Shown one piece after another: positions 1 through 54,566 of a stretch of DNA of 54,566 nt. The stretch comes from an uncultured Siphonobacter sp. GTDB lineage: Bacteria > Bacteroidota > Bacteroidia > Cytophagales > Spirosomataceae. Under the pieces are notes generated by a model that was given only the letters and a program-made list of their open reading frames with translations, was not told the origin of the DNA and did no database searches. The stretch lies in the NCBI GenBank assembly GCA_913774715.1, contig CAJYHS010000173.1, positions 1-54,566 of the forward strand, read 5' to 3'. Position 1 is the first letter of the stretch. Each line of letters begins with the position of its first letter. A program made the position numbers and the translations under genes.

Positions 1-555
1 CTGGGTAACCTGACGCCTCAGGTACAGATGACGGTATTGGATCGCCTGAAAAATCGTCCGAAACTGGTGGTGATGGATACCATGAATTTCTGGATGGAAA
101 TTGCGATGGACGATCTCAAAGAAGTAATGAAGAAAGTAGACGTGCTGAGCATTAACGATGAAGAAGCACGGATGCTTTCGGGTGAATATAGCTTACGCAA
201 AGCCGCTCGCAAGATTATGACAATGGGTCCTAAAACCCTGATTATAAAAAAAGGCGAACACGGAGCTTTATTATTCCAGGGAGAAGAGGTATTCTTCGCT
301 CCTGCCCTGCCGCTGGAAGAAGTATTCGATCCCACTGGAGCGGGGGATACCTTTGCGGGTGGCTTCATCGGGTATCTGGCCGCCACGGGTGATATCAGCT
401 TTGAGAACATGAAACGAGCTATTATTTACGGCTCAGCTATGGCTTCGTTCTGCGTAGAAAAATTTGGTACCGAACGTTTATTAGGTCTTTCCAAAGAAGA
501 AGTAGACGCTCGAGTTCAGCAATTTGTTAAGCTCTCCGGATTTACGGTGGCTTAG
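1..555 (+). CDS. PfkB-family sugar kinase, C-terminal part (5' end cut by window)
   Basis: The reading frame is open from base 1, so the gene starts left of the window; about 184 residues remain. It belongs to the ribokinase/PfkB family, cytoplasmic enzymes that transfer phosphate from ATP to a sugar or nucleoside hydroxyl. The family signature DPTGAGDTFAGG, with the catalytic-base Asp and the anion-hole GAGD, is visible about 80 residues before the end, preceded by the usual IIKKGEHGALL strand. The substrate cannot be read from this part. A hairpin terminator follows the stop, and the next gene is convergent. Family assignment is secure; specificity (ribose, adenosine, fructose or other) is open. 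Confidence 0.9.
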   Translation: MGNLTPQVQMTVLDRLKNRPKLVVMDTMNFWMEIAMDDLKEVMKKVDVLSINDEEARMLSGEYSLRKAARKIMTMGPKTLIIKKGEHGALLFQGEEVFFAPALPLEEVFDPTGAGDTFAGGFIGYLAATGDISFENMKRAIIYGSAMASFCVEKFGTERLLGLSKEEVDARVQQFVKLSGFTVA

Positions 556-580
556 TTAATTTTGAATGAGTGAATGATGG

Positions 581-620
581 AATGAGTGAATGGGTACTAT
601 GTACCTGTTCACTCATTTTT
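581..620 (+). terminator. Hairpin terminator after the sugar kinase
   Basis: Arms 581-597 and 601-617 pair over 17 positions with two mismatches around a 3-base loop, followed by a run of T. It ends the sugar kinase transcript. Confidence 0.7.
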
Positions 621-638
621 ATTTGGATATGTATGCCC

Positions 639-662
639 GCTGCCAGCTTTTTCGCTGGCAGC
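639..662. terminator. GC-rich hairpin, likely end of the amidohydrolase transcript
   Basis: Perfect 9-bp arms 639-647 and 654-662 (GCTGCCAGC/GCTGGCAGC) around a 6-base loop. There is no clear T run on either side. Nearly the same hairpin occurs at 4253-4276, where one stem pair differs as a compensated change (C-G there becomes T-A). Confidence 0.5.
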
Positions 663-730
663 AGTATGATTCTCAGTAATGATTTAACCTTAATTTGTCA
701 TTCATTCTCTCATTCGAAATTGAGCCATTG

Positions 731-2152
731 TCAAACCTTCATATTCCGAATAGGTAACCCATTTTCAGCGAGAATTTGACCTTTATGGTAAGCCAGTTTT
801 CCATTAAGAATAACGGCCTCAATTCCTGCTGAATCGCGATTGGGATTTTCTACCGTAGCCATGCCCTGAATGTTCTTAGGGTCGAAAATGGTTAGATCAG
901 CGATAGCTCCTTCCTGAATTTTCCCACGACCCTTAACCGCCGTTCGAACTAAATCAGCCGGCATCTGTGTCATTTTTGGTAATATCTTTTCTAAGGGTAA
1001 ACCAATGGATAGGGCGTGCCGAATAGCTGTAGCAAAACATCCCGCTCCTCGGGGATGCGAGTTAGCCGCCTCCAGTGAAGCCATCCCCCCGTCTGAGCCA
1101 ATCATGCAAAAATCGGTTTGTAAAGCCAGATCGATGGTACTTTCAAAAGGCATTGCTCCTTCGGGTACGGCTACCAGATACCCCGGATGCTCGCGATAAT
1201 ACTGAAAAGATTCTTTCGTAATGCGTTGGTTAGTACCTACCAATTGTAAGTCATTATAATCCAGGCCATATCGCTGCTGCCAGCCGTCATCAAATCGTTT
1301 GGAATGCAAATACGTGGCCCAGTAGGTATAGGGGTATACACAAGTCGTAATGTCAAGACCTGACTGCCGGGCCTTATCGATCAGATCCAGAGCTTCGGGC
1401 ATATGGAACGTTCCGCCCGTGGAATGGATATGGTCAATGTGCATATGAACGCCCGTTTCCTGAGCCATCCGAATGGCCTCTTTCACGCCCGCTAACTCAT
1501 CTTCCTTATTGGAATACCGTAGGTGCAGAAACATAGGACGCTCGTATTGCTTGGCAAGCTTGGCATAAGCTTTGACTTCCCAGTAAGGCGTAGGCTGATA
1601 TTCCAGGCTGTGTGATACACTCAAGGCTCCCTCTGCCAGCATTTTCTCTACGTGCTTCAAACGATGGGGTAAATCTTCGGCCAGCCGGATTCCCATAACG
1701 TAAATGCCGACACCGTAATTCGTATAATGCGGCTTTGGATCGAAGAAACGATGATACTCCCCCGGGTTCTCCCGACCACCGTGTAACTGCAACGTTGTCG
1801 TTACGCCATCGGTCAGTTTGAATCGCTCGAAAACGTGGTAATCGTTCGTCAGGTTTTTAGGTCCATCAGCAAGAATGTCAACAAACCCTGGACTTACTAT
1901 TTTACCCTCGGCATCAATAACCTGATTTCCTGTCAACGCCAGCGGACTTAAATGAATCGTTCCCCTTTCAGTTACGCCGACGTTGAGTTTCTGCAAGATC
2001 CCCTCCGTGAAGACCGAGCCTTTTTGAATAACAATCGGAAACGTTTGATCCTGACCCGGCCAGTGCGTCACGCGGGTTCGATTAAAAGCCCAGCCTGTAC
2101 ACATAGCGACCGAAGCCAACGAAAGTTGGCTAATAGCTTTGCGGCGATTCAT
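731..2152 (-). CDS. D-aminoacylase-like amidohydrolase, exported, missing the HxH metal motif
   Basis: The gene resembles N-acyl-D-amino-acid deacylases of the amidohydrolase superfamily: a beta-sandwich start ending in GKIVSPGFVD, then HLRYSN, MHIDHIHSTGG, CVYPYTY, IGSDGG and HPRGAG in the usual order, and a C-terminal GAIADLTIFDP strand. The N-terminus, NRRKAISQLSLASVAM, is a twin-arginine-type signal, so the product is probably exported folded. I start at ATG 2152; a TTG at 2167 would add five residues before the signal. A promoter -7 box lies at 2184-2191. Oddity: after GFVD the family normally has HxH, whereas here it reads ILADG, so one metal-binding pair is absent; the later His residues and the Asp of GSDGG remain. 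Substrate unknown. Confidence 0.8.
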   Translation of the reverse strand: MNRRKAISQLSLASVAMCTGWAFNRTRVTHWPGQDQTFPIVIQKGSVFTEGILQKLNVGVTERGTIHLSPLALTGNQVIDAEGKIVSPGFVDILADGPKNLTNDYHVFERFKLTDGVTTTLQLHGGRENPGEYHRFFDPKPHYTNYGVGIYVMGIRLAEDLPHRLKHVEKMLAEGALSVSHSLEYQPTPYWEVKAYAKLAKQYERPMFLHLRYSNKEDELAGVKEAIRMAQETGVHMHIDHIHSTGGTFHMPEALDLIDKARQSGLDITTCVYPYTYWATYLHSKRFDDGWQQRYGLDYNDLQLVGTNQRITKESFQYYREHPGYLVAVPEGAMPFESTIDLALQTDFCMIGSDGGMASLEAANSHPRGAGCFATAIRHALSIGLPLEKILPKMTQMPADLVRTAVKGRGKIQEGAIADLTIFDPKNIQGMATVENPNRDSAGIEAVILNGKLAYHKGQILAENGLPIRNMKV

Positions 2153-2183
2153 AGATAGATTCAACAATGGAGAAATTCTATAA

Positions 2184-2191
2184 CAAAAGTA
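2184..2191 (-). promoter_or_regulatory. -7 promoter element for the amidohydrolase
   Basis: On the minus strand this reads TACTTTTG, matching the Bacteroidota -7 consensus TAnnTTTG, about 32 bases ahead of ATG 2152. No -33 TTTG is found at ideal spacing, so this is a partial promoter call. Confidence 0.4.
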
Positions 2192-2393
2192 AAAACAAGA
2201 CGCTATTTCAGGGCATCAATGTCTCATTATCAGTCATAAAATTCTAAGAATGTACGCTTTCCTTTTTTCAAAAATGTATAATCCCAACCTCAGGTTCGGA
2301 AAAGCCGTCTCCTTTCACGAATTTTGTACTTTCAATTCTCAACAAACCGTTATTCAGTCCGTTTAGTACTGAAACGGAAATTTATAATCGATT

Positions 2394-2978
2394 ATGATTC
2401 TGCCGATCGTCGCTTACGGTGACCCCGTTTTACGGAAAGAAGCCGCCGACATTCCTCAAGATACCGATCTCGACCTCAAACAACTGGTCGATAATATGTT
2501 TGAAACCATGTACAAAGCCTCAGGCGTTGGCCTGGCCGCTCCTCAGGTGGGACTGAGTCTGCGTTTGTTTGTGGTGGATGGTACGCCGATTATTGATGGC
2601 GAAGAGGAAGACAGCGAGGATTTTGATCCTAGTCTAGTTGGATTCAAGAAGGCGTTTATTAACCCCGAAATTCTGGAAGAAGACGGGGAAGAATGGGCTT
2701 ATGAGGAAGGTTGCCTTTCCATTCCCGGCATCCGTTCGGAGGTGAATCGTCCGGAACGCGTAAAAATTCAGTATTACGATCTGGACTGGAAACAGCACAT
2801 AGAAGAATACGACGGTATTGCCGCTCGCATCATTCAGCACGAGTACGATCACATCGAGGGGATTCTTTTTACGGATTACATGCCTCCGCTGAAACGTACT
2901 TTATTGAAAAAGAAGCTTTCAAATATTACGAAAGGTGATGTTCGGGTGGACTATAAAATGAAATTCCCTAAGTTATAA
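2394..2978 (+). CDS. def: Peptide deformylase
   Basis: Removes the formyl group from the N-terminal methionine of new proteins; cytoplasmic and essential in most bacteria. All three family motifs are present: GVGLAAPQVG (residues 44-53), EEGCLSIPG (metal ligand C107) and the HEYDH box with H149, catalytic E150 and H153. Length (194 aa) fits the Bacteroidota type, including an acidic insert near residues 70-80. ATG 2394 gives the expected N-terminus (MILPIVAYGDPVLR). The stop TAA shares its last A with the ATG of the next gene, so the two are translationally coupled. Confidence 0.97.
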   Translation: MILPIVAYGDPVLRKEAADIPQDTDLDLKQLVDNMFETMYKASGVGLAAPQVGLSLRLFVVDGTPIIDGEEEDSEDFDPSLVGFKKAFINPEILEEDGEEWAYEEGCLSIPGIRSEVNRPERVKIQYYDLDWKQHIEEYDGIAARIIQHEYDHIEGILFTDYMPPLKRTLLKKKLSNITKGDVRVDYKMKFPKL

Positions 2979-4207
2979 TGGGTTTCATCAAGAAAATCGG
3001 CAGTACAATTCTTCGGTATCTATCGGTGATTGTACTGCCGATTTCTTTTACTACGCAGGCTCAATTACCCAATTCCTCTGCCGACGAGCTAGCCCCGGTT
3101 TTTTCTCCGACGGGAGATACTTTATACTTCGTTCGGGATTACCACGATCAGCGAAAACAGGAGATCTGGCTTAGTGTTCGCTCATCGCAGGGTTACTGGC
3201 AGGCACCGCAGGCCTTTCCACTAAATACGAATGAGGATGACATTATCGTTGCTCAAAGCGGTTCGCAGCTTTACCTGGCCAATCAATACCTTAGAAAGAA
3301 AGTTAGACCGGGTTTATCGGTTACCACACGTGAGCGAAATAGCTGGACTTCGCCTGAATCCATTTTCATTCCTTCTTTAAATACTTCATCCGGACATATT
3401 GGTTTTCATCTGGTTAATGACTCCCTATTACTCATCGCCATGCCCGATTCCAGACGGCTGGATGATGACTTGTTTTTTACCCGAAAAAACCTTTATGCTG
3501 AGTGGACGGAGCCGGTATCTCTGGGCTTAACCATTAACTCTTCGGGCCACGACTTTGCTCCTTTCTGGAAGGATCCTTACTTATACTTTTCAAGTGATCG
3601 TTCTGGTAATTCAGATATATATCGAAGCAAACGACTGGATAACTCTTGGAGGAACTGGTCAAAACCCGAAGCGTTAACGGGTCTTAATACCCCTGGTTTT
3701 GAGGCTTATTTCTCCATTCACCCCAAAGATTCCACGGTATATTACGTACAGGCCTCTCCAGATTCTCTCCACAGCGATCTGGTTAATACTTCTTTGGAAA
3801 ATATTTTCAGAAAAGCGAGTAATGCCGATTCAGTTATCAGCGAGGTCTTGGTTAGAAATCAACCCCTTACCTTACGAACCAGTACCCTGCTTTTTGAGTA
3901 TCGTTCGTTTGAATTATCGAATGAATCAGAAGAAATTTTGCAACGATTACTTCAGCACATTAGTCAGGAAAAGCCATCCCGAATACGCGTAACAGGGTAT
4001 GCCGATGCCGTGGGAGAATCGGAACCGAACTTATTACTTTCCCAAAGAAGAGCAGCAAAGGTAAGGTCGTATTTGATCCAACAGGGAAAGATTACTATTC
4101 CCATTGAAGTAGAATCCTTAGGCAGTTCGAAAGCTCAGGTGAATGCTAGTCTTCCCGAAGCTGCCCGGCAGAAAGATCGCCGCGTAGAGATTTTTTTGAT
4201 TGAGTAA
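2978..4207 (+). CDS. OmpA-family protein with PD40 beta-propeller
   Basis: A 409-aa envelope protein. An N-terminal hydrophobic segment (residues about 8-27, ending near TTQAQ) acts as signal peptide. Residues about 35-260 contain repeated PD40/TolB-type blades (DELAPVFSPTGDTLYFVRD; DFAPFWKDPYLYFSSDRSGNSDIYRS). The last 110 residues are an OmpA-type peptidoglycan-binding domain, with VTGYADAVGESEPNLLLSQRRAAKV and a terminal DRRVEIFL. Such proteins link outer membrane or periplasm to the cell wall. It starts on the last base of the def stop codon, so co-expression with def is expected, although no functional link is evident. Specific role unknown. Confidence 0.85.
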   Translation: MGFIKKIGSTILRYLSVIVLPISFTTQAQLPNSSADELAPVFSPTGDTLYFVRDYHDQRKQEIWLSVRSSQGYWQAPQAFPLNTNEDDIIVAQSGSQLYLANQYLRKKVRPGLSVTTRERNSWTSPESIFIPSLNTSSGHIGFHLVNDSLLLIAMPDSRRLDDDLFFTRKNLYAEWTEPVSLGLTINSSGHDFAPFWKDPYLYFSSDRSGNSDIYRSKRLDNSWRNWSKPEALTGLNTPGFEAYFSIHPKDSTVYYVQASPDSLHSDLVNTSLENIFRKASNADSVISEVLVRNQPLTLRTSTLLFEYRSFELSNESEEILQRLLQHISQEKPSRIRVTGYADAVGESEPNLLLSQRRAAKVRSYLIQQGKITIPIEVESLGSSKAQVNASLPEAARQKDRRVEIFLIE

Positions 4208-4252
4208 TTCTTACGTTATACTCACAAGTTTCGAAAACGCTTCTTAGCCAGA

Positions 4253-4276
4253 GTTGCCAGCGGAAAAGCTGGCAAC
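4253..4276. terminator. Hairpin after the OmpA/PD40 gene
   Basis: Perfect 9-bp arms 4253-4261 and 4268-4276 with loop GGAAAA. Its stem core is shared with the hairpin at 639-662. Confidence 0.5.
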
Positions 4277-4298
4277 CTTTCAAATCTAGCCCAAAAAT

Positions 4299-4332
4299 AA
4301 CTTCCCGAAAGTTTTGGAACTTTCGGGAAGTT
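4299..4332. terminator. Bidirectional terminator between convergent genes
   Basis: Perfect 15-bp arms 4299-4313 and 4318-4332 around the loop TTGG, with A/T-rich ends on both sides. It separates the OmpA/PD40 gene (+) from the DUF1207 gene (-). Confidence 0.75.
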
Positions 4333-4361
4333 AATAGAGAATTCAAATGACTCAAACCTGA

Positions 4362-5207
4362 TTAGAAAGGATTGAGATAAAAGCCGATTCCGATCCAGTT
4401 ATTAATGCGTTGTTCGTAAGCACTGTAGGGTAAGGGGCCATGAAAAGCCTGCACCGCAATACTTAGTGGACCTCGTTCCGCTTCACCCAGCTCAATACCA
4501 AAGGCAGCCGTTACCCCCGGATGAAAATCCGTTTGTTCGATCATACGGGCATCCAGCCCCGCCCACCAGCGAGACTTCTGACGATTGGGTTGTTTCCAGA
4601 CCAAGCCCAGCTGTGTGTATAATCGTTTGCGTTCTGATGAAGGACGTAAGCCAATTCCAGCCCCCCCATACAATCGAACCGTACGCAGGTTTTGGGAATA
4701 CAAGGCATCGATTTGCTCGTAATTCACCGCGTTCGGCGTAAAGTAAATCAGCTGGTTTCGAATCAGGTAATCATCTCCCAGATGTGAGGATAGGTGGAAA
4801 ACCCGGAAACGCCAGCTGGATTGACCTCGCTTCAGATTATACATTAATCCTACCCGGTAATCGACGTTATACATATATCGCCGGAACCGGTCTTCATCGC
4901 TATCGTGAAACATTTCGAACTGCGTGTTAGCAACTACATCGAGAGCCAGCTCGGAAGCATGTCGCTCGTCTTTGCTCCACCGAAAGAAACTTTTCTGAAT
5001 GCCGATAGAAAAAGGAGCAAAGAGGCCGTCTTTACTAATACCATTTTCCGTCCGGCGAATCAGAAACGCACTGGTTTTAGCCTCCAATGGATCCAGTAAG
5101 ATCGGCTCGAACAGACGGCCTTTAGGAAGAAATTCAGTTTTGGTTTGAGCGAAAGCTCCAGTGATGAGAAGGAAGAAGGCCCCAGTCAGGGTAAAGATCG
5201 AACGCAT
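4362..5207 (-). CDS. DUF1207-type outer-membrane beta-barrel protein
   Basis: A 281-aa protein with a clear Sec signal (residues 1-20, cut after GAFAQ) and then alternating beta-strand composition with a terminal aromatic (LNPF), as in outer-membrane barrels. The opening LPKGRLFEPILLDPLEA and the central FRVFHLSSHLGDDYLIRNQ are characteristic of DUF1207 proteins as I remember them. No function is established for that family. The gene is alone: a terminator lies on its 3' side (4299-4332), and the hairpin 5222-5251 ends the upstream M20 gene just before it. Confidence 0.75.
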   Translation of the reverse strand: MRSIFTLTGAFFLLITGAFAQTKTEFLPKGRLFEPILLDPLEAKTSAFLIRRTENGISKDGLFAPFSIGIQKSFFRWSKDERHASELALDVVANTQFEMFHDSDEDRFRRYMYNVDYRVGLMYNLKRGQSSWRFRVFHLSSHLGDDYLIRNQLIYFTPNAVNYEQIDALYSQNLRTVRLYGGAGIGLRPSSERKRLYTQLGLVWKQPNRQKSRWWAGLDARMIEQTDFHPGVTAAFGIELGEAERGPLSIAVQAFHGPLPYSAYEQRINNWIGIGFYLNPF

Positions 5208-5221
5208 AAAATAAGTTTGAA

Positions 5222-5251
5222 AGCCGGAGTTTAGTTACCTAAACTCCGGCT
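5222..5251 (-). terminator. Terminator of the M20 dipeptidase gene
   Basis: Perfect 13-bp arms 5222-5234 and 5239-5251 around a 4-base loop, just after the stop of the M20 gene; T-rich sequence follows on the minus strand. Confidence 0.75.
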
Positions 5252-5258
5252 GAAATCA

Positions 5259-6620
5259 TTACTTAGATAATTCAGCGAAATGTTTGAAGAACAAAGGAAT
5301 TGTCTCGATTCCTTTATAAAAATTAAACAGTCCGTAATGTTCATTGGGCGAGTGAATCGAATCAGAATCCAAGCCAAAGCCCATTAATACAGTTTTTAAT
5401 CCCAGTTCCTTTTCAAATAAAGCTACGATGGGGATACTTCCGCCGCCCCGCGTGGGAACAGGCTTCTTACCAAAGCTTTCCGCTAACGCGGCTTCAGCTG
5501 CCTTATAAGCCGCCGATTCCAGGGGAGTCAGGTAAGGCTGACCACCGTGGTGAGGAGTCACCGTTACTGTCACCGACTTAGGAGCGATGCTCAGGAAATG
5601 CTTGCTGAACAGTTCCGTAATTTTGTTCCAGTCCTGATTAGGCACCAGACGCATGGAGATTTTAGCGTAAGCTTTTGAGGGTAATACCGTTTTAGCTCCT
5701 TCGCCAATGTAACCACCCCAGATACCGTTACAGTCCAGCGTGGGACGGATACTGGCCCGCTCACGGGTTGTATATCCGGCTTCGCCCTGTACGTCTTCAA
5801 TGGCTAAATCTGACTTGTATTCTTCCAGCTCGAACGGAGCTGCTTCCAACATAGCCCGTTCTTCAGCCGATAGTTCAATTACATCATCGTAGAAGTTAGG
5901 AATCGTAATGTGCCCGTTTTCATCGTGCAGACTAGCAATCATTTTGGCCAGAGCATTGATGGGATTAGCCACAGCACCACCGTAAACGCCCGAGTGAAGA
6001 TCACGGTTTGGACCCGTTACCTCTACTTCTACGTAACTCAGACCACGTAAACCCGTATCGATCGAAGGTACATCGTTGGCAATCATAGCCGTATCAGAAA
6101 TCAGAATAACATCTGCTTTCAGCTTTTCACGATTCTCGGCTACGAAGTTTCCAAGATTATCCGAACCTACTTCTTCTTCCCCTTCAATCATGAATTTCAC
6201 GTTACAGGGCAATGAGTTGGTCGCCATCATGGCTTCAAACGCTTTTACGTGCATGAAGAACTGACCTTTATCATCCGCTGAACCACGGGCGTAGATTTTC
6301 TCATCTTTAATGACGGGTTCAAACGGAGGCGAAGTCCAGAGTTCATAGGGATCTGCTGGCTGAACGTCGTAATGGCCGTAAATTAATACCGTTGGCTTAC
6401 TGGCATCCACTATCTTTTCACCATAGACAATGGGATGGCCTTTAGTCTCGTGAATTTCGGCTACATCCGCACCGGCTTTTTCCAAACTTTCACGGACAAA
6501 TTTTGCGGCTTTCCGCACATCGCCTTTGAATTTTGAGTCAGCACTTACCGAAGGAATACGTAATAAATCAAGGAGTTCGTCGAGGAAGCGGCCTTTATTG
6601 GCCTCTAAATAATCTTGCAT
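5259..6620 (-). CDS. M20-family dipeptidase (zinc metallopeptidase)
   Basis: A 453-aa cytoplasmic member of the M20 dipeptidase group, which hydrolyses dipeptides and related N-acyl amino acids with a two-zinc centre. Visible motifs: VLIYGHYDVQPADP (metal-binding His and Asp), ARGSADDKGQ (bridging Asp), EGEEEVGS (catalytic and ligand Glu), a dimerisation lid region with LHSGVYGGAVANP, and the final IHSPNEHY with a ligand His. The longer frame from 6668 would add a 16-residue hydrophobic leader, but a -7 promoter box at 6650-6657 lies inside that extension, so ATG 6620 (MQDYLEANKGRF) is chosen. No signal peptide, so cytosolic peptide turnover is likely. Confidence 0.92.
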   Translation of the reverse strand: MQDYLEANKGRFLDELLDLLRIPSVSADSKFKGDVRKAAKFVRESLEKAGADVAEIHETKGHPIVYGEKIVDASKPTVLIYGHYDVQPADPYELWTSPPFEPVIKDEKIYARGSADDKGQFFMHVKAFEAMMATNSLPCNVKFMIEGEEEVGSDNLGNFVAENREKLKADVILISDTAMIANDVPSIDTGLRGLSYVEVEVTGPNRDLHSGVYGGAVANPINALAKMIASLHDENGHITIPNFYDDVIELSAEERAMLEAAPFELEEYKSDLAIEDVQGEAGYTTRERASIRPTLDCNGIWGGYIGEGAKTVLPSKAYAKISMRLVPNQDWNKITELFSKHFLSIAPKSVTVTVTPHHGGQPYLTPLESAAYKAAEAALAESFGKKPVPTRGGGSIPIVALFEKELGLKTVLMGFGLDSDSIHSPNEHYGLFNFYKGIETIPLFFKHFAELSK

Positions 6621-6649
6621 AAAACTTATCGTTATCAGGATTTCTCGTG

Positions 6650-6657
6650 CAAAAGTA
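6650..6657 (-). promoter_or_regulatory. -7 promoter element for the M20 dipeptidase
   Basis: Reads TACTTTTG on the minus strand, 30 bases before ATG 6620. A TTTG (6674-6677 complement) lies 16 bases further upstream, shorter than the usual 19-21. The position decides the start codon of the gene. Confidence 0.5.
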
Positions 6658-6681
6658 AAGGAAAGCACGCATGCAAAAGAA

Positions 6682-6707
6682 AAAACCCGAACGGAAGTCC
6701 GGGTTTT
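6682..6707 (-). terminator. Terminator of plsY
   Basis: Arms 6682-6689 and 6700-6707 (AAAACCCG/CGGGTTTT) with a T-rich tail on the minus strand, between the plsY stop and the M20 promoter. Confidence 0.6.
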
Positions 6708-6733
6708 CTTTACTTAAAAATCAAAATCTTATC

Positions 6734-7375
6734 TTATCGGCTACGACGGCGACCAATGGGAACACGTGATTCCTCGCCGCGAAGCAAACGTCCAATATTT
6801 TTCTGGTGTGTATAAACGATAAGTCCGAACAGAATAAATCCGAAGATCGTCAGTAAGTTACTTTCCGGTCCGAATAGCTTGAAGACCATTATTAATGGAA
6901 AAGCCAGCGAAGCCACAATCGAACTCAGCGAAATGTACCGTGACGAAAGCATTACCAGTACGAAAACAGCAATACAAACGCCCGCTGCTTCCGGGTGAAT
7001 GCTTAATACCATTCCCAGTAACGTAGCAACGCCTTTACCGCCTTTGAAACTAGCAAACACTGGAAAAAGGTGACCAATGACGGCAATAATGCCAAACGCC
7101 AGTTTCATGCCAACTCGTTCGTCCAGCGTAATTTCATTCAGGTAAAAAAGAATTAAAGCTAAGTTAGCCGCTAACCAGCCTTTTAGTACATCAATTAGCA
7201 GAACGATAGTTCCTGCTTTTTTACCCAGGGTACGAAAAGTATTGGTTGCTCCAGCATTCCCACTTCCATGTTCACGAACATCAATACCAAAAAACGCTTG
7301 TCCATACCAAACGGACGTAGGAACGGAGCCTAAAAGGTAGGCCAGAAGGCCGGCAAACAATACGCTTAACGTCAT
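6734..7375 (-). CDS. plsY: Glycerol-3-phosphate acyltransferase PlsY
   Basis: Integral membrane enzyme that acylates position 1 of glycerol-3-phosphate from acyl-phosphate, the first step of phospholipid synthesis in most bacteria. The 213-aa sequence has the family's hallmark loops: GSVPTSVWYGQAFFGIDVREHGSGNAGATNTFR near the N-terminus, the LIDVLKG segment, and FKGGKGVAT in the middle, plus five or so hydrophobic segments. The C-terminal tail is basic (RGEESRVPIGRRRSR), typical of a cytoplasmic end. A possible -7 promoter element lies 66 bases upstream. Confidence 0.96.
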   Translation of the reverse strand: MTLSVLFAGLLAYLLGSVPTSVWYGQAFFGIDVREHGSGNAGATNTFRTLGKKAGTIVLLIDVLKGWLAANLALILFYLNEITLDERVGMKLAFGIIAVIGHLFPVFASFKGGKGVATLLGMVLSIHPEAAGVCIAVFVLVMLSSRYISLSSIVASLAFPLIMVFKLFGPESNLLTIFGFILFGLIVYTHQKNIGRLLRGEESRVPIGRRRSR

Positions 7376-7723
7376 TTTAGATGATTATAAACCAAGTTAA
7401 GTGGAAAAATTGTGCAACAATTTTTTACTGGCGTGAAAAACAAAGATACTGGCAATTACTATTTTCGATACTCCTGTTCTTGTAATAATTAAAAAATTAA
7501 GAAGTTTTTAAGAGTTCGAAAAAACACCAATACTACTAAGTTAAGTAAACAATGGGGTAAATTGTTTAAAAGCGGAGTTATTCATTTCTTTTTATATACA
7601 TATATACGAAATTCAAACCCTACTGGTTTTCATAGGATTTAAAATATTTTTAAACCTTTTTTAAACTTAAAATTTCGTAGAAATAGTAAAAAGATATTTA
7701 CTACCTACCAAAACAGAAAACGA
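7376..7723. other. AT-rich gap with no gene
   Basis: About 350 bases, strongly A/T-rich (runs such as ttttatatacatatatacg). It holds the plsY upstream region and the end of the AsmA-like transcript. No convincing reading frame, RNA gene or hairpin terminator was seen. Confidence 0.5.
7441..7448 (-). promoter_or_regulatory. Possible -7 promoter element for plsY
   Basis: Reads TATCTTTG on the minus strand, a perfect TAnnTTTG match 66 bases before the plsY ATG. No -33 match at the correct spacing. Confidence 0.4.
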
Positions 7724-9397
7724 TCAGGTTTTAAGGACAGAATCAGCCAAACCGGAGCGGATGCTACGCCAGAGAATTCCAAAAAAGCTTTCTCCGGGAA
7801 CCCGTTTATATTCAATTTCCCCTACCCTTACTTCTTTTTTAGGCATGGGGTTACTTTCATAGGTAAGAATCTTGTTGGCAGCAAAGGTGAAAAGATCCCG
7901 AATGCGAAAACGCTTTTTCTCTTCGTCCTTCTTAAGCAGCTTCAATTTCAAATCCTGATAAAGCACAACGCCGCTGCCCTTGGTCTGGACGTTGTTGCCG
8001 GAAAACTTGAATTTAAGGTTGTTGACCTTACCCGACTCTATTTCCAGAAAGGCTAAAGGTTTGAACGTAGGATTCATACTAACCAGATTGGTAGGCCCTA
8101 ACTCGGCCTCACAAGTAAATTGTCCATCCCGGGCCGCCATATTAAAGGTAAAATGAGTATTAAGCGAATGGGTACCCATGAACATAGCCTGAAAGTGAGC
8201 TTTCGCAGTCGACGATTTCACTAACAAAAGGGAATCATTGGTCAAATTGGTTACCACTCCCTGAATACTCCGAAAGTTGACGCCTCCAATCTGTTCGGAT
8301 TTTGGATTGAGTTCATCATAGAAAATATCCATTTTTCGGGCTATGACTGAATCTATAGTCAGGTTGAAAGGAATTTTCTGAAACTGTTCATGCGGAAAAG
8401 GTTTCTTCTTTCCTGACATCTTACTATCCCGGTTGCGGACTTCAAAAGCGTCTACTCGTCCTCCTTCGAGCTCTATTTGCTTGATAGTAACTTTTTGTTT
8501 CGTTTCAAAGTGGGAAAGATCCAATCCGGTAACGTTGAGGCGTGACAAAACTGCTTTGGTATAGCTGCTCCCGCCCGAACGTCTGACGTATTCCTGCCGA
8601 GGGTATGCCGGAATGGTGCCCAAGTTTTCAACGCTCAGGATTTGATCTTGGGTGGAGAGATGTAATTTACCAATGTGTACAGTTGATAACTGGCTTTCGC
8701 CTTGCAAAGTCAGAGAGTCCAGGTCTACTTCAATGTTTTTGGCATAGAATAACCGGCTTGAGTCCAGGTGACTATCTGGCGTAATCAGGATGTTACTTAT
8801 CTGCCAGGAAAGCTGGTTAATTTGATTAGTCAAGGGCTGTTTCTGAGTCTGATTGATGTGCTTAATCTTTGCCTGATCGAGGATAATTTTTTCAATCTCC
8901 ACTTCTTCAAACTCCTTTTGCAGAACCTCATAAAGGGTTTTCTTCTCTTCGCTTTCCTTGGTACCGGAAGAGGGATATTGATTAAAGGTTAAATCAGGCT
9001 TGGTAATGGTAATCGTGGAAATAAACAATTTTTTATTGCGGAGATAGGTAAACAATTCTGCTCCCTGCAAACTAATTTCCGGAATCGTGCCATCCAGGGT
9101 TACATCCGTTACATCATTGGAAGGTATCAGCTGCCTCCGCCGGGCTGAATCTGCCTTGATTGAAATCCCGCTGATCTTCCCCTTTCCTGAAAAAGGGTTA
9201 TAAGTCATATCCTCAAAATTCACTTGATACAGTCGATCCGACTTTTCATAGACCTTCTTGCTCAGCTTATCGCCCACCATGGGTTTGAGAAAATAAATAC
9301 CCACTACCCAAAGGCCTATTACGATGAATAGACAGATTAGTAAAACACCAAGAATGAGTTTAGCAATCAGCGGAAAGCGTTTGGTTGACGTATTCAT
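7724..9397 (-). CDS. AsmA/DUF748-like envelope protein of unknown function
   Basis: A 557-aa protein with one N-terminal membrane anchor (residues about 11-36, KLILGVLLICLFIVIGLWVVGIYF flanked by Lys) and a long extracytoplasmic part rich in beta strands. The segment YQVNFEDMTYNPFSGKGKISGISIKAD just after the anchor resembles the start of AsmA-like proteins, which form long beta-grooves thought to move or organise lipids between membranes. A single-gene unit with AT-rich flanks. The assignment rests on architecture and one motif, so the name is tentative. Confidence 0.6.
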   Translation of the reverse strand: MNTSTKRFPLIAKLILGVLLICLFIVIGLWVVGIYFLKPMVGDKLSKKVYEKSDRLYQVNFEDMTYNPFSGKGKISGISIKADSARRRQLIPSNDVTDVTLDGTIPEISLQGAELFTYLRNKKLFISTITITKPDLTFNQYPSSGTKESEEKKTLYEVLQKEFEEVEIEKIILDQAKIKHINQTQKQPLTNQINQLSWQISNILITPDSHLDSSRLFYAKNIEVDLDSLTLQGESQLSTVHIGKLHLSTQDQILSVENLGTIPAYPRQEYVRRSGGSSYTKAVLSRLNVTGLDLSHFETKQKVTIKQIELEGGRVDAFEVRNRDSKMSGKKKPFPHEQFQKIPFNLTIDSVIARKMDIFYDELNPKSEQIGGVNFRSIQGVVTNLTNDSLLLVKSSTAKAHFQAMFMGTHSLNTHFTFNMAARDGQFTCEAELGPTNLVSMNPTFKPLAFLEIESGKVNNLKFKFSGNNVQTKGSGVVLYQDLKLKLLKKDEEKKRFRIRDLFTFAANKILTYESNPMPKKEVRVGEIEYKRVPGESFFGILWRSIRSGLADSVLKT

Positions 9398-9655
9398 AGG
9401 GATGTGAGCTTGACTCCAATTGAAGCGGTGAAAATTTCAAAACAGGCATAGAATAAGCTGTTCTACTGATCCTGTGAAAAGCCTATTCCACTCATGATTT
9501 TTTTACTTATTATACTAGCTATTTCTAATCGTTTTCTAATCACAATCAGGGGTATAACGTCCGCAAATCGGGTCAGCAAACCCCAGGATTTAGCTTGTCG
9601 ATGAAAGGGATAATTCTTTTGTCTAAATGGATACGTGTTAAAACATGTAATAGCT

Positions 9656-9940
9656 ATGGATTCTAATAACTCTAATAACAATACAGGAAATAACTGGTCA
9701 AAAATGAAACAATGGTGGAGGATCGGATCGCTCTTCCGGTGGGCAATCATCCTTCTGGTCGTACTAATGACTGTTGCCATTGGAGGAAGTCTGATTTTCA
9801 TTAAGGATAAAAAAAGTACCATGTTTCCCGGCACTGTCGCGTCAGATACTATCAGTGGAGATACGCTCTTTGAACCCGCAAAAACAATTCACATACCGGC
9901 AAGACCGGAAGATCGGCCCGGATCATCACAAAGTCAATAA
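9656..9940 (+). CDS. Small single-pass membrane protein, unknown
   Basis: A 94-aa protein from ATG 9656 (a GTG at 9635 would add seven residues). The order is an Asn/Ser-rich N-terminus (MDSNNSNNNTGNN), a basic stretch, one hydrophobic helix (about residues 24-46, WAIILLVVLMTVAIGGSLIFI), then a 45-residue polar, Pro-rich tail, which by charge is probably outside the cytoplasm. It is divergent from the AsmA-like gene and is followed at once by a very strong terminator, which supports it as a real gene over the opposite-strand frame. I do not recognise the family. Confidence 0.6.
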   Translation: MDSNNSNNNTGNNWSKMKQWWRIGSLFRWAIILLVVLMTVAIGGSLIFIKDKKSTMFPGTVASDTISGDTLFEPAKTIHIPARPEDRPGSSQSQ

Positions 9941-9980
9941 ACGACAAGTCCCGACCTGAAAAGGTCGGGACTTGTCGTTT
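9939..9980. terminator. Strong bidirectional terminator
   Basis: Perfect 18-bp arms 9939-9956 and 9963-9980 around the loop TGAAAA, with A-run and T-run ends. It serves the small membrane protein (+) and the dehydratase (-). Confidence 0.85.
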
Positions 9981-10034
9981 GTAAGAGTAATAGGTATTTC
10001 TGATACCACTTATCCAGCGAGTCTAACAACTAAA

Positions 10035-11753
10035 TCAATGCGATTCACGTAATTTCCAGGTACCGGATTTACCCACCAGAAAATCCATATCAGCTCCCTG
10101 GTGCGATTGCTGAACGTGATTCAGATACAAATTTGTATATCCCCGGTCATAGCCTAACTCCAGAGGCTTCCAGTTGGCTTTACGAGCGGCTAACTCTTCG
10201 TCAGATACGTGCAGGTGTAAGCTACGATTGGGAACATCCAGTGTAATTAGGTCGCCATTTTCCACTAAAGCTAAGGTACCACCAATGGCCGCTTCGGGTG
10301 AAACATGTAACACGACCGTTCCGAAGCCTGTACCACTCATGCGTCCATCTGAAATACGGATCATATCGTGTACGCCCTTCTCCAGGATCTTCTTGGGAAG
10401 TACCATATTACCAACCTCTGGCATACCTGGATACCCTTTTGGCCCAACGTATTTCAGAACCATCACGCAGGTTTCATCGATGTCCAGATCAGGATCATCC
10501 ACGCGTGCCTTGTAATCATCAATATCTTCGAAAACTACGGCCCGACCCGTGTGCGTCATTAAATGCGGACTAGCGGCAGAAGGCTTAAGTACGGCTCCAT
10601 TCACCGCTAGATTTCCTTTCAACACTGCCAGACCCGTACTGGGTTTGAATGGCTCGTCCACCGAAGCAATAATCTCGCGGTCGTGGGCATTGGAAAGGAC
10701 AATGTTTTCCCCCAACACTTGTCCCGTTGCCGTCAATGCGTCGAGGTTAAGAAAGTTGGATAACTCTTTCATCACTGCCGGTAATCCACCCGCGTAGTAT
10801 AAATCCTCGAAGAAGTGTTCTCCCGAAGGTTGTATGTTGGCGATGAAAGGAATATTTTCTGATAGACGATCAAAATCTTCCAGATCCAGCTCTACACCCA
10901 TCCGGCCTGCAATGGCCATCAGGTGAATGACGAAATTGGTTGATCCCCCAATGGCGGCGTTCACCATAATTGCATTCTCGAAAGCTTTGCGAGTCAGGAT
11001 TTTTGACATGGTTAAGTCTTCCCGAACCATTTCTACAATGCGGCGGCCCGTCATGTGAGCCATTGTCTTCCGACGTGAATCAGCCGCCGGGATGGATGCA
11101 TTATCTGGTAAAGTCAATCCCAAGGATTCTACCATCGAAGCCATCGTTGAAGCCGTTCCCATTACGGCACAGTGCCCCGCACTACGGGCCATACAACCTT
11201 CGGCTACGATGAATTCTTCCTGAGAAAGTTCCCCCATCTTGTAAGCCTCGGCAAAACGCCAAACATCGGAAGTACCAATTTTCCGGCCTTTGAAGTGCCC
11301 CGCCAGCATTGGACCGCCCGAGATGACAATACTGGGTAAGTCCACGCTCGCTGCACCCATTACCAAGGAAGGCGTGGTTTTGTCACAACCGCACATCAAC
11401 ACTACCCCATCGATAGGATTACCCCGGATGGATTCCTCCACATCCATACTCGCCAGATTTCGGTACAGCATGGCCGTGGGTTTCATCAGTGTTTCGCCCA
11501 GCGACATAACCGGAAATTCCACCGGAAAGCCGCCCGCTTCCCAAACGCCGCGTTTGACGCATTCGGCTAACTCCCGGAAGTGAGCGTTACAAGGGGTTAA
11601 TTCTGACCAGGTATTACAAATGCCAATGACTGGTTTGCCCGTAAATTCGTGGTGCGGGAAGCCCTGGTTTTTCATCCAAGCCCGATAAATGAATCCATCT
11701 TTTCCGGTCTTGCCAAACCAGTCCTGCGAGCGATATCTTCTTTTTTCCTCCAT
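10035..11753 (-). CDS. IlvD/Edd-family dehydratase, probably a sugar-acid (aldonate) dehydratase
   Basis: A 572-aa iron-sulfur dehydratase that removes water from a polyhydroxy acid to give a 2-keto-3-deoxy acid. Family signatures are clear: ICNTWSELTPCNAHFRELAE, VLMCGCDKTTPSLVMGAAS and EGCMARSAGHCAVMGTASTMA carry the cluster-binding cysteines, and RISDGRMSGTGFGTVVLHVSPEA is the C-terminal signature. The opening YRSQDWFGKTGKDGFIYRAWMKNQGFP and the CNTWSELTPCNAH spacing match L-arabonate/galactonate-type dehydratases better than IlvD, which usually starts by naming many substrates' MxDG motif. No ilv genes are nearby, which agrees with a sugar-acid role. Single-gene unit with terminators on both sides. 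The substrate is an inference. Confidence 0.85.
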   Translation of the reverse strand: MEEKRRYRSQDWFGKTGKDGFIYRAWMKNQGFPHHEFTGKPVIGICNTWSELTPCNAHFRELAECVKRGVWEAGGFPVEFPVMSLGETLMKPTAMLYRNLASMDVEESIRGNPIDGVVLMCGCDKTTPSLVMGAASVDLPSIVISGGPMLAGHFKGRKIGTSDVWRFAEAYKMGELSQEEFIVAEGCMARSAGHCAVMGTASTMASMVESLGLTLPDNASIPAADSRRKTMAHMTGRRIVEMVREDLTMSKILTRKAFENAIMVNAAIGGSTNFVIHLMAIAGRMGVELDLEDFDRLSENIPFIANIQPSGEHFFEDLYYAGGLPAVMKELSNFLNLDALTATGQVLGENIVLSNAHDREIIASVDEPFKPSTGLAVLKGNLAVNGAVLKPSAASPHLMTHTGRAVVFEDIDDYKARVDDPDLDIDETCVMVLKYVGPKGYPGMPEVGNMVLPKKILEKGVHDMIRISDGRMSGTGFGTVVLHVSPEAAIGGTLALVENGDLITLDVPNRSLHLHVSDEELAARKANWKPLELGYDRGYTNLYLNHVQQSHQGADMDFLVGKSGTWKLRESH

Positions 11754-11828
11754 TAGAGTATGTATGTTTCCTGTTTAGTGTTTAGAGTAGTAATACTGTA
11801 ATTTTTGCAAGAAAGCGTATTCAAACGA

Positions 11829-11871
11829 AAACACAGAGCCTACACCAGGATTTTAGTGTGACTCTGTGTTT
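11829..11871 (-). terminator. Terminator of the M16-gmhA unit
   Basis: Arms 11829-11845 and 11856-11871 pair with one bulge/mismatch, followed on the minus strand by a T-rich tail (ttttcgttt). Located after the gmhA stop. Confidence 0.65.
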
Positions 11872-11911
11872 ATTATTAACTCAAACGCTAAAAAGAAGCT
11901 AATGCAAAATT

Positions 11912-12499
11912 TTAGTAATTGACATTAACCACTAGTTTTTCAATTAATAAAATCAGGATATGAATGACTTTGATGTGAATCTCCTGAATGCGGTCGGCGT
12001 AACCGAAATGAGGTACGCAGATTTCTACGTCGGCCTGTCCGGCCAGCTTACCTCCGTCTTTTCCCGTCAGGATTACGACTTTCATACCTTTGGCACGGGC
12101 TGCTTCTACGGCCTTAATTACGTTACCGGAATTTCCTGAGGTACTGATCCCTAGTAATACATCGCCTTCGAAACCCATACCTTCCACAAAACGGCTAAAC
12201 ACGTATTCATAGCCGTAATCATTGGAAACGCAGGACAAGTGACTCACGTCAGAAATAGCGATAGCGGGTAACGAACGGCGTTCGTTACGGTAACGACCCG
12301 TTAATTCCTCGGCAAAGTGCATGGCATCGCAGTGTGAACCGCCATTACCGCAGGAAATAATCTTTTTATTATTTTGAATCGCCTCGGCCATTAACTGAGC
12401 CGCCGCTTCAATATTTTTTACATGAGTTTCGTCTGATAAAAAGCGGTCTAGTACCTGCTGGGCTTCCGTTAATTCCTGACGAATAATAGATTCTAACAT
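11912..12499 (-). CDS. gmhA: Phosphoheptose (sedoheptulose-7-phosphate) isomerase
   Basis: Converts sedoheptulose-7-phosphate to D-glycero-D-manno-heptose-7-phosphate, the first step of ADP-heptose synthesis for LPS core. The 195-aa SIS-domain sequence is close to E. coli GmhA throughout: [61 protein letters not shown] and [22 protein letters not shown], including the conserved Glu and His of the active site. The last residues (LVVNVNY) differ from the enterobacterial tail. It starts 27 bases after the M16 peptidase stop, so the two are probably co-transcribed; no other heptose gene is in the window. Confidence 0.95.
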
Positions 12500-12526
12500 T
12501 TTCAGTTTTTAGTTTGAAGTCTTCAA

Positions 12527-13765
12527 TTAAGCTGAAGCCCGGTAATATAAGGTTGAACAGTTTTCGGGACGAAGTATATTTCGGGCAGCGGCCTGAATTA
12601 AATCAGGCGTGACCGACTGAATGCGATCGGCTTCCTGATTAGCCCATTCCGCGTTACCGGCGTTGGCAGCAAAGGCCAGATTCATGGCCCGGTTCAATAA
12701 CTCTACCTCCGAGAACGCCAGCGTCGCTTCAGCCTGATTTTTCACTTTCAGCACTTCCGATTCCAGTGGGCCTTTGGCCAGTAACTCCTCAATGATTTCC
12801 TGAACGGCGGCCTCCCCTTCTTCAATACTTACCCCTTTATTGAGGTTCCCCTGAATCACGAACAGACCTGGCTCCAGGTTACCCGTTGGGTAGGCGTTAA
12901 TAGAATTAAAAAGAGCTTTTTCCTTTACCAGCTTCCGGTATAAACGAGAAGACTTGCCCCGGCCCAGAATATCCGCCATTAAATCAGCGGGATAAAAACC
13001 AGCCTCATAACGGCCCGGCATGTGATAGGCCTTATACAAGGCATCCAGTGGAACTTTGGCCTCTATTTCCAGAAAACGAGCTTCGGTTTGCAAAGGCTCC
13101 TGGGGCAAATTCCGCTCATAAGGCTGACCCGCCGGAATGGGCTCAAACCACTTTTTGCTAAGTTCCTTAATCTGGTTAACGGTTACGTTACCCGCCACTA
13201 CCAGCAGAGCATTATTGGGAACATAATACCGGAAAAAGAAATCGCGAACATCTTCCAGCGTTGCTTCTTCAATGTGCTTGATTTCTTTGCCAATCGTAGC
13301 CCAGCTATAGGCGTGCGTGTGATACGCCAGTGGCCGTAATTTCAGCCAGACATCGCCATAAGGCTGATTGAGGTAGCGTTGTTTGAATTCTTCGATTACC
13401 ACATTCCGCTGCACTTCCAAGACTTGCGGATCAAAAGACAGTGACAGCATCCGATCGGACTCCAGCCAGAAGGCAGTTTCCAGATTAGTTGACGGAAGAG
13501 TAATGTAATAGTTGGTAATATCTGCTGAAGTAAAGGCGTTATTTTCTCCCCCTACCCGTTGCAAAGGCGTATCATAATCGGGAATGTGCTTTGATCCACC
13601 GAACATCAAATGTTCAAATAAGTGAGCGAACCCGGTTTTGGCAGGATTTTCGTCTCTGGATCCTACATTATATAAGATATTAACCGCCGCCATTGGAGTC
13701 GTTGCATCCTCATGCACGTATACCCGCAGGCCGTTCTCCAATGTAAAAGTTTGATAGTCAATCAT
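12527..13765 (-). CDS. M16-family zinc metallopeptidase
   Basis: A 412-aa pitrilysin/insulinase-type peptidase. The inverted zinc motif HLFEH (about residues 48-52, in TGFAHLFEHLMFGGS) with the distal Glu region (QRNVVIEEFKQR) marks it as the catalytically competent partner. The usual C-terminal half with LYRKLVKEKAL (R/Y substrate-binding region) is present. No signal peptide is evident, so it is probably cytoplasmic, degrading small peptides. It is first gene of a two-gene unit with gmhA. A -7 promoter box lies at 13825-13832, in the divergent region shared with the TPR gene. Confidence 0.9.
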   Translation of the reverse strand: MIDYQTFTLENGLRVYVHEDATTPMAAVNILYNVGSRDENPAKTGFAHLFEHLMFGGSKHIPDYDTPLQRVGGENNAFTSADITNYYITLPSTNLETAFWLESDRMLSLSFDPQVLEVQRNVVIEEFKQRYLNQPYGDVWLKLRPLAYHTHAYSWATIGKEIKHIEEATLEDVRDFFFRYYVPNNALLVVAGNVTVNQIKELSKKWFEPIPAGQPYERNLPQEPLQTEARFLEIEAKVPLDALYKAYHMPGRYEAGFYPADLMADILGRGKSSRLYRKLVKEKALFNSINAYPTGNLEPGLFVIQGNLNKGVSIEEGEAAVQEIIEELLAKGPLESEVLKVKNQAEATLAFSEVELLNRAMNLAFAANAGNAEWANQEADRIQSVTPDLIQAAARNILRPENCSTLYYRASA

Positions 13766-13824
13766 AGTCGGGACACGGATTTACTTTTTCAAAGCCAACG
13801 GCCGAATCATCCGTTTCATTCTGG

Positions 13825-13832
13825 CAAATCTA
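13825..13832 (-). promoter_or_regulatory. -7 promoter element for the M16 peptidase unit
   Basis: Reads TAGATTTG on the minus strand (TAnnTTTG consensus), 60 bases before the start. A -33 element is not obvious. Confidence 0.4.
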
Positions 13833-13921
13833 CGGCACTGCTTGAAAAGCTTCCTATCTTTAGGGCTTCAATATTTCGTTAATTTTATAACGATTCGTTT
13901 GAATCGTCGCATACATCAGCC

Positions 13922-15049
13922 ATGAAACGTCGTATTTATTCAACCTTCTGGATTTCTATTCTGTTTTGTTTTTTCTTTTCGTCGAGCCTGAAAGCTCAGA
14001 TTTTAAACGATGCTGATACGAAAGAGCAGGTTATTCAAGCGTTAAAGCACCTTTATAATTTTGAGTTTAAGGAAGCCGAACCTTACCAGCAACGCATCAA
14101 AAACCGATATCCTGCTCACCCGGTCAATCCCCTGCTCGAAGCCATTCAGACCTTCTGGCAATACCTGCCTGTAGTTGAGAACAGCTCTGCCGCCACTCGG
14201 TATCAATCCTATCTGAATCAATCCCTGGCATTAGCAGAGAAAATGAAGACAGCCAATAAGCACGATACCGAAGCTACCTTCTTTTTACTGGCGACGCATA
14301 GTTACCTGGCTATGTTAGAATCAGATCGGGGAGAGTTTATGAAAGCTGGTGCCGAGGCGAAGCGTACGTATAGTTATATGCGTAAAGGTTTCAAGCTCAT
14401 GGAACAAAATCCGGAGTTTTACTTTTCAACCGGACTATACAATTATTACAGAGAACAATATCCGCAGGATCACCCCGTAGTGAAGCCTATCATGTTCTTT
14501 TTTCAGGATGGTAATAAAAACCTGGGATTAAAACAGATGGAAACGGGGTATCAAAAAGGAATTTTTACGAAAACGGAGGCCGCCTACTACCTGACTTATG
14601 TATTAATTAAACACGAAAATAATCCGGTAAAAGCCCTGAGTTATTCTACACCTTTATACAAAGAATATTCTGATAATCCGGTATATATGACTCGCCATGC
14701 GGAAGCTCTAACTCTCTCAGGACGTTATGGTGATGCGGAACCTTTAGCTCAGCAACTGGCTCAGAAAAAACATTACGTGTTCAAAACAGCTGGAGAAGTA
14801 TTCATAGGATTAATTCTCGAAAAAGGAAAGAAAAACGACGGAGCCGCCAATGCTTATTACCAGAAGGCCGTTCTTAATAAAATAAGCGAACAATATACGC
14901 AGGATTATCACGCGATGGCCTACTGTGGTTTAGCCCGAATTGCGGAAAGAAATGGGCAAGCTAAACAGGCTAAAGACTACTATCAGAAAGCTCAGAAACT
15001 GGCAGAATATAGCAGCACCGTGCAGGAAATAAAACGAGCCTTAAAGTAA
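13922..15049 (+). CDS. Secreted TPR-repeat protein, unknown
   Basis: A 375-aa protein with a signal peptide (residues 1-25, MKRRIYSTFWISILFCFFFSS...LKAQ) and a body of helical repeats with the TPR rhythm, e.g. around ALTLSGRYGDAEPLAQQLAQ and AMAYCGLARIAERNGQAKQAKDYYQKAQKLA near the C-terminus. TPR proteins are scaffolds for protein contacts; here it would act in the periplasm. Divergent from the M16 peptidase, with 156 bases between. No catalytic motif. The next gene starts about 120 bases further on. Confidence 0.75.
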   Translation: MKRRIYSTFWISILFCFFFSSSLKAQILNDADTKEQVIQALKHLYNFEFKEAEPYQQRIKNRYPAHPVNPLLEAIQTFWQYLPVVENSSAATRYQSYLNQSLALAEKMKTANKHDTEATFFLLATHSYLAMLESDRGEFMKAGAEAKRTYSYMRKGFKLMEQNPEFYFSTGLYNYYREQYPQDHPVVKPIMFFFQDGNKNLGLKQMETGYQKGIFTKTEAAYYLTYVLIKHENNPVKALSYSTPLYKEYSDNPVYMTRHAEALTLSGRYGDAEPLAQQLAQKKHYVFKTAGEVFIGLILEKGKKNDGAANAYYQKAVLNKISEQYTQDYHAMAYCGLARIAERNGQAKQAKDYYQKAQKLAEYSSTVQEIKRALK

Positions 15050-15170
15050 GTAATTTCTTAGTAATCTCATTAACACTAAAGACTTTCATAAGGTGAATTA
15101 GGAAATAATTAGGTTGATTCACATCTTCGTATTTCAACCTAATTCTATACTCCATCCTTATTTCTCTTTT

Positions 15171-15806
15171 ATGAAAAAGTTATTTACTCTAAGTTTACTT
15201 TGTATCCTGAGTCTTTCAGCCTGTCAGAAATCTCATTACCCTTACTTTGCTAAATCTACAACGCCCACTTTTGAGCGTAAACAGATAGCACCTAATGAAA
15301 CTAAACCCCTTTTAATTACTTCTGATTCCAGTGCAGCTGAAGTCGAATTAACCACTTCCCTAGAAAATAATTTACCTCTTGCTACTAAAGTAATGCCCCA
15401 GAGAAACGCTTTAGTTACTAAGGTTATATCGGGTAGCATTAACCAGAAAAATAGCAACTTTCAACAAAGATTAATTACCAAATTAGTCCTCAGAAAATCT
15501 CAAAAGTTAGAGAGAAAAATTAGACGTGCTGGCGATTATCGGAAGACAGATACTATTGCCATTGTGGCTTTTGCAGCGGGTTTGCTAGCCTTGTTAGACG
15601 GTCTTCTTATCGGCACTGGAATACTTTTCCTATTGGGTATGTTAACGGCAATCATCTGCGGTTTTATTGGCTTAAGCAGAATCAATCGTCACGAGAGAGA
15701 TCTTAAAGGTCGTGGATTTGCTATTGGCGGATTGATTTTAGGTTTTCTGGAACTTCTAATCTTTGTGGTAGCTGTTATTATCATTGCAAGCTGGAGATTT
15801 AGTTGA
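15171..15806 (+). CDS. DUF4190-type membrane lipoprotein
   Basis: A 211-aa protein started at ATG 15171 (MKKLFTLSLLCILSLSAC); the longer frame from 15114 lacks a signal. Lipobox LSAC gives a lipid-modified Cys at residue 18. A polar stretch of about 100 residues follows, then two hydrophobic segments (about 129-165 and 180-205) separated by GLSRINRHERDLKGRGFAIGGLILG, the pattern of DUF4190 domains. The function of that domain is unknown. A perfect terminator follows. Confidence 0.65.
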   Translation: MKKLFTLSLLCILSLSACQKSHYPYFAKSTTPTFERKQIAPNETKPLLITSDSSAAEVELTTSLENNLPLATKVMPQRNALVTKVISGSINQKNSNFQQRLITKLVLRKSQKLERKIRRAGDYRKTDTIAIVAFAAGLLALLDGLLIGTGILFLLGMLTAIICGFIGLSRINRHERDLKGRGFAIGGLILGFLELLIFVVAVIIIASWRFS

Positions 15807-15828
15807 CTAGTTTTTTTAATTCGCATAT

Positions 15829-15866
15829 AGCTAAAAAGCTCGCCAAAGTTGGCGAGCTTTTTAGCT
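15829..15866. terminator. Bidirectional terminator
   Basis: Perfect 16-bp arms 15829-15844 and 15851-15866 with loop AAAGTT, between the DUF4190 gene (+) and the efflux adaptor (-). Confidence 0.85.
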
Positions 15867-15887
15867 GGCAATAAATCATCAAAAATT

Positions 15888-17072
15888 CTACTCGTTTTTC
15901 TTACGTTCTGCTTCCAGAGCCAGAATATTTTTATTGGCTACTTTCATTCCTGAAGGCATTTTTTCCAGGATTTTTACCTGTACATAATCATCTCCTTCCC
16001 GCTCAATTTCCACTTTCGTCTTGCGTAAAGGAATTTTAGTAGCATTCGGCTGACTGGTGGCGAAGATGTACAAACCTTCCCCATCATCCAGAATGGCTGT
16101 ACGGGGTAAAGTGTTCGAGCTTTTAGTGTCTGTTGAACCGACCACGCGAGCCCTTACGTTCATGTCTGAAAAAATGGTTTCTTTCGTTTGCGGACGTTTG
16201 AAGTTTACGTACAGCGTAATGGCCCCATTCTCAGTATCCAAAGCACGGGCTACGCTGGCTACCTTACCCTGTACAGCTGGAATCGCCTGACTGGGAAAGG
16301 TTAACTCTACGGGCTGACCTTCCTGAATCATATCCACGTCTTTTTCGTATACGTATACCTGAGCCTGAAGTTGTTCGGTACTAATAATATCCACCAGCGG
16401 ATCCGTTGGATTGGCCAGTTTGCCCAGATTCTGATAGACTTTGAATACCGATCCACTGATCGGAGCCCGGATGATGACTACGGGAGAAATTTCGGCTTTA
16501 CGAATATCATTTAACTGATCGGTATTGAAACTCAGTAAGCCTAATTTGGCTTTCAGAGCCTTTTCTTTACCGATGGCTGCATTGAGTTTAGATTCCGTTG
16601 CCTGAAAATCGGCCAGAACTCCAACGTTGCTTTTCTTCAGTTCAGTCTGGCGTTTGAATTCAATTTCCAGGAAATCCGCTTCACTTTTAGCAGCAATGTA
16701 CTGATTTTGTAACTCCAGAAACTCCATACTGGTCAGCTTCAGCAGAGGCTGTCCTTTTTTCACAAACTGACCTTCCCGAACGTAAATCGCGTCTACGTGA
16801 CCTTCTACTTCACTGTGAACTACCGATTTGCTATCCGGTAAAATTTTAATCTTTCCATTCGCATTAATCACTGGACGAAGCTGGCGGTCTTCGAAGCCCA
16901 CTAACTCCACATTCACCGACTGTAACTGTTGCAGCGACAAATTCAGCGAATCAGCACTTTTGGCAACCTCCGGTTTTTCTTTTTCTTTAGATTCCGCTTC
17001 ACTTTCGGAACAACCGGATAAGTTTATACTAAATATAGCGAGTGCCAACAGAGGCAAAAATGTCTTTTTCAT
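15888..17072 (-). CDS. RND efflux periplasmic adaptor (CusB/HlyD family)
   Basis: Membrane-fusion protein that joins an inner-membrane RND pump to its outer-membrane channel. The 394-aa sequence begins with a lipoprotein signal (LSGC, Cys21), then barrel and lipoyl-like halves (VHSEVEGHVDAIYVREGQFVKKGQPLLKL ... VVIIRAPISGSVFKVYQNLGKLANPTDPLVDI) around a helical hairpin at about 120-180. It starts four bases after the stop of the RND-TolC gene and is the last gene of the operon. No Met-rich or His-rich metal-binding extension is seen, so the metal is not indicated by this protein. Confidence 0.92.
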   Translation of the reverse strand: MKKTFLPLLALAIFSINLSGCSESEAESKEKEKPEVAKSADSLNLSLQQLQSVNVELVGFEDRQLRPVINANGKIKILPDSKSVVHSEVEGHVDAIYVREGQFVKKGQPLLKLTSMEFLELQNQYIAAKSEADFLEIEFKRQTELKKSNVGVLADFQATESKLNAAIGKEKALKAKLGLLSFNTDQLNDIRKAEISPVVIIRAPISGSVFKVYQNLGKLANPTDPLVDIISTEQLQAQVYVYEKDVDMIQEGQPVELTFPSQAIPAVQGKVASVARALDTENGAITLYVNFKRPQTKETIFSDMNVRARVVGSTDTKSSNTLPRTAILDDGEGLYIFATSQPNATKIPLRKTKVEIEREGDDYVQVKILEKMPSGMKVANKNILALEAERKKNE

Positions 17073-17076
17073 TGAT

Positions 17077-20000
17077 TTATTCTCCTTTGAGATATTGAAT
17101 CGTAATGATCGAATTATTCACGTTATGGATCGCTTCCAGGTGCTCAGCCCGAATGCGGAAGGCTTCCTGTAGATTGAGCAGAAAGTTATAATAACCAATA
17201 CTTCCGAGGCGGTAACTATCCTGGGCGGCCTTGATGATTTCATTGGCCTGGTTAAGCCCGAACGATTCATAATAGTCCAGAGCTTCGCTGTAGGCCCGGT
17301 AATCAGAAGCGGCTTTGTCATAAGATCCCCGTAGCTCGTAACTATTTAGTGAAATCTGCTGCTGAGCAATCTCAATATCCTTTCTTGCTCCGGCCTGTCG
17401 GGATTTATACTGCCATTGCCAGAGCGGCACGGTTAAGCCAAATTCCCAGCGATAACGCACGTTAGTTTCAGCGTTACCCTGATTCATGTATCCGAACGAG
17501 ATCCCGGGCAGAGCACGGCTTTTCTCAACCTTCAGCATGCTTTCATTCAGCTTACGATTTTGTTCATAAAAGGCCAGTCTTGGATTAGAAGAAAAAGAAG
17601 TATCCGCCGCTGAAATGGCCGACCCGTAAGTCAATCGTTTGAAATCACCTAAGATCAAACGGGTACTATCGGGAGCTAATCCCGTCAGGATCCATAACTG
17701 AATGCGGGCACCGCGAAGCCGGGCTTTCGACTGACGCAGGTAAATCGCATTTTCCCGGTACTGAGCCTCGGCATTGAGCCGTTCAATTCGGGAGATCTGC
17801 CCCACATTCAGTCGCACCTCGGTTACTCTTACGAAATTAGCCAGTAGGCTATCCTGCTGCTGGTAATTGGTAATCATCCGATTGTAATACAGGATATCAT
17901 TATAAATTGAGCGTACCTGATAAGATAAGTCGTTGAATACAACTCCTTTTTCGGCTTCATTCAGTTTAATTTGCTGACGCTGAGCCTGCCTCTGATTGGT
18001 ATAGACGGTTGGAAACTGGATGGTCTGTAAAAAACCCAGTCGATAATCCGTTCCGCTGGGAGCCTGTGTATACAACCGGGGAGCTTCCAGATTGAAGGTT
18101 GCGGGTAACAATACCTTTTCTTTTTCTATCCGTAAGTCCGCCAGGCGGGTTTGTGGGTTTCCTTTTTTTGTTAACTCCAGAGCCTTTTCCAGCGTTAACT
18201 CCCGCACGTCTTCTACCTGGGGTACTTCCGGTTTCGTTTGAGCAGAAACGCTGTTAGTTAAGAAAGAAGCCCCTATTAATAAAGCAATTACAGCAGTGGC
18301 AGGAATGGCCTTATGGGTCGTTGTTCCCTTTTTGGATTTACCGACAAAAATGGCGTAGAGAATGGGTAATACAATCAGTGTCAACACCGTAGCGGTTAAC
18401 AACCCTCCGATTACTACCGTTGCCAGCGGCTTCTGTACTTCTGAGCCCACACTGGTAGACAAGGCCATGGGCATGAAGCCTAAAGCAGCTACGAACGAAG
18501 TCATCAAAATCGGGCGGAAACGCTCTTCAATTCCTTTCATTACCCGTTCGTTGGGATCGTCGATTCCTTCGTCACCCAAGGTATTGAAGTGACTGATTAA
18601 CAGAATTCCGTTCAATACCGCTACCCCAAACAGGGCAATAAAACCGACACCCGCTGAAATACTAAAGTTCATGTCGCGTAACAGTAAGGAGAACACTCCT
18701 CCTACTGCCGATAACGGAACAACCGCATAAATCAGGAAACTATCGCGGAAGTTGCGGAAGGTCAGGAATAATAACCCGAAGATTACCAGCAGTGCAATTG
18801 GTACTACGATGGATAACCGGGCCTTGGCACGACCAAAGTTTTCGAAATCACCGCCGTAATTGATATCATACCCTTTGGGCAGTTTTACCTTCGCATCCAC
18901 CTGCTTAATTACATCATCTACAACGGATTGTAAATCACGGCCCCGCACGTTGAAACCAAGGTTAACCACCCGCTTCATGTTTTCGTGAACGATCTCAGAC
19001 GGCCCAACACTTTCAGAAATTCTGGCGATTTCACGTAAAGGAATCGGGTTATTATTCTGATCGTTAATTAACAGGTTTTCAATATTTTCGGGACGCGTCC
19101 GGTCTTCTCCCGTCAGGCGAAGCGTTACATCAAAACGACGATCGCCTTCATAAACTACTCCTGCGGTTGCTCCCCCAAAAGCCATTTGAATGGCTCGGTT
19201 CACCTGTTCGACTTTAATGCCATGCACGGCCATTCGCTGACGGTCGTAGTTAATGTTCAGTTGCGGTAAGCCAAACACTTTGCTCCCTTTTACATCAACG
19301 GCTCCGTCTACATTCCGAACGATTTGAATGATCTGCTTGGTTTTTGCTACCAGCGTATCCAGATCGGTGCCGTATAACTGCACGACTACCTGCGTACGAG
19401 CCCCGGAAATCATGTCATTCACCCGGCTTTCAATGGGCTGCGAAATGGCATATAAGGGGCCGGGAAACTGGGCCATGTATTCATTTACCTTGATGGCTAA
19501 CTCTTGCTGGTTAGTGGCTTTCGTCCAGTATTTCTTGTCCTTCAATTCCACATATACTTCCTGGGATTCTAGTGGTAAGGGATCAACTTTCACCTCGGAA
19601 GTACCAATTTTGGAAACAATTCCTTCCACTTCATCCGGGAATTCTTTCATAATTCCTTCCTGGAAAATCTGGCTTTGCCGGATGGATTCGGATAAGGTAG
19701 TTCCCACGGGTAAATCCATATCAACTACCATATCCCCTTCCTGAATCTGAGGCATGAACTCGCCGCCGATTTTGCCAAAGCCAATGATACCTGCTGCTAA
19801 AACAACTAATGCAAACGCAATAACTACGATTTTATATCGCAGCCCCAAACGAATGACAGGCCGTAAGCCTTTGAGGAAAAACTGAACAATTTTTTCGGAG
19901 AATCCGTCGTGATGCACTGACTTCGGCGGACGTAGTAATACGGCACACATCATCGGCACATAGGTAACGGCCAGAATTAAGGCCCCGATAATGGCAAAAG

Positions 20001-21450
20001 CTACCGTTTTCGCCATGGGCGAGAACATTTTTCCTTCAATGCCCTGAAGGGTCAGAATCGGAACGTATACGATCAGAATGATTAACCCTCCGAAAATTAC
20101 CGACTTCTTTACTTCAGCCGCCGCTGAAATAACTACCTCCTGACGGTCCTTGTAGGTCATTTTCTTACCCGCAAATTTGCTGAGCGAAATGGCCAGGAAA
20201 AGTACGGCGGACTCGACGACGATAATGGCCGGATCGACTAACAGACCGAAGTCAATGGCTCCAAGACTCATGACGTTACCAACTACGTCAAACTCTTTCA
20301 TCCAGATAAAGGCGAATAACATGGCCAGCGGTATCACTGAAGCTGCCAGTAAACTGGCCCGCCAGTTACCCAGGAATACCAGAATGACAATCATCACGAT
20401 AATGGCTCCTTCGATCAGGTTTTTAGCTACCGTCGAGATCGCGGCATTCACCAATTTCGAACGATCCAGGAAGGGTTCAATGGTTAATCCGGGAGGTAAC
20501 TCTTTCTGAATTTCAGCAAATCGTTCTTTCAAACGGGTAATCACTTCATTACCATTGGCTCCTTTCATCATCAGAATAGAACCGCCGACCACTTCGCCTT
20601 CGCCGTTATTAGATAGAGCACCAAAACGCAGGGCATGGCCAAATTCTACATCGGCTACGTCTCTTACCAAAATGGGAACACTGCCATTTTTCTTGATTAC
20701 AGCATTCTCAATATCTTCCAGCGACTGAGCCAGACCGATCCCGCGAATGGTAAAGGCTTTATTATCTTTTTCGATGTAGGCACCACCAGTATTACTATTG
20801 CCTTTATTCAAAGCTTCATATAACTCATCCACACTAACACCCAGGGCTTTCATTTGATCAGTCTTGATCTGAGCCTGGTATTCCTTAGCATAACCACCAT
20901 ATCCACTCACGTCGGCTACGCCAGCTAAGCCTAGTAATTTTCGACGGACGACCCAATCCTGAATCGTACGGATTTCAGTGAGTGTATAAGGACTATTCGT
21001 TAAGTCTTTGGGGCGAATGACATACTGATAAATCTCACCCAAACCCGTCGAAACCGGTCCCAGGATGGGGGTACCGGCTCCCTCGGGAATTTCGGCCTGC
21101 ACCTGAGTCAGGCGTTCAAATACCTGCTGACGAGCCCAGTAAATGTCGGTATCGTCAGTAAAGATGAGTTTAACAACGGAGGAACCGAACTTGGAATAGG
21201 AACGTGCTTCCACCAAACCGGGAATATTGGCCATAGCCATTTCCAGCGGAGTAGTGATGTAACGTTCAATCTCAAGTGACGATAAATTCGGGGAGTTAGT
21301 AATGACGTCTACCTGTTGATTGGTAACGTCGGGCACGGCATCAATGGGAAGGGTTTTTAATGAGTAACCACCCCAAATCGCCATTACCAGCACCAGAAGA
21401 CCGATGGTAAACGGACTTCGGACGCTAAATGTAATTAGCTTATCAATCAT
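17077..21450 (-). CDS. CusA/CzcA heavy-metal RND pump fused to a TolC-type channel
   Basis: Residues 1 to about 1045 are a full RND proton antiporter of the heavy-metal group: first TM (FTIGLLVLVMAIWGGYSL), periplasmic loops, GNVMSLGAIDFGLLVDPAIIVVESAV with the charged residues of TM4, and the final TM bundle ending LPILYAIFVGKSKK. Residues about 1071-1457 are an outer-membrane efflux (TolC) domain with its long helical repeats. At the junction (about 1052-1070) is a hydrophobic stretch ending TNSVSAQ that looks like a signal peptide. Bacteroidota often carry this fusion. With the adaptor it forms a tripartite cation exporter (Co/Zn/Cd or Cu/Ag; not resolvable here). The family's DGAV after DFGLL reads DPAI. 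Confidence 0.93.
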   Translation of the reverse strand: MIDKLITFSVRSPFTIGLLVLVMAIWGGYSLKTLPIDAVPDVTNQQVDVITNSPNLSSLEIERYITTPLEMAMANIPGLVEARSYSKFGSSVVKLIFTDDTDIYWARQQVFERLTQVQAEIPEGAGTPILGPVSTGLGEIYQYVIRPKDLTNSPYTLTEIRTIQDWVVRRKLLGLAGVADVSGYGGYAKEYQAQIKTDQMKALGVSVDELYEALNKGNSNTGGAYIEKDNKAFTIRGIGLAQSLEDIENAVIKKNGSVPILVRDVADVEFGHALRFGALSNNGEGEVVGGSILMMKGANGNEVITRLKERFAEIQKELPPGLTIEPFLDRSKLVNAAISTVAKNLIEGAIIVMIVILVFLGNWRASLLAASVIPLAMLFAFIWMKEFDVVGNVMSLGAIDFGLLVDPAIIVVESAVLFLAISLSKFAGKKMTYKDRQEVVISAAAEVKKSVIFGGLIILIVYVPILTLQGIEGKMFSPMAKTVAFAIIGALILAVTYVPMMCAVLLRPPKSVHHDGFSEKIVQFFLKGLRPVIRLGLRYKIVVIAFALVVLAAGIIGFGKIGGEFMPQIQEGDMVVDMDLPVGTTLSESIRQSQIFQEGIMKEFPDEVEGIVSKIGTSEVKVDPLPLESQEVYVELKDKKYWTKATNQQELAIKVNEYMAQFPGPLYAISQPIESRVNDMISGARTQVVVQLYGTDLDTLVAKTKQIIQIVRNVDGAVDVKGSKVFGLPQLNINYDRQRMAVHGIKVEQVNRAIQMAFGGATAGVVYEGDRRFDVTLRLTGEDRTRPENIENLLINDQNNNPIPLREIARISESVGPSEIVHENMKRVVNLGFNVRGRDLQSVVDDVIKQVDAKVKLPKGYDINYGGDFENFGRAKARLSIVVPIALLVIFGLLFLTFRNFRDSFLIYAVVPLSAVGGVFSLLLRDMNFSISAGVGFIALFGVAVLNGILLISHFNTLGDEGIDDPNERVMKGIEERFRPILMTSFVAALGFMPMALSTSVGSEVQKPLATVVIGGLLTATVLTLIVLPILYAIFVGKSKKGTTTHKAIPATAVIALLIGASFLTNSVSAQTKPEVPQVEDVRELTLEKALELTKKGNPQTRLADLRIEKEKVLLPATFNLEAPRLYTQAPSGTDYRLGFLQTIQFPTVYTNQRQAQRQQIKLNEAEKGVVFNDLSYQVRSIYNDILYYNRMITNYQQQDSLLANFVRVTEVRLNVGQISRIERLNAEAQYRENAIYLRQSKARLRGARIQLWILTGLAPDSTRLILGDFKRLTYGSAISAADTSFSSNPRLAFYEQNRKLNESMLKVEKSRALPGISFGYMNQGNAETNVRYRWEFGLTVPLWQWQYKSRQAGARKDIEIAQQQISLNSYELRGSYDKAASDYRAYSEALDYYESFGLNQANEIIKAAQDSYRLGSIGYYNFLLNLQEAFRIRAEHLEAIHNVNNSIITIQYLKGE

Positions 21451-21561
21451 AGCGGTTTTGGGTAATACAATGGCAAAAGGCCATTGTTTACCAACAGTTT
21501 ACGGTAAGTAAATAGAGCAAAATCTCAGGTCAGAAAACTGAAAATGAAGACAATAAACCCA

Positions 21562-21942
21562 TTAGGCCTGTGGAGGAGGCGTGTTGAGAATGGATTCAAT
21601 GGATTGATAAAAAGGGCAAGGGGGAAAATTAGGCGATTGAAGTAAATAGCCTAGCCAAAAGCGGCGATCAGTCTGTATGGGGAAGGTAGCATCCAGATGC
21701 TGAGGATAGACATCATGGTGATTGCCATTATTGGTATCGTCCTGTAGATCGGCTTCGAAGTAGTATTCATCGCCGGAATCGTCATTGCGAAAAGACTTAA
21801 TTTTAAGGCTACCCGAAGTTTCGTCTGCTTTAATAATCGAAATATTTCTATCTAAAGTACAATTATTCTCAACCCAAACCGGAATCGAAAATGCTGTCTG
21901 CATACCTAGAATAAACAATATGAAACACAGCAGTATTCTCAT
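21562..21942 (-). CDS. Small secreted protein ahead of the metal-efflux operon, unknown
   Basis: A 126-aa protein with a signal peptide (residues 1-19, MRILLCFILFILGMQTAFS) and a mature part containing two Cys (positions 28 and 108) and a DDTNNGNHHDVYPQHLD segment that could bind a cation, ending in PPPQA. It lies 111 bases upstream of the RND gene on the same strand, so it is probably the first gene of the efflux unit, as small periplasmic proteins often are in metal-resistance operons. I do not recognise a family. Confidence 0.6.
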   Translation of the reverse strand: MRILLCFILFILGMQTAFSIPVWVENNCTLDRNISIIKADETSGSLKIKSFRNDDSGDEYYFEADLQDDTNNGNHHDVYPQHLDATFPIQTDRRFWLGYLLQSPNFPPCPFYQSIESILNTPPPQA

Positions 21943-22143
21943 TACCGTTCTGTCGGCTCAGCCTTCTTTAATGAAATTTCCGTAACAAAACAGTTCAAAG
22001 GAATTAATTTTCCATTAGAATTTCAAGAATTTGGCTCAATTTAATCCAGTTTTTGTTTTAAAATGCGACGAAGCATATGATTTCTGATAGAAGATTCAAA
22101 TCCTCATTAGAGTTACATAGCCTCTATTGAAGAGGTACAAAAA

Positions 22144-22168
22144 AAGGGGAAAGCATAGCTTTCCCCTT
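22144..22168 (-). terminator. Terminator of the trehalose gene
   Basis: Perfect 11-bp arms 22144-22154 and 22158-22168 (AAGGGGAAAGC/GCTTTCCCCTT) followed by a T run on the minus strand. Confidence 0.8.
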
Positions 22169-22190
22169 CTAAAAAATGTACTAGTTTATA

Positions 22191-24452
22191 CTACGCCGAA
22201 GCTAGTTCAGGATTAGGTGTTAGATCAATATTTTCGTCACTTTGATCCATTCCGGTAAAGCGTTGCAGGAACGTCAACACGGCTCCAGTATCAGGCAAAC
22301 TATAGCGAGCTAATGTTTTTTGTTGTCCTACTTTTATGGTTAAGGCCCGATCCGCCAGCGTCCGAAACATGTCTTCATCCGTACGGTCATCACCAATTGC
22401 CATAATAAAATCATAACTTTCATCGGAAGCCAAACGACTGGCTACACTTCCTTTATCTACGCCAGTTACCCGAACTTCTACTACTTTATTGCCATCGATA
22501 ACCTGTAGCTGATGACCCGTTAATCCCTGCAAAGTATCAATCAATTCGCGGGAACGGTCAAAGCCCAGATCATTGGTTGTATTGCGGTAATGCCAGGCCA
22601 ACGAATGGGTTTTTTCTTCGATAAACGTACCTGGACAACGCTGTACTGCCAAGTTCATAGCCTGCTTAATATTGGCTCTCCAATCAGGATGGAAGGCTTC
22701 AGGGTTTTCCTGCCAGCTGCCATCGGGTTGACGTATCGCAGCTCCGTGCTCGGCTACGAGTTGAATGGATAACGACCCGAACCAATTTTCCAGTGTTTTC
22801 TTATCCCGGCCACTAATAATAACTACTTGATTTTGAGGAACAGCCGCGAGTTCACTTAGTAGTTCGACGACCCGTTCACTGGGACGAGCCAATTCCGGGA
22901 ATTTAGCAAACGGAACAAGGGTTCCATCATAATCGAGTAGTAAAAGTCGCTTTTGAGCGTTTTGGTACTTTTCCATAATTTGTTTTCGCAGGGCAACATT
23001 TAAAATTCTTACCTCCCATTGATGTTGCTGCGATTTGGCGTTGAATAGTTGAGTTAAAAAGTCATCGGCCCATTGCACTACGTCGTACTCCCGAATTCGG
23101 GTTTGCATCAGACGCATACGTTCGCTCTGGCTTTTTTCCGGCATGGATAATGCCTGTTCAATAGCCTGAGCCATGCCCATCCGATCGGTCGGGTTAATAA
23201 GTAAAGCCTCTCCCAGCTCAGCCGCCGCTCCGGCTACTTCACTGAGAATCAATACACCCTGCTCGTCCTGACGCGTGGCAACGAACTCTTTTGCGACCAG
23301 ATTCATACCATCACGAATAGGGGTAATAAGAGCCACATCACACGCGGTATAATAGGCACATAGTTGCTCAAATGAGAGACTACGATACTGATACACAACG
23401 GGTTGCCAGCTCATGGTAGCAAAACGTCCGTTGATACGACCTGTATTTTCCTCGATCATCTGCTTTCGTTCTCCATACGAAGAAATTTCACTTCGCGAGG
23501 GAACAACTACCATAACAAAAGAGATTCGGCCATGCCATTCAGGGTGCTTCTCGAGAAATTTTTCGTACCCCTGTAGCCGATTCAGTACGCCTTTGGTATA
23601 ATCCAGACGATCTACAGAAAACAGTAACTTACTTCCTTGCAACTGCTCTCGAATGTTCTTACGCTCCTCCACCACTTCCGTCAAAGCGTACGACGAATTG
23701 AAGCGTTCGTAATCAATACTAATCGGGAAAAGATCGACTTTTACGGGACGATTACCCACCTGAATGGAACGTAACTTACTTTCATTACCAATCAGACGGT
23801 GAACTGACTTCTCGAAATGCTGAACGTAATCATTCGTATGAAAACCGATCAGATCTGCCCCAAGCATACCGTTCAGTAAGCCTTCCCTCCAGGGGCCTGG
23901 TAACATTCGGTAAATTTCGAACGAAGGAAAGGGAATATGTAAAAAGAATCCTATGGTTGCATCCGGACGACGGTCCCGAACTAACTTAGGCAATAACATC
24001 AAGTGGTAGTCGTGAATCCATAGAACATCGCCAGGTTGATAAAGGTCAGCTAAACGATCAGCAAAAGCTTCATTAGCTTGTTGATACGCTTGCCAATCCG
24101 AGTCTTTATAGGTTGCAAAGGTTGGAAAGTAATGAAACAGAGGCCAGATCGTCGAATTAGAAAGTCCGTTGTAAAAGCCATCATTTACTTCATTATCAAG
24201 CCAAAGTGGAGCGATTTTAAACGTACCTGTGGACTGCTTCGTCTCATTAAATTCTTCCCACAATTCAGGAGAAAAATCAGCATTTCCTACCCAGATTACT
24301 TCTTCTGGACTAAACGACGAACGATCCTGAGCCTGTAAGTAACTTTTTAAAGCAGTAGCAAGCCCTCCTGCACTTTCCAGTAACTGAACACCAGATTCCT
24401 GACGCAGGAGTTGAATAGGTAACCTATTTGATACAATGATAAGTCGTTTCAT
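22191..24452 (-). CDS. Bifunctional trehalose-6-phosphate synthase/phosphatase
   Basis: A fused OtsA-OtsB protein (753 aa) that makes trehalose-6-phosphate from UDP-glucose and glucose-6-phosphate and then removes the phosphate. Residues about 1-470 are a GT20 synthase: RLIIVSNRLPIQ, SAGGLATAL, VLWIHDYHLMLLPKL, FFLHIPFPSFEIYRMLP, VDRLDYTKGV and TPIRDGMNLVAKEFVA. Residues about 495-740 are a HAD-type phosphatase: LLLDYDGTLVPF (catalytic Asp near 502), VVIISGRD and IGDDRTDEDMF. Cytosolic stress and osmolyte metabolism. Single gene with a terminator 3' and a long 5' spacer; fusions of this order are known in several Bacteroidota. Confidence 0.96.
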   Translation of the reverse strand: MKRLIIVSNRLPIQLLRQESGVQLLESAGGLATALKSYLQAQDRSSFSPEEVIWVGNADFSPELWEEFNETKQSTGTFKIAPLWLDNEVNDGFYNGLSNSTIWPLFHYFPTFATYKDSDWQAYQQANEAFADRLADLYQPGDVLWIHDYHLMLLPKLVRDRRPDATIGFFLHIPFPSFEIYRMLPGPWREGLLNGMLGADLIGFHTNDYVQHFEKSVHRLIGNESKLRSIQVGNRPVKVDLFPISIDYERFNSSYALTEVVEERKNIREQLQGSKLLFSVDRLDYTKGVLNRLQGYEKFLEKHPEWHGRISFVMVVVPSRSEISSYGERKQMIEENTGRINGRFATMSWQPVVYQYRSLSFEQLCAYYTACDVALITPIRDGMNLVAKEFVATRQDEQGVLILSEVAGAAAELGEALLINPTDRMGMAQAIEQALSMPEKSQSERMRLMQTRIREYDVVQWADDFLTQLFNAKSQQHQWEVRILNVALRKQIMEKYQNAQKRLLLLDYDGTLVPFAKFPELARPSERVVELLSELAAVPQNQVVIISGRDKKTLENWFGSLSIQLVAEHGAAIRQPDGSWQENPEAFHPDWRANIKQAMNLAVQRCPGTFIEEKTHSLAWHYRNTTNDLGFDRSRELIDTLQGLTGHQLQVIDGNKVVEVRVTGVDKGSVASRLASDESYDFIMAIGDDRTDEDMFRTLADRALTIKVGQQKTLARYSLPDTGAVLTFLQRFTGMDQSDENIDLTPNPELASA

Positions 24453-24741
24453 ATGATTCAGTGCGGATTGAATTTTAGGACTGCATAACCGTTTTATGCC
24501 CGTTTCGCAGGCATATTGGGAAAAAATGAGGAATACATTTCCTTATTTTTTCTACTATAAGGTTGCAGCCTTTAAAGAGTTAGTTATACTTAAATAACCA
24601 ATCTAACAAGTTCTATTACTCGAACTTATTCATGAATATCTTCCGCGAGATTCATGCACCATCAGTGAAATAATTACTGACGTAGACGGATTATTAAATT
24701 CAGATCAGTCATCACCAATCTGGAATGAAGAAGAAAAAATG

Positions 24742-24903
24742 TCAAGCTATTCCTTCCATAACCAGCAGATACAGGATACCTGCTACTAAGGTAATAACGC
24801 CTAACATAGGTGAGCTTTCAGAAGTGGGAAGCAGACGGAGATGGCGTATTTTCCGACGGCGGAGCCTAGACCAGGCTAATACATGAATCGGTTCAACTAT
24901 CAT
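24742..24903 (-). CDS. Possible small membrane protein
   Basis: A 53-aa frame from ATG 24903: a polar, Arg-rich first half (RLRRRKIRHLRLL) and a C-terminal hydrophobic helix (MLGVITLVAGILYLLVM) with Lys/Arg on the inner side, the form of a small membrane protein with its N-terminus in the cytoplasm. A perfect TAnnTTTG box lies 25 bases upstream (24928-24935), inside a frame extension to a TTG at 24930, which favours the ATG. It stands alone in a long spacer. No family recognised; it could be a chance frame. Confidence 0.35.
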   Translation of the reverse strand: MIVEPIHVLAWSRLRRRKIRHLRLLPTSESSPMLGVITLVAGILYLLVMEGIA

Positions 24904-24927
24904 GGTGTACTGGTTTGGTGCTATTAG

Positions 24928-24935
24928 CAAATTTA
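24928..24935 (-). promoter_or_regulatory. -7 promoter element for the small membrane ORF
   Basis: Reads TAAATTTG on the minus strand, matching TAnnTTTG. No good -33 match at 19-21 bases. Confidence 0.3.
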
Positions 24936-25186
24936 CGTCCCAAGCCTTAGCCTCACCTTAACGAATCATTAAAAAGTACTTAACATAACCTAGGCTGGGT
25001 TCTTGTCTTACCGGTTTCGAGTTAATAATTGATCTAACCTCGTCTCAAAAATATGTTTCACCTCTACCTTCATCAATTCTTAAGTCAATAACTTTTCCTC
25101 TTCACCTCTGCAATAGTAAATTATCGTTCCTTTGGCTTTATTTGAGCAATCTTAAGGGTATTTTCCACTATTAGTCTAACTATTTC

Positions 25187-25480
25187 ATGCTATTTCACCT
25201 TGTAAAACCAGATTACTGGAAGCGGTATGAAGGTCAAAAATCTTATGCTCCCGAGACCTTTGCTGAAGAAGGCTTTATTCATTTGAGTACCCAGTCGCAA
25301 GTGGCAGGAGTGCTTGAACGCTATTATCAAAACATACGACCTTTAGTACTCTTGCACCTGGATGAAACCCGATTCGAAGCTCCATTGAAATTTGAGCCTT
25401 CCACGGGCGGCGAGCTTTTCCCGCATCTATATGGTCCACTGAATCAGGAATCCATTGTACGTATTGAAGAGCTATTCTAA
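25187..25480 (+). CDS. DUF952 family protein
   Basis: A 97-aa protein of the DUF952 family, recognised by its FHLVKPDYWKRY start, the central EEGFIHLSTQSQVAGVLERYY, LVLLHLDETRFEAPLKFEP and the end FPHLYGPLNQESIVRIEEL. The fold is related to ADP-ribosyltransferase-like small proteins in other species, but a function for this family is not established. It is followed 53 bases later by the Gfo/Idh/MocA gene on the same strand and is probably co-transcribed with it. Confidence 0.85.
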   Translation: MLFHLVKPDYWKRYEGQKSYAPETFAEEGFIHLSTQSQVAGVLERYYQNIRPLVLLHLDETRFEAPLKFEPSTGGELFPHLYGPLNQESIVRIEELF

Positions 25481-25533
25481 CGTGTATGGGTATAGGTTTT
25501 TTAAAATCTTATTTACAAACAACCTTACCCTAC

Positions 25534-26652
25534 ATGTACTCTCTTCCTTACGAAACCTTGCGACTTGGTGTTATTGGCATGGGCGGTTTCGGCCTTTTTG
25601 CTACGCAACATTTCCTTCAGGTTCCAGATACTCAGTTAATTGCTATTGCCGGAACCTTTCGTGAACAATCCCAGCAAGCTGCTCGCCGATTCAAAGCAGA
25701 TATTCTGGAAACGCCGGAAGAGCTCGTGCGTCGGGAAGACATTGACGTCGTATACCTTGCTACGCCACCCGCTCTGCACTACCAACAGGCTTTATTATGC
25801 TTACAACACGGGAAACACGTCATCTGTGAAAAACCGTTGGCGTTGACACCCGATCAGGGAAAAGAAATGCTGGCGTTGGCAAAGGCGAAAGGATTGCTGG
25901 TTATTACCAATCTTATGCAACGTTACAACCCGATGATTGGTCGGGTACAGCAAATCATCAAGCGAAATTTGCTGGGAAAACCGCTTCATGGGTACTTTGA
26001 AAATTATGCTAGCGATGAAGGACTGAGTGCTTCCCATTGGTTTTGGAACCGGGAGATTAGTGGAGGAATTTTTATTGAACACGGCGTTCACTTCTTTGAT
26101 TTGTTTGAATATTGGCTGGGAGCAGGTAATGTAGTAGCAGCCCAGCGGGTGTTACGTCCGGAAAGCGGCCTGGAAGAACAGGTACATGCTACAGTTCGTT
26201 ACGAAAATGATGTGCTTGTGAACTTCTATCACGGCTTTACCCAACCGGGTCGACTGGATCGGCAGGAGTTACGGATTGTGTTTGAACACGGAGACATTAC
26301 CCTGGAAGAATGGGTGCCTACGCGACTAAAACTTCGGGGTATCGTTAATGAAGAGCAAATGCAGCAATTGTTAGACATTTTCCCGGGAGCTGGATTCGAC
26401 ATTTCGGCCGTCTACGGAGGAGCCGAACGAAGACAGCGTGGGCGGCATCAGGACATCGAAGCATTCCAGAAAATTGAATTGCACTTTGGTCATGAGACCG
26501 ACAAGCAACATCTGTATGGTGAGCTCTTGAGAAATTTCTTTACCGAACAATCTGATTACCTCCGTGGACGTATCGAGAAACGTCGCAGTACCGAAGAAAA
26601 TGGTTTGCGATCGCTGGAAATGGCTTACCAGGCTAGTTTAATGGCTTTATAA
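25534..26652 (+). CDS. Gfo/Idh/MocA-family oxidoreductase
   Basis: A 372-aa NAD(P)-dependent dehydrogenase. The Rossmann motif GVIGMGGFG is close to the N-terminus when ATG 25534 is used; the longer frame from 25486 adds a 16-residue segment with no domain value. DVVYLATPPALHYQQALLCLQHGKHVICEKPLALT is the classic family core with the catalytic-region EKP, and the C-terminal part has HFFDLFEYWLG of the substrate-binding domain. Substrates in this family are sugars, inositols or their derivatives and cannot be named here. A strong terminator follows. Confidence 0.88.
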   Translation: MYSLPYETLRLGVIGMGGFGLFATQHFLQVPDTQLIAIAGTFREQSQQAARRFKADILETPEELVRREDIDVVYLATPPALHYQQALLCLQHGKHVICEKPLALTPDQGKEMLALAKAKGLLVITNLMQRYNPMIGRVQQIIKRNLLGKPLHGYFENYASDEGLSASHWFWNREISGGIFIEHGVHFFDLFEYWLGAGNVVAAQRVLRPESGLEEQVHATVRYENDVLVNFYHGFTQPGRLDRQELRIVFEHGDITLEEWVPTRLKLRGIVNEEQMQQLLDIFPGAGFDISAVYGGAERRQRGRHQDIEAFQKIELHFGHETDKQHLYGELLRNFFTEQSDYLRGRIEKRRSTEENGLRSLEMAYQASLMAL

Positions 26653-26682
26653 ATTTACTTTGTTTCAATATCAGCTGTCATT

Positions 26683-26726
26683 CTGCCCAAAGAGCCGCTT
26701 ATCTGTATAAGCGGCTCTTTGGGCAG
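26683..26726. terminator. Strong bidirectional terminator
   Basis: Perfect 20-bp arms 26683-26702 and 26707-26726 with loop CTGT, between the oxidoreductase (+) and the ene-reductase (-). Confidence 0.85.
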
Positions 26727-26743
26727 TTGCACTTTATCAAGTA

Positions 26744-27817
26744 TTATTTCTCGTCAATTTTAGGGTAATCGGTATATCCCTTCTCCCCTGGAGTATAAAA
26801 AGTAGCAGGGTCCGCTTCAGCTAGAGGTGCGTTTTGCAGAAATCGCTCTGGTAAATCCGGATTGGCAATGAATAACTGAGCGAAGGAAATGAGATCGGCC
26901 TTATTTTCTGTCAAATCCTTTTCTGCTTTTTCTTTCGTATATCCGCCATTAAGGAGTAAAGTACCTTTGAAATGCTGACGAAAGTATGTTTCGATTTCCT
27001 GCGTTTTCTCTCCCTGAGAAATCAGGTGAACGTAGGTAACTTTATCCGTTAACTTATCCGCCAGGTATCTATAAATTTCGTCGTATGCTTTATCATAAGG
27101 CATATCATTTCCTTCACCATAGGGTGACAGCTTCACACCCAGTCGATCCTTACCGATCGCTTCTGCTATTTCACTCGACACTTCCAGTAAAAAGCGAGCG
27201 TAGTTTTCGGTACTTCCTCCGTACGCATCTGTTCGTTTGTTACTACTAGGACGAATAAATTCTTCAATCAGGTAGCCATTGGCTCCGTGCAACTCAACCC
27301 CATCGAATCCAGCCGTAATTGCATTGGTGGCCGCCTGTACAAACTCTTTAATAGCATCCTGAATCTCCCCTTCTGTCATTTCATCAGGTATCGGGAAAGC
27401 CTGTAAACCTTCCTGATCCGTTTGAACACTACCCTTGGCCCGAATAGCTGAAGGGGCTATGATTAATCCACCTTCCGGCATATTTAAAGGATGAGAAGCC
27501 CGACCCGTGTGCATCAGTTGAACAAAGATTTTTCCTTCCCGATCATGTACGGCATCCGTTACGGTTCTCCAGGCCAGAATCTGATCTTCATTCCAGATAC
27601 CCGGAATTCGGGAATAACCGCAACCATTGATAGATGGACTCGTCCCTTCGGTAATAATCAACCCCGCCGAAGCTCGCTGAGCGTAATACAGGGCCATTGC
27701 TTCCGTTGGTACGTGGTCGACTGTAGCCCGGCTACGGGTCATGGGGCCCATTACAATACGATTAGTTAAGTCGGTTGCTCCTAATTGAGCCGTGGAAAAA
27801 AGTTTCAATTCAGGCAT
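26744..27817 (-). CDS. Old Yellow Enzyme-type alkene reductase (FMN)
   Basis: A 357-aa TIM-barrel flavoenzyme that reduces activated C=C bonds with NAD(P)H, of the NemA/OYE group. Family marks: TNRIVMGPMTRSRA, LYYAQRASAGLIITEGT, KIFVQLMHTGRASHP, GFDGVELHGANGYLIEEFIRPSSNKRTDAYGGSTENYARFLLE (substrate-binding HGAN) and LLLNGGYTKEKAE near the FMN phosphate site. Likely role in detoxifying electrophiles such as quinones or nitro esters. It is divergent from the GNAT gene with a 124-base spacer. Confidence 0.93.
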   Translation of the reverse strand: MPELKLFSTAQLGATDLTNRIVMGPMTRSRATVDHVPTEAMALYYAQRASAGLIITEGTSPSINGCGYSRIPGIWNEDQILAWRTVTDAVHDREGKIFVQLMHTGRASHPLNMPEGGLIIAPSAIRAKGSVQTDQEGLQAFPIPDEMTEGEIQDAIKEFVQAATNAITAGFDGVELHGANGYLIEEFIRPSSNKRTDAYGGSTENYARFLLEVSSEIAEAIGKDRLGVKLSPYGEGNDMPYDKAYDEIYRYLADKLTDKVTYVHLISQGEKTQEIETYFRQHFKGTLLLNGGYTKEKAEKDLTENKADLISFAQLFIANPDLPERFLQNAPLAEADPATFYTPGEKGYTDYPKIDEK

Positions 27818-27941
27818 AAATGAGTAGTGCTAAATACAATTTCCAAAAAAAAGTTGAGCCAGCTGCCAAAGAACTGTCTGATCTTTTCTAAATCGCAGGT
27901 ATTAATTCCCACTAAAGTTTTCTGCTCTTTATACCGAATGT

Positions 27942-28448
27942 ATGGACGTTCGCATCCGATCTTTTTTACCTGAAGACGAAGTAGACCTGGCTAAGCTGGC
28001 TAATAACCCGCTCATTTTCAAAAATGTAAGAGATATCTTCCCCTATCCGTATACCCTTGACGACGCCCGTGCCTGGATCGAATTTGCTACGGGCAGGAAA
28101 ACGCCGCATAGTAACCAGGCCATTACTGTCAACGGGAAACTGGCCGGCTGCGTAGGAGCCGCTGCGGGTAACGACATTCACCGTATTAGCGTAGAAGTAG
28201 GTTATTGGCTTGGTGAGCCTTACTGGGGGCAAGGTATCATGACAAAGGCTTTGCAAAGCTGGGTAGAAGAAGTATGGGAGATTATTCCCGATGCTCGCCG
28301 ATTATGGGCGGGTGTTTTCGACTACAATGCACCGTCCATGCGGGTTCTGGAGAAAGTGGGTTTTCAAAAAGAAGCCATTTTGCAGCAATCCGTTATCAAA
28401 AACAAAAAGGTTCATGACGAACACATTTACGCACTTTTACGCCCTTGA
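27942..28448 (+). CDS. GNAT-family N-acetyltransferase (RimJ/RimL type)
   Basis: A 168-aa acyl-CoA transferase. It has the RimJ/RimL layout: IRSFLPEDEVDLAKLANNP start, FPYPYTLDDARAWIEFA, the EVGYWLGEPYWGQGIMTKAL acetyl-CoA pyrophosphate loop, and the end FDYNAPSMRVLEKVGFQKEAILQQSVIKNKKVHDEHIYALL. It acetylates an amine of unknown identity (protein N-terminus or small molecule). Ends in a palindromic terminator. Confidence 0.92.
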   Translation: MDVRIRSFLPEDEVDLAKLANNPLIFKNVRDIFPYPYTLDDARAWIEFATGRKTPHSNQAITVNGKLAGCVGAAAGNDIHRISVEVGYWLGEPYWGQGIMTKALQSWVEEVWEIIPDARRLWAGVFDYNAPSMRVLEKVGFQKEAILQQSVIKNKKVHDEHIYALLRP

Positions 28449-28456
28449 GTTATAAA

Positions 28457-28484
28457 AAGAGCCAGCTTTCGAAAGCTGGCTCTT
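28457..28484. terminator. Palindromic bidirectional terminator
   Basis: A perfect 28-base palindrome (14-bp arms 28457-28470 and 28471-28484) with A and T ends, between the GNAT gene (+) and the oxidase subunit gene (-). Confidence 0.75.
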
Positions 28485-28488
28485 ATCA

Positions 28489-29136
28489 CTATCGCCGGTG
28501 ATTATAGACCATAAAGGCAAACAGCAGAATCCATAGTACGTCGACAAAGTGCCAGTAATAAGTCATCAGCCGGACCTTTAGCTGATTCGGCGGATTCACA
28601 CTATAGACGTAAGAGTCCAGGTATTTATGATTACGAACGGCCTGCCAGAAATTACGGGCCATGAAGAACAGTCCTCCCAGGATATGTAGCACGTGCAATC
28701 CCGAAATAATGTAGATAAATCCTTCTGCCACATTATCCTGAATAGACATACTCCGCAGAAACATCTGCCGCCAGCCGATAATCTGAAAAACCACAAAAGC
28801 AATGCCTAGTAGTAACGTCAAACCCAGCATGATACGGTAGTTAAGGAAATGTTCTTTCTGAAAAGCCTTCACAGCCGAATGTAACGTCAGACTACTCACC
28901 AGAATAACTGTGGTCGAAAACCAGAATATACGGGGTAAGGTTACTTCGCTCCACTGGTCATCCCCGTGGCGACGAAGTAAATAAGCAATAATAATAAAGA
29001 GAAAGAGAATCACGCTACCCATCATCGACAGGCGTAACATAAATCCGAACGGTTCTCTGCGTTTGGTAAGCCAGGTCATAGAATCCCTTGAACGTTTTCT
29101 ATCTTCCGCTCTTAGTTGTTTTCTCTCGTCTTTCAT
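28489..29136 (-). CDS. Cytochrome c oxidase subunit III family protein
   Basis: A 215-aa protein with five hydrophobic helices in the short bacterial CoxC/CtaE/CyoC arrangement. Marks: FGFMLRLSMMGSVILFLFIIIAYL, VSSLTLHSAVKAF, EGFIYIISGLHVLHILGG with the conserved His, and the C-terminal YYWHFVDVLWILLF. Subunit III has no metal; it supports proton-pumping stability and the oxygen path of the terminal oxidase. Subunits I, II and IV are not in the window, so this is an isolated copy. It follows ispE on the same strand with a 67-base gap. Confidence 0.85.
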   Translation of the reverse strand: MKDERKQLRAEDRKRSRDSMTWLTKRREPFGFMLRLSMMGSVILFLFIIIAYLLRRHGDDQWSEVTLPRIFWFSTTVILVSSLTLHSAVKAFQKEHFLNYRIMLGLTLLLGIAFVVFQIIGWRQMFLRSMSIQDNVAEGFIYIISGLHVLHILGGLFFMARNFWQAVRNHKYLDSYVYSVNPPNQLKVRLMTYYWHFVDVLWILLFAFMVYNHRR

Positions 29137-29203
29137 GGGTAAGCAGGCGGTTTTAAGTGCTAATTCCCTAGTGAAAAGTAAAAGAATGGTTGATGTTTAT
29201 ACT

Positions 29204-30007
29204 TTATAATTTTCCTTTCCAGAAGGTAAACCCTGCTCCCAGATCAGACGGAATATCTTTTTCAAAGATGCCAAATACGGTTGATCCTGATCCAGACATA
29301 CTTGCATAACTGGCTCCAGCTTCGTAAAGCTGTTGTTTCAGTTGCTTCAATTGAGGGTGTAGAGGAAATAAGGACGTTTCAAAATCATTATGAATCATAT
29401 CCTTCCAGGTTTCAACGGGCTGCTGTACTATCATTGTCCATTTTTGAGGGGCTGCTTTAGGCGTAATTCCTGCATAAGCCTCCGCCGTTGAACTATGAAT
29501 AGCGGGATAGATCAGAATGATTGACTTTCCAGCTAAATTAAGCATGATTTCCGAGAATTCATCTCCTTTCCCGAAGCAGAATTTTGCTTTATTTCGAATA
29601 AAAAAAGCACAGTCACTTCCTAGAGGACGAGCATAATCCTCTAACTGATCATCGGTAAGACTTAGGCTAAAAAGCTCATTTAACATTTTAAGTGTAAAAG
29701 CCGCATCCGAAGACCCTCCACCCAACCCGGCTCCGATGGGAACTACTTTGTGCAAATGAATGGAAACTGGAGGTAATGCAAAGTCTTTTTTCAGGATTTC
29801 ATAGGCCTTCAGACAAAGGTTGGCAGAAGCATCACCGGGAATGGAAATCCCTGAACTGCGAAAGTGAGTTTCGTCCGCCGGAAGTATTTCCAGAACATCA
29901 GTCCAGCCAACGGGTACGAAAACGGATTCCAGATTATGAAAGTGATCAGGCCGTTTTTCGGTGATGTATAAACCAATATTAATTTTTGCGTTTGGGAATG
30001 AAATCAT
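29204..30007 (-). CDS. ispE: 4-diphosphocytidyl-2-C-methyl-D-erythritol kinase
   Basis: Fourth step of the MEP route to isoprenoids: phosphorylates CDP-methylerythritol at the 2-hydroxyl. The 267-aa GHMP kinase shows the N-terminal FPNAKINIGLYITEKRPDHFHNLESVFVPV, the ATP-binding PIGAGLGGGSSDAAFTLKMLN and the C-terminal SMSGSGSTVFGIF. It begins 45 bases after the stop of the 36-aa lipoprotein, so it might be read from the large upstream operon, but a functional link is unlikely. Confidence 0.96.
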   Translation of the reverse strand: MISFPNAKINIGLYITEKRPDHFHNLESVFVPVGWTDVLEILPADETHFRSSGISIPGDASANLCLKAYEILKKDFALPPVSIHLHKVVPIGAGLGGGSSDAAFTLKMLNELFSLSLTDDQLEDYARPLGSDCAFFIRNKAKFCFGKGDEFSEIMLNLAGKSIILIYPAIHSSTAEAYAGITPKAAPQKWTMIVQQPVETWKDMIHNDFETSLFPLHPQLKQLKQQLYEAGASYASMSGSGSTVFGIFEKDIPSDLGAGFTFWKGKL

Positions 30008-30052
30008 AGTTAAAACGATTGGCGGCTTTACCTGCCTACTTTCAGCAACTCC

Positions 30053-30163
30053 TTAAACCCGCTGGGTCGAATCAGGCCGATACCGATGGTTACCTGTTTT
30101 GGAGCAGCCCGCACAACTGGTTAATCCTGCCAGTAGCAGGAGTGAAAGGTAATAGATTTTCAT
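30053..30163 (-). CDS. Tiny 36-aa lipoprotein, last gene of the tubulin/stator operon
   Basis: A 36-codon gene, too short for routine gene calling. It starts at ATG 30163, overlapping the TGA of the OmpA/MotB-like gene by ATGA, so it is translationally coupled. It reads MKIYYLSLLLLAGLTSC: a two-residue basic start, a hydrophobic core and a lipobox LTSC with the lipidated Cys at position 17. The mature peptide would be only 20 residues, with a second Cys three residues later, then polar and basic. Very small lipoproteins of this form occur in several envelope systems, but no family is recognised. The coupling is the main support for it being real. Confidence 0.7.
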   Translation of the reverse strand: MKIYYLSLLLLAGLTSCAGCSKTGNHRYRPDSTQRV

Positions 30164-30804
30164 AAGGACTTACCGACTTTGGAGGTGATCTGGATGGTAA
30201 ACCGACGGTTAGCATTTTCGTTGCGGGGATCACGGGATTTACCAAAGTGACCACTTCCAACGATTAATACTTCGCAGTTTTTAAACTGATCAAAGTTAAT
30301 ACCATTTTGCTTCCAAAAATCCACCAGAGCTAATGCTCTTCGGTAACTCAATTCATAGCCGTTTTGCCGTCCAAACGCACTTTGCCAGTTATCGTTGGCT
30401 CGCTGGGCGTTTCCTTCTACCACTACCATGTAACTCACATCGGGATTTTCTCGGGCCACTTTCTTGATTTTACCGAATAACACCCGACCCGCTTCCAGTA
30501 ACTCCCGCCGGGTGCGAGCGTCCAGCTCTTCCATGTCGGCCTTATTCGGGCGGAAACTTACGTCTACGCCCAGTCGAAAGCGTTTATTATTTTCGTCGTA
30601 TTTGAAATACGTACCATTCAGTTCCTGTAAAGCCCGTTCGATGGTCTGAATTCGCTGATACTTCAAAGCATCGCTTAAGTATCCCTTTTCCTTGGATTTC
30701 AGAATGGCAACCGTCAGCACATACAGCACCAGCATGACAAAGAAGAGACTTGTCATCAAGTCGGTATAACTGGGCCAGAAAAAGTCGGGATGTTTGGTTT
30801 TCAA
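30160..30804 (-). CDS. MotB/OmpA-like stator subunit
   Basis: A 214-aa protein: one N-terminal membrane helix (about residues 10-36) that carries an Asp at position 15 in SYTDLMTSLFFVMLVLYVLT, the layout of MotB/ZorB/ExbD-type subunits where this Asp carries the ion, then a coiled stretch and an OmpA-type domain (about 90-205) with VVVEGNAQ, ELSYRRALALVDFW and the terminal NRRFTIQI. The OmpA domain would bind peptidoglycan. It follows the MotA/TolQ-like gene by 32 bases and most probably forms the stator with it. The TD of the OmpA TDxxG loop is replaced by NA, so peptidoglycan binding is not assured. Confidence 0.85.
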   Translation of the reverse strand: MKTKHPDFFWPSYTDLMTSLFFVMLVLYVLTVAILKSKEKGYLSDALKYQRIQTIERALQELNGTYFKYDENNKRFRLGVDVSFRPNKADMEELDARTRRELLEAGRVLFGKIKKVARENPDVSYMVVVEGNAQRANDNWQSAFGRQNGYELSYRRALALVDFWKQNGINFDQFKNCEVLIVGSGHFGKSRDPRNENANRRFTIQITSKVGKSL

Positions 30805-30836
30805 TGAGCAATTACCTTATAGAAATAATAATCTAA

Positions 30837-32432
30837 TCAACTTTTAGCCGAAAACATTCGTCCCCAGGTTCCTTTTTCCAATCGTTTGACCATACGTTCG
30901 ATGAGTTGGAGCGTCTGCGTCTGTTGCCTTCCTAAAGATTCCAGCTGCTGCCGAATCTGTTCCTGGCGAATGGAATCATTCCGATGATATTCGTTGGCAT
31001 TTCGTTCCAGTAATTCCAGGTAATCCAGTTTGCTAAGCTTATCACGGTTTTGGGTGAAGTACTCGTCCGTCGCGTTAATCTCACGAATTTTAATATCCTC
31101 GATACTTTTCAGCTGACTATGAATCGTACGATCCAGGGATTTCAAACTCTGATCTATCAAATCGTCGTACTGACCTACCTTGTTATTAAAGGCCTGCCCA
31201 TGCTGATCCAGATGTTTAAAGTGAGTCGTCAGATACAAATATAAATCCTGTGATTGCTGCAGGGATTTGGAAATCTGAATGGAGATGTCCTCTACATTCT
31301 GAGTCCGCTCTACGATTTTTTGCGTGTTATCAACCAGTCCATTTAGCTGATTGAGGTAATAGCCAAACTTTTCAAGAGCACTCAAACTTCCGTCCAGCTG
31401 ACTTAATACCTGTACATTGAAGCTCGCCACCCGGTTTAAATCAACCTGTTGCAACATATCCAGGGCTTTTTGCTGGGCCATGAGTGAGTCGTGATTTTTA
31501 TCAACCATGCCGCTCAACTCCTGCACATTCTCCCGGAAGGAAGCACTGAAATCCTGAATGCTTCGATTCAGGGTTGTAAAAATTCCAGTATTCACTCCTT
31601 CTGATAAAACAGGTAGTAATTCAGTCTGCAGGAAAGAGAAAAAATCCTGCTTCTGAGCTTCCAGCATAGATTTAGCATCCCGAAACGACCAGTTGTTCAA
31701 TACGGTTAGTAACAGACCTGCCAAACTGGCCAGCATCGCGATCTTTACACCTCCGATGAGGTTATTAAGCCCATCCCCTTCAAGGAAGCTAGTCGACCCT
31801 ACATTAGGCATGGCAAATAAACCGATTACAATCCCGGCCATCGTTCCCATTAAGCCTAGATACAGTGGAATCGGCATGGTGAGACTAATGCCTTCTTCTT
31901 CCGCATCCAGATTGCGATCCGTAATGTCACGCAGGAGATTAAAATCTGCCAGCGAAGTACGGTTTCGAATCAGATACGTATTGATACTTTCCAGAATCTT
32001 GCTAATTCCTGGTGATTTATCTTTGGAGTGAATGATGGGTATTTCAATGGCTTCCCGGCTGGGATGCATGGTTTTAAAATTCCAGATGTCTTCCCGAATC
32101 TGTCGCAACTCTTCCTCTGCTTCCTCACGCATTACATCATGTAACTCTTTTGATAACAAGACTACGAGCTGGTCTTCGCGGCGGGTTAGTTCTTCGAGTT
32201 GAAAACTGGTAACCTGCGTGCGTTGCGAAAGACTATCAATTTGGGTAAGAACCTCCCGCGTAGAAAGTTGCTCTATATCCTGACGTAAGACTTTATATCG
32301 TTGCAGGGTAAAAGTGGAGCCTTCGGGTATTAGCTCGCGAAACCGTTTAATCTTTTCCCGGGTATTCTGCCACACCCAGGCCTGAGCCGCCAGAATCCCG
32401 AGAATAATAACGATTTCAATAATTTGAACCAT
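30837..32432 (-). CDS. MotA/TolQ/ExbB-like channel with long coiled-coil tail
   Basis: A 531-aa membrane protein. Helix 1 is at residues about 3-20. The MotA/TolQ-type pair is at about 190-250: PLYLGLMGTMAGIVIGLFAMP, then LIGGVKIAMLASLAGLLLTVLNNW, the hallmark GT...G and A/G-rich helices of proton-channel subunits. Residues 255-531 are almost all coiled coil, unusual for MotA or ExbB but like the tail of the Zorya subunit ZorA. Residues 30-130 are also helical. Probably forms an ion-driven motor with the next gene's product. It is separated from the previous gene by a 150-base spacer with an inverted repeat. Confidence 0.8.
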   Translation of the reverse strand: MVQIIEIVIILGILAAQAWVWQNTREKIKRFRELIPEGSTFTLQRYKVLRQDIEQLSTREVLTQIDSLSQRTQVTSFQLEELTRREDQLVVLLSKELHDVMREEAEEELRQIREDIWNFKTMHPSREAIEIPIIHSKDKSPGISKILESINTYLIRNRTSLADFNLLRDITDRNLDAEEEGISLTMPIPLYLGLMGTMAGIVIGLFAMPNVGSTSFLEGDGLNNLIGGVKIAMLASLAGLLLTVLNNWSFRDAKSMLEAQKQDFFSFLQTELLPVLSEGVNTGIFTTLNRSIQDFSASFRENVQELSGMVDKNHDSLMAQQKALDMLQQVDLNRVASFNVQVLSQLDGSLSALEKFGYYLNQLNGLVDNTQKIVERTQNVEDISIQISKSLQQSQDLYLYLTTHFKHLDQHGQAFNNKVGQYDDLIDQSLKSLDRTIHSQLKSIEDIKIREINATDEYFTQNRDKLSKLDYLELLERNANEYHRNDSIRQEQIRQQLESLGRQQTQTLQLIERMVKRLEKGTWGRMFSAKS

Positions 32433-32450
32433 GATGGGTAATAAGTTTTC

Positions 32451-32580
32451 AGTTTGCCGTTTTCGGTTTTCAGTTATTGCTCGTCAGTATCATTCAAATC
32501 AATTACCAACTTTACCACTTATAAATCCTGATTTTCATCATTACTTAAAATTGAAAACTGAAAATCGAAAACGGCAAACT
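32451..32580. repeat. Long inverted repeat in the operon, spacer 1
   Basis: Arms 32451-32473 and 32558-32580 match in 22 of 23 bases when one is reverse complemented (agtttgccgttttcgg.. form), 84 bases apart. It lies wholly between the coiled-coil scaffold gene and the MotA-like gene. The arm sequence is related to those at 33951-34100 and 39320-39564. Confidence 0.7.
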
Positions 32581-32582
32581 AT

Positions 32583-33917
32583 CTAATTTTCAAAGCGAAT
32601 GATCGCTTTATATTGTAATTCCCAACGATCGGATTCGAGGTCGGTTTTTACTAATTTCCCTTTAGCTACAGTCGCAATATTACGAGCTCCAAATTCAATT
32701 CCCCCGCCGTAATCGCAAACGGGATCCAGGAACGTTTCGGGATACCGAAGAGCTTCACTTACCAGAGCAGGGTCATTTACAAATTCAAATTCTGCACTGT
32801 AAGGACTCGTTACCCGAACATGGTATAAAGATTGCGAAGGATCAAACTGCACCGTTCTTACATCCCGGAAAGAACCATCTTTGTTAGGGGTAGAAAGGTA
32901 AAAGGCCTCCGGTTCTTTCCGACTGTTTTCTGCAAAAGTTTCTTCTACCACTGGTTTTTCCTCTGGTAAATCCGGCAAAGGCTCTTGCGTTGGGTCTGCC
33001 ACTACAGGCAGCCTTTCTTCGGCCGGCTGCTCAGTAGGTGGAGTCATAGGTAATACGGGCAGAACCGGTGGTGTTGCCGATGCAGGATGAACTGGCGGTG
33101 GTGTCATGGCTGCCTGAAGATTTTGTACTTCCTGTAACCAGCGTTTTCTTTCGTTTTCACCTCTTTCCTGACTGTCCTTCAAAGCTCGGTCATATTCTTG
33201 CAGAGCCTTTTCATATTCCTTAATCTTCGAGATTAACTGCGGCACCTGCTTTTCCAATTGCTGCATTTTCACAAAGCTCTGACTAGCCTGACTTGAGGTA
33301 TTCAGCATTTGTCGTTCCAAATGATCCCGCTTCTTCTTCTCATCCCAATACAGGTATCCCAAACCAATAGCAGCCAGCACACTTATTCCGGATACAATCC
33401 ACCAAATCCAGGGCGAATCTTCAGACTTTCCAGCCATAAGAGGAACGCCGTCAAGAGCTGCATGGGCTGCCGTATCCGGCATCACTTCTGTTCCGTCGGC
33501 TAGAGCGGTATCGCTATCCATCATAGCATCCTGCCCATCCAGGTTATTCCGCAGGTTTTCAACGAAGCTACCCAGAGCTACCCGCGTTTGAAGAATGGAT
33601 GTTTTCTTACCGGTCTTAGGGTCTTTTTCTGTAAGATTTTCCAGATCGTTCAGAATCTTACTGACTTTCGGCTTATCCTGATCACTCAGAGGCTTTTGTA
33701 TGTAGGGCTTCAGTTGGTCCAGCAATCCAGAAACGTTCGGTAATGCCTTACTCCCTCTAAAAAAACCACTTAATTTTTGGTGAAATTCACCATAGGTAGC
33801 CGTTGTATTTTTTCCTCCTGCTTCTTTGAAAATGTCTTTCTGAGTAGCCAGAGGTGTTTGAGCAAAGGCTATCGTCGTGTAGCACAAAGCCAAGGTTAAT
33901 AGCAATAATCGACGCAT
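32583..33917 (-). CDS. Signal-peptide, TM, coiled-coil and Pro-rich scaffold protein, unknown
   Basis: A 444-aa protein. Order: a Sec signal (residues 1-19, ending IAFAQ), an extracytoplasmic helical domain (about 20-165), a single membrane helix (about 173-195, WIWWIVSGISVLAAIGLGYLY), a cytoplasmic coiled coil (about 200-270), a Pro-rich linker (about 275-330, TPPPVHPASATPPV and following) and a compact C-terminal domain (about 340-444) starting with EAFYLSTPNKDGSF. The layout suits a bridge between an envelope part and cytoplasmic partners such as the Hsp70-like and tubulin-like proteins of the same operon. I recognise no family. Confidence 0.75.
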   Translation of the reverse strand: MRRLLLLTLALCYTTIAFAQTPLATQKDIFKEAGGKNTTATYGEFHQKLSGFFRGSKALPNVSGLLDQLKPYIQKPLSDQDKPKVSKILNDLENLTEKDPKTGKKTSILQTRVALGSFVENLRNNLDGQDAMMDSDTALADGTEVMPDTAAHAALDGVPLMAGKSEDSPWIWWIVSGISVLAAIGLGYLYWDEKKKRDHLERQMLNTSSQASQSFVKMQQLEKQVPQLISKIKEYEKALQEYDRALKDSQERGENERKRWLQEVQNLQAAMTPPPVHPASATPPVLPVLPMTPPTEQPAEERLPVVADPTQEPLPDLPEEKPVVEETFAENSRKEPEAFYLSTPNKDGSFRDVRTVQFDPSQSLYHVRVTSPYSAEFEFVNDPALVSEALRYPETFLDPVCDYGGGIEFGARNIATVAKGKLVKTDLESDRWELQYKAIIRFEN

Positions 33918-33950
33918 ATTTTTTAAGAATTGAGGTTGTTCATTTATTAG

Positions 33951-34100
33951 TTGCCAGTTTTCTATTTGCCGTTTTCAGTTATGGTTAGTGTAAAGGAATT
34001 TTTGATTAACCACAGAGTTTCACAAAGTATTGCTCAGAGTTACTCCGTGAAACTTTGTGGTTAACTTGCAAACTGAAAACGGTAAACAGAAAACTGACAA
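33951..34100. repeat. Long nested inverted repeat in the operon, spacer 2
   Basis: Outer arms 33951-33980 and 34071-34100 match in 27 of 30 bases. Inner arms 34006-34027 and 34043-34064 (ttaaccacagagtttcac form) match in 19 of 22. The whole element could fold into one long hairpin. It lies between the Hsp70-like gene and the scaffold gene. Confidence 0.75.
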
Positions 34101-34105
34101 CCACA

Positions 34106-37100
34106 TTAATTGGCAGCTTCCCAGGCAAGCTGGTTCAGGGCTCCGACCAGAGGATAGAAGAATAAGGTTTCTTCTATCGGGGTATTCGGATTTTCCAGTC
34201 CTTCACGTCGCATGTCCCAACCGCTATGTACATTTTGCAAGAGGTTTCTTAATAGGGTGCTCTTGTATTGCTCCAGTCGGCCTTCATTTACGCCAAACTT
34301 ACCGCTAAATGAAAACTCCAGGCTGAAAAGTGTTTCCACAAATTCCCGAACTTCATCTGCTACGCCCTGCAATACTTCACTATCAATTTTCTGATAGGTA
34401 TCTCCCCGCACAATCAGACGGTCTTCTTTCGTTCCGAGTAATACGGTTTTAATTTTATCCATGTCCGCTTCCAGACGGCCATCATCTTCACGGATAAAGC
34501 TAAGTCCAGGCATTTTCAAGCCGCCTTTACAGGTAGATTCCTTGGGAGAATTACGCTCCCGAACAATGTCCAGACCATCCGCATGGTACGGCTGTCCGTA
34601 TACTTTTTCGAAGATCAACACCGCCAGATCAGACAAAGCTGCATTTCGAGGCGTCAGAATATCCAGAATCTTGGAACCCGTCCCGCTGAAGGCAATATAC
34701 CGGGGCATATCCTTACCCTTCGCTTTCATTAATCGAGCAAGGTGATAAATCTGAGCCGTATAAAATACCAATGGGACAATCTTCAGATCAGAGTCATTGG
34801 CTAAACGATCATTGAAATCATAAGCGGCTTTCTCGCGTAAATCACGGTTGTTTTTCAGCGAAAAGTAGAACGCCACAATATCTTCCGATCGATTATTATC
34901 TTTAATTGCCTTATAAGCAGCACCCAGGTTACTAAAGTTAGCGGACAAATGGGCGGTTACTTCTGGGTCATACTTTTTGACAAAGCCATTTCGGGCTGCC
35001 GCTCCATCCCGAGCAAAGCCATCTCCAAATACTGCATTACCCGCAAAACGCACTGAAGTAAGCACATTAGGCTGGTTTTTCTCAAAGACTACTACGTCTG
35101 CCGTGCCTCCACCAATATCGATCAATGCCGTTGGGTAAATGTTAGAATCAATCGGCTGGCTGCTTCCGCCTCCCCGACTATACCAGTAAAACGGAGCAAT
35201 ACTTTCGGGTACTTTCCGGGGCATTCGCTCCTGCGTAATGGTTTCCGCATAGAGTTTATTCCAGAGTCCTTCGAAATAATTACGCTGATTTTCAAGCATA
35301 CTCAGGGGATAAAACCAGAGTAGTTCGGTATGAGCCAGGTTTCCGCCGTTAATCAGAACCTTATTACGGATGAGTAATAACAGCGACTGCAAAAAGCCTT
35401 CAATCCGCTTTTGTGCCTTGATATTCTTGCTGAAATCCGACCATTTAAGATTCGTAGAAACGGTATAATCGTCTTTAGGAATATTCCGTTTCTCGTAAAG
35501 GAAACCAATATTAAAGTCCCCAAAGCCGTACAGGTTTTCACCAGAGAAATTAGGTCGGTTTTCGATCAGAGCCGTGCGTTGCGGGAATTTACATAAATAC
35601 GCATCGCCCAAATGCTCAGGTATCAGCTCCTGAGGCACCAGTTCCGTAATATCGTTAGCCCGTAAACTATTTAACGCTTCCGTACTGGAAGGATCAATCA
35701 GAGTGGCGATTTGAACGTCATCATCAATCGTGAAAGGACGCGGCTGGAAATCTTCCGAAGTAGTGAATTCCACGTGCGTATTAGTCGTTCCAAAGTCAAC
35801 GGCAAAACGGAAGAAGGTATCTTTCATTTCACGAACTTCAAACTTCGGTAAAATAACGCCCCGATGGCCCGCTACTTCAACGGTAATTCTCTCAAAATCA
35901 GCTTCAATAACCTGTATTTCTGATTTCGCTCCTTTATTCAAGTCTTTCTGGCTTCGCGGACGAATTCGGTTTTGAGGAACCGGAATCAGCTGATTTTTTT
36001 CATCATAGAAACTCAGCTTATACTCATTTTTGAAGGTTTGAGCCGACACATCACGATCCACCAGATGTACTCGGTACATCGGTTTAAAGTTCGGCATGGT
36101 TACCCGCTTCATTTTCACGAATGGGAATACTGTTAATCCAAACTGATGCTCTGCAATAACTCCTTCGTTTTTTTCTTCACTCGGCGTTTTTGTCGGATCA
36201 TCGTAATACATCCGCGAAAGCTTCAGCAGACGACCCGTAGGCACCACTTTTTGCTGAGCAACGTCCCACTTACCCAACGGAATCTGAAGCGTAACTCGTA
36301 CGGAACCACCCGCCCGCTCTTCCATCTGAATACTGACATCCCCACCCCGCATCAAATCCTGAGCCGAGAAAAACTCAAAGAAATCAGGCTTTAGGGGTAA
36401 CAGGTAGCTTTTCTGAACGTGCCGTAACCCGCCGTCAAAAAAGCGTTGAGAGTTAATGGGATATACCAGACGAATCAGATGAGGTTCCAGAAAATCGCTG
36501 GTAGTCAGATAAGGGTAATAATCAGCTTGACCGGGTAACTGACGCTGATTGGTTCGCCAGTCTTCCGATACATGATGTTTCACCTCAATCGAGTCCCGCC
36601 AGGGAATGCGGGTGTAAGGAATGGGCTCAAAGAAATCTTTAGATAACACCATCGGGGCCGGACGATCCGTATAACGTTGTTTACGAACGCCATACTCGTC
36701 TAACTCTTCTGTTGGACTAATCAGGAAATGGCTTAACCCCTGAATAACTTCAGGACCCGAAGCCGCTTTCCGCATTTTGAAAGCTGGGCCCGATGATAAG
36801 GAGGCGAATTCAACGATAGAATTAGTATCAAACTCCAGTTCGGGGAAATCGGCATTCCAGGCTTCTTCCCGCAGATTCTGTCCATTCGCTCCGATGCGTT
36901 GCCAGGTTTCGTAATCGCGGTTATGAAGTAATTCCAGACTGCGACTTAGGTACTCGGATACTTCCGGGTACATTTCACGGAAGCCCGGCATAAACCGTTT
37001 CAATCCATGCCAGAATACCTGATACTCAATATCCCGATCGTGCAAAGGCACGGGATTATTACGGTCAAATACCCGGTGATTACCAAAATGAATATCTACG

Positions 37101-37672
37101 AAATCCAGATGGTTAGGAGCATTGAAGAACAAAGTAGCCGGAGAGGTTCCTCCAATCACGCCCGTTCCCTGCCGACTTTGGTATTGCAGAATAAAAAGCT
37201 TGCGTAAACCCGTGAAGTTATAACTGGCGGCATCTTCCCGCAGGTATAAATCCAGAGCCGAACCCAACCGCTGATGGTTACGTGAACCATTTTGTAAGGT
37301 TCGAAGAGCCTGCTCCCGATCCCAGGTAATGATGCGAAGCGGGCCTTTAGGGGACTTGAATTTATCGAAATTGAAGAAGATTTCTCCCACGTCAAAACAA
37401 GCCGAAACCAAACGTTCGTCATTCAGTGAACCCTTGAGATCACTGTATAAAATCAAATTACGAAAAGCTGATTTTACCAGATCAAAGCGAGCAAAAGGAC
37501 TGGGAATGGAGGTTGGATCTTTCTCGGTATCACCTTTGGCTTTATCGTCAATGGCTTCAATTAAATCCGTAGTATAGGGTTGCGATACAAACCAGTGACC
37601 ATCGACCGAAGCCGAACGATCATGCAGGTTAAGTTCGCGTTTAAGTGACTGATCAGCCATAGATTCTTTCAA
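34106..37672 (-). CDS. Giant protein with Hsp70/actin-type ATPase core, unknown N-terminal region
   Basis: A 1188-aa protein, soluble by sequence. The second half (about 615-1060) has the signature of the Hsp70/actin/MreB ATPase fold: FAVDFGTTNTHVEF (phosphate-1, near residue 622), TALIDIGGGTADVVVFEK (phosphate-2, near 850) and YIAFSGTGSKILDIL (adenosine motif, near 996). The first 610 residues have no motif I can name, contain WDREQA and HEELL-like helical stretches, and are probably a specific adaptor. It sits between the tubulin-like gene (upstream, 106-base gap) and the scaffold gene. Expected activity is ATP-dependent conformational change or filament formation; neither is shown. Confidence 0.8.
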   Translation of the reverse strand: MKESMADQSLKRELNLHDRSASVDGHWFVSQPYTTDLIEAIDDKAKGDTEKDPTSIPSPFARFDLVKSAFRNLILYSDLKGSLNDERLVSACFDVGEIFFNFDKFKSPKGPLRIITWDREQALRTLQNGSRNHQRLGSALDLYLREDAASYNFTGLRKLFILQYQSRQGTGVIGGTSPATLFFNAPNHLDFVDIHFGNHRVFDRNNPVPLHDRDIEYQVFWHGLKRFMPGFREMYPEVSEYLSRSLELLHNRDYETWQRIGANGQNLREEAWNADFPELEFDTNSIVEFASLSSGPAFKMRKAASGPEVIQGLSHFLISPTEELDEYGVRKQRYTDRPAPMVLSKDFFEPIPYTRIPWRDSIEVKHHVSEDWRTNQRQLPGQADYYPYLTTSDFLEPHLIRLVYPINSQRFFDGGLRHVQKSYLLPLKPDFFEFFSAQDLMRGGDVSIQMEERAGGSVRVTLQIPLGKWDVAQQKVVPTGRLLKLSRMYYDDPTKTPSEEKNEGVIAEHQFGLTVFPFVKMKRVTMPNFKPMYRVHLVDRDVSAQTFKNEYKLSFYDEKNQLIPVPQNRIRPRSQKDLNKGAKSEIQVIEADFERITVEVAGHRGVILPKFEVREMKDTFFRFAVDFGTTNTHVEFTTSEDFQPRPFTIDDDVQIATLIDPSSTEALNSLRANDITELVPQELIPEHLGDAYLCKFPQRTALIENRPNFSGENLYGFGDFNIGFLYEKRNIPKDDYTVSTNLKWSDFSKNIKAQKRIEGFLQSLLLLIRNKVLINGGNLAHTELLWFYPLSMLENQRNYFEGLWNKLYAETITQERMPRKVPESIAPFYWYSRGGGSSQPIDSNIYPTALIDIGGGTADVVVFEKNQPNVLTSVRFAGNAVFGDGFARDGAAARNGFVKKYDPEVTAHLSANFSNLGAAYKAIKDNNRSEDIVAFYFSLKNNRDLREKAAYDFNDRLANDSDLKIVPLVFYTAQIYHLARLMKAKGKDMPRYIAFSGTGSKILDILTPRNAALSDLAVLIFEKVYGQPYHADGLDIVRERNSPKESTCKGGLKMPGLSFIREDDGRLEADMDKIKTVLLGTKEDRLIVRGDTYQKIDSEVLQGVADEVREFVETLFSLEFSFSGKFGVNEGRLEQYKSTLLRNLLQNVHSGWDMRREGLENPNTPIEETLFFYPLVGALNQLAWEAAN

Positions 37673-37778
37673 ATTGAAGTCTCAATCTATTTTCATGCGA
37701 TAACTAGCGGTGTTTTGCTGGACCAAAATTCTAGGCTGTCCGCGAAAAGCGGGCCGGGCCACGTAGGTCGCAGCTCTG

Positions 37779-39317
37779 TTAATTAGCCGCCAGTTGCGGG
37801 TATTCTTTTTGCACGAACTGCTCCGTACAGGTATTCATCAGACTCAGGAATTTATCTTCTGACGTCACAAAGGACTTCCCTTTCGATTCGGCATTCAGAT
37901 ATTCATCAAAATCGCCCTTGTTCATTTCAATCTGAACATCAACGGTCTTGCCGATGAAGTTTTTCTTCGTTCGCTCAAAGCCTGGTATAAACTTGCCCAG
38001 GTCTTCCGTCGCCAGATTGAATGGTCTAAAAGTTCGCTTATTGAAAATATTCCGATCCTGATCGTTCATCTCTGATAACCACGCTCGAAAATTTTCGTTG
38101 AAATCGTGCAGATTCCGATAAAACTTGGTTTGCTTGAAATCAGAACCAATTTTGGGAGCTTCCTTACTCGTCCAGGGAGCACTGTTGCTACCCAGAATAC
38201 TATCCCGTTCAACGCGGGTCTTCAGGTATTGGCTTAAAATGGCCAGCTTGGTTAAGGGCTGGGCAAATACCTGCCGGGACCGATCCACGAAATCCGTGAA
38301 GTTCAGTCGGGAATTGTTCGTGTTTAGGCCAAATTCAGCATAGCGAGGATTTCGGGCAATAATCTGTCCGTCCCGAACGGTACACTCCATTTCGTTGGTA
38401 TGTTCGCAAAAATCGACAATCGATAAAGCCGAGATCATTTCCACGTAATGAGCATCGTTTTGCTGCCCACCTGCTCCGGGATCATACTCATTCGGACTAC
38501 GGTAACTTTCGGCGATGTAATACAGGGCGTTCAGTTTCGGATATTCTTTGTTAGAAAGACTGTTCTGGTAATACCCCAGAGCCGCTTTGGTTTTTGAAAT
38601 AAACGTGGCATTATCAATCGCTTTATCCTGAGCACCCGCCGAATACACGTCAAAATAAGGCTGTACGGAAACGGCTCCAATCCGGGCTTCGCGAACGTCT
38701 TTAGCGTCCGAACCACCATAGCCCCGGATGTTTTTAAGGATCAGAGGAAACCCTGAAGCTCCCGTTCCGCCGAAAATAGAGCTGATAATAAATACCTTAT
38801 CTTCTTTTTTATACGAGCTTACAAAAGCTTTAAACTCCTCGGATTCCCGAAACTGATTTAATACCACCGAACCAATATTAGGATTACCGACAAAGCCAAT
38901 ATCCATTTTGGTATCAAGTTGTTCTTTCGAGAAAAGTAATCCCGCCAGGGCTTCATTGGCCTCGTCGAGCGAGTCATGGCCGATGTAGTTACCGTATTTT
39001 TCATCGCTTACGCCCTTCAGTTCATACTGAAACGAATCAGAAATGGCCGCACTGGGTAACTGGCGTTTCAGGGTTTGAATGTCCGTGCCAAATAACCCCG
39101 CAGACGGAGGGTTCTGAAGCGACGAACGAACATTCTGATAATAATTCAGAATTTCTTTTGTCCGTTTCAGGTCTTTATTTTCAGCGTGTGGGTCCATCAA
39201 AATGGGAACCACCTGCGTAGTATTGCGGAGCTTTACCCCGGAAGCTAACAGGTAAGTCAATGACTTGACCACCCGGGCTCCAGTACCTCCAATCGCAAAT
39301 AAAAAAAGTCGAGACAT
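37779..39317 (-). CDS. Tubulin/FtsZ-like GTPase
   Basis: A 512-aa protein of the tubulin superfamily in its wider sense. The N-terminal nucleotide loop is at residues 9-15 (AIGGTGARVV), and the tubulin/FtsZ phosphate-binding signature is at 183-189 (IFGGTGASGFP), preceded by the expected hydrophobic strand (KVFIISS). Spacing is longer than in FtsZ. The C-terminal half has no T7 NxDxx(D/E)-type loop I can point to with confidence, so filament-forming and GTP hydrolysis are predictions. It is far from FtsZ, and the context with vWA and OmpA proteins matches a family previously proposed from genome comparison for membrane remodelling. Confidence 0.82.
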   Translation of the reverse strand: MSRLFLFAIGGTGARVVKSLTYLLASGVKLRNTTQVVPILMDPHAENKDLKRTKEILNYYQNVRSSLQNPPSAGLFGTDIQTLKRQLPSAAISDSFQYELKGVSDEKYGNYIGHDSLDEANEALAGLLFSKEQLDTKMDIGFVGNPNIGSVVLNQFRESEEFKAFVSSYKKEDKVFIISSIFGGTGASGFPLILKNIRGYGGSDAKDVREARIGAVSVQPYFDVYSAGAQDKAIDNATFISKTKAALGYYQNSLSNKEYPKLNALYYIAESYRSPNEYDPGAGGQQNDAHYVEMISALSIVDFCEHTNEMECTVRDGQIIARNPRYAEFGLNTNNSRLNFTDFVDRSRQVFAQPLTKLAILSQYLKTRVERDSILGSNSAPWTSKEAPKIGSDFKQTKFYRNLHDFNENFRAWLSEMNDQDRNIFNKRTFRPFNLATEDLGKFIPGFERTKKNFIGKTVDVQIEMNKGDFDEYLNAESKGKSFVTSEDKFLSLMNTCTEQFVQKEYPQLAAN

Positions 39318-39319
39318 AG

Positions 39320-39564
39320 GAGTTTTCGGTTTTCAGTTTGGAGTTTTCAGTTTGGGGAGCTTGCTACAGTTTAGCATCAATCCATTCCCCAACACCACTT
39401 TCAAAAACTCTTTACTCGTTTCGTTTTCTGTTTTCTTTTAACCGTTTTCAGTTTTGTTAGGGAACCGTCATACTTGTTTAAACATAACTATATCATACCC
39501 TGTGAAACGTTGAACTATGGGTGATAGCCCCCACTGAAAACGGAAAACCATAAACTGAAAACTC
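39320..39564. repeat. Long inverted repeat in the operon, spacer 3
   Basis: Arms 39320-39357 and 39528-39564 share about 30 of 37 bases in reverse complement (gagttttc..gttttcagt..gggg). Another gttttctg/gttttcag stretch lies at 39423-39455. It fills the 246-base spacer between the 3-TM gene and the tubulin-like gene, and its right arm reaches the stop of the 3-TM gene. Confidence 0.6.
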
Positions 39565-39989
39565 TAAAATGGAATTTTCCGGTTGTTGGTGCTTAGGTTT
39601 TTAACGGCCAGTGATAGTACAAAAAAGAGTACGGCGGCCAGTAAAAACATTTCAAAGCCGAAGCCGAAGAATACGCCTCCCCCCTGATCAAAGTAACGCC
39701 CTAGTTCGGGATGCCCTTTCCGGCGGGGAATTTCCTGATTTGCTTTTTGTGAACAGGTAACAATCGCCACAATCATGGTTAATATCGCACTGCTTCCCAG
39801 AACGACTAACCACGTCGATGCTTTCGCATAACGAACTTTGTTCATGCCAAAGTAATAAGCTCCAACCCCAATCAGCACAAACACGATAAGAGTTGTGGTG
39901 AGGGAAGTTAATAAATGCTCATCGTACAAATCATCCAGAAGCGAGCGTTCGGTGAATAGAGCATAAAAGTCGTAAAGCAGATTTTCCAT
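39564..39989 (-). CDS. Three-helix membrane protein of the tubulin/stator operon, unknown
   Basis: A 141-aa protein with hydrophobic helices at about residues 28-47 (LTTTLIVFVLIGVGAYYFG), 57-79 (STWLVVLGSSAILTMIVAIVTC) and 107-130 (FGFEMFLLAAVLFFVLSLAV). Its ATG shares the A of the upstream TAA (TAATG), so it is coupled to the vWA-like lipoprotein. No named domain. Its place between an envelope lipoprotein and a cytoplasmic GTPase suggests a membrane adaptor, which is inference only. Confidence 0.75.
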   Translation of the reverse strand: MENLLYDFYALFTERSLLDDLYDEHLLTSLTTTLIVFVLIGVGAYYFGMNKVRYAKASTWLVVLGSSAILTMIVAIVTCSQKANQEIPRRKGHPELGRYFDQGGGVFFGFGFEMFLLAAVLFFVLSLAVKNLSTNNRKIPF

Positions 39990-41347
39990 TAGTGTAGATT
40001 GATCGTAATCGTAAAATAGGTGTTGGCTTGCTGAGGATTGTAGGCTTTCTCAATGCCTCGGGTAAAATTCAGGATTCCAAACGTCTTTTCCGAGAAATCA
40101 TCTGACTTCGGATTGCTGTCATCCTGTGTCGTGGTCTGGGTAATCCAGCTTGGCGGGAATTTACGTTTCAGTCGTAAGGTAATTTCCCGTTTTCCCCCAC
40201 CCTGTGGTTCTGCGGTAGTTAGTAAAAACTTGTGCGTATACCCTTCCGGGCCCTTTTCAGCTACGATTTTCTGAATTTTAAAGCCTTCATCCGACTCAAT
40301 TTCGTAGGATTTAGGATCCGTTTTATAAGAATCAGGCAAATAAAAACCGCCCAGATCAATCCCAACGGCCAGGGTCAAACCGCGAGTTTTGCGATCGGCT
40401 TCAATGTTTTCAATCGTGTGAATGGCCTCCTTGCTTTCTTTACGTTCCTGACGGCTCTGTTCAAACTGGCCCGCCTGTTCGGCATCTTTTAATAGAATGG
40501 TATAAAAGGGCACATTATCCGTCGCACTGGTGAAGTAATGAAAGGATTCAAAACCGGGCAACTCTTTGAAACGGGATAGAGCCTCAAATTTTTCATCCGA
40601 TAACAACGCTTTCATCGTCGCATTATTGGCCATCAGAGCAATGTAATACGGACGTGAACCACTGTAAGGCTTTCCACCGCCATTATGCGGATAATACGTT
40701 CCTTTGAAGGCTCCGTTCAATTTCAGGATTAACAAGGATTTGTCCTTCGTTTTTCCGGCGAAGGTCGTTTGCATCAGGGTTTCGACATCCGCCAGAATTT
40801 TAGTAGAAGATTGAGCCGCTGTTGATTCCGTCGAGTAAATCAGATCTGAGAACAGTACCCCTACTTCTCCCTCCTTCAAATCCGACAGAATTGTCTTGAA
40901 AATCAAACTAAAGTCGGTATGGCGGGAATCGCCTTTATCTTTTGCCAATGTGAAAACATTAGGCTGTTCTACCAACTGCTGAAAATTAACCCCCATGGGA
41001 TAGACGTTGTCATTCACGACAAACAATTCCGTCGAGCCAGATTTCTGAGCTTCAAAAGGAGTTAATAAATTCTGTAAAGCTTCATCAAACTCTCCCGTGC
41101 TTCCTGCCGCGTCGTAAGGAAACATACTGCCGCTGGCTTCGAGGTATAACTTAGCTTTAAGACTTTTAGGAGCAGGTTTGGCAGCCGCACCTTCCATAAC
41201 CGATTCCGTTTGGGCAACAGGATCGGATTCCACATCCTGCCGTCCCCGTTTGCGATCACTGCCACCGCACTGGGTTAATAAAAGAATTGAAGCTGATAAG
41301 GCTGAGAAATAGAAGGCTCGTAACCAGAGAATACGCATAGATTTCAA
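39989..41347 (-). CDS. vWA-like lipoprotein, first gene of the tubulin/stator operon
   Basis: A 452-aa lipoprotein: hydrophobic start and lipobox LTQC with Cys27, then a charged linker to about residue 62 and a von Willebrand A-like domain. The metal-ion site reads ExSxS rather than DxSxS (E70, S72, S74 in LYLEASGSM), with the further positions T144 (SRHTDFSL) and D168 (VLFSDLIYS) present. The last 130 residues form a beta-rich domain with GGKREITLRLKRKFP. vWA proteins are adhesion or assembly modules. It is coupled to the next gene by a TAATG overlap. The E-for-D change may weaken metal binding. Confidence 0.75.
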   Translation of the reverse strand: MKSMRILWLRAFYFSALSASILLLTQCGGSDRKRGRQDVESDPVAQTESVMEGAAAKPAPKSLKAKLYLEASGSMFPYDAAGSTGEFDEALQNLLTPFEAQKSGSTELFVVNDNVYPMGVNFQQLVEQPNVFTLAKDKGDSRHTDFSLIFKTILSDLKEGEVGVLFSDLIYSTESTAAQSSTKILADVETLMQTTFAGKTKDKSLLILKLNGAFKGTYYPHNGGGKPYSGSRPYYIALMANNATMKALLSDEKFEALSRFKELPGFESFHYFTSATDNVPFYTILLKDAEQAGQFEQSRQERKESKEAIHTIENIEADRKTRGLTLAVGIDLGGFYLPDSYKTDPKSYEIESDEGFKIQKIVAEKGPEGYTHKFLLTTAEPQGGGKREITLRLKRKFPPSWITQTTTQDDSNPKSDDFSEKTFGILNFTRGIEKAYNPQQANTYFTITINLH

Positions 41348-41494
41348 AATGCTTGAGGAGGATTTCTAAACTCCTGAACTAGAGAACGACGCGAACTTGT
41401 CCTGAATTTTATGAAAGTCCAACTGAATTGGTGCTTAACTCCCTTAAAATCCATTTGAGCGAACAAAAATCCGTATGGATGGCTAATATAAAGT

Positions 41495-41522
41495 AAAACC
41501 CCGCCCAGTGGGGCAGGGTTTT
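41495..41522. terminator. Hairpin terminator
   Basis: Arms 41495-41506 and 41511-41522 pair with one mismatch (AAAACCCCGCCC form), with T run on the plus side and A-run reverse side. Located after the remnant on the minus strand. Confidence 0.6.
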
Positions 41523-41572
41523 GAAGATGGGTATTAATTTATTGCGGAATGATATATTCCCTCGACCATAAC

Positions 41573-41775
41573 TTAATATTTGAAAGCAATACTAGCTGAA
41601 ACGCTCGCCGGTTTCTGAACCTCTACCTGACATTCCTGCGTTTTCAGACTAATGAAGCTGATCCGTAACGTATACATTCCAGCTTTAATTTTTTCGATGG
41701 TATACAGTCCCTACCCGTCCAAAGCCGCTTCGTTAGATGACCTTTAATCGTAATAGTAACTTGCTGGAAGGCATC
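41573..41775 (-). pseudogene. Remnant of a SusC/TonB-receptor N-terminal domain
   Basis: Read on the minus strand, the pieces LDAFQQVTITIKG and, after a frame slip, NEAALDG-stop-GLYTIEKIKAGMYTLRI, SFISLKTQE, VEV and a final stop match the CarboxypepD_reg-like beta-sandwich that opens SusC/RagA receptors (compare VTSADDNQALPGATIAIKG and FSIA in the intact SusC in this window). At least one frameshift (near 41735) and one in-frame TAG (near 41720) break it, and nothing of the plug or barrel remains. So it is a dead fragment. Confidence 0.65.
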
Positions 41776-41824
41776 TAGGATTCATGTCAATGTTAAGAAA
41801 GACAGGCTCTATGGCCCTTCATAA

Positions 41825-41853
41825 AAAAAGCCCTCGCAGAGCGAAGGCTTTTT
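41825..41853. terminator. Hairpin terminator
   Basis: Arms 41825-41837 and 41841-41853 (AAAAAGCCCTCGC form) pair with one mismatch around AGA and end in a T run. Confidence 0.6.
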
Positions 41854-41947
41854 CCTAATAACAACGAGCAAAAAAACGATGGAGTGCTTAAGATGTAAAA
41901 GCTGTCCCCTAACCATTAGTCCATCTTAGACACCACAAAGGAAGTAC

Positions 41948-42003
41948 ATTATTTAGATTCAATCCAAATAAATTCGAAATAATTTTTATTCAATCTAAAT
42001 AAT
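41948..42003. promoter_or_regulatory. Pair of palindromic operator-like sites
   Basis: Site 1, 41950-41968, is ATTTAGATT-C-AATCCAAAT (9-bp arms, one mismatch). Site 2, 41982-42000, is ATTTTTATT-C-AATCTAAAT (two mismatches). Both follow ATTTAGATT-N-AATCTAAAT, and the outer halves (41948-41959 and 41992-42003) pair perfectly. Site 2 ends three bases before the TTTG -33 box. A 19-bp palindrome of this kind is the form of DtxR/MntR-type metalloregulator sites. With ferritin next door, metal control is plausible but unproven. Confidence 0.55.
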
Positions 42004-42035
42004 TTGTTCAGAGGCTTCCTTCTGTGCTATATTTG
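42003..42035 (+). promoter_or_regulatory. Promoter of the small unknown gene
   Basis: TTTG at 42003-42006, 21 bases, then TATATTTG at 42028-42035: an exact match to the Bacteroidota -33/-7 pattern. The start of the gene is about 37 bases on. Confidence 0.7.
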
Positions 42036-42071
42036 TAGAAGAAATTCACGCACGATTAAATCAGTACTTCC

Positions 42072-42422
42072 TTGAAAGATTCTTTTACCCTTCATGAACT
42101 GTATCGTACGGCTAAAGGCTTTACGCAACAATGTGATTTAACCAATCGGATTATCTTATCTTTTGGCGAACAGGTAATTGCTTTCCGCTATCTGGATTTT
42201 GTTTCGTTCCGTCGTAAAGTAGATCGCGTGAATCTGCACGACATGATTTTCAATCTGGACGATGCATACGATTTCGAAGTCATTGAAGCTCCTAAATCCA
42301 ACCAGCAATTAGTACTGACGCTCTGTGATTTAGTTCAGCTACGTGAGTTGCTTTCGGGCACTCAATTTGCTCTTGATCTGAATACCATGCTTCACGAAGC
42401 TTTATATACGTACGTAGCTTAA
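42072..42422 (+). CDS. Small cytoplasmic protein under a palindrome-flanked promoter, unknown
   Basis: A 116-aa protein. The only reasonable start in the open frame is TTG 42072 (the frame opens after a TAA at 42057-42059); no ATG is in frame near the start. It is mixed alpha/beta without signal or helix, with the stretch CDLTNRIILSFGEQVIAFRYLDFVSFRR and two Cys. I cannot name a family; it is weakly like DUF6686 proteins of Bacteroidota. Its promoter carries a pair of metal-regulator-like palindromes, and it is followed by its own terminator and then ferritin, so an iron-related role is a guess from context. Confidence 0.65.
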   Translation: MKDSFTLHELYRTAKGFTQQCDLTNRIILSFGEQVIAFRYLDFVSFRRKVDRVNLHDMIFNLDDAYDFEVIEAPKSNQQLVLTLCDLVQLRELLSGTQFALDLNTMLHEALYTYVA

Positions 42423-42449
42423 GAGCATACCCCATCGAAGAATTATACC

Positions 42450-42481
42450 AAGGCCCAATTGCAGTAATGCAATCGGGCCTT
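42450..42481 (+). terminator. Terminator of the small unknown gene
   Basis: Arms 42450-42463 and 42468-42481 pair with one mismatch around GTAA, followed by a T-rich tail. Confidence 0.8.
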
Positions 42482-42534
42482 ATTTAGTTTTATAATGAGA
42501 TTCTTTCTAAATTACTCTTTTACAGTTAGTTAGT

Positions 42535-42565
42535 ATTGTTTTCTTTCGTCACACCCCTACTTTTG
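42535..42565 (+). promoter_or_regulatory. Promoter of ferritin
   Basis: ATTG at 42535-42538, 19 bases, then TACTTTTG at 42558-42565, fitting the Bacteroidota consensus. It gives a leader of about 93 bases. The palindromes seen at 41950-42000 are not repeated here. Confidence 0.6.
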
Positions 42566-42664
42566 TGGTGTAGAAAGTCTTGCCCATTTCCCTTGTAAAG
42601 TTCAAGACTATAGCAACGAGCACATTTTTTTGAACTATCTCATTAAAACATACCTAAAGTACCC

Positions 42665-43195
42665 ATGAAAGATTTGCAACGCCTCCGTACCTCGTTAAAA
42701 GAGGAAGTTGAACTAGCATTAAATGCACAAGTAAAAATGGAAGCTGAGGCTTCTTCGAAATATTTAGCCATGGCTTCCTGGTGTGAAGTGAACGGTTACC
42801 TGTACTCAGCTAAATACTTCTTCAAACAAGCCGAAGAAGAGCGTGAGCATATGTTAAAAATCTTCCATTACCTGGCTGATCAAGGTGTAATGGCTTATGC
42901 TCCTGAAGTAGGTCCCGTTCCTCACGATTACCCTTCGTTCCGTAGCATTTTTGAAGCTGCTCTGCAAAGTGAAATTAATGTTACGCATTCTATCAATCGT
43001 CTGGTTACGCTTTGCCGCCGGGTGGAAGATTATGCAACGGAAAACTTCCTGCAGTGGTTTGTGAAAGAACAAGTAGAAGAAGAAATCAACGCTCGTCGTG
43101 CTCTGGAACTCTTTGACGTAATCGGCGAAGAAGGCACTGGCCGCTTCCAGATTGACCGTCACGTATATAAAATCACGCAATTAGACATAGAATAG
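42665..43195 (+). CDS. ftnA: Ferritin
   Basis: Iron-storage protein that oxidises Fe(II) and stores it as a mineral in a 24-subunit shell. The 176-aa four-helix protein has the bacterial ferritin ferroxidase ligands, aligned with E. coli FtnA from memory: E26 (KMEAEASS), E59 and H62 (AEEEREHMLK), with further acidic residues at the VKEQVEEEINARR helix. No haem-binding Met is evident at the usual bacterioferritin place. It has its own promoter and a perfect terminator, so it is a single-gene unit next to the operator-flanked small gene. Confidence 0.94.
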   Translation: MKDLQRLRTSLKEEVELALNAQVKMEAEASSKYLAMASWCEVNGYLYSAKYFFKQAEEEREHMLKIFHYLADQGVMAYAPEVGPVPHDYPSFRSIFEAALQSEINVTHSINRLVTLCRRVEDYATENFLQWFVKEQVEEEINARRALELFDVIGEEGTGRFQIDRHVYKITQLDIE

Positions 43196-43211
43196 TCTTT
43201 TCTGCTCCCTT

Positions 43212-43239
43212 AAAAAGCCCGCAATTGCGGGCTTTTTTT
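43212..43239 (+). terminator. Terminator of ferritin
   Basis: Perfect 13-bp arms 43212-43224 and 43225-43237 (AAAAAGCCCGCAA/TTGCGGGCTTTTT) followed by further T. Confidence 0.9.
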
Positions 43240-43339
43240 GTATAAATCCGCCAAAAATCGGGTATTTTAAAAGTTGAGTAATGCCATTTGCTACCTTTTA
43301 CAGAACTTAGTACCCGCATTATCATTTTTGTAGCCTAGT

Positions 43340-44572
43340 ATGCTTTACTATCTCTTTGACTATCTCGATAAAACCTTCAATTTTCCTGGAGCGGGGGTTT
43401 TTCAATTTTTAACTTTTCGGACGGCAGCGGCTACAGTTACGTCATTGATTATTGGAATTGTCTTTGGAAAACGGATCATCTGGTATTTGCAACGCCTGCA
43501 AATCGGAGAATCGATTCGTGATCTGGGACTTGAAGGACAAATGCAGAAAAAAGGAACTCCTACGATGGGTGGTTTCATTATCCTCTTAGCCATCGTTGTT
43601 CCAGTTTTGTTGTTTTCCAAACTTGATAATATTTATGTCATTCTGCTACTCATCTCAGCAGTTTGGACCTGCCTTATTGGCTTTGTAGATGACTACATCA
43701 AAGTTTTCAGAAAAAATAAAGAAGGATTACCCGGTCGATTTAAAATTGTAGGACAAATTGGCATTGGGTTACTCATTGGCCTGACCATGCACTACTCACC
43801 TGATATTAAAATTCGGGTGTATGAAGAAGCCCGCATTAACACGCCTACGGGTTTTGCGGAACTACGGAAATTCACTGATTCCAAAGAATTTCTGACGAAC
43901 GTTCCTTTCTTCAAGAATAATGAAATTGATTACTCAGAAATCTTACCCGATTCGATCCTTCCTGACGAATATACCTGGATTCTGTACACCATCATTGTCA
44001 TCTTTATTGTCACGGCCGTTTCTAATGGAGCAAACATTACCGACGGTATTGATGGGCTAGCGGCGGGTAACTCCATCATCATTGGTCTGACACTCGGGAT
44101 TCTGGCTTACTTATCAGGAAACAAGATTTTTTCCCAATACCTGAATATTTATTATATCCCGCTTTCAGGAGAGCTCGTTGTCTTTTGCGGAGCTTTCGTA
44201 GGGGCCTGCGTCGGATTCCTCTGGTATAATACTTACCCTGCTCAGGTGTTTATGGGTGATACGGGGAGTTTAATGCTCGGCAGTATCATTGCTACCTTAG
44301 CGATTGTATTACGGAAAGAATTGTTAATTCCCATTTTATGCGGTGTTTTCCTGATTGAATCGATCTCTGTCATTCTTCAGGTAAGCTACTTTAAGTATCA
44401 GAAACGCCGCCACGGACTGGAATATGCCAAGCTGCATCGACTTTTCAAGATGTCGCCCTTACATCACCATTATCAGAAATCGAACATCCCAGAGCCTAAA
44501 ATTGTGATGCGTTTTCTTATCATTAGTATTATCCTGGCCGTGTTTACGCTAGTGACCTTGAAACTTAGGTAA
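43340..44572 (+). CDS. mraY: Phospho-N-acetylmuramoyl-pentapeptide-transferase
   Basis: Makes lipid I by moving phospho-MurNAc-pentapeptide from UDP to undecaprenyl phosphate; inner membrane, essential. The 410-aa sequence has about ten helices and the family motifs [37 protein letters not shown] (DDxxK), [27 protein letters not shown] and the C-terminal [14 protein letters not shown] triad. An insert of about 40 residues near 165-215 (including [20 protein letters not shown]) is usual in Bacteroidota. It stands alone between ferritin and a regulator, not in a mur/fts cluster. A strong terminator follows. Confidence 0.97.
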
Positions 44573-44584
44573 ATTAAAGCCATT

Positions 44585-44630
44585 GCATAAAAAAGCCTGA
44601 TGAAGCATTTTTCATCAGGCTTTTTTATGC
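44585..44630. terminator. Strong bidirectional terminator
   Basis: Perfect 20-bp arms 44585-44604 and 44611-44630 with loop GCATTT and A/T ends, between mraY (+) and the PUL regulator (-). Confidence 0.9.
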
Positions 44631-44634
44631 GGGA

Positions 44635-47508
44635 TTAAATCTTAATCAGGAATTCATTCAGATTCTGCTCGGTGGGTAAAGTAAGCTTTCCTCTCAGTCG
44701 GTATCGTTTCAACTCTACACTCCTTACGGTAATATTCAATAATTGAGCGATCTCTTTGCTGGACAAATTCATTCGTAAATAAGCGGCCAGCTTTAAGTCA
44801 CCGGAGGTGAGATTAGGATAAGATTCCAGTAATTTTTTGAAAAAATAATCGTGAACATCATTAAAGTTAGATTCGAAAATATCCCAGCTGTGTTCATCAG
44901 CTAAGTTTCGGTCAATGAGTTGCACTAGCGAACGGTACTGTTTCGTACCCGAATCCGGGCCCATTTCCTTTCTTAGTTTTTCGAGTTCTCCTTTAATTGT
45001 CTCCAGTAACTCATTCTTATGCAACATATTCATTGCGGAATTGGCTAGCTCCTCAGACTTTCGCTCCACGTCTTTCCGCAATTGCTCATTTCGAATTTCC
45101 GTTAAGTTTTGCTCGTTGCGTCGCTGCTCTTCTTCCAACTGCTCCTGCATTTTAGACTGAATCCGTCGTTGATGCGTCTGGATCCTCTTTAAATACACCT
45201 GATACGTCATCCATACTCCGACCACCAGAATCAATAGGTATACTAACTGACTCCAGATATTCCAATACCAGGGAGGACGAACGATAAAAGGAAGTACTGT
45301 CTCTTCGGAAGAAACGGATGAGCGAATTCTTAATACGTATGAACCTGGCTCCAGAGGACCCGTATTCAATTCCGTATTTTTGGTAAACGCTGACCATTCC
45401 TTCATTTCTCCTTCAATTAAGTATTGATAGGAAAGATTCGCTTCGTATTGGGTAGAAGCGAAGGTAATAGAAAGATTATTCTGCCAGTATTTAAACTTTA
45501 ATTCCTGCTGCGGCTGATTGGGGTATAAGGTTTGCGTAAACTTTTCCGTCGTGATCTGCCGGATATTGGGCCGGGCATAGGGCAGTTTAATTCCCTGACT
45601 AATGTAAGAAACCGGAACGACGGAAAACCCATCGTCGCCACAAATGAGTAAGGTCTTGGGATCGAGACTAACTATATTTTCATAGCCTTCTACCCATTGG
45701 ACGTGTTGTAAATTCAGTTCGGCAATTCGCTGACCCGGTACCCAGTAAGCTAGTGACCCACTGGAACGAAGAACAACATATGACTTGTAATCAATAGGAA
45801 AGATATTCTTAACTCCCTGGCTCCCCAGCAAGCTGACAGGCTTCAGCTTGAAGTCTTGCAAATAATAACTTTGTTTTGACGTAGTTATCACGGGCTGACC
45901 GGCTACTTCCGTTAATGAAGCATCTGGAAAACCTCTAACGAATACATCACTTGTAATTTTTCTTAAATCTGGCGAAAGCTTGATAGCTCGTATCCCCCGA
46001 TATTTCTGTTTGATCCAGAGAGTACCCTCTTTAAATTCCAGTATTTCATCAGTAAGAGCAAAGTCACCGGCTATCGTATGGCTAAATTTCCATTGCCCCT
46101 TTTCTTTCTGATAAATTCCTAAATCGGTGTACGTTCCCTGAATCAATACCTCTGGATGCTGCGTGAGAGCGTGAAGGACCAAGCCTCCGGTTAAGTTAGA
46201 AAGCTGCCGAAAAGAATTTCCTTCCAGTATAAAAGTCCCTTCATTATGCCCACAGAATAATTTCCCATCAATCACCTCCAAATCCCAGACTTGTCCCTGG
46301 CTTCCGGCAACCATTCGAACATGCGGCCCTGATTCACTATTTTCTACTTTGAACACGCCATGATTTGTGCCCACATACAATTGATTTTCGAACAAAGCGG
46401 CATCATAGACCGTACCAAGCACCCCCGTCTGATCTCGGTAATGACGCACGGGCGAACTGAATAATAAGGCATCGATCCCACTATCTGTTCCGGTCCAGAC
46501 ATTTCCATCCGTATCCAGGCATAAGGCCAGAATGGTATTGTTTTGTAGACCCGTTTTCTGATTCAGATATGAGCGAATTTGTCCATACTCGTCGGTAATA
46601 ATGGCCCCATTTAATACTGAACCATATACGTAAGTATGTTCATCAACCCGAATGGCTTTATTTAATTGACTAACCGCCAGAAACTGACTTGCCGGGTTAT
46701 GCTGACGTACAAAACCATTATTTCCTAGTAGATATAAAGCCCGATCCGTTCCGATCTGCAATTGATTAGCCTCGGCTTTCAGGATACTTCTTACCCATTC
46801 TTTACCCAGAAACTCACTGCCTTTTATAAAGACGAATTGTTCATCAATCCACTCATATAGGCCTTTATTAAAAATCTGAACGAATAGCCGATTGTCAACC
46901 TGAAAAGCAAAAAAGACGTTTCCAGGTGTTCGAAGGGTAGTAATCTGATTATTCTGATATCGGTACAGATAGGCAAATGAATGGAAATAAACGGCATCCT
47001 GCATAGGCAGAATATTCCAGATTTCTTCATGCCTGTACCTTTTGTCCTTTTGCAAGTGCGTCAAGGTTTGGTATTTCAAAGTACCAGTTGAATCCGCTTT
47101 CCAATAGCCAAACTCACCTAACGCTCCCGTATAGATCCTATTATCTGCGACGGCTACCGAGCGAATGATCTGCCGCTGAGGTAAAATGTAGTTTTTCCAG
47201 GTATTGCCATCGTATTCAAGCAGTCCTTTCGAATTTCCAACATACATGAAACGCGTTTGTGGGTTCTGGGCAATACTCCAGTTCTGACGCTGAGCCTGAT
47301 AATCACTCGGCGAAAAATGGAGAACAGCTGGAAGGCATAGCTTTTGTAGATCACTGGTATATTCCTGACTGAACCCGGAAGCACAAAAAAGACAACTCCA
47401 TAAACTTATTATCCCAAACGAAGCCTGATATAAGTATTTTCTTATTCTAGTCCACTCTTTCACTACCTGAATACTATTTGGGGCCAACTCTGCGAACAAT
47501 TTTCTCAT
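44635..47508 (-). CDS. Membrane sensor-regulator of the PUL (beta-propeller, Y_Y_Y, TM, LuxR-type HTH)
   Basis: A 957-aa one-protein sensor and transcription factor. Order: N-terminal hydrophobic signal or anchor (about 29-48), a periplasmic two-propeller-like region with Reg_prop-type repeats (about 60-660), a triple-tyrosine domain (about 672-738, NLSYQYLIEGEMKEWSAF), one TM helix (about 745-770), a coiled coil (about 775-870) and a C-terminal LuxR-type HTH (about 890-957, MNLSSKEIAQLLNITVRSVELKRYRLRGKL). Divergent from susC, so it probably senses a breakdown sugar and switches on the downstream locus. No kinase or receiver domain. Confidence 0.88.
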   Translation of the reverse strand: MRKLFAELAPNSIQVVKEWTRIRKYLYQASFGIISLWSCLFCASGFSQEYTSDLQKLCLPAVLHFSPSDYQAQRQNWSIAQNPQTRFMYVGNSKGLLEYDGNTWKNYILPQRQIIRSVAVADNRIYTGALGEFGYWKADSTGTLKYQTLTHLQKDKRYRHEEIWNILPMQDAVYFHSFAYLYRYQNNQITTLRTPGNVFFAFQVDNRLFVQIFNKGLYEWIDEQFVFIKGSEFLGKEWVRSILKAEANQLQIGTDRALYLLGNNGFVRQHNPASQFLAVSQLNKAIRVDEHTYVYGSVLNGAIITDEYGQIRSYLNQKTGLQNNTILALCLDTDGNVWTGTDSGIDALLFSSPVRHYRDQTGVLGTVYDAALFENQLYVGTNHGVFKVENSESGPHVRMVAGSQGQVWDLEVIDGKLFCGHNEGTFILEGNSFRQLSNLTGGLVLHALTQHPEVLIQGTYTDLGIYQKEKGQWKFSHTIAGDFALTDEILEFKEGTLWIKQKYRGIRAIKLSPDLRKITSDVFVRGFPDASLTEVAGQPVITTSKQSYYLQDFKLKPVSLLGSQGVKNIFPIDYKSYVVLRSSGSLAYWVPGQRIAELNLQHVQWVEGYENIVSLDPKTLLICGDDGFSVVPVSYISQGIKLPYARPNIRQITTEKFTQTLYPNQPQQELKFKYWQNNLSITFASTQYEANLSYQYLIEGEMKEWSAFTKNTELNTGPLEPGSYVLRIRSSVSSEETVLPFIVRPPWYWNIWSQLVYLLILVVGVWMTYQVYLKRIQTHQRRIQSKMQEQLEEEQRRNEQNLTEIRNEQLRKDVERKSEELANSAMNMLHKNELLETIKGELEKLRKEMGPDSGTKQYRSLVQLIDRNLADEHSWDIFESNFNDVHDYFFKKLLESYPNLTSGDLKLAAYLRMNLSSKEIAQLLNITVRSVELKRYRLRGKLTLPTEQNLNEFLIKI

Positions 47509-47529
47509 TAATTAATACAAATATGTAAG

Positions 47530-47583
47530 AATGATGTGGTCTAAACAAGCCAATGCACCAAAATGATGTGGTAATGATGTGGT
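47530..47583. repeat. Three direct repeats, candidate regulator site
   Basis: AATGATGTGGT occurs exactly at 47530-47540, 47562-47572 and 47573-47583. Copies 2 and 3 are back to back (11-base step, one helical turn), and copy 1 is 32 bases (about three turns) before copy 2. Copy 3 ends seven bases before the TTTG -33 box of susC. This fits an activator bound just upstream of the promoter; the divergent HTH protein is the natural candidate. Confidence 0.65.
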
Positions 47584-47589
47584 ACTTTT

Positions 47590-47622
47590 TTTGGGGTAGG
47601 CTACTTGGATATTTTAATTTTG
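47590..47622 (+). promoter_or_regulatory. susC promoter
   Basis: TTTG at 47590-47593, 21 bases, then TAATTTTG at 47615-47622, an exact Bacteroidota consensus. The start is then expected about 47629, which rules out the frame extension to 47553 and supports ATG 47649. Confidence 0.75.
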
Positions 47623-47648
47623 CTCACCAAATAATACAATTCCTTAAC

Positions 47649-50645
47649 ATGAAGAAAGCTTATTTCTTGTTGCTATGTATGCTCTTCTTGGTATTGACGC
47701 AGGGTCATGCTCAGGAGGCACGTCGCATTACTGGGAGAGTAACCAGTGCTGATGACAATCAGGCTCTGCCCGGTGCGACTATCGCTATAAAAGGTACAAC
47801 ACGTGGTACCAACTCTGATGCAGAAGGACGTTTTTCAATTGCCGCGAATAATGGCGAAGTTCTTCTCGTAAGCTTTGTGGGAATGAAACCGAAAGAAGTG
47901 GCCGTAACTAATGCCTTGACAGATCTGACGGTAGCTTTAGAATCGGATGCTTCTACATTGAACGAAGTGGTAGCCATTGGTTACGGAACGGCTCGCAAGA
48001 AGGACCTAACAGGTGCCGTTGCTTCTTTGAAAACGGCAGATCTTGTAAATCAGCCCGTAGCTTCGGCTACGCAGGCTATGCAGGGTAAACTAGCTGGAGT
48101 TCAGGTAACGGCTTCGGGTGAACCCGGTAGCGTTCCTACTATTCGAATACGGGGTACAGGTACCTTGCTAGCTGGAGCTGATCCATTATACGTGGTAGAT
48201 GGAGTAATCACTGATGATATCCGTAACATTAATCCTCAGGATATCACATCAATGGACGTATTGAAAGATGCTTCAGCAACGGCTATTTACGGGATGCGTG
48301 CCGCCAATGGTGTTGTTTTAGTAACGACCAAACGTGGTCAGTCTGGTGCCATTCGGGTAAGTTATGATGGATACGTAGGCGTACGTCAAGCCGCTCGTAA
48401 AGTAAAAATGGCTGATTCTCAGCAATACATTGACTTCTCTAACGAAGCTCTGGTACGGGCGGGTCAGCAGCCTTCCTTTACCAGTGCTGATATTAAGGCT
48501 AATACTAACTGGTTTGACGCCATTACCCGTACGGCTCTGGTTCATAACCATAACATCTCTTTAGCCGGTGGTTCTGAGAAAAGTACTTATTTCTTGAGCG
48601 GAGGTTACCTCTACGATGATGGTATTCTGCAAGGTAATGGTTATCGTCGTTTGAGTCTTCGTGCCAGCAATGATTACCAAATCAGTAAATCATTCAAGAT
48701 TGGAGCTTCGTTAAACCTGGCTCAGGAAGATAACGAAAATAAGCCCTATTCTGCCTTTACGAGTGCCTACAAACAGGCTCCAATTGCTCCGGTTTATAAT
48801 GAAGATGGTAGTTATGGATTCACTCTCCGTAATAACGTAGCGAACCCCCTGGCTCAGATCAACTATACTAACGATCACACCAGTAGCTTACGTTTACAAG
48901 GTGTTTTATTCGCAGAATGGAATATTACGGATGACCTGAAATTCCGCTCTAACTTCGCGGTTGAAAACCGTTCGTTCAATAACCGTAAATACAACCCGGT
49001 GTACGTGGTGTCGGGTAATCAGCAGAACAACACTAGCCAGCTTACCTTACGTAACGATGCAGCTAATCGCTGGGTTTGGGATAATACATTGACTTATACC
49101 AAAACGTTTGGCGAGAAGCATAACTTCAACGCCCTGGTAGGTTTTACGGGTGAGCGTTACAAAACCAACTTCTTTGGAGGTTCTCGTCTGAATGTGCCTA
49201 ACGATCCCAATTACTGGGTACTAAACCTGGGAACTCAGGCTACGGCTACGAACGAAAGCGGCATGGGTCTGGAAAGACGTTTATCCTACTACGGTCGTTT
49301 GAATTATAACTACGATGATCGTTACCTTTTAACGGCTACCTTACGTCAGGATGGATCCAGCAAATTCCCTTCTAGCAATCGTTCCAGCATTTTCCCATCC
49401 GTAGGTGCGGCGTGGCAGATTGGTAATGAGCAATTCATGAAAGGTCAGAACGTATTTTCCATGTTGAAACTGCGGGCTAGCTGGGGTCAGGTAGGTAATG
49501 ATAAAATTGTTCCGAATGCCTTCTTATATACCCTTACTTCAAACCTTGATTACCAGATCGACGGACAGTTAGCTTCGGGTTACACCATTCAGGACATTAA
49601 GGATTTGAACCTGCGTTGGGAAGTTACCACTGAGAAAGATTTGGGACTGGAGTTTGGCTTACTCAATAACCGTCTGACGGGAGAAGTAAACTACTACGAT
49701 AAGCTCACTCGTGACGCTCTGATTTATAAGCCTATTGACGCTATTTTCGGTGATAATGACTCTCAATACTTAACCAACGCGGCGGATATTCGTAACCGTG
49801 GTATTGAATTTGGTCTGAACTGGAATGAAAAGAAAGGCGATTTCCGTTATAACGTTGGTGTTAACTTCACGATTAACAATAACAAAATCGAACGCGTTAA
49901 CGGTGGTCTTCCCATTCAGGCTGGTAGCTTAGGTAACGGTCAAATCACTACTCAAACAGCTGAAGGACAACCTATTGGCAGCTTCTATGTATATGAGACA
50001 AATGGAATCTTCCAGTCACAAGCGGACTTAGATGCGTATCCTCACATTTCGGCGGCTCGCGTAGGTGACCTGCGTTACGTAGATACAAACGGCGACGGTA
50101 TCATCAACGGGAATGATCGCGTATATAAAGGTTCGTATCAGCCTAAATATTTCTTCGGTTTAACCGGTGGATTGAGCTATAAAAACTTTGATCTGAGCAT
50201 TACCGCTGCGGGTAACCTCGGTAACCAGATCTATAATGGTAAGAAAGCCCAGCGTTTTGGTAACGAGAATATCGAAGCTTCTGTAACCAACTGGTGGTCT
50301 CCTACCAACACTAGCTCGACCAACCCTCGTCCTTCAAACGACGTAGCTCTGGCTTCTGACTATTACATTGAATCAGGCTCTTACCTGCGGATTAATAACC
50401 TGTCGTTAGGATATACTATTCCTAAAACAGTAACGGACAGCTGGAAAATGCAGAGTATTCGGGTGTACGCAACGGCTCAAAACCTGGTAACCTTCCAGAA
50501 ATTCTCAGGATTTACGCCTGAGCTTCCCGGAAGAACACTAGCGAACAGCACCGACCAGACCGCTGGAACTTTATCTTCCGGTATTGAGCTGGATGCTTAT
50601 CCTACACCCCGGACGTTCCTGTTAGGTTTAACGGTTAATTTCTAA
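47649..50645 (+). CDS. SusC/RagA-type TonB-linked outer-membrane receptor
   Basis: A 998-aa TonB-dependent transporter that imports oligosaccharides through the outer membrane. ATG 47649 gives MKKAYFLLLCMLFLVLTQGHAQ, a clean signal peptide. The order is a CarboxypepD_reg-like domain (ITGRVTSADDNQALPGATIAIKG), the TonB box region, the plug (about 95-230, VVAIGYGTARKKDLTGAVASL, LYVVDGVITDDIRNINPQDI, MDVLKDASATAIYGMRAANGVVLVTTKRG) and a barrel ending in LGLTVNF. It pairs with the SusD lipoprotein just downstream. The frame from 47553 would put its first 32 residues upstream of the promoter and is rejected. Confidence 0.96.
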   Translation: MKKAYFLLLCMLFLVLTQGHAQEARRITGRVTSADDNQALPGATIAIKGTTRGTNSDAEGRFSIAANNGEVLLVSFVGMKPKEVAVTNALTDLTVALESDASTLNEVVAIGYGTARKKDLTGAVASLKTADLVNQPVASATQAMQGKLAGVQVTASGEPGSVPTIRIRGTGTLLAGADPLYVVDGVITDDIRNINPQDITSMDVLKDASATAIYGMRAANGVVLVTTKRGQSGAIRVSYDGYVGVRQAARKVKMADSQQYIDFSNEALVRAGQQPSFTSADIKANTNWFDAITRTALVHNHNISLAGGSEKSTYFLSGGYLYDDGILQGNGYRRLSLRASNDYQISKSFKIGASLNLAQEDNENKPYSAFTSAYKQAPIAPVYNEDGSYGFTLRNNVANPLAQINYTNDHTSSLRLQGVLFAEWNITDDLKFRSNFAVENRSFNNRKYNPVYVVSGNQQNNTSQLTLRNDAANRWVWDNTLTYTKTFGEKHNFNALVGFTGERYKTNFFGGSRLNVPNDPNYWVLNLGTQATATNESGMGLERRLSYYGRLNYNYDDRYLLTATLRQDGSSKFPSSNRSSIFPSVGAAWQIGNEQFMKGQNVFSMLKLRASWGQVGNDKIVPNAFLYTLTSNLDYQIDGQLASGYTIQDIKDLNLRWEVTTEKDLGLEFGLLNNRLTGEVNYYDKLTRDALIYKPIDAIFGDNDSQYLTNAADIRNRGIEFGLNWNEKKGDFRYNVGVNFTINNNKIERVNGGLPIQAGSLGNGQITTQTAEGQPIGSFYVYETNGIFQSQADLDAYPHISAARVGDLRYVDTNGDGIINGNDRVYKGSYQPKYFFGLTGGLSYKNFDLSITAAGNLGNQIYNGKKAQRFGNENIEASVTNWWSPTNTSSTNPRPSNDVALASDYYIESGSYLRINNLSLGYTIPKTVTDSWKMQSIRVYATAQNLVTFQKFSGFTPELPGRTLANSTDQTAGTLSSGIELDAYPTPRTFLLGLTVNF

Positions 50646-50713
50646 GGTATGACCTCGAAGTACTTCACTCCGTCAATCTGAGTGTAGTACTCAGACATAA
50701 AAGATACGATACA

Positions 50714-52177
50714 ATGAAAATCAATAAATATATTTTAAGAGCCGGACTTTTCGCAGGACTTACCCTGAGTGGAACGGCTTGTAAGGACTTCCTGGAAGTA
50801 AAGCCTCAGGGCGAACTTACTCCCGATTACCTTTCCATTGACCCAGAGGCTTCGGAAGGGATTGTAACGGCGATTTATAACAAAATGCTGGACTGGAATA
50901 TTCACTCATTCTCGTGGATTGGGATTACCAGCATTGCTTCGGACGACGCCGATAAAGGCAGTGATCCCGGAGATTCAGGTTCCGATAAAAATGAGCTGGA
51001 CGGATTTACTTTTTCGGCTACGAGTGGGTCCTTTAATGACATCTGGCAAGGTAACTATCAGGGGATTGCCCGAGCAAATCAGGCTCTCACCTACCTGCCG
51101 AATCTGACCATTGACGAGGCTACGAAGAACCGTCTGATTGGTGAATCCAGCTTCTTACGGGCGTATTTTTACTTTAACCTGGTTCGTACGTTTGGTGGCG
51201 TTCCTTTGATTACCAAAGTGCCTGATCCAACGAATGAAGAAGATTTGAAGGCAGGTCGTACGCGGGTAGCGGCAACGGAAATCTATGCCCTGATTGAAGC
51301 AGACCTGAATACGGCCATTAACAGCCTTCCAGAAAAAGGTAACACGCCTGCAGGCCGTGTTACGAAAGGTGCCGCTCAGACGATGCTAGCCAAAGTTTCT
51401 ATGTACCAAAAGAAATGGGACAAAGTATTAGAACTAACTAACGCTGTCATGGCAGGTGGTAAATATGCTTTGGTAGAGGACTACTCGACTATCTGGCGTG
51501 AAATAGGTGAAAACAATGCTGAGTCAATTTTCGAAGTTCAGGCTCAGGGTACTACGCCTAACAAAGGCATTAACAACTATTCTACTACTCAGGGCGTTCG
51601 TGGTCAATGGGGCTGGGGTTTTAATACACCCTCTGCTGACTTAGAAAAGGCTTATGAAGCAGGTGATAAACGCAAAGACGCTACCTTCATGTATCCCGGT
51701 GAAGTATTATGGGATGGACAGCAGGTATTACCTACGGCACCTAACCGGGCTTATAACCAGAAAGCTTACGTAAGTCGCGTGGCTGAAACGTACAACGGTA
51801 ATGACACCGAAACCAATAAAAACATGCGGGTGCTACGTTTTGCGGAAGTGTTATTAATGAATGCCGAAGCAGCCAACGAGTTAGGTCAATCGGCTAATGC
51901 TCTGATTTCTTTAAATAAAGTCCGCGTTCGGGCGGGGCTGGCAGCTTTAACGACTACCACCCAGACGGAATTACGCACGAAAATCTGGAACGAGCGTCGC
52001 GTAGAGTTAGCTTTTGAACACGATCGTATGTTTGATTTACGTCGTCAGGGCCGGGCAGGTACCGTATTACGTGCTCTGGGCATTCCTTACGTAGATGGTA
52101 AACACGACTTGTTCCCAATTCCGCAAACGCAAATTGACTTGAGTGGCAAGGCTTTAACGCAAAATCCTGGCTATTAA
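50714..52177 (+). CDS. SusD/RagB-family glycan-binding lipoprotein
   Basis: A 487-aa outer-surface lipoprotein that captures glycans and closes the SusC channel like a lid. Lipobox LSGTAC gives Cys23, followed by KDFLEVKPQGELTPDYL, the classic start. The TPR-like scaffold includes FLRAYFYFNLVRTFGGVPLIT, AKVSMYQKKWDKVLEL and ERRVELAFEHDRMFDLRRQG, and the end is FPIPQTQIDLSGKALTQNPGY, the standard SusD ending. The sugar site cannot be read. It is 68 bases after susC and ends in a hairpin terminator. Confidence 0.96.
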   Translation: MKINKYILRAGLFAGLTLSGTACKDFLEVKPQGELTPDYLSIDPEASEGIVTAIYNKMLDWNIHSFSWIGITSIASDDADKGSDPGDSGSDKNELDGFTFSATSGSFNDIWQGNYQGIARANQALTYLPNLTIDEATKNRLIGESSFLRAYFYFNLVRTFGGVPLITKVPDPTNEEDLKAGRTRVAATEIYALIEADLNTAINSLPEKGNTPAGRVTKGAAQTMLAKVSMYQKKWDKVLELTNAVMAGGKYALVEDYSTIWREIGENNAESIFEVQAQGTTPNKGINNYSTTQGVRGQWGWGFNTPSADLEKAYEAGDKRKDATFMYPGEVLWDGQQVLPTAPNRAYNQKAYVSRVAETYNGNDTETNKNMRVLRFAEVLLMNAEAANELGQSANALISLNKVRVRAGLAALTTTTQTELRTKIWNERRVELAFEHDRMFDLRRQGRAGTVLRALGIPYVDGKHDLFPIPQTQIDLSGKALTQNPGY

Positions 52178-52190
52178 ATCGCTGAGTGAC

Positions 52191-52231
52191 AGGACCGTAA
52201 TTCAGTAATCCATTTCCTGAATTACGGTCCT
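52191..52231 (+). terminator. Terminator between susD and the glucanase gene
   Basis: Perfect 15-bp arms 52191-52205 and 52217-52231 (AGGACCGTAATTCAG form) with an 11-base loop, followed by a run of T to 52240. It lies inside the locus, so it may set the ratio of SusCD to enzyme. Confidence 0.8.
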
Positions 52232-52266
52232 TATTTTTTTCATCTCCGCCCAATCATTCCTGCTTT

Positions 52267-53865
52267 ATGACTCTGTTTAAAACTCTTTCCTGGGGAGTTC
52301 TGGCACTGGCTTTGTCTACTGCTTCGTGTACGAAGTCTGTTCCTGCCACTTCCAACATTTCATCAACTACTCCTCCTACCGAAAAAAATGAATACATAAA
52401 TGTAGTACAGAAAGCTACGTTCAGGTATTTCTGGGATTTTGCCCATCCGGTTTCGGGTATGGCTCCCGAACGCACAGCAACGCCTAATATCGTCACTACG
52501 GGTGGTACGGGCTTTGGTCTTATGGGCATCGTGGTAGCTGCCGAACGCCAGTGGATTCCCCGCGAGCAGGCCGTGGCCCGGATTCAGAAAATTGCTGACT
52601 TTCTGGAAAAATCAGATCGTTTTCACGGAGCCTGGTCACACTGGCTGGACGGTAATACGGGTAAAGTAGTTCCTTTCGGGCAAAAAGATAACGGTGGCGA
52701 TCTCGTTGAAACGGCCTTTCTGACGAACGGTCTGCTGGTAGCCCGCGAGTACTTTAATGGAAGCAATGCTGCTGAGAAAAAGCTTCGCAATCAGATTACC
52801 AGATTATATGAAGGTGTAGAATGGGACTGGTACGTGCACGAGGGCAAACTACGCTGGCATTGGTCCAAGCAATACGGGTGGGAAATGAATATGCCCATCG
52901 AAGGCTATAATGAATGTTTAGTTACCTACGTGCTGGCTTTGGGTTCGCCTACGCACCCCATTAAGCCAGAAGTCTACGAAAATACCTGGAAGCAGTCCAA
53001 CCATTTTACCAATGGCAATGAGTACATGGGCTACAAGCTGAAGATTGGTTTTCCTTACGGCGGACCTCTGTTCTTTAGTCATTATTCATACTTAAGTATG
53101 GATCCTCGCCAAATGGAGGACAAGCATACCAATTACTGGCAAATGAACCAGGCTCATACGCTAATGAACTGGGCCTATTGTGCCGAAAAAGCTCCAAAGG
53201 CTTACGGATATTCCGAAGAAAACTGGGGGCTGACCGCGAGTGACGATTATAACTTCTACGACGCTCACTCGCCCACGAACGATAACGGTACGATTACTCC
53301 TACGGCTGCTCTTTCTGCTTTTCCTTACTCGCCTTACGAATCCTGGCAGGCTCTACGATACTTCTACCTGAAGCAGGGTAATCGCCTCTTTGGTGAGTAT
53401 GGCTTTTATGATGCTTTCAATGCTTCTAAAAACTGGGTTTCCAACCAATACCTGGCTATTGATCAAGGGCCGATTGTGGTTATGATGGAAAATTACCGGA
53501 CGGGCTTGATCTGGAAAGTCGGCGAACGTATCACTGAAATTAAGCAGGGATTACAGAAAATGGGCATTGAGAAACCCTCCTATCCAACGGGTTTTTATGC
53601 GTACCAACCGCATCCTAAAACGGGCGAATGGAGCTTATTAAAGCACACCGATTCAGGATTATTTCCTCTGGATTTTGCCGTAAAAGGTGCCGAACCCGTT
53701 ACGCTGGAATTGAAGAATGCGTCAGGAACGGTTATCAAACTTCTGACTAACCAATCTTTAGCGGCAGGAACGCATACGCATTCGTTCGACGCTCCCTTCG
53801 GGAAGTATACAGCAACCCTGACCCAGGGTTCAGTGAAGAAAACGCTTACGCTCGTTTTGCGATAA
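52267..53865 (+). CDS. GH144-type endo-beta-glucanase (glycoamylase family PF10091), lipoprotein
   Basis: A 532-aa enzyme with a lipoprotein signal (STASC, Cys21). The body (about 40-470) is an (alpha/alpha) barrel of the glycoamylase family, with ATFRYFWDFAHPVSGMAPER, VTTGGTGFGLMGIVVAAERQW, GDLVETAFLTNGLLVAREYF, YGWEMNMPIEGYNECLVTYVLA and TASDDYNFYDAHSPTNDNGTITPTAALSAFPYSP. Members of this family characterised as GH144 are endo-beta-1,2-glucanases. The last 60 residues look like a C-terminal beta-sandwich. It is downstream of SusCD and just ahead of a GH3 gene, as in beta-1,2-glucan loci. Specificity is inferred, not proven. Confidence 0.88.
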   Translation: MTLFKTLSWGVLALALSTASCTKSVPATSNISSTTPPTEKNEYINVVQKATFRYFWDFAHPVSGMAPERTATPNIVTTGGTGFGLMGIVVAAERQWIPREQAVARIQKIADFLEKSDRFHGAWSHWLDGNTGKVVPFGQKDNGGDLVETAFLTNGLLVAREYFNGSNAAEKKLRNQITRLYEGVEWDWYVHEGKLRWHWSKQYGWEMNMPIEGYNECLVTYVLALGSPTHPIKPEVYENTWKQSNHFTNGNEYMGYKLKIGFPYGGPLFFSHYSYLSMDPRQMEDKHTNYWQMNQAHTLMNWAYCAEKAPKAYGYSEENWGLTASDDYNFYDAHSPTNDNGTITPTAALSAFPYSPYESWQALRYFYLKQGNRLFGEYGFYDAFNASKNWVSNQYLAIDQGPIVVMMENYRTGLIWKVGERITEIKQGLQKMGIEKPSYPTGFYAYQPHPKTGEWSLLKHTDSGLFPLDFAVKGAEPVTLELKNASGTVIKLLTNQSLAAGTHTHSFDAPFGKYTATLTQGSVKKTLTLVLR

Positions 53866-53873
53866 GTCAGATC

Positions 53874-53911
53874 AAACCGGGTAAGTAACGCTGTTGTCTT
53901 TCCCGGTTTTT
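53874..53911 (+). terminator. Possible hairpin terminator before the GH3 gene
   Basis: Arms 53874-53881 and 53902-53909 (AAACCGGG/CCCGGTTT) with a 20-base loop and a T run. The large loop makes it weak. Confidence 0.45.
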
Positions 53912-53927
53912 ACCAATAGTAGTAGCT

Positions 53928-54566
53928 ATGAGAAAAACTTCCCTTTTGATACTGGCGGGACTGTTTAGTCTGCAAGTGCAGGCTCAGGACGCCAAAATGG
54001 ACGCTTTCATTAACAAACTCATGGGTCAGATGACGATTGACGAGAAAATCGGTCAGTTGAATCTGGTTACGCCCGGAGGTTTCACTGCGACGGGAGCTAC
54101 GGTTTCCCAGAATGTGGAGGAAAATATCAAGTCTGGAAAAGTGGGCGGCCTGTTTGGAATTTATGATCCGGCTCTGGTTCGGAAACCCCAGGAACTGGCC
54201 GTTAAAAATTCCCGCCTGCACATTCCACTACTGTTTGGGCTGGATGTGATTCATGGTCATAAAACCAGTTTTCCCATCCCATTGGCTATTTCCACCAGCT
54301 GGGATTTGGAACGCATTGAAAAAAGTGCCCGAATCGCTGCCACCGAAGCTACGGCTGACGGCTTGAACTGGGTCTTTTCACCCATGGTTGACATCGCCCG
54401 TGATCCCCGCTGGGGCCGTATTTCGGAAAGCTCCGGGGAAGACCATTACCTGGGTTCGCTAATCGCTAAAGCCATGGTTAAAGGTTATCAGGGTAAAGAC
54501 TGGAAAAGTACTAATACTGTATTAGCCTGCGTCAAACACTTTGCTTTGTATGGAGCCGTCGAAGCA
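53928..54566 (+). CDS. GH3 beta-glucosidase, N-terminal part (cut by window end)
   Basis: 213 codons are present, from ATG 53928 with a signal peptide (MRKTSLLILAGLFSLQVQAQ) to the end of the window without a stop. The body is the GH3 first domain: MTIDEKIGQLNLVTPGG, IPLLFGLDVIHGHKTSFPIPLA, LNWVFSPMVDIARDPRWGRISESSGEDHYLGS and CVKHFALYGAVEA. The nucleophile Asp (in the later SDW region) lies beyond the end. GH3 enzymes remove terminal beta-glucosyl units, here probably from oligosaccharides made by the GH144 enzyme. The ATG is 62 bases after that gene. Confidence 0.95.
   Translation, partial: MRKTSLLILAGLFSLQVQAQDAKMDAFINKLMGQMTIDEKIGQLNLVTPGGFTATGATVSQNVEENIKSGKVGGLFGIYDPALVRKPQELAVKNSRLHIPLLFGLDVIHGHKTSFPIPLAISTSWDLERIEKSARIAATEATADGLNWVFSPMVDIARDPRWGRISESSGEDHYLGSLIAKAMVKGYQGKDWKSTNTVLACVKHFALYGAVEA

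Follow-up and report, generated by a model that had tools for sequence, protein, structure and literature searches.

An operon of eight genes in a Siphonobacter sp. joins a tubulin-like protein and an actin-superfamily ATPase with a vWA-like lipoprotein, two membrane proteins, a putative ion-driven stator pair and a short tagged lipoprotein. The core of this gene set is kept in order in relatives, and the tubulin-like protein and the ATPase occur together. To our knowledge, no bacterial operon outside division has relatives of tubulin and actin as regular partners. We tentatively propose, at less than even confidence, that the operon encodes a trans-envelope switch driven by nucleotides and ions, with a Zorya-like logic and a cytoskeletal core, whose job would be to mount an inducible response to insults to the envelope, including invaders.

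Organization of the Operon

The operon was analyzed within a stretch of 54,566 nucleotides (the window). The preliminary description had placed eight ORFs on the minus strand, and all of them were recovered at the same positions (Table 1), as were two overlapping junctions, TAATG between gene 1 and gene 2 (gap of -1) and ATGA between the genes for MotB and the 36-aa lipoprotein (gap of -4). The remaining intergenic gaps measured, in order from gene 2 to gene 7, 246, 106, 188, 150, and 32 bases. The TTG starts of the ATPase and vWA genes are merely the first starts encountered; ATGs a few codons further in are more likely, for gene 1 the likely start being the ATG three codons in. As 23 terminator-like sites were found in the region against 17.4 expected, the hairpin upstream of gene 1 is notable for its stem length only. 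The gene ispE begins 45 bases past gene 8, and therefore the 3' end of the operon is not clearly insulated.

Table 1. Genes of the operon and the upstream hairpin, in positions of the window.
Feature	Position	Strand	Remarks
vWA-like lipoprotein, gene 1	39989-41347	minus	452 aa
3-TM protein, gene 2	39564-39989	minus	141 aa
Tubulin-like protein, gene 3	37779-39317	minus	512 aa; Tubulin_2 / FtsZl1-like; T1 GGTG, T4 GGTGASG
Actin-superfamily ATPase, gene 4	34106-37672	minus	1188 aa; DFGTTNTH and DIGGGTADV
Signal/TM/coiled-coil protein, gene 5	32583-33917	minus	444 aa
MotA/ExbB/ZorA-like stator subunit, gene 6	30837-32432	minus	531 aa
MotB/ZorB-like subunit, gene 7	30160-30804	minus	214 aa
Lipoprotein, gene 8	30053-30163	minus	36 aa; tag CAGCSKTGNHR
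Terminator-like hairpin upstream of gene 1	41522-41495	minus	12 pairs, 7 G-C

Gene 3 Encodes a Tubulin-Like Protein and Gene 4 an Actin-Type ATPase

The gene 3 product scored 27.4 bits against Tubulin_2 (PF13809), above the curated cut-off of 27, and PF13809 was matched by 51 of 51 homologues at E<=1. Together with the tubulin/FtsZ fold of the predicted structure, this upheld the earlier tubulin assignment. When its tubulin profile was compared with solved structures by sequence search, FtsZ and CetZ were best, at E 0.33-0.40 only. Past residue 344, predicted helices are at most 27 residues long each. A match to MnmE reached E 0.12. A phage-borne origin was rejected, as tblastn of the tubulin against 50,697 phage records gave no match at E<=1e-5.

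Gene 4 had been described as an Hsp70 protein. In the predicted structure its C-terminal residues 618-1070 form an actin-superfamily ATPase domain of the Hsp70/actin type, preceded by an N-terminal part (about 55-615; strand-rich at 447-638) and followed by about 118 residues that are helical in the model; the fold search covered residues 618-1069 only. The ATPase fold was thus retained, whereas identity as an Hsp70 chaperone was ruled out, since there was no sign of a substrate-binding domain and PF00012 was absent at E<=1 from gene 4 and 39 homologues. In the same 39 homologues the SrfB family, considered as a possible Hsp70-type relative of the ATPase, was unmatched at E<=1, and a GAP1 domain was unmatched too. 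FtsA was matched weakly by 28 of the 39 (best 4.9e-4), in gene 4 itself over 33 residues only, and Ppx-GppA by nine (best 5.5e-5). The ATPase profile matched MreB (6.1e-4) in a sequence search of solved structures, and among the structural matches listed FtsA lay no nearer to the domain than did MreB, Arp2 or actin. Foldseek against viral models returned Hsp70 and actin proteins, which shows the fold and no more. No credible P-loop GTPase was detected in the eight products or the 39 ATPase homologues, and no credible GAP1 match among the eight products.

Genes 1, 2 and 5 Encode Extracytoplasmic and Membrane Proteins

Gene 1, two genes upstream of the tubulin gene, encodes an extracytoplasmic lipoprotein with a signal, a lipobox (LTQC) and a vWA-like domain. 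The vWA assignment is weakly suggested by a profile-profile comparison of the gene 1 family with a vWA family (probability 46.6%, E 2e-4; three control families gave 0.1%). The MIDAS-like motif reads ExSxSM (LEASGSM) instead of the standard DxSxS; among 111 homologues the pattern was found with E in 85, with D in 2 and not at all in 24, and the Gloeothece copy carries DGSGSM at this site. The product had no Pfam match, and a sequence search of solved structures with the family profile gave nothing relevant. Gene 2 has three TM helices, with hydropathy maxima at 26-44, 61-79, and 111-129. Gene 5 combines a signal peptide, a periplasmic part, a TM helix (171-189), a cytosolic coiled-coil-like stretch (about 194-270, judged by eye and from coiled-coil-type matches) and a C-terminal domain.

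The Core Is Conserved, Patchy in Occurrence and, in One Genome Pair, Transferred as a Unit

Relatives were drawn partly from the best 80 of at least 445 confirmed ones. The 130 loci read included 8 duplicates, leaving 122 distinct loci, and 17 with short flanks were omitted from the order count. Of 105 loci, 99 kept the strict core order; L185 and L186 are among those that did not, although their 3-TM and lipoprotein genes can be seen by eye. This conserved order places the cluster beyond chance and ruled out chance or an annotation artefact as its source. The preliminary description would have given up its reading had the gene order varied among relatives or had the tubulin and Hsp70 matches failed structure prediction; the order was conserved and both folds were predicted.

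The tubulin and the full-length ATPase occurred in an identical set of 43 genomes out of 101, and the ATPase was also present in both cyanobacterial copies read. The stator was missing from 70 of 104 loci and is therefore not needed for the core function; six of the 34 loci with a stator are from Siphonobacter. Both stator and ATPase had been regarded as additions to an older system, which fits the optional stator but not the ATPase, as regular as the tubulin gene. The MotA type was strongly matched in 13 genomes, all within the 43 with tubulin and ATPase, and the most that appeared in the other 58 was a single weak match interrupted by stops (G084, E 9e-4).

The system is patchy in the phylum (13 of 395 genomes); a search with a single ATPase sequence found it in 8 of 296 phylum genomes, two of these on the strength of just 37-38 residues. 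The loci of Cryomorpha (L097) and Halomarinibacterium (L098) are about 80% identical in DNA across a unit that begins close to the gene 1 start, finishes with the SNase gene and includes the hydrolase genes, and no shared DNA was found at E<=1e-10 in the flanks compared. In this one genome pair the system was transferred as a unit. Copies are also present on cyanobacterial plasmids. Neighbor genes are conserved across several genera, which would suit a long-kept function equally well, a point against the proposed switch. A defense island was not supported: at E<=1e-15, PADLOC families numbered 4 among 110 flank proteins (of 173) in stator-type loci and 5 among 87 (of 130) in stator-less loci, no excess of known defense families in a comparison whose two sets both flank the system, with no neutral control.

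A membrane-remodeling machine is the next most probable reading, though still less likely than not. It would act as a second apparatus like FtsZ-FtsA-Tol, in which tubulin-like filaments tethered to the inner membrane by the ATPase, gene 2 and gene 5 bend or bud the envelope while stator and MotB pull wall and outer membrane in the manner of TolQR-Pal. By analogy, the divisome (FtsZ-FtsA) and Tol-Pal likewise bring together a tubulin fold, an actin fold, an ion-driven stator and a peptidoglycan-binding protein. The regular pairing of the two folds and the weak FtsA matches of most ATPase homologues agree with this reading, as does an older proposal on membrane remodeling and vesicles, in the available part of its text (PMC2875224); the shortness of the FtsA match in gene 4 and the frequent lack of a stator do not. 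Patchy occurrence and the joint transfer seen in one pair of genomes would be odd for a function in shape or division, and the tagged proteases and nuclease described below would be left unexplained.

A Common Tag Links Gene 8 to Lipoprotein Hydrolases

The 36-aa lipoprotein gene of the preliminary description was confirmed, with the refinement that it corresponds to the tag part of protease lipoproteins, without an enzyme domain. Tag lipoproteins of 36-41 aa follow MotB in all seven Siphonobacter loci scanned (six distinct, window included), and in other genera the gene 8-type tag also stands at the start of longer protease lipoproteins. Clusters of tagged hydrolase lipoproteins comprised aspartyl proteases (18 distinct loci), trypsin-like proteases (4) and SNases (5), the last with a looser form of the tag; the vWA lipoprotein of L047 carries a tag also found on proteases. 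Tags were taken from one scan up to the first locus without the ATPase, later loci being read within the hydrolase clusters. Pfam was run on three aspartyl, one trypsin-like, two SNase, one WG and two zinc-ribbon-like cluster members, the last two scoring under the cut-offs. In 19 genomes the DNA pattern of the tag gave 26 matches, seven of them at the operon, against 15 for a reversed control pattern. Nine of the 19 off-operon matches were inspected and none lay within a lipoprotein signal, so the tag was rejected as a general export signal.

The tag shared by proteases, SNase lipoproteins, the Siphonobacter stub and the L047 lipoprotein, as well as the position of the hydrolase genes inside the L097/L098 unit, would suit a machine that transports or processes surface lipoproteins and secreted hydrolases, in which the tagged lipoproteins encoded next to it are exported or activated with power from the cytosolic NTPases and the stator. 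We consider this improbable: no channel or outer-membrane pore was recognized among the eight products, most Prevotella-type loci yielded no member of the three hydrolase clusters, and ordinary export needs no more than a signal and a lipobox.

Possible Kinship of the Optional Stator to ZorAB

Matches to the ExbB family, to ZorA2 (in homologues) and to ZorB bore out the earlier view of genes 6 and 7 as a MotA/MotB-type pair. By hydropathy, gene 6 has three TM helices; its C-terminal tail measures about 285 aa, and its family profile matched the ExbB family at 78% (E 1.7e-5). One ZorA2 model matched 9 of 23 MotA homologues at E<=1 (best 3.1e-8), and a second ZorA2 model matched 7 of the 23 (best 5.4e-10), in a scan in which unrelated families matched too, to 6.8e-7 in one member; the gene 6 product itself had no ZorA match, and its MotA profile found nothing relevant in a sequence search of solved structures. 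Gene 7 has a single TM helix, with Asp15 at the helix start, and an OmpA-type domain. Asp15 was invariant in two overlapping MotB alignments (12 of 12 and 21 of 21 rows). Gene 7 matched PADLOC ZorB1 (2.8e-10), and its family profile matched the solved ZorB 8vvn (1.4e-8). Judged from sequence, genes 6-7 thus encode a putative stator that is nearest to ZorAB among the families compared.

In NCBIfam, however, the best match of gene 7 was PRK09039, a peptidoglycan-binding protein (5.8e-7), ahead of ZorB1 (0.0011), whose score of 18.5 bits was far below the 400-bit cut-off. PADLOC ZorB1 also matched a flank protein of one stator-less locus (5.7e-19); as the MotB profile misses this protein, the ZorB label is non-specific. 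This ranking and this non-specificity slightly weaken our preferred explanation.

Among the 23 rows of the MotA alignment, T197 and S236 were kept in 21 of 21 rows from loci with MotB. In the MotB-less loci L091 and L093, S236 was lost from both and T197 from L091, and both kept the tail, which points to a possible function of the MotA tail beyond ion flow.

That the operon is a Zorya subtype proper with an unrecognized effector is very improbable despite its ZorAB-like stator: the core dispenses with the stator, ZorC, ZorD, and ZorE had no match among the eight products, and gene 7 missed the NCBIfam equivalog cut-off for ZorB1.

Comparison With Known Systems

No paper describing this gene set was found in a search of titles and abstract openings outside subscription papers, preprints and supplements. 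The kinship to FtsZ-like 1 (FtsZl1)/vWA systems suggested earlier was supported, with a Tubulin_2 match and a candidate vWA neighbor. Makarova and Koonin (2010; PMC2875224), who named cyanobacterial FtsZl1 clades, proposed that FtsZl1 operons act in membrane remodeling and vesicle formation. In the available part of that account a Tubulin_2 protein lies beside membrane proteins, as it does here, and beside a vWA protein, a place that gene 1 may fill, with OmpA-family proteins in several genomes. Frequent partners there are a P-loop GTPase and protein kinases, none of which was found in the Siphonobacter operon; the "distinct GTPase" carried over from this system into the preliminary description had no match among the eight products. 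FtsZl1 proteins mostly have an extended coiled coil after the tubulin domain, of which gene 3, with its short predicted helices in that part, gave no clear sign. The same part of PMC2875224 names no actin-type ATPase, MotA/MotB or Zor stator, or tagged hydrolase lipoproteins, and the ATPase may stand unrecognized among its unnamed families A1-A2 and B1-B9.

Kaur et al. (2020; PMC7159879), as far as the text is available, proposed gene sets with tubulin and vWA, and with HSP70, as conflict systems. Their tubulin is accompanied by two vWA proteins, one with an extracellular vWA, and accessories include zinc ribbons, GYF and trypsin, with HSP70 in a subset. Section 29 treats tubulin and HSP70 as non-overlapping themes on DO-GTPase and GAP1, whereas earlier passages place both in one class. 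In contrast to these DO-GTPase/GAP1-N2 systems, the Siphonobacter operon has tubulin and actin-type ATPase together, with no GTPase or GAP1 detected. The words MotA and stator are absent from the text of Kaur et al. (2020).

Like ZorAB of Zorya (PMC11890865), the stator would belong by homology to the 5:2 motor superfamily, with a B subunit bearing a critical Asp and a peptidoglycan-binding domain and an A subunit with a long cytosolic tail. In Zorya the stator is paired with ZorCD, ZorE or a type III component, whereas here it is optional and its partners are the tubulin, the actin-type ATPase, the vWA lipoprotein and two membrane proteins.

Proposed Function

In the proposed envelope-response switch, the vWA-like lipoprotein and the periplasmic part of gene 5 would sense that the periplasm or the outer membrane has changed, and gene 2 and gene 5 would relay the signal across the inner membrane. 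At the cytosolic side of the membrane, the tubulin-like protein would assemble or switch state together with the actin-type ATPase, as one unit. In the subtype with a stator, the ZorAB-like module, fixed to peptidoglycan by MotB and passing ions at Asp15, would drive or gate this assembly through the MotA tail. The output in relatives might include hydrolases that bear the lipoprotein tag and sit beyond the inner membrane, namely aspartyl proteases, trypsin-like proteases and staphylococcal-type nucleases; in Siphonobacter the tag alone would remain. We infer these steps and the job from computed gene order, two folds, hydropathy topology, co-occurrence, partner modules and the transfer in one pair. 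The cyanobacterial plasmid copies and the conflict systems proposed by Kaur et al. (2020) also speak for the switch. Against it stand the many loci that lack a stator, the weak vWA assignment, the flanks with no surplus of known defense families, and an operon in which neither a ZorC, ZorD or ZorE match nor a cytosolic nuclease was found.

It is possible, if doubtful, that the system is a horizontally mobile, self-contained trans-envelope cytomotor, neither divisome, flagellum nor Zorya, in which a stator, ion-driven and anchored to the wall, governs tubulin- and actin-family NTPases that act together, and interchangeable tagged lipoprotein hydrolases form the output. If true, coupling an ion-driven stator to relatives of tubulin and actin would be a novel means of driving or gating a cytoskeleton. 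Concrete handles on the FtsZl1 proteins, described in 2010, come from the ATPase as regular partner, from the ZorAB-like module and from the tagged hydrolases, and loci that naturally lack MotB could serve to separate the motor tail from ion flow.

Organization and conservation of the operon

Direct reading of the window bore out the preliminary description of eight minus-strand open reading frames, and the TAATG and ATGA overlaps as well as the quoted protein motifs were all present in the sequence. The ispE gene starts 45 bases past the last operon gene. The window belongs to Siphonobacter (Bacteroidota): among the matches listed, the nearest named record for the tubulin-like gene (gene 3) was Siphonobacter sp. 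BAB-5405 with 90% identity. Assignment of the gene 1 lipoprotein to vWA is a prediction based on its motif and on a profile comparison (46.6%, versus 0.1% for controls). Genes 2 (3-TM) and 5 encode membrane proteins according to hydropathy, and family searches with both gave no match above cut-off.

The tubulin gene was found in 43 of 101 genomes of the family and the actin-type ATPase (gene 4) gave a strong match in those same 43 genomes, one copy being split across two contigs. In 14 further genomes the ATPase profile matched over 36-114 positions only, mostly near 803-846 (phosphate-2 signature). The MotA type (gene 6) matched strongly in 13 genomes, every one among these 43. The Fisher values for co-occurrence (1.5e-29 and 4.5e-6) overstate independence, because the genomes sampled are related. 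Across the phylum, 13 of the 395 genomes sampled matched the tubulin profile (three distantly), and the gene is thus patchy in the phylum.

Of 122 distinct loci read around tubulin relatives (L-numbers), 105 had enough flank for gene order to be counted. Of these, 99 kept strictly to vWA - 3TM - tubulin - ATPase - gene 5 (exceptions L051, L106, L160, L179, L185, and L186); as the loci were picked by tubulin similarity, order was gauged among the nearer tubulin relatives. By record names they belong to Cytophagaceae and relatives, Sphingobacteriaceae, Flavobacteriaceae, Chitinophagaceae, Prevotellaceae and other Bacteroidales, and one Leptospiraceae MAG. One contig labelled as a Williamsia (Actinomycetota) MAG (L133) falls among Chitinophagaceae in the tubulin tree and is probably mis-binned.

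Features of the window and of compared loci
Locus	Positions	Feature	Remark
Window	30053-41347	Eight-gene operon, minus strand	
Window	41522-41495	Hairpin, 12 pairs	Upstream of operon
L051	11144-12688	514-aa DnaK-like protein after the actin-type ATPase, in the expected place of gene 5	Diverged copy; by eye
L095, Spirosoma telluris	7818-15020	vWA, tubulin, and ATPase each fragmented	Sequencing errors or decay
L179 (genome G487)	2255-7064	vWA, 3-TM, split tubulin, and shortened MotA/MotB adjoin; ATPase and gene 5 missing between	Genome with 13% contamination
L184	9692-11266; 12460-13187	Repeated pieces of OLD/AAA-like-looking ATPase and small toxin-antitoxin-like genes flanking the copy	By eye
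L185 (genome G407)	2-3196	Diverged copy adjoining SMC-like and DUF2399/DUF7281-like proteins	Wadjet-like by eye; DUF2399 E 7.6e-4, short of cut-off
L099	6982-8043	Protein near the system, similar to the N-terminal nuclease portion of type I restriction subunits	By eye; Sphingobacteriaceae
L105	6966-8027	As L099	By eye; Sphingobacteriaceae
L103	19301-20377	As L099	By eye; Sphingobacteriaceae
L098	7362	SNase-cluster member standing apart	
L105	19849	SNase-cluster member standing apart	

A tubulin relative (24.6-27.5% identity) was also present on five cyanobacterial plasmids. In the two plasmids read, genes stand one after another for a vWA-profile protein (1.2e-15 and 3.7e-7), a 3-TM protein (recognized by eye), the tubulin, an ATPase-profile protein of 1096-1118 aa (7.7e-49 and 7.7e-41), and then one or two TM proteins; the Gloeothece vWA-profile protein has DGSGSM and is encoded on the other strand. 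Of the TM proteins, just one fits the gene 5 profile (2e-7). Neither of these two copies gave a match to a stator gene. Their products are mostly annotated as hypothetical, except for the Gloeothece tubulin, a 'prefoldin domain' protein, and a 'TM2 domain' protein.

The stator genes as an optional module

Of the 104 loci that extend at least 7.6 kb past the tubulin gene, 34 have the stator (genes 6 and 7); MotA follows gene 5 in 33 of these 34, and 32 have MotB. In the tubulin tree, a 42-row Bacteroidales clade and the seven Spirosoma-type rows lack the stator. In the diverged L185, an OmpA-domain gene resembling MotB (OmpA 1.2e-16) stands in front and gene 5 is followed by a MotA-like gene (MotA_ExbB 1.1e-4, just short of the cut-off), which suggests that the stator association may be old. 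In L184 and L186, OmpA-type-looking proteins (by eye) stand instead of the pair, with TerD proteins also present in L186 (one tested, 4.3e-51). WG-repeat proteins are carried by 20 stator-less loci and zinc-ribbon-like membrane proteins by 11 and 12; in the loci read, none of these stands alongside MotA. In four loci (L046, L048, L146, and L155) MotA and MotB are separated by a gene for a protein of about 580-610 aa that has TM helices at its ends and, where read, a vWA-like DxSxS motif.

The MotA alignment covered 23 of the 34 MotA loci, directly or through a near copy. T197 and S236 were both kept in all 21 rows with MotB; L091 and L093, with no MotB at the locus, have both lost S236, and L091 also T197. 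By hydropathy, the gene 6 product consists of three TM helices and a tail of roughly 285 residues. Its match to Pfam MotA_ExbB fell short of the cut-off (E 0.072), but its family profile matched ExbB-type proteins with a probability of 78%, versus 0.1-0.3% for three control families. Two ZorA2 models matched 9 (best 3.1e-8) and 7 (best 5.4e-10) of 23 family members at E<=1; ZorA2 did not match the window protein at this threshold.

Asp15 of gene 7 is invariant in the aligned homologues. PADLOC ZorB1 matched gene 7 at 2.8e-10, and comparison of its family profile with solved structures revealed ZorB of 8vvn (1.4e-8), 8qyd (2.1e-7), and 8vvi (5.6e-4), the next structure reaching only 0.094; 8qyd, titled only 'membrane protein', is presumably ZorB. 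The ZorAB structures of PMC11890865 include 8vvn and 8vvi. A tight ZorB label is nevertheless counted against, since in NCBIfam PRK09039 (5.8e-7) ranks above ZorB1 (0.0011; 18.5 of 400 bits) and since PADLOC ZorB1 also matches an unrelated flank protein of a stator-less locus (alignment A11, 5.7e-19), which the MotB profile does not match.

Tagged lipoproteins and a movable unit

The gene 8 product (36 aa) is kept at 36-41 aa across the Siphonobacter loci scanned. Its tag (C-x-x-C-S-[KR]-[ST]-G), in this or a looser version, stands at the head of most members of an aspartyl-protease cluster (18 loci; L109 and L130 lack a clear tag), of a trypsin-like cluster (4 loci), and of SNase lipoproteins. 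Gene 8 is read as a stub in which the tag was retained and the enzyme either lost or never present. Cryomorpha (L097) and Halomarinibacterium (L098), whose names place them in different families, have matching DNA over 7.0 kb (80.9% identity) and 4.0 kb (78.5% identity). The similarity starts 130 bases inside the gene 1 frame and runs to the final codons of the SNase gene, interrupted by a divergent part of gene 5; the flanking sequence available showed no DNA match at E<=1e-10. In this one pair, the shared DNA delimits a nine-gene unit of seven genes plus the aspartyl-protease and SNase lipoproteins.

Possible function and relation to known systems

The system may, tentatively, be an envelope-insult switch with Zorya-like logic. 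Against this stand the non-specific ZorB label of gene 7, the failure to find a Zorya effector among the operon products, and the flanks, in which known defence families (PADLOC) are not in excess (4 families among 110 flank proteins of stator-type loci versus 5 among 87 of stator-less loci, both sets flanking the system and neither a neutral control). FtsZ-FtsA/Tol-like remodelling is a somewhat less probable reading, which fits badly with the patchy occurrence, the transfer seen in the L097/L098 pair, and the tagged hydrolases.

FtsZl1 was described with vWA, GTPase, kinases, and OmpA proteins (Makarova and Koonin, 2010; PMC2875224), and DO-GTPase systems with tubulin/vWA and HSP70 themes (Kaur et al., 2020; PMC7159879). 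Tubulin_2 proteins were called sparse and irregular and then set aside (PMC9871819), and the word tubulin does not occur in PMC12505986, a paper on MotAB. A joint description of a regular actin-type ATPase, a ZorAB-like module, and tagged hydrolases was not found in the open-access articles searched. The core common to the loci runs lipoprotein - membrane - tubulin/actin NTPases, and to it the stator and the tagged hydrolases are attachments.
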